From Xestospongia bergquistia (Eukaryota > Porifera > Demospongiae > Haplosclerida > Petrosiidae), in NCBI GenBank assembly GCA_963965975.1, contig OZ014420.1:4366001-4430000 (forward strand): a DNA stretch of 64,000 nt. Direction: 5' to 3'. Positions 1-64,000 of this stretch are shown here, in pieces. The notes beneath the pieces were generated by a model, which worked only from the letters and a program-made list of their open reading frames with translations, was not told the origin of the DNA and ran no database searches. Both the position numbers and the translations under genes were made by a program. How positions within the stretch are numbered: position 1 is the first letter of the stretch; each line of letters begins with the position of its first letter.

Positions 1-398
1 AATAACTTTGCCGTTTTACGTGCTATCCACATGGGACTTGCACCAATCGATTCAGCTTGCAAACGCGCATTTTATATATAAAATTTGGCTCTCTAGCGTT
101 ACGAGAAAGTACCAAACTATAAAACTCCATACATTTTGAATGGCATACCTTTCGCATACTTTAAATTGCACACCTTCGAGCAGATAACAAAAATCGATTT
201 TCACCTCAAAAAGTCAGCCGACTATCACGTGGCAAGTCAAAATTACAATTCTAATTATACGAATAAATGCCTTTGTATCAATTATTACTATTAAGATAAT
301 AACCAGGAATCATCTTTTGCGATTTGGGGCAGCTATAAAGCCACCATGGTTTTGAAAAAAACCTTTTGACAAAAAAGGAAAACTGAAAATGTCTAAAA
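1..398. other. Flank without recognised gene
   Basis: AT-rich sequence next to the 3' end of the DDE transposase gene. I see no coding exon, and no inverted repeat matching the sequence beyond 1,829, so I could not define a transposon end here. Confidence 0.5.
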
Positions 399-1828
399 TT
401 ATTCGTCATCAGAACTGTCAGATTGATCGGAATCATCAGACTCATCCGATTCACCGCCAACTCGAATGATGAACTCATCCACTAGCTCCTCATAGAGGCC
501 ATCATTAGACCAATAGTGGTCTTCAAAGTGGATCTTAACATGTTCAATGAGGCTCTTCCAACGGTCAGGTGTCACAACATCAAAACCCTTCCATGCCAGC
601 TGCTCTACCTCACGGAGATTAAATATCTGAGTATTGGCCTTGATGTGACCTTTAACCTGTGCCCATGCCAACTCAATTGGATTGAGAGTGCAGTGAGCAA
701 CAGGCAGCCGGACAACCTCATGACCTGTATGATGTACATATCTATAAATAAAATATTTTCTTGACTGAATACTTACCAGCGGCAGAAGCCATGTCATCAA
801 CAACATAGCAAGGGGTGGGTTTCAATCTTTGTATGATGCTATACAATTCAGACTTCAACGCATTTGTTGGGAATTCAATTCCCTTTGCCTGAAGCCAATC
901 TTGCATCTTTTTTTTTGTCCAACTTTTGACAGGGACAGGGTCACTACGACGACTATGATATGTGGCATTATCCATGACAATAAGACTATTAGCTGGAACA
1001 TTTGGGAGAAGTTTGGTGGCAAACCACTCCTCAAAATGACCAGCAGTCATCTCATCATGGTAATCACCAGTATTTTTTTTGGATCTGAATATGAGAGTGG
1101 TATTGGGAATCCAACCAGTCTCACCACCAGCTCCAAGAATAATAAGCCGTGCACCCTTCCCAGGAGGCCTTCTTACACCACCAAGGGTTCCACCAGTCAC
1201 TTCATCCCTCTCCACCCAAGCACAATCCTTACCATCATGAGCATTGGCCCAGGTCTCATCAAGGTAAACAACTGGCTTATTCTCTTGGCGGTTCGTCATC
1301 ATTCGACGAAGGTAAGCGTGCCTCTGTTCAATAATGCGTGGTTGTTCATAATAGTGGCGTCTGTCACACTCTCTTATGTCTACAAAGTAGAATATTAATA
1401 GCCATTATAAGATAAGTTATGGTGACTCACTTGAAACCCATTTCCCTTAGCAAGATGTGAAGGGTTGATCTCTGACCGCGAAAGAGGTTATCCTTTTTCA
1501 AAACAACAAGCAACTTGGACAGTGTCACATGTTGTTTTGTCTGATAAAGGTGGTATATTTTTCGTCTGATGGCTTCACGATCAATATCATCAACTAACAG
1601 GCGTCTGGAGACTGAGTATCTCTTCGCTGGACTAGTGAAGGCAGCTCCCCCTGTGTCAACTTTCTCCTTCCGTATCTTTTTGATACTGGAACGTGAAAGT
1701 CCTGTGGCATCACAGGTTCGTTTCATAGATCCTTCAGTCCGTTTGCGCCTGCCAAGTTCCTTGAAATATTCATAGACATTCACAGCAACCTCCTTTGTTT
1801 GTGATCGCAATCTTTTTCCACTTGGCAT
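399..1828 (-). CDS. DDE transposase (Tc1/mariner-IS630 type), three exons
   Basis: Predicted cut-and-paste transposase or a domesticated copy. My exon model is 1828-1431, 1372-777 and 724-399. Introns of 58 and 52 bp have GTGAGT and GTAAGT donors, and phases agree throughout, giving 439 aa without a stop. An N-terminal helix-turn-helix-like basic region (SGKRLRSQTKE onward) is followed by a DDE core: D171 in YLDETWAN, D267 in LIVMDNATYH and E349 in LNPIELAWAQVKGH. Between the second D and the E lies a SAP-like helix-extension-helix insertion (KMQDWLQAKGIEF.. to ..IIQRL), which explains the wide spacing. The C-terminus is a Ser/Asp/Glu run. The start chosen is MPSGKRL; an upstream in-frame Met at 1882 is possible. 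The intact frame is notable beside the wrecked elements to the right. Terminal inverted repeats were not found, so mobility is unproven. Confidence 0.85.
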
Positions 1829-2642
1829 GTTTACAAGCACGAGAAAAAACGTGGTCTGTTCGCATGACATCCACGTGAACAAATAATGAATACACTTAAC
1901 ACGTACTTCAGCGCTAACAGGCGAGGAAATACCTCACCTTACATTCCATGCATAAAACACCTTTTTTTTAATAAGGGGCTTTTCTCAACTCGGACAGAGT
2001 ATAGTACTGTTCTGTTCACTTCTTTAATAATTATTCATTTTTATTCATTTATCATTTTATTGTCATTTTTCAAACTTTGATATCTTTCATATTTTTTTCA
2101 ATTGAATGTAGTAAGTACATACTCAACAAAATATTATAATTTTTATATACCATAGATGTCATACATGAATTCTTTTTATAAAAAAAGTTCGTTGTTTTGG
2201 TTGTTAGGCAACTGTTCAGGTTGATAGTGATATATTTAAAAAATGGTAACTAATGGTGTGAAACTCTTCACAGACCAAGAAATGAAAATTAATTTTTTTA
2301 TGTCTAAATTATTTGATCAGAAGAAGTCACGTTACTCTGTTCATGTTGGGAATGATTGTGGTTTAGTGGAATTTTAATTATGGAACATATCTTGGGTGTG
2401 ACATCGAGATTTTGTGAGACATAATGAAGCTTTTCATGGTTCTTTGTATCATTCTATTCATCTCTTTTTTAATTTTTACTATCAAAGGCAATAAAATGCA
2501 AATAACAAAAGCTGAATATAACATACAGTCTTGTGTTAGATGTTTATGTGCTAGCAAATGAGTTCCACCATAGCTCAGAGCATATACAAAACCATGCCAT
2601 TTAGTCTTTTCAAGATGCCATACACTAATAACACTGGAAGAA
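1829..2642. other. Intergenic, nothing recognised
   Basis: AT-rich sequence with poly-T runs between the DDE transposase start and the left LTR of the gypsy element. No exon, RNA gene or clear repeat was seen. Confidence 0.5.
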
Positions 2643-2764
2643 AGTAAGAATATTGTGGTATCTTATGTTTATATATTTGCATGTCTGCAGTTGGCCAGTG
2701 GGCATGTTGATGTTTTTATGTACACAATAAAGAAAATTGTCTATAGTCAAGGAGAGACATAATA
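2643..2764 (+). repeat. Left LTR of the gypsy element
   Basis: About 120 bp matching 13,698-13,812, including the shared stretches TTGGCCAGTGGGC and AATTGTCTATAGTCAAGG. It is followed at once by TGGTGACAAGG, placed where a tRNA primer-binding site belongs. The LTR is unusually short. The exact left edge is uncertain by a few bases. Confidence 0.8.
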
Positions 2765-2780
2765 CTGGTGACAAGGTGTG

Positions 2781-3777
2781 ATGGCGACTAATATTGGTCA
2801 TCCTAGTGAGTTTGATCCCTAGACAGAGTCTTTAGTGGCTTATATGGAAAGAATACAGTTATTTTATCGAGGGAATGATATTAAAGCTGCCAGACAGGTA
2901 CCTGTCCTATTATCGTTGATAGATAGTAAGAATTACTCATTATTGAGAGACCTGATATCCCTGACCTTACCCCAAGAAGCAACCTTTGAAGATCTAGTGA
3001 AGGTTTTAGAGGAGCACTTTCAACCACAGCCACTAGTCATAGCGGAGAGATTTAAGTTTTGTAACTCTAAACAACAATCCTCACAGTCAGGAGCTGATTT
3101 TATAGCAATATTTACTCACTCTAGTAGATCTAACATTTGAGAAGGCTGTGCAAACAGCTTAAGGCAATGAAATGGCAGAGAAAAAGGCCAGAGACATGAC
3201 CTAGATTGAAGCCTGTCCCTTACCTGATTTAAATAAGCTCTCAATACCTAACCCTCCAGCTTGTTACGGATGTGGTAAAACAGAACACAAGTCTAGTAAA
3301 TGTTGTTGTAAAGAGTGGGTGTGTCATAATTGTGGCAAAAGAGGCCACATTGTTGCAGCATGTAGAAGAGGACCTCGTAATCAGCACCCAAAATCTTGAA
3401 GATTGCGTGTACAAAAAGACAAAACAAATTTCATTACTCTTTCTCCTACTGATACAGGTAGTACAAAGATCTACATGTTTGCATGAGTAGATGCTGTCTC
3501 CCGCAGCCATATTAGTGGATGTACTCATAGAGGGCAAGAGGTTGTCTTTGGAGGTGTCTATGACACAGGTGTGGCCATGTCAGTAATTTCACATGACACA
3601 CTACTGACACTTCCTCCACGAATAATACTCTCAAAGACTCATCTGCGATTGCGGACTTTCACAGGAGAAAAACTTCCACTGGCTGGTATGGTACGAGTAA
3701 ATGTGTCTTACAAGAAGCAGACAAAATTATTAATATTGTATGTATCAGAGAATCTTTGTTCTAGTTTAATTGGCTAA
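2781..3777 (+). pseudogene. gypsy gag, zinc knuckles and protease remnant
   Basis: Gag starts at ATG 2,781, hits a TAG at 2,820-2,822, and is otherwise open to 3,140 with the gag-typical segment SLLRDLISLTLPQEATFEDL and the conserved PLVIAERFKF. After a frameshift two CX2CX4HX4C zinc knuckles follow (CYGCGKTEHKSSKC from 3,262 and CHNCGKRGHIVAAC from about 3,322), the nucleocapsid part. The next frame-matched stretch carries the aspartic protease signature YDTGVAMSVIS near 3,560 and runs to a stop at 3,775. The catalytic DTG is intact but stops and the frameshift upstream disable the gene. Confidence 0.85.
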
Positions 3778-3884
3778 GCAAGCTTAAACTGAATGCCCTT
3801 GAGTTGGAAATAGCTAGTGTGAAGATTGAACTAGAAGAAGCAGAATCAGCTGAACTAAATGCCTTTCTGTCAACAGACAGGGTT

Positions 3885-4042
3885 TCTGCCAGCTAAATAT
3901 CCATTGCACCATGGGAGTGGCCGGATCACCCTTGGCAACGTTTGCACCTAGACATTGCAGGCCCATTTTTTGGACAAATTGCATCTCTTGGTGATTGATG
4001 CACACAGTAAATGGCCTGAAGTATTTATTATGACATCTGCTA
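3885..4042 (+). pseudogene. gypsy integrase, first fragment
   Basis: Two overlapping frames read PWEWPDHPWQRLHLDIAGPF and then LLVIDAHSKWPEVFIMTSA, the start of the integrase catalytic core with the first Asp region. A frameshift lies near 3,980. The piece stops at CTGCTA (4,037-4,042), where the 4,043-5,939 insertion begins; the collinear continuation is at 5,940. Confidence 0.85.
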
Positions 4043-5939
4043 TGTGCTGCAGGAAGGTGTAGCAATTGTGCTATTAATGATACAAGCATGACATTTGGCA
4101 AGAATGTTTAAAAACTTCATAGGATCATATATAGATATAGGGACATCTTGGATTGCCCATGCATAAAAATATTACAGCTGCATTACTTTAATACTTAACG
4201 CATATGCGCAATTGATTTGAAAATCAAGAAATTAATTTTTTAAAAGTTATATGTACATGTAATGTTATTTCATATCTTTACAAATCAGTCAGCACAAAGT
4301 CCACCACAGTTACAAAGGGCAGTGCACTGCAGAGCAGCTCTTTGACACTTGCAACGTCCCCTACAACCTTTCTTGCATTGGCAGTGTATCAGTTCCCTAT
4401 AAGCTTCTGAAGCTTCTGGTAGAGTTGTCCAGCTAGGTTCCCACCCTCCATCAACTTTCTTGTTCCAGCCCCATTCATTTGTTGATGGAAGATTCTGAAC
4501 TGCAGTTGTCATCTGAGCCCATCAGTGACCAGCTTGGTATGTCGCCCTTTTGATATGTAGGATGAGTGCAGCCTGTGTAGGGGGGAATCCATCAATTGCT
4601 CTACTTTTCTGCGTAAACAACTGTTTCCTAGCTTCATTGACACTTTGCTGACTGCTTGTTCAATCATATAACAGAACCACAAATCTTTCTAACTTTTCTA
4701 GAACTTCCTCAACAGTTTCTTTACATGGAGCAGAAACTAAAGCAGAGAATGCAGAGGTTACATGTTGATATGCTTTCCATGTATCCAATGCCGTTTTCTT
4801 TCCTCTACCACCAAAGAAAGAAACTGTATCACAACCAGTGAAGGCATGGAACATGGGTAATGCAACACACTTCTCAGGCCCAAGTGCACTTGCTATGTGG
4901 TGTGCAGCAATGAACCGAAACCAACACCAAAAGCAACCCATAGTTCACTGATGTCAAGGCTATGGACAGTAGAAATAGCCAGAACTACAACACCAGTGTC
5001 CACGGTACGTATTGTGACCTTGCAGTGACCATGCTGTACTGCATCTTTAGATGGAGAAAAATCCTTGTGTCAGCTTCCTCATGTGTGCATGGAGCCAGAC
5101 TTGACACATCAGCATAGTTTTTGGAAATCAGATCACCATGATATGTAGAGATAAGCTTCTTGCTAGTTATAATACCAGCTGCACTTGAGGCATTGATGAT
5201 GCACTTGACTGCACTTCAATGTTTGACCCATTTATTATCATAGCAACCTTTTTGCTGCTCTTTGTAACTGAGTTCTGTTGTACTGTAGTCTACATGAGTC
5301 ATGCCATTTGCCTTTGTGCTGTTTCCCCTTCACCATCATCAAGTCGAGTCAAATCTAGTGATTTTGGCAAACAACCTATATCACTAAATCCCTGTAGTAG
5401 GTCAGCAATAGTTGTGTAGCCAGCTCCTTGCTGATCACGTGTAGACTCAGCTGGGCATCAAAGGACCTCTGTAGTGACTTCCTAACATAAAATCCATTTG
5501 TCCCAATCCGTTTGTAGTTTCTCCTCGAGCTTATCTTATGTTGTGCTACCATCCACTATTTTGTAAGCCTTTGCCATTTTCTGACTAAATAATAGGGAAA
5601 GCTTTTATTTGGAGCTGTTTTGGGCTAAATTTGTGACTTACATGGAACCTTTAGACCTTTCTTCTTTGTTAAGAAATACAAATCAGAGTTCAAATCTCTT
5701 CTCAGCTGCATTCAATAGCAGGTGGAATGGTCAATAGACTGTGCAATAACACTGATTATTATCTGAAGGTGCAATTTTTTGATCTTTGAAGTTGGATAGG
5801 TGTTAAATACAAAGTGGGAAGAATTTGGAATGTCCCTATATCTAAAAATCTTGCTAATGATGTCTTCTAACAGCTCACAAAACTTTATGCTTGTATCATA
5901 AATAGCACAATTCTTATAAGATTTTGCACATAACTGCTA
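4043..5939 (-). mobile_element. Insertion carrying a cysteine-rich transposon-type gene
   Basis: This segment separates two collinear parts of the integrase. The same six bases CTGCTA occur at 4,037-4,042 and 5,934-5,939, a plausible target-site duplication. Both ends read ATGTGC inward, a weak inverted repeat only. The gene content on the minus strand is described separately. Superfamily not assigned. Confidence 0.6.
4285..5575 (-). pseudogene. Decayed XPG/PIN-like protein with CXC tail (TE-associated family)
   Basis: Fragments occur in family order on the minus strand. From 5,575: MAKAYKIVDGST. Around 5,430-5,330: TIADLLQGFSDIGCLPKSLD then LTRLDDGEGE. Around 5,010-4,660: TVDTGVVVLAIS, SELWVAFGVG, IAAHHIASALG and FHAFTGCDTVSFFGGRGKKT. 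From 4,512 to 4,285: EASEAYRELIHCQCKKGCRG and a Cys-rich tail. From memory this combination recurs in many invertebrate genomes as a multi-copy, transposon-like family. The DTD-like and GCDT-like motifs resemble an XPG/PIN nuclease core, which is inference. Several stops and frameshifts break it. Confidence 0.65.
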
Positions 5940-6276
5940 CACTACTACTTCATCTAAGACTATTGAACTCTTACATACATTGTTTTCATCCTATGGTCTA
6001 CCAGAGCAGATAGTCACAGATAATGGCTCTCAATTAATTTCCGCTGAGTTTCAAGAATTCTTGCAAAATAACAGTGTCAAACACATATGTTCGTCCCCAT
6101 ATCACCCCTCTTCAAACGGACAAGTTGAATGAATTGTTCAAACATAGCCATGATGGTTAATACCAAAGTTGGACAATCACAACTAGCCCAATTTTTACTC
6201 TCTTACCATTGTACTCCACATAGCACAACTGGTATGGCTCCCTCTGAGTTATTTTTAAACATACTTTGAGAACAAA
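5940..6276 (+). pseudogene. gypsy integrase, second fragment
   Basis: Continues the catalytic core: TIELLHTLFSSYGLPEQIV, TDNGSQLISAEFQEFL (second Asp) and SPYHPSSNGQVE (catalytic Glu), then a TGA, then LAQFLLSYHCTPHSTTGMAP. It ends near LFLNIL where a CACTACTG sequence at 6,277 begins the next insertion. The expected C-terminal part resumes at about 13,204. Confidence 0.85.
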
Positions 6277-6556
6277 CACTACTGTATCTATTATTCTGAA
6301 AGTATTCTGAATCATTTCTGCATGCATGACTGAGAATTATATGAATGTTATCTGAAAATATTCTAATTCATATATGAATGTCATCTACTTTTATGCACAC
6401 CAATGTATATAAATATTATCTGAAATGATATATTGGAATATCATCTAAAATGTTTCTGAATGTGAAATTATATATAATATATACTATAGTAAATTGAATC
6501 AGTCTGAATTGTGAACACAACACAACTATATCAAAAATAAGTGTCAAGTCAATATA

Positions 6557-9500
6557 TTAATGAAACTCCCAGTATTTTCTGTTAGGTTTCTTTTGTCTTT
6601 TACCACTGACTTGACCTTTTTGAAACATGTCTTTCAAGAGGGTTCCATAAATGTATCCTCTAGTTGGTTCATTCTTGGAAAGCCTCTTTCTTTTCCATAG
6701 AAAGACATCTCCTTTCTAAACATTGAAATGACTGCAATGACTTGTTCACTGCCTGTACTTATTACCTCTAACTGATCAAAGCTGGACTTCTTTTGACCAC
6801 TAGCAGAACAAACAAGAGCTGTAAGTTCTATCTCTGAAATTTGTTCAATAAGATGTCAATCAAGCATGATATATGCATACATATCTATGAAGAAAACACA
6901 GTGTGATAAGAACAATTACAATAGCTTTACCATCACTACAGGACATATATGTACCAGTAGACAGTTTTTTATTTTGGTATGAAATTAATACTGATTTTCT
7001 GTTAGAATATAGACTACATGTTAATGAAAGTCCACTATTTCTAACGTACCCTTCTTTAATATCAGAACTTTGACATGACTAAAGGATGATTTAGAGTTTA
7101 AAGGTAGTGGTGAAATATGTTAGAGTACCTGTGATGATATTTTGGATTGAGTTTTCTTTATCTAAACATATAAAAATTGTCAAGTACTCTTATGACTAAC
7201 TTACAAGGAAAGTTCAAGAGCACATCTTACTACTCTATACCAGAGATAATACTCAACTTCAATCCATTAATAGACTGAAGTGGAGTATTATATACTGTCA
7301 TTTACACACACACACACAGACACCATATATATATATATGTATATATACATATATCTGTGTCATTAGATGACTGATCTAACAAATAAACTTTTTATGAAGT
7401 TTGTTAAGTAGGGTAGTGGTGTGAATGAATGTCTTGTAAAATACAATGTAAATGCATAACCATTCACCTATTAAGTGTAAATAGGCTGGCATATACAGTG
7501 AAAACGCATAATCATTCACCTATTAAGTGTAAATAGGCTGGCATAATAGTGTAAACACATAACCATTCAACTATTAAGTGTAAATAAGCTGGCATATATA
7601 GTATAAATGCATTTGAAGTAAGCCTAATGTCATTCAATATGCCAATTTTGTCATTAAGGGTATGATTTACCAAATTTTTAAATATTAAAGAATTGACCAA
7701 CCTTATTAGCTTGAGAAGGATTATTTCCAATGTCTATAGGATTATCCTTCTTCATTGTGTTATCCTAAGAGAAAAGATATAACTATCAATTATACAAGTT
7801 AACATGATAAGATATCGTGTTTCTTTCTCTTAATCTTTTGAGGATGTATAAGTCAAGTCACAAAGGAATTAAAACCAAATTTACCTTAGCTTGAGATGTT
7901 TTCTCTTTAGTGTACTCAGTACCTTCACTACTACTATTACTAACAACTCTCTTTTTCTCCTATAGATAAAGCATATTTCTTTTGTTCCTAGGGGCCATTG
8001 TGATACCTTGTGTGTATTCTTCCTCTGAAAAGCAAGTAAGAAAATATATAATAGTCTAAAATGATGTAGAAAATATACCTTAGTATGAGATACGTCCTCT
8101 TTACTTGACTGAGTTAAGTTGTCATCAGCACTAATGTATGTTTTCCATTTTCTTTCCTACGAAACATCACAAAATATTCTAATAAAATTGTTCTAAATAC
8201 CTGGTGTTTCTTCTTACTGTACAATCCTTGGAACATAGTTTAAATTCACTTAATGAGATAGCACAGAGACTTTACTTTACTTTTAGACATCTCTTTTTCA
8301 ATGGAACGAATGGAGTCATCTCCACTGGTAGTACTACTCTTCCTCCCCTAGAAGTATTGTTCAGTAATTTGAAATTGAAAATTACCATTATGTAGTGTTG
8401 TATCACCTGTTGAGATGTTCCTTTCTTTCTCTGAAACATACATGTGTATATTAAGTCAATTATTATGATTAACAAACTTACTTTAGAATGTGATGTCTCT
8501 TCTTCCTCTGAAGTATTTAAGCTATCATCACTACTTATGTCTTTCTTCCTTTTTCTCTTCTGACATTCCTTTTCCTTACTCAATCCCTGGATCATATTTA
8601 AGTTAACTCAATAAGCAAGTCAAGAAACTTACTTTAGCTTTAATCTCAGAATCTTCATTTGAGTCAGTGCTGTCATCTGTCTTTGTTTCCTTTACAAAAG
8701 TTAAAAACACTTGTAAATTTAAGTAATATTATTATACCTAGTAGATATAAGTAAGTTTAGACAAAGAAGTCATGAAACTTACCTTAGTTTGAGAAGGCCC
8801 AAGTTTGAGAGCATTCTTGACTTTCTCATCACGCTTGTTTCTCCAGCTTTTCTTTTGTCTCTATAAAGTTAGTATTGCCTATGCTTAACTTAGCAGTTAT
8901 TACCTGAACTTTCATCTTCCTAATCTTTTTCTACAGTACATATCATGTAATAGTACAAAAAGATGTCTTACCTTAATTCTTGATCTTGCACGGCTTTTCT
9001 TTGATTCCTTTTAAACAAAAAACATTTGTTTTAGTAATTAAGAATGTCTACCTTATGATTGATTTCATTTGATTTGGCTTGATTTCCTTTCTTCTATAAA
9101 CACATCAACAAAATTGACATTTGCAGACACTTTAAACCTTATTCCTGTAATACTTTGCCTCACTTAGAGACTTGCCCAATATAAGATCGATTTCTTTTTC
9201 GTGGCCCTTCAATGAGGGAGATTCAGAAATAACCTAATATAGATTGACGTAACGTACTATGGTCATAGGAACATATGGTTATTGCTACTCACTCTATTAT
9301 GAATGTGCTTCAAATAAGCTGGGTTGAGTTCAGTTAGGGTCTTTTCTCCCCAAATATATGTCTCCATGGCAGCTTTCTTTAATATATGCTATTTTGTCAT
9401 TGTACTATACTGAGTAAAAGTCAAGACTTACCTGGAATCTCTTCTTAGGTGAGGAAAAATTCTTGCTTTTTCAAAAATAAAAATCTGCTGGTGGTTCGGT

Positions 9501-9950
9501 ATTGGGCATGACTATGTTTGTGTCCTTCAGCATTTCAATCTCTTTTTGAGCATCGGCTACAGGTGGAAGCAGCAGCTGCTCATGATCAGGTACCTCAGAC
9601 CTAGGCATAGCAGCAAGTGTAGTCAACAATATCTGTTGTTCGTCTGGTGGTAGATGTAGAGGTAATTCAAAGTCAAGTATGGACTGCAGATATTGTACAA
9701 GATCTATTGGAGTGTCCTGAAAGCACTGGACTGACTGTTTCCTTGAAACAGAGCACGATATTTAAAGTCCTGCTGCCAAGCTATTTCTTAAGTTTGCCGC
9801 CTTATTTAAAATTTAAAGTTAGGAGACTCACTTGGTCATGGCAGAATTATCTCCAGAAGAAACTTTGATTAACTCTGACAATTCCGTGAGTGAGAACCTA
9901 ATTCGTCTAAAGAGAAAGAGAAGATTATTTCAAGTGAAAGCTGAAAACAA
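6557..9950 (-). pseudogene. CACTA second gene: about 20 tiny phase-0 exons, probably damaged
   Basis: Product unknown; position suggests the accessory DNA-binding protein of a CACTA element (inference). Exons (minus) include 9716-9432 (broken by TGA at 9471-9473), 9376-9293, 9233-9138, 9093-9052, 9007-8972, 8930-8904, 8860-8783, 8689-8633, 8586-8482, 8434-8411, about 8347-8275, 8156-8079, 8024-8007, 7959-7885, 7764-7702, 7161-7129, 6833-6766 and 6715-6557. Nearly all are multiples of three, bounded by AG and GTAAGT-like sites, and end in Lys or Gln. The middle exons are variants of a Lys/Ser/Asp/Glu cassette ending in SQAK, SHSK or SQTK. The last exon reads LSKNEPTRGYIYGTLLKDMF and ends ..RKYWEFH before TAA at 6557. 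The first exon is unresolved because phases conflict near 9,832. Confidence 0.65.
7440..7615 (+). repeat. Three tandem copies of about 58-61 bp
   Basis: Direct repeats with the shared core CTATTAAGTGTAAATA followed by GGCTGGCATA (AGCTGGCATA in the last copy), each preceded by CATAACCATTCA or CATAATCATTCA. It lies in an intron-like gap of the minus-strand CACTA gene. Confidence 0.85.
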
Positions 9951-12937
9951 ATTGAAGGTTGGTTCTATTTACTTTATTAAGCAATTCATCAAGCTATGCT
10001 ACAAAATAACGTAAAAAAGCTGTTCTCGTACAATTCCACTCTGTGTAATAATAAACAACAGTCGTGTAATATATCCAAATTTCATCAAACCCATGCTATC
10101 ACATATTAAAACTAATTATCAATAATTCATTCAACTACTGTTACGATTTTTTTTCTAGAATGTTCATTATTCTGAACCATTTAATGTATCAATGGAACCC
10201 TTTGATAAAAAGCAACATGTCTTTGTTGATACAACCATACCTCTTTTGGATCCTTTTACACTAGAAGAAATACAAATTGAGTCTGAAATGTCATCTGAAT
10301 CACCTTCAGAATTGTCGTTGTCTCAATTGGAAACAGAATCGTCTGATTATTCTAACAAATATTCTTTATTCTTAAATGACCTTTATGATGATATGGGTTT
10401 TCCTGAAGCTTTTGATAACAGGGAGTTCACAGACTATGATGACATAAAACTATATCCAAATTCAGCCTTTTCTCTTATTGTTACACTCTCTTTATTGTTT
10501 TCATGGTTTTCATCTTTTCCAGGAATTAGCAAAGAAGCTTTTGGTTGTCTGCTGTTTATTCTTCACAATTACTTATTACCTCCAGAAAATGTTATGGCAT
10601 CAACTTATGTTCAAGCAGTTTGTTTAATTCATCGTCATCTCACAAAACCAAAAGAGTTTGACTGTTGTGTCAATGATTGTCTCTTGTTTAGAAATGAGCA
10701 CAAAGATCTATCTGAATGCCCAAAATGTGGCTCTAACAGATACGAATAAGAAACAAACATACCTAAAAAAATTTAAGTACTTGCCTCTTCTACCTAGAAT
10801 TAGAAGGATGTTTTTGCAAGAACACTGTTCATTAGCTTCACCTTCTGAACATAGCTCATTACAGGACATACATGAAAAGGACATGTGGAAAGGTATGTTT
10901 GCTTTCAATGGGAGGTACAAAGGTGATCCAAGAGTTCTGTCACTTAGTCTCTGTACGGATGGACTGAATCCATTTTCAAAGGAAAGGACCAGTTATAGTA
11001 TATGGCCAATAATGTTGAAAGTATTAAATTTCCCCAGCCACATCCGAGCTAATTTCAAATCCCTAATACTAATGGGTATAATTCCTGGAAGAAGAGAACC
11101 AAGAAAGATTGATCCATATTTAGACCTCCTGGTTGAAGATATTTTAGATTTCCCTAGAAAACTATTTATGATTCATATAAAGATGAAACTTTTACTCCTC
11201 AGCCCAGTATAATACTGCATGTCTTAGATTACCCTGGACAAAATAAGGTGTTTCATTGTACCGGTAAGTTTATGTATGAAGCATTCAGTTTAAAATTTGT
11301 TGTTGTTCATTTAGGTGGTGGATCATACTCGGGATGTCTATTGTTGTGTTAAAGGTGAATATTCCTCACATCTTAGAAAAATGGTTTACCTTGGACATAG
11401 AAAGTTTGTTGAATCTGATAACCATTTGCATGATGACAAAGTTAATTTTCCAAGTAAAGAGAATTCTTGTCAACCATTATCTAAGAAAACAATGAACTAC
11501 ATGAACTTAGCAAATGAAAGATATGACCATGCTAGAACATCAGGAATGAGAAAGAGAATTGTGAGGAAGACTGGATGTAAGGGGGCTTATATTTTGTGGA
11601 AGTTGCCACATCATGAAAGATATTTAGATACACCTGTAGAGCCAATGCACTTAATAAAAACATTGCAGAACATATTATTCACTTACTTGCTGGAGTGGAA
11701 GATTCAGTGCGTGTTCAGCTAGAGGAGAAATCTTGAAATTGATTTTGTTCATCCTGGCCTATTGTGAGTGGTAATCTACCTTCAGCATCACTTGTTTTGA
11801 GCATTAAAGAAAGAAAGACTGCTAATGAAAGAACTAGCTTAATCTGTGTACCATCTGGATATGATTGGAATCTTTGAGGCTTGTTTAATAAATTTGGGAT
11901 GAAATCTCATGAGTGGAAAAAGGTAGTATGTTGTGGGATTTTAAAATTTTGTATAAGAGGTTTACTTGGAAGACGGCAATGTAAAACCCTCTTCAAGTTG
12001 TGTGACGTGTTAACCCACCTATGTGCTACTAGTAAGGTAATTAGAGATTATGATTATGAAGAAAAGACTCATTATACATTAGCCTTGATTGAAAGAGACT
12101 TCCCTGTAAGCCTAAACATAATTGTCTTTCACCTCCTTCATCATCTTCCATTTTACCTTAAACGTTTTGGACCAGTGCATGGCATCTCCATGTACTCATA
12201 TGAGCGTTTTCACTTGTGGGTAAGCACTCGAGTAAAGAATCGTCATTATCCTGAGTCTACTGTAATGGAAACATACTGTTTATACGAATGGGCTAACTAC
12301 CTACAGTTGTCTGGAAGAATACCATCAACTTTCACATTACACTCTTTTGACCATATTGATGGAGAAAATAACACTGTAGACTTACATCTACTTAGTGATA
12401 ATGAGGTACAACAGTTTCAACAATACTACTGTTTATTTTATCCTATGCACAATGATCTATGTGAAGTGTACAAGCCAGAAATAGACATCGTCTGAAGCAA
12501 TTTCCATCAATGGAAGAGTGGATTAGAAGTACTGATTATCCTCTGACAGCCATCCAACGGACGATGTATGTAGAGAAAACTGTGTCTATCTTTCATAAGT
12601 ATAAGAACCCTTATCATTGTATTCATATGTCTTCTGAAAGCAAATATAGACCATATTCTATGGTATGTTTAAATCCACTGTCTGTACTTCATTTGGCCGT
12701 ATACAATTTTTTGTTACCTATAACTTTTGTGGTGTACCTCACTCCTTGACTTTCATCAGCTGGTATGGAAATCTTGGTATTGATGAAGATTCTGGCCTTA
12801 ATTATGTATATGCTAACATTTCAAATGACCTTTGCTCAGTTGTGGATACATCAAAGGTTGCTGGACCCTTACTTCATTGTCATGATGGCAGTGACAGAAA
12901 CAAGATATGGATTTTGAACTATAAGTTTTGTTCATAG
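9838..12937 (+). pseudogene. EnSpm/CACTA tnp2-type transposase, broken
   Basis: Exon 1 (9838-9957, MAELSPEETLINSD..) splices in phase 0 to 10159 after a poly-T/TAG acceptor. The next block holds the Cys pair CPKCGSNRY, then after a stop and frameshift near 10,745 the tnp2 core: KYLPLLPRIRRMF, DPRVLSLSLCTDGLNPFSKE, LMGIIPGRREPRKIDPYLD and VLDYPGQNKVFHC. A 53-bp intron (11,262-11,314) precedes KGEYSSHLRKMVYLGHRKF, with another frameshift at its start. Further blocks carry PHHERYLDTPVEPMHL, and from 11,881 the DUF4218-like FHLLHHLPFYLKRFGPVHG and RHYPESTVMETYCLYEWANY. The C-terminal segment 12,510-12,937 is again split by a frameshift (IQFFVTYNFCGVPHSL..). At least four disabling changes. Its start overlaps the 5' end of the divergent gene. 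Confidence 0.85.
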
Positions 12938-13203
12938 TTTCTCTCATCTTAGTTATAAAAGGAAACCCTGTATTAAAACTATTTGTAACCATTGCTCATT
13001 GTTGTAAAACATTGATTATATAATTATATAGAGAAAACACAACATGATATATTAGTTCTGATTACAATTACACATGGAGGTACAATTCAGCACAATTGAT
13101 TAGTCAAATTTTAATGCCTTCCTTTTCTTAGATTGAGGATGATTAGTATACTTCCTCTTCCATCCTGGTGGTGTGTAAGATACCCCTCTTCTGTTTTCAC
13201 ATG

Positions 13204-13570
13204 GTTGTGATTGTCTTAAGACCTGACATAATGAAACCGGATGTTAGTAAGGTAGTGACACAAAATAAAGCTAAGCAGAAAAATAAATACAATGGTCAGA
13301 CTAAGCTTAAGGAGTTTCAGCTGGGAAGTAATGTCCTTGTTAGAAAGTTTTATCAATGCTCAAAGTGGATAGCAGGTACAATGAAAGAGAAGCAGGTCCC
13401 TTATCTTACATGATTGAACTACCTAATGGTATGGTGTGGAAACGTCATATTGATCACATTCAGGAAGGAGGAAGGAGTGAATTGGAACCTCAAGTTGAGC
13501 CTCATAGTCAACAGGATGTTCATTCCAAAGAACAAACTTATAATGAAGAAGTCATTTGGATTACCTAAAG
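13204..13570 (+). pseudogene. gypsy integrase C-terminal (GPY/F-like) fragment
   Basis: Reads LRPDIMKPDVSKVVTQNKAK, FQLGSNVLVRKFYQCSKWIA and, after a frameshift near 13,385, GPLSYMIELPNGMVWKRHID. This is the GPY/F-type tail that should follow the core ending at about 6,276, so the intervening 6.9 kb is inserted DNA. Confidence 0.85.
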
Positions 13571-13697
13571 AGACACATACCTCTCCTTATCTTATTTGTA
13601 TTAAGAAAACCTCCCTGTTGGTTAATGGACTTATAGCTTGTTTTTCTTTTCTTTTTGTAAGTATTAATGTTGTCATTGTTGTCAGTTTTGTATTTAG

Positions 13698-13812
13698 TGT
13701 AAGGGAATATGTGGTATCTTATTTTTATGTATTTGCACATGCTCAGTTGGCCAGTGGGCCACGTGATGTTTTTAATAAAGAAAATTGTCTATAGTCAAGG
13801 AGAGACACAACA
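13698..13812 (+). repeat. Right LTR of the gypsy element
   Basis: Starts TGTAAGG and ends GACACAACA, and matches 2,643-2,764. An AATAAA sits inside it (about 13,774), a likely polyadenylation signal shared with the left LTR. Confidence 0.8.
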
Positions 13813-15314
13813 AATATCCTGTATTCTCTTCTGTTTATGTTTTGTTAATGATAGTGCAAGTATTATTATTGTCAATTGTGACCGTTTATACTTGTGAATA
13901 TCAGTGAAGTGTTGATTAGCAGCATAGGAAAAAATATCCTGAAAATATTTGTGAAGCATATTGCATATTTTATAGAATTCATTTCATACTAATTTCCAAG
14001 GGATCAAGAAGATTCTCATGAGTTTCTTACTCAAGTTCTTTTTCAAATTGAAGAGAGATATTTATAGACAATATTAGCGCTTTTGATATATTAATTTAAT
14101 CATAAGTGACACCAGTGCACACACATTAACTGAAACTACAATAACTACTACTAGTAAGAACATATAATGTACATAAAATATATATTTAACATAATACAGT
14201 TGAATATCCAAAATGTGGATTGTCCAGAAGTAATTCATCTAAGTTCTTTGATGATAGGATTAGTGCTTCTATTAGAAGATGGTATCAAAAATTAATTCCA
14301 AAAGTGATGTTACCTGAAAAAGAGGGGGTTTGATGTCCAAGGTGATTAATGCATTTTTAAGTAGTCTAATATAATTAGACAAAAAAACACAAACAACAGT
14401 AAAACAAGATCTATATATATTCATTGTAATTAATTTTAATACTTCAATTATGAAGGTATACTCTTTTTATTATTTAACAATAAATAAACGAAAGAGCATA
14501 ATACATGCATATATACCCATGATAACATCCTTCAAAACTTTAGTGATCTGTTTCGTTTTCTCCATCGAATGCAAAAGTAAAAGCTGGAGCTGTTAGCATA
14601 GCAACATGTATTACCATGGAAGTGTATCTCATCAAGCATGACTCCATTCACAGCAAAACCATATACTATAACAATCATAGTAGAAAAATGCTATAACTTT
14701 GAAGATCAATAGAAAGTATGATGTTTGTAGACTTTAACTGTACTGAAATCTAGATTTCCATTAATCAGCCATTTTTGAACACATTTTTGTCTGTAGTGAA
14801 AAAAAAACATTTGCACCATTTTTGCATTTATGTTCATATAATCATGGTTGCATATTGCCAGCAGCTGTATGTTCCTGACATTTGATTGATATGTTGGATG
14901 TAAATTTACAAGATTGAAGTGAAAGTATCCTAAACTATTTTGTTTAACCCTAAATATGTATCAAATTAAAATGTACCTATATCAAAGAACAGATTCATCT
15001 ACACATGTACACTGAACAGAAAAAAATTAATGCATGTATATACCAAATTTGTACTTTATTGTACTTGATCCTAATGGATTACATAACTTCACAATGTCAT
15101 AGTTTACTAACAGCTGCAAAGGATTCATCTGAACAGAAAAGATTTTATGTGCTTGACTTTTCCTCCATCACAAAGTCTTTACAAAAAGCTCTTCTTTATA
15201 TATGATTCATCACCTCAGGAAGTGGGAGGAGCATAAATAAAAGGGTGTGGTTGAGGTCAATTGTTATTATGGTAGCATACTGTGTTATATACACTTCATT
15301 ATTGTAGGTAGTCC
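13813..15314. other. Intergenic, nothing firmly recognised
   Basis: AT-rich. A short open stretch follows an ACAG at about 14,199, but two frames are open there equally and no family is recognised, so it is not called. Confidence 0.5.
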
Positions 15315-15492
15315 AATAAACATGGTTTTATAATGAATTAATAAATCACTCACTACCTGTCGATTAATAATATGTAGTAGTCCAAGTCAGTTTATTATAT
15401 TATGATTATGTGGAACATGATAAGTATTACTTTTACCCTATGACCATGTACCAATAATCATTGTCAGATCTTTTGCAATGAGCTCTGCATTT
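15315..15492 (+). repeat. Left terminal inverted repeat (MULE)
   Basis: Inverted partner of 18,681-18,857. Differences seen: C/A in CAAGTCAGTTT, T/C in GATTATGTGG and C/T in ACCCTATG. Confidence 0.85.
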
Positions 15493-16596
15493 TTGGATGA
15501 ACAACATACAGTGATTAGGACCTCTGTCTTCTGATGTTCACCTTTGTGGTCTATGACAAACCGATAATGACAATACATCATCTCATAATGACTTACATTA
15601 ATTATGGCAGTTGCTAAGCAGAGATAGAAAGTAACAAATAAGGAGATCTCATTAGAAAATAAGTAAATAAAGAAGTAGAAGTTGTAGTAAAAGTATCATG
15701 ATATAGAGAGATAAACCATGACAGCTGTGCTTCTGGCATGATATGTATTGTAAATGTAGATGTATCCTCTAATAATACTCTTCTATATTATGGTGTCTCT
15801 TTAGCTGGTGCATTAATATGTCAACTTAATATGTTATAGTTATCTTGTAAAACATTTGCTTCAATCGTTTGGGCGATTCGAATCTCTTTGAAAATCTTTA
15901 CAGCAGTAAGGATACTGTTCCATGTTACTGCTGTAGTGCACTGTATAATCCAACAGTTTAATACATTAAGTAGTGTAACTTTGTTTGGTAGATGTTTCTA
16001 CTGTAGTAGGCCTTCAAGCATTGTTTTAGGTACTCTCAAAGCTAATCCTATTTCATATCCCTTACGTTCAATGCCAGCTAATAGATTAAGAAGATAATTA
16101 AATATACACCTGGTTTTGAGTGAAGTATAGAACCTGTTAAAAATAACAACCTTGAAATATATACTGGTACATGAATGATTTATACCACTTTGATAAATCA
16201 TTAACACTTTATAAATCCAAGGATGACAGAATGTTCTTACATATTATGGATGAGCATTTAACTCCCTTAACCAACTGTTGTCAAATCAAGGCTTAGAACA
16301 CATGTCCATATATGGACATAACTGCTAAGTGTTTTACATTTTAATACCTTCTGGGCTGTAACCTCTAAGTTAGGTGTGCTTTAAATAGATATATTTAAGA
16401 GATGGCCAAGCGACCTTGTGAAGACAAGGAAGTCTCTGCTACTTGAAAACAGTGGCTGACTTTGTCAATAGACCCATGAATGGCTGAACAGATGGGACAT
16501 TTCAGGATTACTGTTGGAGTATGCTCATTTGTTCTATGGCAGTACGTACATTTAACATGGCAAGCTCTGAAGGCTGAAGCTCTACAGAATATAATA

Positions 16597-17020
16597 AGAC
16601 TTGATGACTTTATTAGCTACTTTAAGAGTACCTGGCTTGTGGGAAGCTATCCACCATCTTTGTGGAATGTCTTTGAGACAAAATCTGCTAGAACAAAAAA
16701 CCACAATGAGGGATGGCACAGCAAGTGAAAAAAGGTTGTCAGAACATACAATTACTTTTGAGGGATGGCACAGCAAGTTAAAAAAGGTTGTAGGCAAGGC
16801 TCATTCCAATGTTTATGAAATTGTTGAAATTTTTAAGAGAGAACAGGGTGTGACAGAAATCGCCATTAGCCAATTGGCATCAGGAGCAATTCCTCCTAGA
16901 AGAGGAAAGAAGTCTACAGACAAAGATAAAAGAATACAAGAACTTAAACAATGATTTTCAGAAAATACAATTACTCTTGAAGAGTATGTTCAAGGAATGT
17001 TTGGACATACAAACATTTAA
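16597..17020 (+). pseudogene. MULE transposase C-terminal fragment
   Basis: Reads FISYFKSTWLVGSYPPSLWN, then NHNEGWHSK, KAHSNVYEIVEIFKREQGV, LASGAIPPRRGKKSTDKDKR and, after a TGA at 16,952, SENTITLEEYVQGMFG. This resembles the C-terminal end of MULE-type transposases found with FLYWCH proteins (WN...TNNH.EGWHNKL pattern, from memory). A 52-bp local duplication (GAGGGATGGCACAGCAAGT at 16,708 and 16,760) shifts the frame. The catalytic domain upstream was not found. Confidence 0.65.
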
Positions 17021-17938
17021 TCAAAGACAAAAGACAAAATAACTTACTATTATTATAAATTTACAACTTTAGACCAGTTGGCACTGAATTGTGTATTTTA
17101 GACAAATGGGATTAGACGAAGTGGGAATATCCTTCATAACAATGTACAACTACACCAGAAAAGGAATTTTTGTCGTGGCAAACCTGGGACTTACTCAGGC
17201 ATATATATATTATGGCTTTAAGAAATTATCTGCTGATATCACTTCTGCTTACCTTTGGTACACAATATATCCAGTATGTCTCAATGGTAGTAGTTTAGTT
17301 GAGATTTTCTTTAGTGAGGTCAAGCACGCCACCTCAGGCTAATTATCATAACTGAACTATGCTACTCCCAGAGGTGGAGTAATAACTAGAGGAAGTGTTC
17401 ATGGCAAGCTGAGGTGTCACCATGGAAACTATAGACATCAACCACTCTTTATACGAAAACATGATTTGAAACATAAACCATACAACCAAAAGAAGTAGTA
17501 ACTCTTCACTCTATTAATAATGTTATAATATTAGATAATATTAACCTTAATAGCAAATAGAGGTTTTAATAATACAGATGATCACTATAAGTAAATAAAT
17601 CAAATTATGACAAACAATTAAAAATTCTCTGTAAAAACTCCAGCGACTTCCCTAGCCCAAGATTAGTCTTCAATCAGTGGCAGAGAACTCGTCTTGTTGA
17701 ATAATGACATATATGCTGTTCAACTGTTTCCACCTTTTTAATGACAATAAGCCTCCACAACCTCAAAGTCCAATTCTTACGTTTCTCGATGTACATTAGC
17801 TTTTTCTTTCTTAGTTGTTTCGTTTTACTTGCCATTGCTGATTGTAATAATGTTCATTGCTTCGTCAAGTAATTAAATTACTTATGCTATTTAAGTGTAT
17901 TTTACTTATTTAGAATAATCCCTGACTGTGTTTCAACA

Positions 17939-18358
17939 GAAGCTGAAGGTGGCCATCCATTTCTACTTCGTAATTTCATATTCTACTTTGAAGTTTTCCA
18001 ATTAGAATTCTATTTTCTATCTTTCGATGGAATATTTAACAACTAAAATCCTATATCCCCACCCTAACTGGAAACGTGTCCCTTCACTCCATTCTAAGAG
18101 ACGACTCTCGGTGCTCGCTTCAATTAAATTGAGCTCAATAAAGAGAAGAATGAGCACTGCAAGCTGTCTCTTAGAATGGAGCAAAGCGACATGTTTCCAG
18201 TTAGGGTGGTAGTATAGGATTTTAGTTGTTAAGTATTCCATTGAAAGATAGAAAATGGAATTGGAATTGGAGTATTTTTGGAAAAAGTAGAATATGAAAT
18301 TACGAAGAATAATTGTAAATTACGAAGTAGAAATGGATGGCCACCTTTGGCTTCCATA
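17939..18358. mobile_element. Snap-back (foldback) MITE nested in the MULE
   Basis: A near-palindrome with arms of about 180-200 bp: AAGGTGGCCATCCATTTCTA at the left is answered by its complement at the right, and the centre (MEYLTTKILY reads on both strands at 18,027 and 18,241) folds back again. One arm has an extra short duplicated piece containing AATTGTAAATTACGAAG. TGTTTCAACA at 17,929-17,938 and TGTTTCGACA at 18,359-18,368 flank it as a likely target-site duplication. Confidence 0.75.
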
Positions 18359-18680
18359 TGTTTCGACAATGATTAGAATACAAATATAATGGCAGTTGGA
18401 TGCTCATCCACTCCTGATATTACATATTAAATTTATCATTACTTGTCACAATGCAACATTAATGATGCAAATCATATTAGCTAGTCACCTTTTCAACTTT
18501 AGATGTAAACGATTGTAGTAACTGACATTCCTTGTCAGGATCATCAGTTATACGGGTATTACAACACATGACTTTCCTCTTTTTTATGTTCATTGCGCAC
18601 CTTACAGTGTCCACCAATACACTCACTGTCTCCTAACAAATTGTGACAGATAGTCTGCATCATAAGAATAAATAATAAAC

Positions 18681-18857
18681 AATGCAGAGCTCATTGCAAA
18701 AGATCTGACAATGATTATTGGTACATGGTCATAAGGTAAAAGTAATACTTATCATGTTCCACGTAATCATAATATAATAAACTTACTTGGACTACTACAT
18801 ATTATTAATCGACAGGTAGTGAGTGATTTATTAATTCATTATAAAACCATGTTTATT
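18681..18857 (-). repeat. Right terminal inverted repeat (MULE)
   Basis: Inverted copy of 15,315-15,492; see the element entry. Confidence 0.85.
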
Positions 18858-21170
18858 AATAACAGTTTCTAAAGTTGTTATCTTTACCTGTCAAAGGGTT
18901 AAACTTTGCTAACCTTGTATATTTTTTAGAATTAACTCATCATCCTATCAATTTCAAGCCAATCATTTTTTGTCTGGGCATAAGTGATGCAGTGTATTTA
19001 ATAGAGACAGGATTTGATTTATCTCATATGTTCATACAAGATCTCAGTTAGTAATTCATGTGTATCTTTATCTTAAATGTTGTCTATTATTAATTCTATA
19101 AATGATACATACGTGTACTACTACAATATCTAAACTAATTACCACTTGTCTTATAAATACACTTCCAAATTAGCTGCTGTTAAAGAAATATAGATGGCTT
19201 ACTTCTGCTCTCAATAAAAAGCTTTCTTATATAACAGATAATAGTGTGTTATTTAAATCTATTGTCACTCTAATTAGTATAGTTGTTTGACAACCATGCC
19301 ATGACTTTCTAAAAGCTATCTGAGTTAATAATAGAGAAAAAATTTGTTATGTTTGTTATAACTATAATTAAGATAGTAGTTTGTAAATGAGCTTGATAAT
19401 CAATGCCATGACTTTGTAAAAGAGAAGACAGTCTTGGAGTTACCATAAAGTTTGCTAATGACATTGACAAAACATGTAATGCCATGTTCTTTATTTTACA
19501 ATCCACTATTAGTAGTACTCTCTCTCCATTTCACAACTGTCTTTTATTAGTTCCTCCATCTCATACTACATCTCTGAATTGAAATTAATTCTGCACAAAA
19601 AGAATAGCACACTTGTATAGAAGATGCCAAGCTACCAGAACTCAAAGTGGATTTGGACTGGATTAAAACTTGCACAGACACATGCGTTAATCAAATCCAT
19701 AGCAGGTGTATGCAACACAGCATTGTAGGCAAGAACCAACAAACCTAAAAGTTCAGTATTCTAAAGGACATAAATGACATCACTATATGTTATGTTTATG
19801 TATATAAAGTTATAGCAAATAATTGCTAACTTCTAAGTTCAGTTGTTCTCTTAATACACATAGAGAAATATATATATATATATATATATATAACAGCACA
19901 TATTTATGTGGAGTTCAATAAGATAATGTACTACAAGAGTCTCCATACAGGTACTCTACTTGTGTGTCAGTAGTACTACAAGGTTGTTGTACTATACATA
20001 TACTGCAGTATATGATCACTTATTGTAGGAAAGGGATATGTACAGAATATAACTTTTGTCAGATATTAACAATAACATTGAATCAAGTACTCAAGTAGAT
20101 CACCTAATCACTTGTTTTATAATTGTCTCTCTTTCTCCTACTATTGCTGTTATAATAATCCTTATATTGAAACACAACATCAACAAAAGGTTTGTCTTAA
20201 TAGACCATACTCATCATATGTAGTGGTCACTAGTTATATTACCTATTGTTATATGTATAGATGTTAAAGTTAGTGATCCAATAGCTCAACTATTTCTGAG
20301 AAAGTCTTTTGCACAGAAAAATGGTGGGAGAGAATCAAGGAGGGCTAGTATAACATAGATCCAAAACTACTCCAGGTGCTTTAGGTTATATTTAAATATT
20401 CCATATAATTATAATGTCCATACTAGTACATGGGAATTTCCTAAATGTGAAGAAAATTGAATGTAGACATAGATGTCTGAGAGCTATGATAGTGTTGGGG
20501 AGATATAGTGAATTATTTAAAATTCTGACTCAAACAAGATCTATATGAGGGAAGGTTATGAGTTTGTATTAAGTAAGATAAGACAGAAATCATAGATAAT
20601 GAAATAAGATCTGCATGTCTCCTCTCCTTTGTTACTTCTTATCAATAGTAGCATATAGTATAACATTAAAGCAATTCCATTGACAGATAACGATTTGACA
20701 AAGAGTGTATCAGATCTAGAGATTATCTTGTTAGAGCAGTTCAAATAAAGTGCAAAGAGGTATTTATTGGGATAAAGATAATCTGAAGATAGCACTGATG
20801 TCTTTCTTAGAAGATGAAACAGATGATTTGATTGAAAAGACAAAAATATCATTAAGAGAAGAGACATTGCTTTATTAAGTCATTCTAATGGTGTGTGTCA
20901 TTCTGGTTTAATAATGTGTGTAATTCTGGACAAACAGTTATCATTCAATGGAAGTTAATACATCTAAGTCAATTTCATAGTAACAAATGGTCAGTACTGT
21001 ATTAATCAAAAATAATAGTTCTCTTTGCAGTCTTCTGAATACTATTTATGATTTTATGATCACTAATGCATGCTATCAGGATATTATTGATGTCATCTTT
21101 AGTACTAAACAATCTCATACTAATAATGAACAGCTAAACAGCTCTCAACCAGTTGATCATCATCTCTAGT
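18858..21170. other. Intergenic; (TA)n tract at about 19,868-19,892
   Basis: AT-rich sequence with one TA microsatellite. The open stretch on the minus strand at 20,556-20,867 is hydrophobic, matches no family I recognise and lacks splice context, so it is not called. Confidence 0.45.
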
Positions 21171-22794
21171 AAACAGTTATAATGGATACTCAACTAGAAC
21201 ATCAACTAAAGAATAAAAATGATCTATTAGAATTAAAACAAGTATATAAAAGATCAATCATACATAGAGTAATGATTAGAGAATTGCACTAGATCATCTC
21301 ACTCCAGTTATCAATGTCTCCTTATATAATTAGAATTTGAGAGCTGTAATAGATCAGCATCTAGTCCAATCATCAATGTGTCTCACTATAAAATTAAAGG
21401 AAATAGTTTAGTACAAGATTGTTAAATTAATAATAGATCAAACTTACAGTCTAAGCTATCAGTGAACTTCAATATTATGTACACCAATATACTAGATCAA
21501 AGCCCATCTAAAAGTAATAATATGTTTAGTACAGAACTGTCCATATTATTATAACAGATATAACTTACAGTAGTCATCAGTTAATGGAGATCATCTCATC
21601 ACAACCTGTGTGACATTAACATGTACATCCTATCATAAAATAGAAAGTCCATTCAGTAAACAATTGTACTATTTAATAAATTAACTTACAGTAGGTATAT
21701 TAACAACAAATGTCATCAGATCTTCTCTTATTAGTTATAAATAGACCTACTAAATGTAACAGAATTTGTTTTGTTCAATAATTATTGTTAATATATAACT
21801 CACAACTATTAGAACATTATATCATTATACTACAAAACAATAAATAGTTAGTAAATTAGCAATAAATAATAAATATGACTTACATATAGTATATCATAGG
21901 ACTATACTAGATCTAGATCATCTCAAGTTTGTGCAGAATAAGTTACTATAATATTTTTTTTAAAGAGAAAAATAGTAAAAACATTTATTTATCATGTCTT
22001 TCTATTAACTTACTAGCAGTAGAACACTGATCTCCAATAGCTCAGCAAACAGTTCTAATCCAAGTAGCCCAAAACATGTATCATTTAAATTGTTTACAAA
22101 CATCTCCAGTAGACTAGTAAATAACAGTCCTACTATAAAATGAAAAATAGACAAACAGTGAAATACCAATTTTCTTGCTTTTTTCAAGCATCTTAGAATT
22201 TACTTTTTCATTGAGATATTTTTTTCTAAAACCTCTAATGATTTGGTTTGGGTTATAGCAGGTGTCTGTAGTTGTTCTAGTAGTGATGGTTTTACAAGAC
22301 AGCTGGCATTCTCCTTTAAAAACCAGAAAATGTCTGAATCAAGTAAAATCCTCAATGCCTGTAAAAATCTCAAAACCAAGTAAAATTGTTAGTGTCAGTA
22401 AGATCTATGTCTCAGAGGTAAAAAAAAGGAAAATGTTAGATACCAGTACAAAAATGAAACTCCTAGCTGCCAGTAGAAAACAAGAAAATCCATAAAAAAT
22501 CTTGAGATACCAGTAATGTTCCTAGATGCCAGTGGAAACAAGAATTGCCAATCGAATGATGTGGCAGGAATGTTGTGTCAAGTTGATATTTAGGAGATGG
22601 AGATCAGTGAGTTAATGTTTAGGAGGTTGAGATCAGTATCATAATACATAAAGTATAGATGTGTTCTGGACAAATAAGTCATTGCCTAAAATCATTCATG
22701 TCAATGAAAAAACAAGAAATAATTTAGATTCCAGTGAGAAACAAGAAATCCTGTAGCTAAAAGTAAACCAAGTAAGCCAAATCTTAGATGCCAC

Positions 22795-23560
22795 AATATC
22801 ACACAAGGGGTTTACTATTTGACACAAGGGTTACAGAGAGAGGGTTAACAGTTTAGAATCAATTTATATCACACAAGGGGTTTACTATTTGACACAAGGG
22901 TTAATATTCAGAATACAGGCTTATATGACAGATACAGAGGTTTTAAATGACAGCATTATATGATCATTGAATAGTCAGGAATATATGACAGACACAGAGG
23001 ATTAACAAGTCAGGATCAAGTTATACCACACATAGGGGGTTTGACAATTTGGGATCATGTGATAACACACAAGGGGGTTAACAATAAAGGTATTTTTATA
23101 CAACAGATAGTTAATACAACAGACAGACAGTTAACAAGTCAGGATCTAGTTATATCACACATAGGGAGTTGACAATTTAGGATTAAATTAAAGACACAAG
23201 GGAGGTTAACAATAGAAAATTTATATGACAGACACAAAGGGTTAATATTTCTGGAATATACAACAGAGGATTAACAAATCAGGATTATAAACCCACACAA
23301 GGGAAACAATAATGAAAAAAGGTGTTAATAAATCAATATTCCAGACAGACACAAGTGACAAAGGGTTACATAAATGTACATAGAGGGTCTGATATCAGAA
23401 GAACAATAATCAAAAAAGGGATTAATATTTTAAGATTATATAACAACACAGATATAAAACATCCCAGGCAGACACAAGAGAGTATTTCTGAATTATTATG
23501 ACACACACAAAGGGTTTGAAGGATGAAAAAGAGATTAATTAAATATGTATGGACGTAATA
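22795..23560 (+). repeat. Degenerate minisatellite, about 35-45 bp unit (copy 1)
   Basis: Imperfect repeats built from ACACAAGGG, GGTTAACAA and a TCAGGATTA-like end. The same minisatellite recurs at about 26,950-27,760 in the second copy of the segmental duplication. Confidence 0.7.
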
Positions 23561-24299
23561 ACATCAGGTTTAATATCAAGATGATCAATCACTGTTATCT
23601 GATATTTATATATGCCAACACAAAAGACAAAGATGAACAAGACAAGACCAGAGGTATAATGATATTAGAAATTGATGACAAGACAATATGTGTATAACCT
23701 GTTGTTCCATATCCAAATCCACCTATTGATGCCTGAGACTAGTGAAGTACCTACAATTAAATTATGATACCAATATGAACAACCTATAAAGTGATGCTTG
23801 ACCACATTCAAGATACCTCATCAACCTCAAGATCCAAGCAGAGCCACAACCAGTAATCAATGTCTAATAATTCTCCAGATACTCAAGACAAAACTAATTA
23901 TTAACGTCCAGTGTTAGTTGTAGATAAATCTACTAAAGAGACAAAAATAATTAGTAGTATATATAGTATAGTAAATGTATTAGTATACAACCTCATTATC
24001 AGCAGTTATAATGATACTCAACTAGAACATCAACCACAGAATAAAATGATTAATTGTAATAAAAGAGGGCATATAAAAGATCAATCTTACATAGAGTAGT
24101 GATCAGAGAACTGCACAAGATCATCTCCAGTCCAGTTATCAATATCTTACTATGAAATTAAAGGAAATAGTACATGATTGTCAAATTAATAATAGATCAG
24201 ACTTACAGTCTAAACTATCAGAAAAGATTTTGTACACCTATACAATAGATCAAATTTCCTAAAAAATGAAAACACATGTTTAGTACAGGACTGTCCAGG

Positions 24300-24520
24300 A
24301 CATATGTTATTAGGACTGTCAATATTATTAGGACTGTCATATTATTAGGACTGTCTATATTATTAGGATTGTTATATTATTAGGACTGTCATATTATTAG
24401 GACTGTCCATATTATTATGATTGGTATATTATTAGGACTGTCTATATTATTAGGATTGTTATATTATTAGGACTGTCTATATTATTAGGACTGTTTTATT
24501 ATTAGGACTGTTATATTATT
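24300..24520 (+). repeat. Short tandem repeat, TATTATTAGGACTGTC type
   Basis: More than ten copies of a 15-19 bp unit built on ATTATTAGGACTGT, with small changes. It is absent from the equivalent place in the other module copies, so it expanded locally. Confidence 0.85.
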
Positions 24521-26949
24521 ATTACAGATATAACTTACAAAAGCCATCACTTAATGGAGATCTAGATCATAAGTCTACTAGAGCGATAAAGGGTCAGTAG
24601 TATTGTACTTATAGCACAGTATAAGTATTACAATACAGCCATCTCATCTTCCCAGCACTCAACTAAAGCATCAACTACAGAATAAAAATGAAGTAAGATG
24701 TATAAAAGATCAATCTTACATTGAGTAGTGATTAGAGAGCCTCACTAGATCATTTCCAGTCCATGTCTCCCTATAAAATTAAAGAAAATAGTTTAGCACA
24801 ACATTGTAAGTTTCAAATTAATGATAGATCAAACTTACAGCCTAGTTATTAGAGAACATTTAACATTATGTATATCTATATAGTATATCAAAGTCCATAT
24901 AAAAATTAAAACACAAGTTTAGTTCAGAACTGTCATATTATTATAACATATAACTTACAATAGTAATCAGTCAATGGAGATCAGATCATCACTACCAGGA
25001 CTAACTGTGATCATTATCCTGTCAGTCCTATTATAAAAGTCCATTCAGTAAACAATTATAGTATTTAATAAATTAACTTACAGTAGGTGTATTAACAAAT
25101 GTCATCAGGTCATCTCTTATTAGTTATAAATAGAACTACTAAATGTAACAGAATTTGTTTAGTTCTATAATTATAGTTAATATATAACTCACAACCATTA
25201 GAACATTATATCATTATACTACAAAACAATAAATAGTTAGTAAATTAGTAATAAATAATAAATATAACTTACATATAGTATATCATAGGACTATACTAGA
25301 TCTAGATCATCACAAGTTTGTGCATGCAAGTGAAAAATAGTACAAAATTCTATAAACTTACTAGCAGCAGAACACCAATCTCCAATAGATCAGTAACAAT
25401 CCTATTCTAAGTAGTCCTAATAGTTTAGCACAAGATTGTAAGTCTCAAATTAATAATAGATCAAACTTACAATCTAAGTTATCAGAAAACATTATAATAA
25501 CATATATCTTACAATAGTAATCAGTCAATGGAAATCATCTCATCTCAACCAGTGACTATTAACTTGTCAATCCTATTATAGAATAAAATAGTTCAGTAGA
25601 CAATTATTCTAATTAATAAGTCATCTTACAATAGGTATTTTAACAAATATCATCAGATCAGTAGCTATAATAGACCTACTAAACAGAATTTGTTTTGTTC
25701 TAACATTATAGTGTGACCATTAAACTGTACATTCTATTATAAAATTATACAGTTCGTTCAGTAAACAATTGTAAAATAACTTACAGTAGGTATATTAACA
25801 ACAAATGTCATTAGATCATCTCTAGTAGTTGTTATAAATAGACTACTAAATGTAACAGAATTTGTTTTGTTCTAAAATTATAGTTAATATACAACTCGCA
25901 ACGATTTGAACATTATATCATTATACTACAGAACAATAAGAAGTTAGTAAACTAGTAATAAACAATATAACCTACATATAGTATATCATAGGATTACACT
26001 AGATCTAGATTATCTCAGTTGGTGTAAAATCAGTTACTATAATATTTTTTAAAGAGAAAAATAGTAAAAACATTTATTTACCATGTCTTTCTATTAACTT
26101 ATTAGCAGCAGAACACTGATCTCCAATAGATCAGCAAACAGTTCTAATCCAAGTAGCCCAAAACAGGTATCATTTAAATTGTTTACAAACATCTCCAGTA
26201 GACTAGTAAATAACAGTCCTACTATAAAATGAAAAATAGTCAAAACAGAGCAATATGATTTTCTTGCTTTTTTCAAGCATTTTGGGTGCTTGAAATTTCT
26301 TTTTTTTTCCTAAAATATCTCTGATTTAGTTTGGCTTAAAGCAGGTGTCTATAGTTGTTCTAGCATTGAAGGTTTTACAAGAGAGCTGGCATTCTCCTTT
26401 AAAAACCGGAAGATGTCTGAACCAAGTAAAATCCTTATGCCTGTAAAAAATTTCATAGATGCCTGTAAAGAAACCAAGTAAAATTGTAAGTATCAGTAAG
26501 ATCTAGATCCTGATGTCTGTAGATGTAAAAAAGGAAAATGTTAGATACCAGTATAAAAATGAAACTCCTAGCTGCCAGTAGGAAACAAGAAAATCCATGA
26601 AAATTCTGAGATACCAGTAATGTTCCTAGATACCAGTGGAAACAAGAATTGCCAATCAAATAATGGCAGTGGTGACAGGAATGTTGTGTCAAGTTGATAT
26701 TTAGGAGGTGGAGATCAGTAAGTTAATGTTTAGGAGGTTGAGATCAGTATCATAATACATAAAAGTATAGATGTGTTCTGGACAAATAAGTCATTGCCTA
26801 AAATCATTCATGTCAATGAAAAACAATAAATAATTTCTATTCCAGTGAGAAACAAGAAATCCTGTAGCTAAAAGTAAACCAAGTAAGCCAAATCTTAGAT
26901 GCCAGGATAATGATGTTAGTAAAAAACAAGAGATGCCAGTAAGACACAA

Positions 26950-27760
26950 GAATTAATATTGCAGGATTATGTAACAGAGAGAGGGTTAACAATTCAGAAT
27001 CAATTTATATCACACAAGGCGTTTACTATTTGACACAAGGGTTAACATACACAATACAGACTTATGCAACAGATACAGAGGTTTTAAATGACAGCATTAT
27101 ATGGTCACTGAGGGTTAACAATTCAAGATTAATTACAGACACAAAGAAATAAACAATTTATACCTTACACAGAAGATAAGTCAGGAAAATATGACAGACA
27201 CAGAGGGTTAACAAGTCAGATCCAAGTTATACCACACATAGGGGCGGTTCATAATTTAGGATAGTGTGATAAAGACAAGAGGGTTAACAATAAAGTTGGT
27301 TTTATACAACAGATACAGAGTAGGATATACAACAGACAGACACTAACAATCCTGGATCACGTTATACCACATATAGGGAGTTGACAATTTAGGATTAAAT
27401 GAAAGACACAAGGGGAGGTTTGAAGTTTATATAACCAACACAAAGGGTTAATATTTCTGGAAGATAGAGGATAATAAGTCAAGATTATAAACACATACAA
27501 GGGGAAAAATAATGAAAAAAGGGATTAATAATTCAAGATTACATAATGAACAGTATAGAACATTCCAGACACAAAGGGTTTGAAGGTTAATTAAACATGG
27601 GAGGGTCTGACATTAGGGGGAGCAATAATGAATAAAGAGGTTAATAGTTCAGATTGTATAACACCACAGATATAAAACTTTTCAACACAGACACAAACAA
27701 GAGTATTTCTGAATTATTACAACACATGCACAGGGTTTGAAGGGTAACAAAGGGGTTAAT
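26950..27760 (+). repeat. Degenerate minisatellite (copy 2)
   Basis: Second copy of the ACACAAGGG/GGTTAACAA minisatellite of 22,795-23,560, with different unit losses. Confidence 0.7.
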
Positions 27761-29169
27761 GAAATATATATGGGAGGGTCTAACATCATGTTTAATACCA
27801 AGATGATAGATCACATAAGAGGCTATACAGGGCATTGCTATATATACCTACACAAAAGATAAACAAAATTTGAGGTAACACAAGACAAGGAGAAGCATAC
27901 AATATAAGATGACTTGTGTTGTTCCATATCCAAATCCACCTATTGATGCCTGAGACTAGTGAAGTACCTACAATTAAATTATGATATCCATATGAACAAC
28001 CTATAAAGTGATGCTTGACCACATTCAAGATACCCCATCAACCTCAAGATCCAAGCTGAGCCACAAACAGTAATCAATGTCTAATAATTCTCCAGATCCT
28101 CAAGACAAAACCAGTTATTAATGTCCAGTGTTAGTTGTAGATAAATCTACTAAAGAGACAAAAATAATTAGTAGTATATATAGTATAGTAAATGTATTAG
28201 TATACAACCTCATTATCAGCAGTTATAATGATATTCAACTAGAACATCAACTACAGAATAAAATGATTAAATGGAACTAAAAAAAGTATATAAAGATCAC
28301 TCTTACATAGAGTAATGATTAGAGAACTGCAGTAGATCATCTTAGTCCAGTTATCAATCTCTCACTATAAAATTCCAATTACTCCCTGTCCTGTCATCAA
28401 TATCTTGCCATAGAATTAAATGAAATAGTTTAGTATAAGATCATCAAATAACTAATAGATCAAACTTACAGTCTAGAGAACCTATTATGACCTTTAATCT
28501 GTCAATCCTATTAGAGTTCATTCAGTAATAATTGTACTATTTAACAAGTCAACTTATGTAACAGCAGGCGTATTAACAAATGTCATCAGATCATCTATTA
28601 TTGGTTATTAATAGACCTACTAAATGTAACAGAGATTTTGTTCTAAAATTATAGTTAATATATATGAGTTATATATTCTCACAATCATTAGAACATTATA
28701 TCATTATACTACAGAACAATAAGTAGTTATGTTAGGAAATTAGTAATAAATAGAAACAAGATCTAGATCATCTCAAGTTGGTGTAGAATAAGTTACTATA
28801 ATAAGAGAATAAATACTAAAAAATTCTATTAATTAACTTACTAGCAGCAGAACACTGATCTCCAGTAAATCAGCAAACAGTTGAAGTAGTCCTAAAAAAA
28901 GGTATCATTTAAATTGTTGAGTTTATAACAGATCTCAATCAGTTGATCATCATCTCCAGTAGACTAGTAAACAACAGTCCTACTATAAAATGAAAAATAG
29001 TTATTATAACAGTGAAATAATTATTGTTAAGAGTCTGCTGTATACTAAAATTACTTAACAATTCTAGTGTACAACAGTTTGTGTCAGTTATTAGAGAAAA
29101 AGGGAAGAGCCAGATACAAAGAAAACCTTCAGATGTCCTGTAAAACCCTCCAATTCTAGAAAAACCACA

Positions 29170-29470
29170 GACACCTGCCAAATTTCAAATCCTACAGGCC
29201 AGTAGAAGTCATGAGAAGTCCTAGATGCCAGTGAATCCTAGACGCCAAAAAAGGTAAAATTCAAGATGCCAGAGATAAGCAAGAAAAATTTAGATGTCAA
29301 AAAAATCCAGATGCCAGAAATATCCTGGATGGATGTAAAAAGTCAAGAAAATCGTTGATGCCAGAGTAGAATGCTAAATGTCAGAAATAAGCAAGAGAAA
29401 AGTAACAAAAGATCATTGATGCTAGGTGGAACCTCAGATGCCAGGTAATTCTCAAAACAAGGATAAATTA
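29170..29470 (+). repeat. Degenerate repeat of AGATGCCAG-type words
   Basis: Irregular repeats of AGATGCCAG followed by AAACAAGAAAA-like words, spaced about 30 bp. The same words fill 22,330-22,790 and 26,400-26,960, so this is a further diverged piece of the mosaic. Confidence 0.6.
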
Positions 29471-30600
29471 GATACTTGTTAAACCAAGATACCAGCTTTT
29501 AATTGGTGTAATCATAGAAATCTGTAACATTAGGATGTTTGAAAAAGGCCAAAGAACTATGATAATCCTAAAGCCAAATTAGAACAATGATGGATGGAAA
29601 ATAAATAGTACAAAGGTAACAAACATATCTTACTAGTAGATAAAGCATCTTTGACATAATGCTGTAGTACCAGTATTAAATAAAAGATGTAGGGAATATG
29701 CAACTAGTAAAGCAAGACAAAGACAACAAGAGAATGTAGATATTACAGTACATGAACACTGTGGGTCATACACAATAAGACAATGAGAAATATAAGATAA
29801 CAATAGAGCAACTACAAACTAATTGATATACAATAATACAACAATGTATGATATAACAGAAGTTGAAAACAATATAACAAAGTGTTAACAGTGTTATAGG
29901 AGATTGAGTTGTATGATAATATGTACAAGAGCTAATACTGACCACAGTTGTAAAAGTTATTGTAGCAAAATACAGAACCATTACCAATTACAAGAGTTGT
30001 AACAAGTCATCGTAGATGGTATGGAGAGATCAAACACAGGTGTTATCATTAAACAATAAGTCCGATAATGTACAATAGTGACAATAGATCATAACACAAG
30101 ATAGAACACAGGAGTAATAATCTTGAATTAAACAAAATTCAATGAGAATAACATTGTTACACACATAAGAACAACAACACACTAAAAGAGATCATGATAA
30201 TAATAGACAGAAACACAGAAGGCATTACTAGATCAAACACTAATAAAGAACACTTCTCACAACAGTTTTAGGAGATGTTAACACAACAGGTAAAGAAAGG
30301 ATAACTAGATAAAAATATTATTATAGCACCAGTATTCTAACTGGAATACACACTAGAACTGTTATTAGGAATCATAAAATTACAATTTTATAATATAAAA
30401 CAAAGTAATGAGAATCTAATGTGACAAATGAATAACAAGACTTCAACAAAGGTACCAGTGAATTGTAGACATTAGTAGATTTAATGTGAAAAGATTTACA
30501 AAAGTATATGATTTTAGTTTATGAGGTTACAAAAAGTTTGTTAGATCATAGAATTTATGCAAAAAATACATACACCAAATAATTAAGAGAGATTACATAG
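29471..30600. other. AT-rich, nothing recognised
   Basis: A-rich plus strand with many ACAATA and ATAACA words but no clear repeat unit and no coding signal. Confidence 0.45.
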
Positions 30601-30990
30601 GAGATAGTTTATGTTATTGGGTATGAGAGCTTTATATGTACATGTCACAGGGCTAGGTTGTATGAATTGCAATACAAGACATTATATGGTTGGTATATGT
30701 ACATGTCACAGGACTAGATTGTATTGTATTATGATGTTGGGTATTGAGATGTTTGTATGTATTAGATTTATGTATAATAGGACATTTTGTGGTATGTGTA
30801 ACAAGATACTGTTGGAGGACAATGTTATAACATATATAGAACATTATGTGATGAGAACATGTGAGAGGGTTAAATGTATCATATATGTATGTCACAAGTC
30901 TCTGCTGTATAATAAGACATTATGTAGTATGGGTAATAAAATCATGATACATTATGTGGTGTGAATAATAAGATGTAGGGTAATATAATT
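30601..30990 (+). repeat. Degenerate tandem repeat, about 75 bp unit
   Basis: Successive copies of a unit with ATGTACATGTCACAGG, TAGGTTGTAT and AGACATTATGTGGTATG. The repeat keeps an open frame of 117 codons on the plus strand by chance of its composition; I do not regard it as a gene. Confidence 0.7.
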
Positions 30991-32530
30991 TAAAATTATT
31001 ATCAAAGGTAGCATAAACAACAGTACATGACTTATTACAACACTGTAGAATTATACTATTGTATATTACAACAAGAACATTACAAGAGGGTTGTGAGTAT
31101 GTTCTAAAATTAGACTCTTGGACCCACAGAGTTCACATAATCAACAGGGAGGCTCTACTAGTCATTATAGTTGACAAGACGATTCCTCATTAGCTAGATT
31201 GGTTAAGAACTACAACCAAGAGGAAAGCTAGCCTGCTATGTCAGAACTGTTCAAATAGTCAGCATTAGTTTTAAGCAGCTGTACATAAATATATTAAGTA
31301 GTTGAGCATTATAAAAGCCTCTCTAATACAGACATTCAAGGAGAACTGCTTACAACTGTTGAGAAGAGTGACAGATGGTGCTAGTGAGCCACCTAGCAGC
31401 TGCATATTCTATACAAGTGTCTAGGTATATATCAGGCTTCCAATATTGTTCTCACCATGAAATACAACTACTCAGCTCCAGGCTTATAGTCAGCTGTGGC
31501 ATTTCAGTCCTTTTTAGGCAAGTATTTAAACAATGACAGTCTTCTAAATACACAAGATTCTTAAGTATATAAATTAGCACTTTGACCAACTAAGGCTGAC
31601 TTAAACTGAGCTAGAACTAGATCTAGCTAAAATACTATATAGGTAGGCTGTCAAAAGACGTCAAAGGTCTCCAAAGTCATAAAGTAGTTAGAAGAGGCTG
31701 TATATATATGTGAAATGACAAAACTATCTGGGTTCTGAGAGTTGAAAAGCTCAGGGCTAGGCTTTCTATGTACACACGTTTACTCTGACCTGACTACTTT
31801 CTTTTTTATATGCTGCAACAAAAGCACATTTTCTTTGTCGTCGGTCTTGCCTTGACTGTGTTTATCTACATGAGAGGTGAGCAAGGACTTAAGGTATCTT
31901 GACTGGAGGCGACAAACAGAAGACAGCAGCAGCAGTTATGCTTTTCTTCTTTAAAAGATGTCGGCCCTGCAGAAGCACCCATCCAACTGGCGTAGTTGTC
32001 TTGAAGAAATGAGGCAGTCTAGCAAAAATGTAGTATTTTTACAACTAAAAATTGCCTCCACTAAAGCGGTTTGAGCATGCTCAATTCTCTAAAATTGGCG
32101 CCACTAAAGCAAATGTTCATTTACTTTATTACTATAATAATCATACATGATAAGATCCTAAAAAAATAAACTGATAGTGAGCACAATAAGACACATATTC
32201 TATCTGTTAGTATGTTGTCTATCTGTCTGTCAGCCATATTTTTGTCAGTATGATCTTAAACACCAATTCTGTTTTGAACTCCTCCTAATTTAGATTTATA
32301 TACATGTCAAATAAAAAGTTATAGAAAACAAATACAATTTAATGTTAACTATTAAATAATTAATAATTATATGTCATGTACAGGCTAGTCTATTATGTTT
32401 AACCAGATATTTAATTAATAACCACTGTTTAATTTCCTTATATTATCAGCAAATTTTGAAACCAATTTTATTATGGAATCCTCAAATCTAATGAACTACA
32501 TAATCCATACAAATAAACAACACTATGTTT
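30991..32530. other. Intergenic, nothing firmly recognised
   Basis: 31.1-32.1 kb is less AT-rich than its surroundings and holds a direct repeat (CCACTAAAGC at about 32,061 and 32,111), but I found no supported exon. Confidence 0.45.
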
Positions 32531-32569
32531 GTCACCATAGCAACAATTGGTTAAGCAACAATGTGTCTG

Positions 32570-33299
32570 TTATTTGGTTGATGACTGGATGGACCTGTAG
32601 CAAGTTATCTAGCAGCATCTCTGTTATGTTGTGATGAATATGTTATGAATAGATGGATGAATAGGTAGTTAATGGATGGATAGATACACCAATTGATGAA
32701 TCGATGAATGACTTATTATAATTACATCATACATCTCTTTCTTCTCTCTTAGAGTCTTAGCACTTATAGTAGAGAATACATTTACTAGTATACCACATAT
32801 AGCTCAACTTGTGGTACCAGGTGCTAGTTCATTACCTCGATTCTTTTATAAGAATAAAATGAATAATAATTTTGAAAGATATGTTAATTTTATTGTTCTC
32901 TTACAGTTTTTGAGTTATCATGAAATACGTCATATTAGAGCACCTACATTATTTCTCTCAGGTTTAGCTGATCAATTAATTTCATCACAAATGATGTTAG
33001 AACTATATCAAGTAAGATGAATGGATGGACAGATGGTTGGGTAGTGTTAGCATAAGTTTTAAGTAACATCTTTTATTTCCTCTCATTTTAGTTGTGTGGT
33101 TCATCTCTTAAAACAATAGAAACATTTCATGGAGGGAAACACAATGGTACTTGGATGTGTTATAGATATTATTATCATATCAACAGATTTATGGCTTATG
33201 TAAGTAATATTGTGTAGTATAGTTCCTCTATAGATCATAGATGATGTCATTATACTTTGTACTTCCAAACTACTTACACTACAATTGAAGAGCTGGTAA
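32570..33299 (+). pseudogene. ABHD13: ABHD13-like alpha/beta hydrolase, pseudogene remnant
   Basis: Remnant of a membrane-type serine hydrolase of the ABHD13/BEM46 family. The nucleophile region at 32,570 reads LFG, two consecutive TGA codons (32,579-32,584), then LDGPVASYLAASL, where the family has a GRSLGG elbow. The next exon (about 32,752-32,858) encodes LALIVENTFTSIPHIAQ and FFYKNK, then FLSYHEIRHIRAPTLFLSGL and DQLISSQMMLELYQ (to 33,009). A third exon (33,091-33,199) gives CGSSLKTIETFHGGKHNGTW with the catalytic His, and the last (33,234-33,299) ends at TAA. Between YKNK and FLSY lie 48 bp (32,859-32,906) ending in TTACAG but beginning ATGAAT, a former intron whose donor lost its G. The N-terminal exons were not found. 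Confidence 0.75.
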
Positions 33300-33446
33300 A
33301 TCATCATGTATTTTAATATTGTTTTGGTTACTTGATGTAGAGAAATGGTATGATTAGTTATTGGATTGTTTTAATAATAGACTGAATTTGTATTTGTTAA
33401 CATAATCTACATAATACCAATGATGTTTTCTTATTCAATTGTAAAG

Positions 33447-34046
33447 AGGCTACTCCTGAACTAACGAAAATTGTTGACCTTCATGTTGAAGTTGACCAAA
33501 CAATATCTACTGAGCTCAAAACTTTTATTCAATGGTATATACTACAAATGTTCTTCACAAGAACTTCAATAATTGTATTCATACTATATTGTCCTTTTGT
33601 CTTATTTTCCTATATTTTACTTATTCATATATAAAAATATCATTGCTTGATATTCAAGTTATTTTTTATGATAGGATTTGTAGATCATGTGACTCGATGG
33701 ACTTATATCAAACCTTCTCAACATATGTACTTCATGTCTTTGAAAGGCAACAGACTCTATGTCACATTAAGGTACACACATATGTATAGTACATATATGG
33801 ATTATCATAATGTAATAATAGTAACATATTGTTCTGATGTTAGTAATGACTTCAATACTCTATTGAATTAATTTGTTTTTCTTGCAGCAAAGTTTTCCAA
33901 AAGTAAAGGTTGTTTTTTGATTTATTTATATAATCGTATAAATTAATGATAATTATAATGTATTTTAATTATTTGTATTTTGTTACCAGCACATGTTATA
34001 TTATAACTTGGAAATTGTCACTGACAAGAAATGGACTAGTATCTGA
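33447..34046 (+). CDS. 3' exons of an unidentified gene
   Basis: Four exons agree in phase: 33447-33534 (ATPELTKIVDLHVEVDQTIS..), 33675-33771 (ICRSCDSMDLYQTFSTYVLH..), 33888-33908 (QSFPKVK) and 33990-34046 (HMLYYNLEIVTDKKWTSI, stop TGA 34044-34046). Acceptors are AAAG, ATAG, GCAG and CCAG; donors are GTATAT, GTACAC and GTTGTT. The product is about 88 aa, clearly only a C-terminus, and I do not recognise its family. Upstream exons were not found before the ABHD13-like remnant ends at 33,299. An alternative frame is open in the second exon (GFVDHVTRWTYIKPSQHMYF), so the frame choice rests on the phase agreement and on reaching a stop in the fourth exon. Confidence 0.5.
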
Positions 34047-34641
34047 ATATTTGACTGTACACAATGACACTTTATGTGGTAAGTAATATTTTAGTCACAA
34101 GTTTATTTTGTTAGAATTATCTGGTACACAGCAGCACTAGTATCAGTAGTAGTATTAATAGTAGTAATAATAATAATAATAGGATCTATGTTCTTATTGT
34201 TATTGTTTCATTGACTTGTTCTTACTTATCAAACATTGTGATAATACATTAATAAAGAGCCCAAACATTTTCTTCAACAATTTTAAATCATATTATTTGC
34301 TGTTTTCTACAAGTCTAGACTTCCAAGAATCACTTGCCACAGATTATTAAGAAATTAGTTAAAAATATGATTGCAAATCAGTGCTTACTAAGTATATGTA
34401 ATTAATACTATAATTATGTTATATTAAATTAATATTATTACTATATGTTATAATACTATATTAATTTGTCATCTTAACTTTATATGTTCCATAAATCACT
34501 TATTATATTTCAGTCTTATCTCACTAATAATAATTATTAAATGCTTTGAAATTTCTAATATTCTTTTATCTCGTACAAAGTATTTAAAATAAAAAAGTAA
34601 CAGATATATATATATATATACATTGAAATGATATCCATGTA
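34047..34641. other. Convergent intergenic with microsatellites
   Basis: Lies between two genes that end towards each other. It has a TAG/TAA trinucleotide tract near 34,140-34,182 and a (TA)n tract near 34,602-34,620. Confidence 0.6.
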
Positions 34642-37600
34642 CTAATTACAACGTTCCTTGTCTGTATCCTTACAAGCCTTGTCTTTGACTCTCTTGTAAA
34701 CATCCTTGGAAATGACCAGTTCTGAAGACAGTTTTCTTGCTAGACCAATGGGATCAATGGTTGACCCAACAATAATGTCAGTACATTGAACTAGAACTTT
34801 CCAAGCTGCATCACAATCAGTCAAAGAAGTACTCTTGGAACCTGCATATGAAATGTGCTATCAATACAATTGTATGAATGATTATATCTCTGATCAACTT
34901 GACTATCTACAATGTAACAAAATTCTTAAAACTTTAATTTCTAAATGATTAATGTAAAAGCTAATTTAATCAATAATAATTAACACAAGCAAATAACTGA
35001 AAAATTCATTACATAGGGATAACCAAACTAAAGTTAAAGACATTGAGACACTTGGTTTAGGGTTTATGGTTTTAGATGTTGTAAGGTAACAAAAATCACC
35101 TTACCATGCTTAATAATTTCATAGTACACATGTGGGTAGTATTGCATACCACCATCTGTAGAACATTCCTGACCTAGTCAACACCAGACCATCCAAAATC
35201 ATAATACATGCTTCTGTCCTGTAGGTATACATCATGGACATGATACTTAATATCATGTTCTTTCACACATTTTAGAAAGGATGTGAAAATGAGGACGTAT
35301 ATTTATGAAATGCAATGACTATACTTGACTTTTACTACTTATATCCCACTGTCATATAATTAAGAATAATTAAGTAAAGTGGGTAGAGTAACATGAATAA
35401 TTGAATTTTTGTGAAACTATTAGTAGATAGTGAAAATGAGGTAATGTTAATTCAACAACTGACAAATGAATCATAATCATGTTGTCTAAACAAGTAGCAA
35501 AAATTCTGTTATAAGGTTTAATTTGGAGATTTGACAATTTTTCTGTACCAGCATATCATCAGCTAATGCATTTGCTTCCTAATACTATACTCCCTTCTGT
35601 TTGACTTTGAAGATGGAAGTGATTCCTTATGATAGAGTTTACACATGAAATTATGTAGAGGGTTGTCAAAAGAGAATGTCAGTCATTTCATGAATGCTAT
35701 TATAAGACCACAAGAATGAGAGGAATCCAATGATATCAACAATTAATGAATTAGTAAAGTAGTTTACATCAAATAGTTTAATTTCATAAATCACTAAACT
35801 TTTATCCTGTGAGCTAGTATACTAGATATTAAAATAATTTTAATCAAAACTTTATTATAATGGAATGTAGATCCTATCTTGAGTTGAAAGTTCCTGACCT
35901 TGTCCAGTAGCAATTGAACTCACACTCTATAATTAATTACATATAGTGCTACAAATTATGAGATATGATGTGTACATAATTAAAGTTGTTCTTGTATTAT
36001 CTCTCCTTTAAACCAAACTGCTTCTTCCGCACAATAACAAGAATAACAAGCTAGCTCTCTCCCTCTGGCAAAGAAAGTTTAAAGCTTCATCAGTTATACT
36101 TATCATCATAGCACTTATGGTGAAGTTTAATTACTGTGACATTGGCAGTTAACATAATTCTAGAGTTTAATTTTATTCATTGATTTTTATTGTCAGATGC
36201 AAATCATTTTATAATAGTTGGGTCTTATAGCACCAATAATTATAAAATAGTTTGAAATTCCTAGTATTTTGGTATCTCATAAAAAAAATTAAAAAATGGT
36301 ACAATTAAATTAATGTAGTATAAAGCTTGTGGGCAATAGCTTACATATACATTTAAATGATATAATGCACTTGTTAACATTGTAAAAGATACAAGTTATG
36401 ATTTATTTTTTATCACTACTGATGAGATTTCAGCTAATTCTAAATATAAACAGAGAATAAATTGTAGAAGTAGCATAAGACACATTATCATACCTTAGTC
36501 ATCAATTTTAAGTTTCTTTGACATGATTTTATCTTGAGGTGAGACTGGAAAAAGATACTTACGCTTAGTAGAAGTTGAATCCACAGTTTCCATATCAATC
36601 TATGAGTAAATACATAACACTAAAAATTATCACAAGATATAATGTGTGTAACAAACTTAGTATTTTATAATGTCTTTCATTGGCAGATTTATAAGATGAT
36701 TGTAGACATTTTTACCAAAATATACATAATTATATACATACGAGTGGACCAAACAATTATATATGACTTCAGTGAATGAGCATCAACTAACCATTCTTTT
36801 CAGATGATCTTCGTACTTTCTTGCTACATCATTCTGTTTAATAGCTCTTAAACCAGTTAGCAAATTCCTCCTTGTTGCATTTTCAGCTTTCTCTTGTATC
36901 CATAACTGATACATCATGGTGCAGTCATTACATCCAGCTAAATCTACATCAGATAGTTCTAGTTGGACACCCAACAGTCTCCACTCTGCAGTTCTAGCAT
37001 GTGTAATTATTTCCTTAATGGGAGGTTGTTGATCTAAGAGTTCATCTGGTAAAGCAGATGCATAGATACCTCCTTCAGCTATATTACCTAATATGAAATT
37101 AAATAAAGTACATGTTAATATTGATATAATAAAATTAACCCTTTTGTTAAATAATAAACAAATATAATTATGTTATTGATAATAGGATACATGTATCAGA
37201 TAGAGTGACAGCTAACATTAATTGTGGGTGTGTCATCATATTACCAAGTACAATGCTACTTAGCTGGAAACTGGGAAACTATTCAGGAAACATTTATCCA
37301 TATAACCCTGTATCTGGTAGAAGTGACATGGAGACATCAACCACTTATAACTTGTGGACTTATTGTTCCCTTCCTTAACCAAGTCTGATTCATTAAATCT
37401 ATCTCAATAATCACTAAATTATAAATACATATTCTCAGTTATTGTCCTGTTAGTACATATCAAGTACACGGCACTTAATCCCTTTAATTTTTGAAAGGAT
37501 TTCAAATAATCAGGTCTAATTGACTTTTAGTCTTTATACCTCACTATCATATACCAACTTAACAGTAAGAAAAGTGAGTAGGTATTGAAATAAGTCATTA

Positions 37601-40320
37601 AATGCAACATGAATAGTTGATTTTTGTATATCATCATATAACTATTATTAATAATGAACAATCTAGATTTGCAAAAACAAACAAATGTTAATGTGACATA
37701 TGATAAATGATATTATAATTTTATGTTGTCTAGTACTGTGGGAAAAATCCTGTTATAAGGTTTTGATTTGAAAATTTTACAAAAATTTTTTACCAGTATA
37801 TGCAAAGTAATAGATGTGTTTCCTAATAACTATATCCCTTGGTTTTGACTTTGCAGATGGAGTTATTCCTCATGAGTGATTATACATATCAATTTATATG
37901 GAGGGTTGTCAAAAAGAATACTTAAAAACGTCAATCACTTTATGAATGCTATTATTATAACACCCACAAGAATGAGAGGAATCCAATGGTATCAAAAAAT
38001 TAATAGCAGTATAGCAAAGATATGGTTAACAATCAATCTGTAAAGTCAGAGCATACATCAAATGGAAGTTAATGTCATAAATCACTAAACTTTATCCTGT
38101 AAAATAGTATACTAGATATTAAAATAATTTTTATCAAAATTTCATTATAATGGTATGTAAATCCTACCTTGAGTTGAGACTTCATGACCTTGTCCAGTAG
38201 CAACTGAACTCACACTCTATAATTAATTACATATAATACTACAAATTATGAAATATGATGTGTACATACCTGTTCTTGTATTATCTCTCTTTTGAACCAA
38301 ACTGCTTCTTCAGCACTGGGTTTACGATATGATGGACTTTTTCCACAACAGATCGGTACACTAGATGATTGCTCATCTCCGATAACAAGATAATGAGGAT
38401 CGTTTGTTTGAGGACATTGTTTACATACATACTTAAACTTCCTTCTTATAGAAACAGATTGAAATGACTCACTAAGGAAGTCACTGCTAAGTGTAAGTAC
38501 TCGATCAACTTGATCTCCACAATCTTTCAAAACAACCAATAGCTCCTGGCATACTGCATTAATAGATCTAAAGGCAGAATTATCTTGAGCATATCGTAAC
38601 ACATCAATTTGCATAACAGAGTGGAGATCAGTGAGAATGATATGGTCCCTAGGTTTCTGTCCATATTTAAAGATGACACGATTACGATATATTCCATCTT
38701 TGAACTTCAGCTTACAGGATGGCCATCTGGCAAAAGATGTAACAAAGCGTGTAAAAAAACCTGGAGGTACAAATTTGGTGTTAAAGGTGATGTGAAGAGG
38801 AGTAGCTCGTAGATGATAACCAGGTGGAGCTTCAGAAGGATCTCCTTTGAATGACTTCAGCATTGCTGGTAGAAAATATTTCTTGACAGGTCGATCAAAA
38901 AATTTTTTAGTAGTAACTTCAGCAGCAAGACGAAAAGTAACTAAAAGTTCAACAATAGCTTCTGGGCTAAAGTCAGATGCTTTACATTCTCTCCAAATTG
39001 ACATATAAAATGGCTGTACTAAAATGCCTTTTTCTCGTAGCAATGTCCACATTTGTCTTGTTGCTCCATCAGCAGCTCCTTCATCTAATGTGAACAGTTT
39101 TCCAAGTGTCTCCACAAACCATTTAGGTTTGAGAATAACTTTCTTCTTCAGGCCTTTGATGTGGGGATAGAAGAGCACAACACCCAGATCATGATAAAAG
39201 AGGAGAGCTTTAGGAACATCATCATGTGGAATTGTACAAACTACTCCTATTTCACAAGCTTTATCAATATCAATGATATTTGCATCAAACAGTTGGATCA
39301 CTTTGCGAAAGAGAACCCAGCTAACTGGTGTTTTGACAATAAGCTTGTCATAAGTGAACTTACAAATGGTTCTTCGTATTTTACCCAGATTGGGATCTTC
39401 ATTTTCTCCTTTACCAGAAGAGGCATTGTCAATTATTAAGGTGTTATCAATGAGCTGAAAATATTCTTTGTCTTTATAATAAGATTCAAATTTCTCAACA
39501 ACTTCCTTTCTTTTATCTTCAGTCTTCAAGATATCACCATGAGTACCTATGCAGTACACACGAGGGTACTCACAACAACCACCATCACTGTTATACCTCA
39601 TCAGGTGACCATGAATACTAGCCATCCAATTAAGCATCAGATCAAGTGTGCTCACATTCACCTCCTCCTCAAATATTTTCTCTCCAGCATTATGTCGTAC
39701 AGCCTGCCATCGTTCCCTGAAATCCTTTGAGGCATCAAAAATGAGGAGGAACATGGTACGAGGAGTAAGAAAAGCTGGAAGGATTTCAAGAAAAACAGGC
39801 TGACCACCACAATCCCAGATGTGCAGAAATGGTTGGCGCTTAATATTCTTTAGAGCATCTGGAGACATTAGCTCAGATTTTGATATGGCTTTTGAAAGAA
39901 TCTCATCCACTTTCATGCCCTCTATGTCTTTAATTTGTGAAGATACTATTGAAGGATTTATCTTAGGAAAGCTAGCTACATTGTAGAGTGCTAAGGCTGC
40001 TGCACTACTAAGGACAGATGTGGTATTAGAAGGATCTTGATAAACTAAAGCAAGTAGTTTTGCCATTTCGTCTATCTCATCCTCATCAGTTACCTCTACT
40101 AACTTGTCATCATCTTCAAGGCTCATGTTGTACCACTTATGTCCAAATGGCCGAACACAGCTAACTTCAGATATAATTGTACTAGTAGTGTCACGTTTCC
40201 AAGGTAGCTTCATTAACGATCGCTTTAAGCTAGTTTTACCAACACCTGCAGTTCCGAGAAGCATGATACGTCCATATGCTACATTCATTTCTCCTTTTTC
40301 CATAGCTCTCTTATAAGCAT
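34642..40320 (-). CDS. ROC-COR GTPase with Death domain (DAPK-like layout)
   Basis: Probable large GTP-binding signalling scaffold. My exons are 40320-38270, 38216-38168, 37087-36792, 36599-36563 and 34841-34642; all phases agree and the stop TAG is at 34644-34642. The first exon has P-loop GTAGVGKTS, switch motif WDCGGQP and GTHGD as the base-recognition motif (ROC), then a COR domain (CTIPHDDVPKALLFYHDLGV and onward). The third has a Death domain (HARTAEWRLLGVQLELSDVD .. ARKYEDHLKRM). The last (TDCDAAWKVLVQCTDIIVGS, LARKLSSELVISKDVYKRVK) looks like the first half of another death-fold (CARD-like) domain, cut by the stop. ROC-COR-Death order recalls DAPK1, but no kinase or ankyrin repeats are seen. 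ATG 40301-40303 is the first in-frame start; the exon seems to open after TTTAG at 40,321, so a further 5' exon is likely. Confidence 0.85.
35530..36060 (-). repeat. Degenerate duplicate of the gene's own 37.8-38.3 kb segment
   Basis: Matches 37,780-38,310 closely: CTTGTCCAGTAGCAA, ACTCACACTCTATAATTAAT and the COR-exon end TTCTTGTATTATCTCTC recur in order. The copied small exon (about 35,880-35,928) still has its AG acceptor but the donor GTAGGA has become ATAGGA, and the copied COR-exon end is truncated with a lost GT. It therefore sits in the last intron as dead exon copies. Confidence 0.8.
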
Positions 40321-41400
40321 CTAAATGTATTAAAAATAAAATATACGAAACCCAAAAATAAGGAACATAGTCTTCACTTTATGTAAGATAGAGTTAAAAA
40401 TATAATACTATTATTATTGTATTTGTGTATACATTAACTGTCAGGCAGCTGGCAGCATTATAATAATAAGATTTCTTTTATTCTCATTATGACTATTAAA
40501 CACAAAACAGATAAGAACTTTCAATACTTGCAGACAACAACACTTAAATATTGGCTAGAGTAACTGATGTTTAAGAGTAACAAGACTATAATTAAAATCA
40601 TTGTTTTGAAGATAGTAATTTAATTAATGTTTTTAAAAAGTGAAAGTTTTCATAGAGTAATTACAAAGTGTTAGTAGGCAAAAAAAACAGGTAGCAAAGC
40701 TAAAATAAATGGTGTTACTAATTTCACAGGATGTACGAAATGTGGCAAAAAACAACAAAGAACAGTTTTCATTCTATCCTTGTGTTTAGTATATAGCTTA
40801 GATGGCTAAAACTAAGATTTTAGTACTAATATGTAATCTATTATCCTGATGAGGTAACAGCAAAATATCAATCAAAATGTCAATAATGGAAAGTTCAAGA
40901 GATGTTGAAGTGATGGATTGAACACCTAAGATGCTGGAGCTAGCAAAAGTAGTCTTCCTGTTTTATCCAAAAAGTATTAGTAAAGAACTACTTTATCAGT
41001 ATTAATTAGATATATAGGATGTTGTAGGTACTAATGAGATTCTAGCAAGGTACAAGTATATATAAGACAAAAAATATCACCACTACTTCTAAATTCATAA
41101 CACTATAGCTTATAGTACATACAGTCAATAAAATTATATGATAATTTACCTCTTCTTTCCTTCCATTGCCATATTTTCAATGGACAGTAATATGAATAAG
41201 GGTTCATCAGAAGAATGTTTATGTAAAAAAAGTCAATAACAACAAATAATAATTGTATCATGCAATACTTCAATTGAGTAATTATATCGCTTCATTTAAA
41301 GGCTATAAGGAGATGTGAGAGTACTAATATATTTCTCATTTAGGCTACCATTTCCATGGTTGCAGTTTAGTGACAAGTAGTTTGTCCAAAACTTGAATAT
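40321..41400. other. 5' flank or intron of the ROC-COR gene
   Basis: AT-rich and unique, between the first recognised exon and the satellite array. A GTAAAT after GGAAGGAAAGAAG on the minus strand near 41,150 looks like a donor, but no matching acceptor gives an in-phase exon, so none is called. Confidence 0.5.
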
Positions 41401-44400
41401 TTAACAACAACACATTGTCATCATTTAGTTAACATATAAATATTACAGACTTACAATCTAAATAGGTGTAGCAATTTAAAAGTGATTTATCATTTACAAC
41501 AGGAACATTTAAAAAAGAGAGAAAAGATATAATTAATAAAAAGGATAATAGTTAAATTCAACAAATAACTCAAATAATATCAAATACACTATATTTAGCA
41601 TTATCACAAAATTCTTATCATTTAGTTACACATATACATAGTACAGACTTACTTGCTAAATAGGTGTGGCAATTTAAAAGTGATTTATCATTTATAACAG
41701 GAACATTTAAAAAAGAGAGAAAAGACATAATTAATAAAAAGGATAATAGTTAAATACAACAAATCACTCAAATAATATCAAATACACTACATTTAGCATT
41801 ACCACAAAAATTATTATCATTTAGTTACACATATACATAGTACAGACTTACAAGCTAAATAGGTGTGGCAATTTCAAAATGATTTATCATTTACAACAGG
41901 AACATTTAAAAAAGAGAGAAAAGACATAATTAATAAAAAGGATAATAGTTAAATTCAACAAATAACTCAAATAATATCAAATAGACTACATTTAGCATTA
42001 TCACAAAAATTATTATCATTTAGTTACACATATACATAGTACAGACTTACTCGCTAAATAGGTGTGGCAATTTCAAAGTGATTTATCATTTACAACAGGA
42101 ACATTTAAAAAAGAGAGAAAAGATATAATTAATAAAAAGGATAATAGTTAAATACAACAAATAACTCAAATAATATCAAATACACTACATTTAGCATTAT
42201 CACAAAAATTATTATCATTTAGTTACACATATACATAGTACAGACTTACAAGCTAAATAGGTGTGGCAATTTCAAAGTGATTTATCATTTATAACAGGAA
42301 CATTTAAAAAAGAGAGAAAAGACATAATTAATAAAAAAGGATAATAGTTAAATTCAACAAATAACTCAAATAATATCAAATACACTACAATTAGCATTAT
42401 CACAAAAATTATTATCATTTAGTTACAAATATACATAGTACAGACTTACAAGCTAAATAGGTGTGGCAAATTCAAAGTGATTTATCATTTAAAATAGGAA
42501 CATTTAAAAGAGAGAAAAGACATAATTAACAAAAAAGATAATAGTTAAATACAACAAATAACTTAAATAATAACAAATACACTACATTTAGCATTATCAC
42601 AAAAATTATTATCATTTAGTTACACATATACATAGTACAGACTTACTTGCTAAATAGGTGTGGTAATTTCAAAGTGATTTATCATTTACAACAGGAACAT
42701 TTAAAAAAGAGAGAAAAGACATAATTAATAAAAAGGAATAAGAGTTAAATAGAACAAATAACTCAAATAAAATCAAATAAACTACATTTAGCATTATCAC
42801 AAAAATTCTTATCATTTAGTTACACATATACATAGTACAGACTTACTTCCTAAATAGGTGTGGAAATTTTAAAATGATTTATCATTTACAACAGGAACAT
42901 TTAAAAAAGAGAAAAGACATAATTAATAAAAAGGAATAAGAGTTAAATAGAACAAATAACTCAAATAAAATCAAATAAACTACATTTAGCATTATCACAA
43001 AAATTCTTATCATTTAGTTACACATATACATAGTACAGACTTACTTGCTAAATAGGTGTGGAAATTTTAAAATGATTTATCATTTACAACAGGAACATTT
43101 AAAAGAGAGAAAAGACATAATTAATAAAAAGGAATAAGAGTTAAATAGAACAAATAACTCAAATAAAATCAAATAAACTACATTTAACATTATCACAAAA
43201 ATTCTTATCATTTAGTTACACATATACATAGTACAGACTTACTTCCTAAATAGGTGTGGAAATTTTAAAATGATTTATCATTTACAACAGGAACATTTAA
43301 AAAAGAGAAAAGACATAATTAATAAAAAGGAATAAGAGTTAAATAGAACAAATAACTCAAATAAAATCAAATAAACTACATTTAGCATTATCACAAAAAT
43401 TCTTATCATTTAGTTACACATATACATAGTACAGACTTACTTGCTAAATAGGTGTGGAAATTTTAAAATGATTTATCATTTACAACAGGAACATTTAAAA
43501 GAGAGAAAAGACATAATTAATAAAAAGGAATAAGAGTTAAATAGAACAAATAACTCAAATAAAATCAAATAAACTACATTTAGCATTATCACAAAAATTC
43601 TTATCATTTAGTTACACATATACATAGTACAGACTTACTTGCTAAATAGGTGTGGCAATTTCAAAGTGATTTATCATTTACAACAGGAACATTTAAAAAA
43701 GAGAGAAAAGACATAATTAATAAAAAGGATAATAGTTAAATTCAACAAATAACTCAAATAATATCAAATACACTATATTTAGCATTATCACAAAAATTCT
43801 TATCAATTAGTTACACATATACATAGTACAGACTTACTTGCTAAATAGGTGTGGAAATTTTAAAATGATTTATCATTTACAACAGGAACATTTAAAGAGA
43901 GAAAAGACATAATTAATAAAAAGGATAATAGTTAAATTCAACAAATAACTCAAATAATATCAAATACACTACATTTAGCAATATGCCAAAAATTATTATC
44001 ATTTAGTTACACATATACATAGTACAGACTTACTTGCTAAATAGGTGTGGTAATTTCAAAGTGATTTATCATTTATAACAGGAACATTTAAAAAAGAGAG
44101 AAAAGACATAATTAATAAAAAGAATAATAGTTAAATACAACAAATAACTCAAATAATATCAAATAAACTACATTTAGCATTATCACAAAAATTATTATCA
44201 TTTAGTATACATACACATAGTACAGACTTACAAGCTAAATAGGTGTGGTAATTTCAAAGTGATTTATTATTCACAACAGGAACATTTAAAAAGAGAGAAA
44301 AGACATAATTAATAAAAAGGATAATAGTTAAATACAACAAATAACTCAAATAATATCAAATACACTACATTTAGCATTTTCAAAAAAATTATTATCATTT

Positions 44401-45539
44401 AGTTACACATATACATAGTACAGACTTACAGACTAAATAGGTGTGGTAATTTCAAAGTGATTTATCATTCATAACAGGAACATTTAAAAAGAGAGAAAAG
44501 ACATAATTAATATAAAGGATAATAGTTAAATACAACAAATAACTCAAATAATATCAAATACACTACATTAAGCATTATCACAAAAATTATTATCATTTAG
44601 TTACACATATACATAGTACAGACTTACTTGCTAAATAGGTGTGGTAATTTCAATGTGATTTATCATTTACAACAGGAACATTTAAAAAGAGAGAAAAGAC
44701 ATAATTAATAAAAAGGATAATAGTTAAATACAACAAATAACTCAAATAATATCAAATAAACTACATTTAGCATTATCACAAAAATTCTTATCATTTAGGT
44801 TACAAATATACATAGTACAGACTTACAAGCTAAATAGGTGTGGCAAATTCAAAGTGATTTATCATTTAAAGTAGGAACATTTAAAAAAGAGAAAAGACAT
44901 AATTAACAAAAAAGATAATAGTTAAATACAACAAATAACTTAAATAATAACAAATACACTACATTTAGCATTATCACAAAAATTCTTATCATTTAGTACA
45001 CATATACATAGTACAGACTTACAGACTAAATAGGTGTGGTAATTTCAAAGTGATTTATCATTCACAACAGGAACATTTAAAAAGAGAGAAAAGACATAAT
45101 TAATAAAAAGGATAATAGTTAAATTCAACAAATAACTCAAATAAAATCAAATACACTACATTTATCATTATAACAAAAATTATTATCATTTAGTTACACA
45201 TATACATAGTACAGACTTACTTGCTAAATAGGTGTGGTAATTTCAAAGTGATTTATCATTCACAACAGGAACATTTAAAAGAGAGAAAAGACATAATTAA
45301 TAAAAAGGATAATAGTTAAATAGAACAAATAACTCAAATAATATCGAATACACTACATTTAGCATTATGACAAAAATTATTATCATTTAGTTACACATAT
45401 ACATAGTACAGACTTACATCCTAAATAGGTGTGGTAATTTCAAAGTGATTTATCATTTATAACAGGAACATTTAAAAGAGAGAAAAGAAATAATTAATAA
45501 AAAGGATAAGAGTTAAATACAACAAATAACTCAAATAAT

Positions 45540-48500
45540 ATCGAATACACTATATATAGCATTAGCACAAAAATTCTTATCATTTAGTTACACATATGCA
45601 TAGTACAGACTTACAAGCTAAATAGGTGAGGCAATTTCAAAGTGAATTATCATTTACAACAGGAACATTTAAAAAGAGAGAAAAGACATAATTAATAAAA
45701 AAGGATAATAGTTAAATTCAACAAATAACTCAAATAATATCAAATACACTACATTTAGCATTATCACAAAAATTCTTATCATTTAGTACACATATACATA
45801 GTACAGACTTACAGACTAAATAGGTGTGGTAATTTCAAAGTGATTTATCATTTATAACAGGAACATTTAAAAAAGAGAGAAAAGACATAATTAATAAAAA
45901 GGATAATAGTTAAATTCAACAAATAACTCAAATAATATCAAATACACTACATTTAGCATTATCACAAAAATTGTTATTATGTAGTTACACATATACATAG
46001 TACAGACTTACAAGCTAAATTGGTGACGCAATTTCAAAGTGATTTATCATTTACAACAGGAACATTTAAAAAAGAGAGAAAAGACATAATTAATAAAAAG
46101 GATAATAGTTAAATACAACAAATAACTCAAATAATATCAAATACACTACATTTAGCATTTTCAAAAAAATTCTTATCATTTAGTTACACATATACATAGT
46201 ACAGACTTACTTGCTAAATAGGTGTGGCAATTTCAAAGTGATTTATCATTTACAACAGGAACATTTAAAAAAGAGAGAAAAGACATAATTAATAAAAACG
46301 GATAATATTTAAATTCAACAAATAACTCAAATAATATCAAATACACTACATTTAGCATTATCACAAAAATTATTATCATTTAGTACACATATACATAGTA
46401 CAGACTTACAGACTAAATAGGTGTGGTAATTTCAAAGTGATTTATCATTCACAACAGAAACATTTAAAAAGAGAGAAAAGACATAATTAATATAAAGGAT
46501 AATAGTTAAATACAACAAATAACTCAAATAATATCCAATACACTATATTTAGCATTATCACAAAAATTATTATCATTTAGTTACACATATACATAGTACA
46601 GACTTACTTGCTAAATAGGTGTGGTAATTTCAATGTGATTTATCATTTACAACAGGAACATTTAAAAAGAGAGAAAAGACATAATTAATAAAAAGGATAA
46701 TAGTTAAATTCAACAAATAACTCAAATAATATCAAATACACTACATTTAGCATTATAACAAAAATTATTATTATTTAGTTATACATATACATAGTACAGA
46801 CTTACAAACTAAATAGGTGTGGTAATTTCAAAGTGATTTATCATTCACAACAGGAACATTTAAAAAAGAGACAAAAGACATAATTAATAAAAAGGATAAT
46901 AGTTAAATAGAACAAATAACTCAAATAATATCGAATACACTACATTTATCATTATCACAAAAATTCTTATCATTTAGTTACACATATACATAGTACAGAC
47001 TTACAAGCTAAATAGGTGTGGCAATTTCAAAGTGATTTATCATTTACAACAGGAACATTTAAAAGAGAGAAAAGACATAATTAATAAAAAGAATAATAGT
47101 TAAATACAACAAATAACCCAAATAATATCAAATACACTACATTTATCATTATAACAAAAATTATTATCATTTAGTTACACATATACATAGTACAGACTTA
47201 CTTGCTAAATAGGTGTGGTAATTTCAAAGTGATTTATCATTTACAACAGGAACATTTAAAAAAGAGAGAAAAGACATAATTAATAAAAAGGATAATAGTT
47301 AAATACAACAAATAACTCAAATAATATCAAATACACTACATTTAGCATTATCACAAAAATTATTATCATTTAGTTACACATATATAGTACAGACTTACTT
47401 CCTAAATAGGTGTAGCAATTTAAAAGTGATTTATCATTTACAACAGGAACATTTAAAAAGAGAGAGAAGACATAATTAATAAAAAGGATAATAGTTAAAT
47501 TCAACAAATAACTCAAATAACATCAAATACACTACATTTAGCATTATAACAAAAATTATTATCATTTAGTTACACATATACATAGTACAGACTTACAGAC
47601 TAAATAGGTGTGGTAATTTCAAAGTGATTTATCATTCACAACAGGAACATTTAAAAGAGAGAAAAGACATAATTAATAAAAAGGATAAGAGTTAAATACA
47701 ACAAATAACTCAAATAATATCGAATACACTATATATAGCATTAGCACAAAAATTCTTATCATTTAGTTACACATATGCATAGTACAGACTTACAAGCTAA
47801 ATAGGTGAGGCAATTTCAAAGTGAATTATCATTTACAACAGGAACATTTAAAAAGAGAGAAAAGACATAATTAATAAAAAAGGATAATAGTTAAATTCAA
47901 CAAATAACTCAAATAATATCAAATACACTACATTTAGCATTATCACAAAAATTCTTATCATTTAGTACACATATACATAGTACAGACTTACAGACTAAAT
48001 AGGTGTGGTAATTTCAAAGTGATTTATCATTTATAACAGGAACATTTAAAAAAGAGAGAAAAGACATAATTAATAAAAAGGATAATAGTTAAATTCAACA
48101 AATAACTCAAATAATATCGAATACACTACATTTATCATTATCACAAAAATTCTTATCATTTAGTTACACATATACATAGTACAGACTTACAAGCTAAATA
48201 GGTGTGGAAATTTCAAAGTGATTTATCATTTACAACAGGAACATTTAAAAGAGAGAAAAGACATAATTAATAAAAAGAATAATAGTTAAATACAACAAAT
48301 AACCCAAATAATATCAAATACACTACATTTATCATTATAACAAAAATTATTATCATTTAGTTACACATATACATAGTACAGACTTACTTGCTAAATAGGT
48401 GTGGTAATTTCAAAGTGATTTATCATTTACAACAGGAACATTTAAAAAAGAGAGAAAAGACATAATTAATAAAAAGGATAATAGTTAAATACAACAAATA

Positions 48501-51000
48501 ACTCAAATAATATCAAATACACTACATTTAGCATTATCACAAAAATTATTATCATTTAGTTACACATATATAGTACAGACTTACTTCCTAAATAGGTGTA
48601 GCAATTTAAAAGTGATTTATCATTTACAACAGGAACATTTAAAAAGAGAGAGAAGACATAATTAATAAAAAGGATAATAGTTAAATTCAACAAATAACTC
48701 AAATAACATCAAATACACTACATTTAGCATTATAACAAAAATTATTATCATTTAGTTACACATATACATAGTACAGACTTACAGACTAAATAGGTGTGGT
48801 AATTTCAAAGTGATTTATCATTCACAACAGGAACATTTAAAAGAGAGAAAAGACATAATTAATAAAAAGGATAAGAGTTAAATACAACAAATAACTCAAA
48901 TAATATCGAATACACTATATATAGCATTAGCACAAAAATTCTTATCATTTAGTTACACATATGCATAGTACAGACTTACAAGCTAAATAGGTGAGGCAAT
49001 TTCAAAGTGAATTATCATTTACAACAGGAACATTTAAAAAGAGAGAAAAGACATAATTAATAAAAAAGGATAATAGTTAAATTCAACAAATAACTCAAAT
49101 AATATCAAATACACTACATTTAGCATTATCACAAAAATTCTTATCATTTAGTACACATATACATAGTACAGACTTACAGACTAAATAGGTGTGGTAATTT
49201 CAAAGTGATTTATCATTTATAACAGGAACATTTAAAAAAGAGAGAAAAGACATAATTAATAAAAAGGATAATAGTTAAATTCAACAAATAACTCAAATAA
49301 TATCAAATACACTACATTTAGCATTATCACAAAAATTGTTATTATGTAGTTACACATATACATAGTACAGACTTACAAGCTAAATTGGTGACGCAATTTC
49401 AAAGTGATTTATCATTTACAACAGGAACATTTAAAAAAGAGAGAAAAGACATAATTAATAAAAAGGATAATAGTTAAATACAACAAATAACTCAAATAAT
49501 ATCAAATACACTACATTTAGCATTTTCAAAAAAATTCTTATCATTTAGTTACACATATACATAGTACAGACTTACTTGCTAAATAGGTGTGGCAATTTCA
49601 AAGTGATTTATCATTTACAACAGGAACATTTAAAAAAGAGAGAAAAGACATAATTAATAAAAACGGATAATATTTAAATTCAACAAATAACTCAAATAAT
49701 ATCAAATACACTACATTTAGCATTATCACAAAAATTATTATCATTTAGTACACATATACATAGTACAGACTTACAGACTAAATAGGTGTGGTAATTTCAA
49801 AGTGATTTATCATTCACAACAGAAACATTTAAAAAGAGAGAAAAGACATAATTAATATAAAGGATAATAGTTAAATACAACAAATAACTCAAATAATATC
49901 CAATACACTATATTTAGCATTATCACAAAAATTATTATCATTTAGTTACACATATACATAGTACAGACTTACTTGCTAAATAGGTGTGGTAATTTCAATG
50001 TGATTTATCATTTACAACAGGAACATTTAAAAAGAGAGAAAAGACATAATTAATAAAAAGGATAATAGTTAAATTCAACAAATAACTCAAATAATATCAA
50101 ATACACTACATTTAGCATTATAACAAAAATTATTATTATTTAGTTATACATATACATAGTACAGACTTACAAACTAAATAGGTGTGGTAATTTCAAAGTG
50201 ATTTATCATTCACAACAGGAACATTTAAAAAAGAGACAAAAGACATAATTAATAAAAAGGATAATAGTTAAATAGAACAAATAACTCAAATAATATCGAA
50301 TACACTACATTTATCATTATCACAAAAATTCTTATCATTTAGTTACACATATACATAGTACAGACTTACAAGCTAAATAGGTGTGGCAATTTCAAAGTGA
50401 TTTATCATTTACAACAGGAACATTTAAAAGAGAGAAAAGACATAATTAATAAAAAGAATAATAGTTAAATACAACAAATAACCCAAATAATATCAAATAC
50501 ACTACATTTATCATTATAACAAAAATTATTATCATTTAGTTACACATATACATAGTACAGACTTACTTGCTAAATAGGTGTGGTAATTTCAAAGTGATTT
50601 ATCATTTACAACAGGAACATTTAAAAAAGAGAGAAAAGACATAATTAATAAAAAGGATAATAGTTAAATACAACAAATAACTCAAATAATATCAAATACA
50701 CTACATTTAGCATTATCACAAAAATTATTATCATTTAGTTACACATATATAGTACAGACTTACTTCCTAAATAGGTGTAGCAATTTAAAAGTGATTTATC
50801 ATTTACAACAGGAACATTTAAAAAGAGAGAGAAGACATAATTAATAAAAAGGATAATAGTTAAATTCAACAAATAACTCAAATAACATCAAATACACTAC
50901 ATTTAGCATTATAACAAAAATTATTATCATTTAGTTACACATATACATAGTACAGACTTACAGACTAAATAGGTGTGGTAATTTCAAAGTGATTTATCAT
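45540..51000 (-). repeat. Higher-order repeat within the array (11-unit block)
   Basis: Eleven units at 45.54-47.72 kb recur with the same private changes 3,365 bp later at 48.90-51.0 kb. Markers are AGGTGAGGCAATTTC (45,626; 48,990) and AATTGGTGACGC (46,018; 49,383). Between them, six units (47.72-48.90 kb) repeat the first two and last four units of the block. Other higher-order copies: three units at about 51.1-51.6 and 51.7-52.2 kb, and five units at 52.9-53.9 and 53.9-54.7 kb marked by GGGTAAATAGG (52,950; 53,948). Confidence 0.8.
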
Positions 51001-54000
51001 TCACAACAGGAACATTTAAAAGAGAGAAAAGACATAATTAATAAAAAGGATAATAGTTAAATACAACAAATAACTCAAATAATATCAAATACACTACATT
51101 TAGCATTATCACAAAAATTCTTATCATTTAGTTACACATATACATAGTACAGACTTACTTGCTAAATAGGTGTGGCAATTTCAAAGTGATTTATCATTTA
51201 CAACAGGAACATTTAAAAAAGAGAGAAAAGACATAATTAATAAAAAAGGATAATATTTAAATTCAACAAATAACTCAAATAATATCAAATACACTACATT
51301 TAGCATTATCACAAAAATTCTTATCATTTAGTTACACATATACATAGTACAGACTTACTTGCTAAATAGGTGTGGCAATTTCAAAGTGATTTATCATTTA
51401 CAACAGGAACATTTAAAAAAGAGAGAAAAGACATAATTAATAAAAAAGGATAATATTTAAATTCAACAAATAACTCAAATAATATCAAATACACTATATT
51501 TAGCATTATCACAAAAATTATTATCATTTAGTACACATATACATAGTACAGACTTACAGACTAAATAGGTGTGGTAATTTCAAAGTGATTTATCATTCAC
51601 AACAGGAACATTTAAAAGAGAGAAAAGACATAATTAATAAAAAGGATAATAGTTAAATACAACAAATAACTCAAATAATATCAAATACACTACATTTAGC
51701 ATTATCACAAAAATTCTTATCATTTAGTTACACATATACATAGTACAGACTTACTTGCTAAATAGGTGTGGCAATTTCAAAGTGATTTATCATTTACAAC
51801 AGGAACATTTAAAAAAGAGAGAAAAGACATAATTAATAAAAAAGGATAATATTTAAATTCAACAAATAACTCAAATAATATCAAATACACTACATTTAGC
51901 ATTATCACAAAAATTCTTATCATTTAGTTACACATATACATAGTACAGACTTACTTGCTAAATAGGTGTGGCAATTTCAAAGTGATTTATCATTTACAAC
52001 AGGAACATTTAAAAAAGAGAGAAAAGACATAATTAATAAAAAAGGATAATATTTAAATTCAACAAATAACTCAAATAATATCAAATACACTATATTTAGC
52101 ATTATCACAAAAATTATTATCATTTAGTACACATATACATAGTACAGACTTACAGACTAAATAGGTGTGGTAATTTCAAAGTGATTTATCATTTACAAGA
52201 GGAACATTTAAAAGAGAGAAAAGACATAATTAATAAAAAGGATAATAGTTAAATACAACAAATAACTCAAATAATATTGAATACACTACATTTAGCATTA
52301 TCACAAAAATTATTATCATTTAGTTACACATATACATAGTACAGACTTACAAGCTAAATAGGTGTGGCAATTTCAAAGTGATTTATCATTTACAACAGGA
52401 ACATTTAAAAGAGAGAAAAGACATAATTAATAAAAAGAATAATAGTTAAATACAACAAATAACTCAAATAATATCAAATACACTACATTTAGCATTATCA
52501 CAAAAATTATTATCATTTAGTTACACATATATAGTACAGACTTACTTCCTAAATAGGTGTAGCAATTTAAAAGTGATTTATCATTTACAACAGGAACATT
52601 TAAAAAGAGAGAAAAGACATAATTAATAAAAAGGATAATAGTTAAATTCAACAAATAACTCAAATAATATCAAATACACTACATTTAGCATTATCACAAA
52701 AATTATTATCATTTAGTTACACATATATAGTACAGACTTACTTCCTAAATAGGTGTAGCAATTTAAAAGTGATTTATCATTTACAACAGGAACATTTAAA
52801 AAAGAGAGAAAAGACATAATTAATATAAAGGATAATAGTTAAATAGAACAAATAACTCAAATAATATCCAATACACTACATTTAGCATTATAACAAAAAT
52901 TCTTATCATTTAGTTACACATATACATAGTACAGACTTACTTGCTAAATAGGGTAAATAGGTGTGGCAATTTCAAAGTGATTTATCATTTACAACAGGAA
53001 TATTAAAAAAGAGAGAAAAGACATAATTAATAAAAAGGATAATAGTTAAATTCAACAAATAACTCATATAACATCAAATACACTACATTTAGCATTATAA
53101 CAAAAATTATTATCATTTAGTTACACATATACATAGTACAGACTTACTTGCTAAATAGGTGTGGTAATTTCAAAGTGATTTATCATTCACAACAGGAACA
53201 TTTAAAAAAGAGAGAAAAGACATAATTAATAAAAAGGATAATAGTTAAATTCAACAAATAACTCAAATAATATCAAATACACTATATTTAGCATTATCAC
53301 AAAAATTATTATCATTTAGTTACACATATACATAGTACAGACTTACAGACTAAATAGGTGTGGTAATTTCAAAATTTATCATTTACAACAGGAACATATA
53401 AAAAGAGAGAAAAGACATAATTAATAAAAAGGATAATAGTTTAATACAACAAATATCTCAAATAATATCAAATACACTATATTTAGCATTATCACAAAAA
53501 TTATTATCATTTAGTTACACATATACATAGTACAGACTTACAAGCTAAATAAGTGTTGCAATTTCAAAGCGATTTATTATTTACAACAGAACATTTAAAA
53601 AGACAGAAAAGACATAATTAATAAAAAGGAATAAGAGTTAAATAGAACAAATAACTCAAATAATATCAAATACACTACATTTAGCATTATAACAAAAATT
53701 ATTATCATTTAGTTATACATATACATAGTACAGACTTACAAGCTAAATAGGTGTGGTAATTTCAAAGTGATTTATCATTCACAACAGGAACATTTAAAAA
53801 AGAGAGAAAAGACATAATTAATATAAAGGATAATAGTTAAATAGAACAAATAACTCAAATAATATCCAATACACTACATTTAGCATTATAACAAAAATTC
53901 TTATCATTTAGTTACACATATACATAGTACAGACTTACTTGCTAAATAGGGTAAATAGGTGTGGCAATTTCAAAGTGATTTATCATTTACAACAGGAATA

Positions 54001-56994
54001 TTAAAAAAGAGAGAAAAGACATAATTAATAAAAAGGATAATAGTTAAATTCAACAAATAACTCATATAACATCAAATACACTACATTTAGCATTATAACA
54101 AAAATTATTATCATTTAGTTACACATATACATAGTACAGACTTACTTGCTAAATAGGTGTGGTAATTTCAAAGTGATTTATCATTCACAACAGGAACATT
54201 TAAAAAAGAGAGAAAAGACATAATTAATAAAAAGGATAATAGTTAAATTCAACAAATAACTCAAATAATATCAAATACACTATATTTAGCATTATCACAA
54301 AAATTATTATCATTTAGTTACACATATACATAGTACAGACTTACAGACTAAATAGGTGTGGTAATTTCAAAATTTATCATTTACAACAGGAACATATAAA
54401 AAGAGAGAAAAGACATAATTAATAAAAAGGATAATAGTTTAATACAACAAATATCTCAAATAATATCAAATACACTATATTTAGCATTATCACAAAAATT
54501 ATTATCATTTAGTTACACATATACATAGTACAGACTTACAAGCTAAATAAGTGTTGCAATTTCAAAGCGATTTATTATTTACAACAGAACATTTAAAAAG
54601 ACAGAAAAGACATAATTAATAAAAAGGAATAAGAGTTAAATAGAACAAATAACTCAAATAATATCAAATAAACTACATTTAGCATTATCACAAAAATTAT
54701 TATCATTTAGTTACACATATAGATAGTACAGACTTCCAAGCTAAATAAGTGTTGCAATTTCAAAGCGATTTATCATTTACAACAGGACATTTAAAAAAGA
54801 CAGAAAAGACATAATTAATAAAAAGGAATAAGAGTTAAATAGAACAAAAAACTCAAATAATATCAAATACACTACATTTAGCATTATCACAAAAATTATT
54901 ATCATTTAGTTACACATATACATAGTACAGACTTACTCGCTAAATAGGTGTGGCAATTTCAAAGTAATTTATCATTTACAACAGGAACATTTAAAAAAGA
55001 GAGAAAAGACATAAATAATAAAAAGGATAATAGTTAAATACAACAAATAACTCAAATAATATCAAATACACTATATTTAGCATTATCACAAAAATTATTA
55101 TCATTTAGTTACACATATACATAGTACAGACTTACTTCCTAAATAGTTGTGGCAATTCAAAATGATTTATCATTTACAACAGGAACATTTAAAAGAGAGA
55201 GAAAAGACATAATTAATAAAAAGGATAATAGTTAAATAGAACAAATAACTCAAATAATATCAAATACACTATATTTAGCATTATCACAAAAATTCTTATC
55301 ATTTAGTTACACATATACATAGTACAGACTTACTTGCTAAATAGGTGTGGCAATTTTAAAGTAATTTATCATTTACAACAGGAACATTTAAAAAAGAGAG
55401 AAAAGACATAAATAAAAAAAAGGATAATAGTTAAATTCAACAAATAACTCAAATAATATCAAATACACTATATTTAGCATTATCACAAAAATTATTTTCA
55501 TTTAGTTACACATATAAATAGTACAGACTTACTTGCTAAATAGGTGTGGTAATTTCAAAGTGATTTATCATTCACAACAGGAACATTTAAAAAAGAGAGA
55601 AAAGACATAATTAATATAAAGGATAATAGTTAAATACAACAAATAACTCAAATAATATCAAATACACTACATTTAGCATTATAACAAAAATTATTATCAT
55701 TTAGTTACACATATACATAGTACAGACTTACAGACTAAATAGGTGTGGTAATTTCAAAGTGATTTATCATTCACAACAGGAACATTTAAAAAAGAGAGAA
55801 AAGACATAATTAATAAAAAGGATAATAGTTAAATACAACAAATAACTCAAATAATATCAAATACACTACATTTAGCATTTTCAAAAAAATTCTTATCATT
55901 TAGTTACACATATACATAGTACAGACTCACTTGCTAAATAGGTGTGGCAATTTCAAAGTGATTTATCATTTACAACAGGAACATTTAAAAAAGAGAGAAA
56001 AGACATAATTAATAAAAAGGATAATAGTTAAATTCAACAAATAACTCAAATAACATCAAATACACTACATTTAGCATTATCACAAAAATTATTATCATTT
56101 AGTTACACATATACATAGTACAGACTTACAGACTAAATAGGTGTGGTAATTTCAAAGTGATTTATCATTCACAACAGGAACATTTAAAAAGAGAGAAAAG
56201 ACATAATTAATAAAAAGGATAATAGTTAAATACAACAAATAACTCAAATAATATCGAATACACTACATTTAGCATTATCACAAAAATTCTTATCATTTAG
56301 TTACACATATACATAGTACAGACTTACTTCCTAAATAGGTGTGGCAATTTTAAAATGATTTATCATTTACAACAGGAACATTTAAAAGAGAGAAAAGACA
56401 TAATTAATAAAAAGGATAATAGTTAAATACAACAAATAACTCAAATAATATCAAATAGACTACATTTAGCATTATCACAAAAATTATTATCATTTAGTTA
56501 CACATATACATAACACAGACTTACAATCTAAATAGGTGTGGCATTTTCAAAATGATTTATCATTTACAACAGGAACATTTAAAAGAGAGAAAAGAAATAA
56601 TTAATAAAAAGGATAATAGTTAAATACAACAAATAACTTAAATAATATCAAATACACTACATTTAGCATTATTACAAAAATTCTTATCATTTAGTTACAC
56701 ATATACATAGTACAGACTTAGTTCCTAAATAGGTGTAGCAATTTCAAAATTTATCATTTACAACAGGAACATTTAAAAAAGAGAGAAAAGACATAATTAA
56801 TAAAAAGGATAATAGTTAAATACAACAAATAATTTAAATAATATCAAATACACTACATTTAGTATTATCACACAAATTCTTATCATTTAGTTACATATAT
56901 ACATAGTACAGACTTACTCGCTAAATAGGTGTGGCAATTTCAAAATGATTTATCATTTACAACAGGAACATTTAAAAAAGAGAGAAAAGATATA

Positions 56995-57313
56995 CCGTAA
57001 GGGTATAAATTTTCATGGGGGATTTAATTTCGCTGTATTCATGGGTTATTGTTTTATCACGAAATTTAACTTTTATTCCACCATGCATAATCACGCAAGG
57101 CGATCCTGTCGGTTACTTCTTTCTCTTTTACATTGAGGTACTTCTCCGTCAACTGCCTCCCAGATTTTCTTGCATATATGGTACCTTCTCACCATGGATT
57201 CATAGGAATAGCTAGCCATACTTCGCGAAAATCTTCACAACACGTGTGTGATATCACATCCATTAATTAATACTTCACACACACTAAACCCTCGAAAATT
57301 TGTACCCTTACGG
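56995..57313. mobile_element. MITE with CCGTAAGGGTA terminal inverted repeats in the array
   Basis: A 319-bp foreign segment interrupts one array unit. Ends are CCGTAAGGGTATAAATTTTC and, inverted, CCGTAAGGGTACAAATTTTC, flanked by TA on both sides, while intact units read GATATAATTAAT at that place. TA target sites and short TIRs fit a Tc1/mariner-type MITE. Its composition is less AT-rich than the array. It has no coding capacity. Confidence 0.9.
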
Positions 57314-57930
57314 TAATTAATAAAAAGGGTAATAGTTAAATACAACAAATAACTCAAATAACATCAAACACACTACATTTAGCACTATCATAAAAATTCT
57401 TATCATTTAGTTACATGTATACATAGTACAGACATATAGCCTAAATAGGTGTGGCAATTTCAAAGTGATTTATCATTTACAACAGGAACATTTAAAAAAG
57501 AGAGAAAAGACATAATTAATAAAAAGGGTAATAGTTAAATACAACCAACAACTCAAATAACATCAAACATACTACATTTGGCATTATCACAAAAATTATT
57601 ATCATTTAGTTACACATATACATAGTACAGACTTACAGACTAAATAGGTATTGTAATTTCAAAGTGATTTATCATTTACAACAGGAACATTTTAAAAAGA
57701 GAGAAAAGATATAATTAATATAAAGGATAATAGTTAAATACAACAAATAACTCAAATAATATCAAATACACTACATTTAGCATTATCACAAAAATTCTTA
57801 TCAATTAGTTACACATATACATAGTACAGACTTACTTCCTAAATAGGTGTGGCAATTTCAAAATGATTTATCATTTATAACAGGAACATTTAAAAGAGAG
57901 AAAAGACATAATTATTAATAAAATGTATTA

Positions 57931-58150
57931 TTGTTAATTAGGATGATAGTATTAGATATTGTGTATTTTTATTTATTGATTTATGATTAATATCAATTAA
58001 ATTAGAGTTGAATTGGTGCACTAAATTAAATAGTTAATCCTAACAAAAAGGTCGTGAAAGTCAATGTTAGTAGCATCATGTAAATATATTTTAGATTTGT
58101 TGATCTCTTTTTATAATTCAATTGTAATTATCTTTTTACAACAAACTTAC
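57931..58150. other. Junction between array and candidate first exon
   Basis: Unique AT-rich DNA; nothing else seen. Confidence 0.5.
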
Positions 58151-58180
58151 TGATAGTTCACTATTATCTCTTTCAGCCAT
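58151..58180 (-). CDS. Candidate first coding exon (MAERDNSELS)
   Basis: On the minus strand ATG (58180-58178) opens MAERDNSELS and meets a perfect GTAAGT donor with no bases left over (phase 0). The next recognised coding downstream on this strand is the ROC-COR exon at 40,320, so this may be its first exon across the 16.5-kb array. Phase is a problem: the strong TTTAG acceptor at 40,321 would need phase 1, whereas an internal ATAAG acceptor eight bases further in (before RAMEKGEMN) fits phase 0. The assignment is inference and needs RNA. Confidence 0.4.
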
Positions 58181-58249
58181 GATCACTGTAACACCAATAT
58201 ATGCTGTAATATAAAATATTAGTCTGTATAAGTCACTAAGATTTGTTTC

Positions 58250-59220
58250 TACTAATTTCAGTAATTTTAAATGTGTGTGATTTAGAGTAAGTACTAATTT
58301 TAACTATAAATTTGAATTTTTAGAAGCCATTTGGAATATGGTTGTAAGGAAAATTCTTCAAATATTATTTTTAACATGTACTGTAGATCGGGAAAGTTTC
58401 GTTGTTAAAAAAAATTCGAATATTAGACGGTGTACGAAAATAAATTACACGAACATTATTACACAATGAAATAAATAGGGTTAATAAATTTCGTATACAC
58501 CTCTTATGTTCGAAATTTTTTTAACACATAAATTTTTTACATGAAACTTTTGTAACGAGAAAGTTTCCTGATCTATGCTATATGCTAAAACAGAGACAAT
58601 TTAATGTTATTGTTTATTATCATTATCATCGTATCTCAATAAAAACAATATCCTCAGTGATATACATATATATTAACCCACTGCATCATCATTTGTAACT
58701 TATAAATTACCATATAGCTGGTTTATTGGTGACAACATTTGATTTGCTTATTGATGGCATGAAGAATATTAACTGTTAATATTATGCTATCCATTTAAAT
58801 TTACATTCATAAAAGCTCAATGTTGGTACAATTGATTCAAGAGGGCTGTCATCATTGTATATGACTAAAGTCAAATATTGAGGGACATCCAGCTTCCTTA
58901 GCCCCTCCCCCTCCTACATCTATACATTAAATCCAACCATTTTTCAATTAACTAGTATTATAATCATAAAAAATACGTGTGACTTACATCAGAGTCTCTG
59001 AAAGAGCAACCTCAATCGCCTCTTTTGATGTCAATTTAATTGCTATATACTGAAGTCTATCCAGGAAATTGAATGCTTTACGTACAAGTTAAAATATGAT
59101 CACACTCACTTACTGTGTTTATGAGTGTAACACTCTTAGTCTACAAACAGCTTCTATAAGGGCCTAAAATTCTAGTTGAAGCAAATAAATAGTCTGGCGT
59201 TGTCTACAGTTCGCTAAGAG
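58250..59220 (-). repeat. Duplicated upstream block, copy 1
   Basis: Collinear with 59,740-61,700. Shared landmarks include ATCATATAGCTGGTTTATTG-like sequence (58,710; 59,974), TAATATTATGCTATCCA (58,776; 60,049), CAGAGTCTCTGAAA (58,989; 61,466) and GTGTTTATGAGTGTA (59,117; 61,599). It may contain 5' untranslated exons: minus-strand GTAAGT motifs lie at 58,981-58,987 and near 59,110. This region is the likely promoter side of the candidate first exon. Confidence 0.75.
58388..58576. mobile_element. Small inverted-repeat MITE with TA target site
   Basis: Arms GATCGGGAAAGTTTC and, inverted at the right, GATCAGGAAACTTTC, continuing with TTAAAAAAA.TTCGAA on both sides. The paralogous block at about 59,835-59,855 reads straight from AACATGTATA into CTAAAACAGAGAC without it, an empty site. 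Confidence 0.75.
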
Positions 59221-59294
59221 AGGAGTCCCGTTTCATTGATAATTGAATAATAGTCACGCCTCTGTATCCTGTCGCCATTTTGTAGGGCAAAATC

Positions 59295-59438
59295 ATGGCT
59301 ATATCATATACTGGAATACTATCCAAGTATGATAAAACAAGATACATGAAGAAAGTAGACATTGTTTTTAAAGATAGTGACACTATTGACCCTTTTGAAT
59401 TGTCTGATGAAAATTGGAAAGATGATGTGTCTCTTTAA
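59295..59438 (+). pseudogene. Orphan 47-aa ORF, apparently a truncated first exon
   Basis: ATG 59,295 opens MAISYTGILSKYDKTRYMKK and continues through DSDTIDPFELSDENWKDD to TAA at 59,436-59,438. The composition looks like real coding and it follows a short GC-richer leader. The stop falls exactly where a stray unit of the 198-bp array begins, so the rest of the gene may have been replaced. Family unknown to me. Confidence 0.4.
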
Positions 59439-59640
59439 AAAAGAGATAAGAGATAATTATTGAAATGGGTAATAGTTAAATACAACAACCCAAATAATAT
59501 CAAATACACTACATTTAGCATTATTGCAACAATTCTTATCATGTAGTTACACATATGATATATGTAGTACAGACTTACAGGCTAAATAGGTGTGGTAACT
59601 TTAAAGTGATTTATCATATATGTACAGTAAGTTTGCAATT
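59436..59640 (-). repeat. Stray unit of the 198-bp array
   Basis: Contains TAATAGTTAAATACAACAA, ACACTACATTTAGCATTA and GTACAGACTTAC, triplet agg, CTAAATAGGTGTGG. It lies outside the main array, between the two duplicated upstream blocks. The minus-strand TTTAG, 3 nt, GTAAGT layout is intact. Confidence 0.9.
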
Positions 59641-59739
59641 CTCAATGATAATTGCCAATTTCCGGGTAAAATTATGAGTTTTACATATGCAATAATCATG
59701 AATTAGACCCCTATTTTTGTCGTAGTTTGTACTCCATAA

Positions 59740-61700
59740 AGTTTCATAATGTGTACTAATTTTAGCTATAAATTTTAAATTTTGAGAAGTTATTTAGGAA
59801 TGTGGAGTTAAGTAAAACTATTCAAATATTATTTCCAACATGTATATACTAAAACAGAGACGCATTAATGTTAATGTCTTTTAATATTATTATCTCAATA
59901 ATTAAAACAATAGCGTCATTGATATTCATATAAATTAATCTACTACATTATCGGTTGTATTTTATTAATTATCATATAGCTGGTTTATTGATAACAACAT
60001 TTGATTTGTTTATTGACAGTGTGAAGAAGAACATTAAAATAAAGCCTGTTAATATTATGCTATCCAATAGATATGTCTATACACAATTCACCATTGGCAA
60101 CTTCATTGTATGATGTAATATTGAAAGAAGAAACTAATCATATCATTGGCAGAATTACTAAAGCATATCTTGAAGGGAACCAATATTCTTTTTACAACAC
60201 ATGGCTATCACAACTCTGGTGGCTTTCCATAGAGCTTCCAGCTTTCTCCTTGTCATTGCATTAGTACCACTTATTAATTAAAATAATGACTTTAATAGCG
60301 AAGGCAACAAGGGGGCAGGTGGCCAACCCACCTCAATAATTGTAGTTAAGACACACACACACCTGCTCTCACATTTGAGTAAACTAGTCATTTATTGACA
60401 ATATCAACTATTAAGAATTATTTAAATTCAACTACATTCCTATTACCTCCTTCTCTTCCTACTCCACTGTTTTGTAAAACCACTTATATCAGTTTAAACT
60501 TTAATGATTAATTTTTTGATGCCAAAAACATCAAAATATTTTTTCCAGTCATAAAACCTCCAGGTACACAGTATTGACTATATATCTAGTTACACAATAA
60601 GATAGAAGATATTAAGTACTAGTTGTAAGTACATTTATATACACTGTCTATTACAAATAATTGTTATATAAATAGTATACACTGCTCATACAAAATGAGG
60701 TATTGGTTATATGAATGATTCAACTTTCAGCATAATTTGTGAGTCATAGCTTACAGCTACATAGTCAGTTACTGTATGCATTTTTTAATTATATAATATT
60801 CCACATGTACATTATAAGGGGGAAGGAAAATCCGAAGGTTTTAGATGTGATCATACATGAAACTAAAGATAGGAGAGAAGAACAAACAGTTTAAGTGTTA
60901 AAACATTGGTACAGATAAAGCAAGTGTTAAAGCTTATTTCTATTGTTGTATGGCACAGGAAGTGCATACTCTAATGTGAAATTAATACATTTAGGTTCTA
61001 AGGTTTAGGATCTGGGGTAAATTATTACTTTCACATTAAAGTATGGTATTCTATTACTGACACTCTAGACACTGCCTTTTAATTATTATATAAATTGTAG
61101 TCTTGTTAATTTTGACCATTCTGATGGCAAACCAATAGTCAAATAAACCAATAAAGTCAGCTACACAGTATATACAGAGAGATACAAATATTGGGAGGGA
61201 GGGGTGTTGACCACATGGTAGGAAGTAAGTGTGTATCAGTGCATGAATAAATATATAAGAAGGAATGTATATCAGTGAAAAATTTGCATTGATTAAGATT
61301 CAATGGTTGGTGCAAGTAATTGGACTGTCATTCACAGTATATGACTAGAGTCAAATATTTGATAGACCTCCAGCCTCCTCAGCCCCTCCCCTTCCTATAC
61401 CTTTACCAAATCCAATCCTTTTTTGATTAACTGATATTATAATTATAAAAATGTGTGATTTATATCAGAGTCTCTGAAAAGAGCAACCTCAATCACGGAT
61501 CACCTCTTTTGATGTAAATTTAACTGCTCTATACCGGAATTTATCCTGCAAGTTGAATGCTTTATGTACAAGTTAAATCATAACAATACTCACATACTGT
61601 GTTTATGAGTGTAGCAGACTCTATAAAGAGCTTCTATAAAGGGCTAAAATTTCAAGTTGAAGTGATAAGTAGTTTAGCGTTTCGCTAAAAGAATAGAGGA
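59740..61700 (-). repeat. Duplicated upstream block, copy 2
   Basis: Partner of 58,250-59,220, expanded by about 1 kb of extra sequence between 60,070 and 61,310, including an (AC)n tract near 60,350. The GTAAGT at 58,981 in copy 1 is changed in the corresponding place of copy 2 (about 61,460). Confidence 0.75.
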
Positions 61701-62953
61701 TAGAAGGAATGCGGATGTGGGTAAGTATTCTTAGACTGAGCATGTGTTAAGTGGATGAAAAAAGTCAAATCGCCTGTTGTAGTGATGATCTTTCTATAAT
61801 AGAAGTACAGACCGTCATTTACTTACTAGCTTCGCGCTTACTCGTGTCACCTAATGCTTTAAGAGAGTTTCATCAGCTTTATGGACTAGCCATCATATGG
61901 AATAAGTATTAAATGAAAATTAGCTCGTAAGTGCACAAGGTGTTTCTGTAGCCTGCAAGATTTTGCATGAAATATCATTTGCAGGATTGCACAAAGGGGT
62001 TAAAGATTCTGCGTAAAGGTGTTAAATATTAAAAAGGGGTTAAATATTCGCATGATTATAAAACTTTGTATACTATCTGTGACACAACTGTTCTGTAATG
62101 TTCTCATAGTATATATACTACAAAGTGTGGTATACCTTTCTATTACAACTCCATTGGCAAAACCTTACAAAAATATATAAGCCATCATGAAACCGCCAAA
62201 CTCCATTGTTTCCTTGTCAAAGCAGAATCTGAATACAGGTACATGTAGAAATGTTAATGTTGACTTCAAAAATAAGTAATACAATATATAATTGCAGAGA
62301 AATTTATCATAGAAGAGGTGGATACATGTTGAACAATTCTCAACTCCAATGTGTATTGACCAAACAGCAATCATGTGTCTGTACATGATTGTATAAGTTT
62401 CTAACACTATGAATATTAGCAGAGGAAATGGTCTTGTTGTGAAACTGACACATGAGATATTAGTTGATTATGCCTTTTACTAAGAGGAGTCAAGCAGTTC
62501 CCTCGTAGTTGTTAATTACTATTGCTACCTGATGTATTCTATAATCTAGCTAATTGGATTGGGAAGAGCCTGATTTGTAAAGATGACACTTTTATTATAA
62601 TCATAACTAAAGTATTATACTACTGGTTGCTGTAATGGAGTAATAAATGAAGTATTAAATGTTATTGTATGGGATGCAAGGCTGCAAATAGTGAAGAGAA
62701 TGCATGTCAACTGTGGTAAGGGAATTGTGTATACCCACAGTTAACTAGATTACTTTACGGGAATGTAGCTCATATTTCATGCCACATCCATTAAAGGAAA
62801 AATCACAATACTGTTGTACAGATAAATATTACATTCTTATTAATTCCAATTTAATTGGATAGAGCACCAAATTTTCTATATTCACAGTCTCTAGTTTATC
62901 TTTAAAACTCTAGTTTTCCTCCATACCTTTTTATATGACTTTGTTTTCTACAG
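61701..62953. other. Intergenic, nothing recognised
   Basis: No exon, repeat or RNA gene could be supported. A minus-strand open stretch at 62,165-62,407 is hydrophobic and lacks any family signature. Confidence 0.45.
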
Positions 62954-63642
62954 ATTGTTTATGTTAATCTAAAAACTGAAGGAGGCTTTACTAATGGTTA
63001 TTCTATTATATAAGGAACTGGTTCATTTTCAAAGTACACTATTCAAATTTTAATTTAAAATGAGAACTTCGTTGTACGAAAGATTAATAATGATGGTTTC
63101 ATTTGCAAAAAAATTCCAGCCATTACTACAGACCTTATTACTGTTGTTAATAGTGACACAGGTACACATTTAATGAATAAGTAATGACAGGGGCATACTA
63201 ATAAACACAATACATTAATAAATTAATAATGGGGCATATTCATTAGTGGAACTTATTTGGAATATCCCATTAATCTAGCAAATTATTAATAGTTGCAATG
63301 TAATCTAGTAGCACGATTGATTAATTATTAACAACAGGAGCATATCCATTAGCAGTTATGCTAATTAATGCACATTGCTTAATTTTTTCTTCTAGTGAAA
63401 ATAGAAGCTTCAAATTTTCTTATGAACTGTCTAGCAAATAATTTTTCTTCCATTATGTAGTTTATCCTATTTCAACTGAAAATATAGCATCTTGTTTGGG
63501 CTTGAGTGTGTCTGTCTTAGTATTTCATGCTGACCCTAAACTATTGACAGAGAAGGCTCTTCCTGTTGTAGGACCACTACGTTTTCAATTGAGTGGCATT
63601 AAGTACCACAAGCCTAAACCTCTTGACTCAATCAATGAATGA
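62954..63642 (+). pseudogene. DUF917 (S-Me-THD/hydantoinase-associated) C-terminal remnant
   Basis: Two exons, 62954-63161 and 63461-63642, join in phase 1 (ACAG acceptor, GTACAC donor, GTAG acceptor). The reading KTEGGFTNGYSI, NENFVVRKINNDGFICKKIP, AITTDLITVVNSDTG, VYPIST and ALPVVGPLRFQLSG follows the C-terminal half of DUF917 family proteins (TTGGF, NEN, DLI..DS.TG, VVGP pattern, from memory). Two in-frame TAA codons at 63,011-63,013 and 63,056-63,058 break it, both inside well-aligned sequence. It ends at TGA 63,640-63,642. The N-terminal half was not found upstream. The family is mainly bacterial and fungal, so a transferred origin is possible but unproven. Confidence 0.65.
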
Positions 63643-63826
63643 CGCAATTGATTTATTTCTTTTTGTGTGATTTAGGGACTGACCTAATGTAGAATGTTCT
63701 TAATACTTTTGTAATTTCTTCAATTAGCCAACAGAAGTTAATGTTACTTAAAAATTACTTAATTAATAATTATAATTATTAATTTAAATTGGTCTTTGCC
63801 GCACCTATTTCACGTGGTACTAAAGC
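63643..63826. promoter_or_regulatory. Short spacer, probable promoter of the next gene
   Basis: Only 184 bp separate the pseudogene stop from the next ATG, so the promoter and 5' leader of that gene should lie here. AT-rich with a GC-richer TTTGCCGCACCTATTTCACG just before the start. Inference from position. Confidence 0.4.
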
Positions 63827-63887
63827 ATGGCGTTATCTTCTAAATTAAAGAAAAGAAAGAGAAGTCTGTCTACTACAAAAGAAGAAG
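63827..63887 (+). CDS. First exon of a gene leaving the window
   Basis: ATG 63,827 opens MALSSKLKKRKRSLSTTKEE and meets GTATGT at 63,888, ending in phase 1. The Lys/Arg-rich start suggests a nuclear or nucleolar protein (inference only). The remainder is beyond 64,000; family not identified. Confidence 0.55.
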
Positions 63888-64000
63888 GTATGTAATTCAA
63901 ATGTTTTTGAATTATATTTTTATGTGTGTGTTTCTAAGTTAGAGTAATCCCTTGTAATGTAGTTTTAAATAATAATAAAATAAATAATTTTAATTAGTTG

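Follow-up and report, generated by a model that had tools for sequence, protein, structure and literature searches.

The window, a 64,000-nucleotide stretch of the genome of the sponge Xestospongia bergquistia, carries on its minus strand a ROC-COR (Roco) gene, and intron 1 of this gene is occupied by the repeat array described here. The coding part of exon 1 (58151..58180) runs from ATG to TCA, comprises ten codons (MAERDNSELS) and ends in phase 0 at |GTAAGTTTG. The Roc-COR exon (38249..40320, where 38249 may not be the true 3′ end) begins in phase 1 at ..TTTAG|ATGCTTATAAG, and its translation opens DAYKRAMEKGEMNVAYGRIMLLGTAGVGKTS. This open reading frame matches the Pfam families Roc (4e-10) and then COR-A (2e-12), and contains GTAGVGKTS, WDCGGQ and THGD, which we take to be its G-motifs. 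An earlier note on this DNA had proposed looking for transcripts that join 58,151 to 40,320 with 0, 3, 6 or more extra bases; a direct join is out of frame and reaches a TGA 11 codons on, so a further exon is needed. This is probably a predicted 10-nt exon, GAAAGAAGAG, at 41150..41159 on the minus strand (..GGAAG|GAAAGAAGAG|GTAAAT). Its length, 1 mod 3, would connect an array in phase 0 with the Roc exon in phase 1 (ERR-D), and it starts at the first AG past a 106-nt AG-free stretch, with an acceptor, GGAAG, that matches the consensus poorly. No Rfam match was found in positions 40000-60400 of the window.

Between exon 1 and the small exon lie 82 units of a putative one-codon-exon array (41455..57838, minus strand), each with a predicted 3-nt exon set between ..TTTAG and GTAAGT... 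By their first bases, the triplets extend from 57838 (GAA) to 41457 (ATT), the units are spaced by about 199 bp with introns of about 195 nt, and the 82 triplets in order read ESAREIESQSQQERLLSQQLLSQQEELSQQSQQSEQLFQSQLSLSEQLSLSEQLFQSQLSLDQSLQSLQQQQEQEQLLRLQI. The hand counts of the earlier note held up well. The acceptor AG is kept in all 82 units; where about 79 GTAAG donors had been claimed, our recount gave GTAAG in 78 and GTGAG in one, that is, GT in 79 of the 82. The three broken donors, at 57440, 56724 and 54740, probably leave 79 usable exons. The triplets take the nine values originally listed, CAA (27), CTT (18), TCT (17), GAA (11), CGA (3), ATT and TTT (2 each), and GCT and GAT (1 each), none of which is a stop codon. 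Strict cassettes (AG-NNN-GTRAG) number 79 in the array stretch against about 1.9 expected by chance, and a model of the flanks alone, trained on the 79 intact units with the core masked, recovers 82 units, 79 of them with the cassette.

The note's suggestion that variation is concentrated in the triplet was borne out by two measures. Per-position entropy, the check it had proposed, ranks the triplet columns 2, 1 and 6 of 203 (1.49, 1.67 and 1.00 bits, against a mean of 0.17 over all columns). On a tree of the units built without the triplet, with the 79 intact-site units in and the other three left out, the triplet positions require 19, 23 and 17 Fitch changes, compared with a mean of 1.23 and a maximum of 12 in the 188 other columns. 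A solitary diverged unit, with CCT between CCACACCTATTTAG and GTAAGTCTGTACTA, lies upstream of exon 1 at 59579..59581 on the minus strand, outside the range of 41400..57930 previously given for the array, and adjoins a stretch that partly duplicates the region upstream of exon 1. Comparable lone units occur at C10:3972080 and at C10:4150019, the latter with a GCAAG donor.

The 146-Mb genome contains at least 36 close Roc genes, and for 11 of them, the window's included, we read the DNA that lies upstream. All 11 have an array of AG-NNN-GTRAG cassettes on the sense strand, with 431 strict cassettes in total (79 in the window gene, then 24, 16, 45, 92, 29, 33, 42, 34, 10 and 27), 419 of them with a full GTAAGT; no antisense cassette of this length was found in any of the 11. 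Judged by sequence, the 431 cassettes fit the definition of spliceosomal microexons, exons of up to 30 nt flanked by an acceptor and a donor. When the enclosed length was varied from 0 to 30 nt, no length other than 3 gave more than two cassettes, with exceptions in two genes that arise because the codon itself ends or starts with AG: the 19 zero-length cassettes of the C7 gene equal its 18 GAG and one AAG codons, and the nine 1-nt cassettes of the C5 gene equal its six AGA and three AGT codons. Flank-only detection in seven genes found the cassette in 353 of 366 units, and in seven of the remaining 13 AG-NNN-GT persists, though its donor is weaker. Before codon acceptors in the C10, C11a and C14 arrays, the AG-free zone has a median of 94-109 nt, versus 19 for GA.

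The units of these arrays fall into families of about 115-135, 181, 199 and 205 bp, which share the 3-nt cassette. In the C12 and C1 genes, with 27 and 10 cassettes where chance predicts 0.59 and 0.14, the introns are not repetitive and, splice sites aside, resemble one another little; the C1 array, with its roughly ten exons and short unique introns, spans only about 0.8 kb. The C11b array was found at a site flanked by an exon-1 and a COR-A match, and was sought on that ground. The C14 and C12 arrays contain several long gaps without any cassette. Some of the gene copies may be dead, since the Roc exon of C10d has a deletion and that of C10c an in-frame TAA.

Exon 1 and the small exon also have counterparts. 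Copies of exon 1 are recognizable by DNA similarity in C10b, C10c, C10d, C11a, C11b and C14. Among phase-0 candidates, to which this search was limited, 30-nt counterparts encode MAKRYYSKNP (C5) and MAERNERPNL (C7); none was found for C10n and C1, and C12 has only a doubtful 15-nt candidate. Among small-exon candidates of length 1 mod 3, there are counterparts of 19 nt in C5 (EWKERR) and C14 (QEKETR), 13 nt in C11a and C11b (KERR) and 25 nt in C1 (QAKQKEKR), and tentative ones in C7, C10n and C12.

Several observations suggest that the triplets are codons. None of the 431 triplets is a stop, whereas about 37 would be expected from intron triplets, although this test is weaker than it looks because units are copied from one another and thus not independent. 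Counting each triplet once per gene (108 states), stop avoidance has a P of about 1e-4. The endings AA, AG and GA follow an initial T in none of 62 triplets but occur in 211 of the remaining 369 (once per gene, 0 of 16 versus 33 of 92, p 0.0024). As a control, we took 80 triplets at fixed offsets in each gene and counted those that are stop-free in every unit: 37 in the window gene, then 43, 62, 55, 22 (C11b), 10 (C14), 41, 70 (C7), 35, 41 and 17 (C12). The absence of stops is unusual only in combination, across genes; these fractions multiply to about 1e-4 if treated as independent, though C10 and C11 genes are closely related to one another. A common frame runs through exon 1, the triplets, the small exon and the Roc exon in seven of the eight genes tested. 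This test applied no frame filter and placed the acceptor of the small exon at the AG that ends the long AG-free stretch ahead of its donor, which gave a length of 1 mod 3 in seven of the eight; the gene that fails is C10d (9 nt), and for C1 the test used a donor one base off, the true length being 25 nt.

A genome-wide scan for three cassettes with 60-90-nt gaps gave 58 matches, compared with 149 in a reversed control, and short-period repeats account for no fewer than 23 of the 58 (15 on C3 and eight at C12:4.99 Mb), so the count is uninformative and placement alone helps. Eight matches are upstream, on the same strand, of three C1 Roc genes (one of which is among those read), and three precede a Roc match on C15 by 5-10 kb. 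At C8:6984129-6986001, a repeat of 84-86 bp accounts for 21 matches; others are at C8:1.87 Mb (two) and C12:5298396 (one).

The cassettes, their length and strand, the gene context, the agreement of frames, the lack of stops and the recurrence in paralogs can be read directly from the DNA. The explanation we consider highly likely is that the window array consists of single-codon exons, spliced sequentially into an N-terminal peptide. The Roco gene would open with its 10-codon exon, followed by about 80 exons that are each exactly 3 nt long, hold a single sense codon in phase 0 and have a short intron of their own; the 10-nt exon would come next, and after it the long Roc-COR exon. The mode of splicing would probably be intron-defined and sequential, with the growing 5′ exon joined to the next codon and each step placing a new GTAAGT donor three bases further on; with such a donor in place, the small size of a 3-nt exon would no longer be a steric obstacle. 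A point against one-codon exons is that spliceosomes handle 3-nt exons with difficulty. The product would be a peptide with one codon per exon. In the window gene the exon–intron unit would have been amplified and its intron homogenized to a satellite-like repeat, and the codon would vary because the peptide sequence resides there alone, whereas the splice sites on either side have to be preserved. From these patterns we infer splicing itself, the inclusion of most exons, their joining in sequence and any role that the peptide may have. Among its candidate meanings, the earlier note had listed an array of alternative 3-nt microexons that add or swap one residue; the paralogs strongly support the microexons, but a peptide with at most about 80 residues, or with subsets of these, appears more likely than a single swapped residue.

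Two ideas about the peptide and its codons found no general support. No 3.5-residue or heptad periodicity, as expected of a coiled coil, appears in any of the 11 peptides (p 0.17-0.97, scored with helix propensities). Several of the array peptides are low in Pro and Gly. An avoidance of NAG and AGN codons, as a guard against NAGNAG acceptors, seems to hold in C10, C11 and C14, but fails in C5 (AGA, AGT) and C7 (GAG, AAG).

A version of the same explanation, whose likelihood therefore overlaps with that of the first, is that the one-codon exons are real and each mRNA uses a subset or just one of them, yielding an N-terminal repertoire. We regard this as possible, though tentative. Every exon is symmetric, with all 431 strict cassettes at 3 nt, so that skipping would keep the frame; few parts of the unit vary as much as the codon; and alternative splicing has been reported for the tandem LRR exons of brown-algal ROCO genes (PMC11378527). 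However, the full GTAAGT at 419 of the 431 donors looks constitutive, and the C1 gene has merely ten or so exons with short unique introns.

The triplets could instead mark stepping points at which a long intron is removed in stages, the triplets themselves being skipped or noncoding. The ratchet points of recursive splicing are zero-nucleotide sites at which AG stands beside GTAAGT, the donor is regenerated and no base is left behind. The arrays resemble them in that AG lies near GTAAGT, so that the donor would be restored at each step along a series of short introns, and recursion, which the earlier note had also raised, is a likely mode of splicing. Yet here three bases would stay at each step, and the triplets look retained and translated, behaving as sense codons without stops. 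Zero-length ratchets would suffice for intron removal, but AG|GTRAG occurs at most once per gene in 10 of the 11, the 19 of C7 arising from its AG-ending codons, and the array is present in C1 although it spans so little DNA. We therefore think stepping points improbable. Least credible of all is a neutral satellite with a splice-like motif, its triplet being a mutational hotspot or protein-binding-site spacer: the window unit alone is a clean 199-bp tandem repeat and several repetitive genes have many other stop-free columns, but the differing unit families share one cassette length, the array stands on the sense strand before the Roc exon in all 11 genes, and stop avoidance, frame agreement and the non-repetitive C12 and C1 arrays are at odds with a repeat free of coding constraint; the same recurrence, twice with non-satellite introns, rejects the note's third candidate, a satellite that captured a splice motif, and the C12 and C1 arrays dispose of a transposon footprint or protein-binding spacer.

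We found no description of tandem one-codon exons among the titles and abstract beginnings that our searches of open-licence PubMed Central articles listed. Among the nearest comparisons to the predicted one-codon exons are schistosome micro-exon genes (MEG), which have tandem short exons separated by introns, mostly multiples of three and mostly 15 bp, with a minimum given as 6 bp in the text and a range of 3-81 bp in the abstract, and encode secreted trematode proteins with variable peptides and reported alternative splicing (PMC10526429). Tandem short exons in a multiple of three are predicted here too. Unlike those described for MEG genes, the exons predicted here are all exactly 3 nt, come in runs of about 10-95 in Roc-COR genes, and in some of these genes have introns homogenized to a satellite. 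In MEG genes much of the coding sequence lies in tandem symmetric microexons; such microexons are predicted in the window gene, but its coding sequence is dominated by the roughly 2-kb Roc-COR exon, and exon 1 (by eye) provides no hydrophobic segment before the array of the kind a MEG-type signal peptide would have. Brown-algal ROCO genes belong to the ROC-COR family too and have symmetric exons in tandem on the N-terminal side of Roc, with diversification, but these are 72-bp phase-2 exons of one LRR each rather than 3-nt phase-0 exons of one residue (PMC11378527). That such tiny exons can be spliced is shown by the constitutive 1-nt exon of Arabidopsis APC11, for which intron definition and recursive splicing were suggested (PMC4674806), and by plant microexons including the 1-nt exons of VPS55 with conserved GTRAGT donors (PMC8831610); those ultra-small exons are isolated, whereas here runs of tens would spell out a peptide.

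What seems a junk repeat is thus probably a set of about 80 one-codon exons in front of a GTPase gene. Tentatively, a protein segment might be assembled residue by residue through recursive one-codon splicing with variable inclusion, so that some 80 exons could give a Roc GTPase a very large N-terminal repertoire, for example in recognition or immunity, while unequal exchange of satellite-like units would make the arrays grow, shrink and reshuffle with the frame intact. If spliced as predicted, exon and codon would coincide in runs that reach 90 or more, the finest possible division of a gene, and these genes would be a test bed for how spliceosomes handle exons below exon definition and for serial recursive splicing in order. 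Single residues would then be gained and lost through tandem-repeat dynamics with no risk of frameshift, and the case would be a warning that ‘intronic satellites’ can conceal coding sequence, which may escape gene finders and read mappers.

The first intron of the ROC-COR (Roco) gene of the window, on the minus strand, contains a tandem array of 82 units spaced by ~199 bp, whose triplets (predicted exons of a single codon) have first bases from 57838 to 41457; a lone diverged unit lies beyond the array on the same strand, at 59581. The triplet is preceded by an acceptor AG in 82 of 82 units and followed by a GT donor in 79 (GTAAG in 78, GTGAG in one), the broken donors being those of the minus-strand units at 57440, 56724 and 54740. 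The triplets take nine values, with no stop codon among the 82 units. An earlier note had counted units, acceptors, donors and triplet values by hand, and our recount agrees. In the entropy test that this note had also set, the three triplet columns rank 2, 1 and 6 of 203 columns, and exceed the background. Because the regular expression for the cassette (AG-NNN-GTRAG, referred to as strict where it matches) itself requires splice sites, units were also detected from their flanks only, with the core masked and a flank model trained on the 79 intact units. This yielded 82 units, with the cassette in 79. The array is broken at 56995-57313 (minus strand), where ~320 bp fall outside both tandem-repeat calls, beside the donor-less unit at 57440.

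The genome, of 146 Mb in 21 contigs, has the same or related arrays upstream of other COR-A matches, on the same strand. Because an exon 1 copy lies close to C11:5679851 and COR-A was matched again at C11:5701169, we suspected a further array between them, which was then seen, with 92 strict cassettes (gene C11b; paralogues are named by contig). For C5, C7, C10n, C1 and C12, which were picked by relatedness in a protein search and not by signs of an array, 10 kb upstream was read, and all five have an array. The Roc matches that count as strong (E no higher than 4e-53) number at least 36, the window's gene counted, with 150 of 197 candidates scored; 11 of them were examined, the window's gene included, and arrays are present in all 11. 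The disrupted loci C10a and C10b have units as well, and were excluded from cassette counts. Genome-wide, COR-A matches at E up to 0.001 number at least 146, a Roco family of very large size and in good part clustered (C10:1.40-1.70 Mb, C11:6.37-6.47 Mb and C12:5.39-5.54 Mb).

On a tree of the 79 window units with intact sites, built without the triplet, the triplet columns change 19, 23 and 17 times, and the other columns 1.23 times on average and 12 at most. In both the window's gene and C7, every triplet column exceeds all other columns in changes, while in C11a two triplet columns top all others and the third equals the highest non-triplet column. Ranks are 3, 1 and 1 in C5, 2, 2 and 14 in C11b (~180 columns) and 1, 1 and 45 in C14 (~170 columns), the third triplet position being less extreme in some genes. 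This pattern by column would follow if introns were homogenised by unit exchange, the AG and GTAAGT were held by selection, and codon differences were kept or favoured; the triplets would be the sole place where peptide sequence is written, if the peptide matters. A targeted mutator might instead make the triplets vary.

In the 11 genes, sense-strand occurrences of AG-N{k}-GTRAG were counted for k from 0 to 30. At k=3 there are 431 cassettes (79 in the window's gene, 24 in C10c, 16 in C10d, 45 in C11a, 92 in C11b, 29 in C14, 33 in C5, 42 in C7, 34 in C10n, 10 in C1 and 27 in C12). Every other k gives at most 2, save in C7, where k=0 gives 19, as many as its 18 GAG and one AAG codons together, and in C5, where k=1 gives 9, as many as its six AGA and three AGT codons. 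On the antisense strand of these genes, the k=3 count is 0 in all, with a maximum of 3 at other k. The background was taken from both strands of 131.8 kb of other DNA at these loci. Its average over all k is 0.107 per kb per strand, and its value at k=3 is 0.144; the average rate predicts 0.59 cassettes in C12 and 0.14 in C1, against the 27 and 10 found. Unit spacing is 181 bp in C7, 205 bp in C5, ~199 bp in the C10 and C11 genes, and mostly 115-135 bp in C10n, whose units are partly diverged. Introns between strict cassettes measure 60-165 nt in C1 and 81-793 nt in C12, with little mutual similarity outside the splice sites, which argues against the earlier suggestion of a satellite that captured a splice-like motif. 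Given these dissimilar introns, and the differing spacings elsewhere, the window's satellite is best read as an exon-intron array that has become homogenised, and not as the source of the motif. Several longer gaps in the C14 and C12 arrays yielded no cassette. Separately, an 84-86-bp periodic repeat at G000:C8:6984129-6986001 (plus strand) has 21 matches to a three-cassette pattern, and may be either a further codon-exon array or a chance satellite.

The 431 triplets comprise 39 types, with TAA, TAG and TGA all absent; stops make up 5-10% of triplets elsewhere in the same arrays, so that ~37 would be expected, although array units are not mutually independent and the count of 0 in 431 overstates the effect. 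With each triplet taken once per gene (108 states), the probability of no stop is ~1e-4. Among 80 fixed-offset controls per gene, those stop-free in all units number 37 in the window's gene, 43 in C10c, 62 in C10d, 55 in C11a, 22 in C11b, 10 in C14, 41 in C5, 70 in C7, 35 in C10n, 41 in C1 and 17 in C12, so we do not lean on single genes. The absence of stops is unusual only in combination over genes, at the ~1e-4 level if they are independent, and those of C10 and C11 are closely related to one another. T-initial triplets never end in AA, AG or GA (0 of 62, versus 211 of 369 for other first bases; once per gene, 0 of 16 versus 33 of 92, p 0.0024). C is nearly absent from the third position (2 of 431), and G or C occupies 74% of first positions.

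The full GTAAGT donor is found in 419 of the 431 cassettes, the other 12 having GTGAGT (6), GTAAGC (4), GTAAGG (1) or GTAAGA (1), and the acceptors are TAG (384), CAG (31), AAG (15) and GAG (1). Going upstream from the acceptor AG, the nearest further AG lies at a median of 94 nt in C14; in C11a, the window's gene, C10c and C10d the median is 109 nt, as far as the test reached. For a GA control it is 19 nt in these five genes. In C1 with C12, C10n, C5 and C7, the AG distance reaches the full 58 nt that a shorter test allowed, and that for GA is 27-35. A 3-nt exon could not be bound on both sides simultaneously, and with introns of 60-200 nt a donor would be paired with the next acceptor by intron definition. 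After each step, the 5′ exon would end in the new codon with GTAAGT immediately next, so the following step would begin from a normal long exon. Serial one-codon joining is, we infer from sequence, probably the mode of splicing, and a peptide would be spelled by recursive joining of all codons or subsets. Predicted codon strings differ strongly between paralogues: the peptides would be rich in Q, L, S and E in the window's gene, in E, R and L in C11b, and in E, A, Y and L in C7, and would have R, P, N, S, D and K in C5. A heptad period was sought in the predicted peptides and found in none.

The first coding exon of the window's gene (58180-58151, minus strand; 30 nt, MAERDNSELS, phase 0) lies upstream of the array, and the Roc-COR exon, which begins at 40320 (minus strand, phase 1), lies downstream. 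The direct 58,151 to 40,320 join envisaged in the earlier note is out of frame, with a TGA after 11 codons; a small exon of 1 mod 3 length would be needed to restore the frame. As our first listing of small-exon candidates was restricted to such lengths, we repeated the test without the frame filter, taking the first AG to follow the long AG-free stretch that precedes the small exon's donor; this stretch measures 35 nt in C1 and 75-107 nt in the other seven genes. The predicted lengths are 10 nt (the window's gene, C10c), 13 nt (C11a, C11b), 19 nt (C14, C5) and 25 nt (C1), and 1 mod 3 in seven of eight genes, the exception being C10d (9 nt), whose Roc exon carries a deletion. The C10c Roc exon carries a TAA, and both of these gene copies count as damaged. 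Small exons of C7, C10n and C12 are tentative, and a search for exon 1 found none in two of the 11 genes and a doubtful candidate in C12. Intron lengths are mixed modulo 3, so the frame would be kept by exons alone. Part of the sequence preceding exon 1 recurs beside the lone unit at 59581 (58291-58793 and 59753-60066), perhaps a remnant of a duplicated gene start.

Elsewhere in the window, plus-strand open frames have Pfam matches to Transposase_21 (tnp2; 10628-11212, 3.7e-19) and DUF4218 (11878-12495, 1.9e-11), a combination (10628-12495) that we take to be as in CACTA/EnSpm transposons. A minus-strand open frame at 742-1404 weakly matches the DDE_3 endonuclease family (4e-05, below cut-off). 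Diverged direct repeats of ~70-90% identity, the longest 2.7 kb, are nested at 21137-29019, a region A-skewed for much of its length.

Searches of open-licence papers by title and abstract start found no description of tandem one-codon exons. The closest parallels are schistosome micro-exon genes (PMC10526429), together with brown-algal ROCO genes, which are reported to have one LRR per 72-bp exon, with exons shuffled and alternatively spliced (PMC11378527). Both have the tandem symmetric-exon plan in common with the present genes, and the brown-algal genes also the gene family, whereas in the present genes the predicted exon size is at its limit, 3 nt. We would class the present arrays as tandem microexon genes that come near to being a kind of their own.
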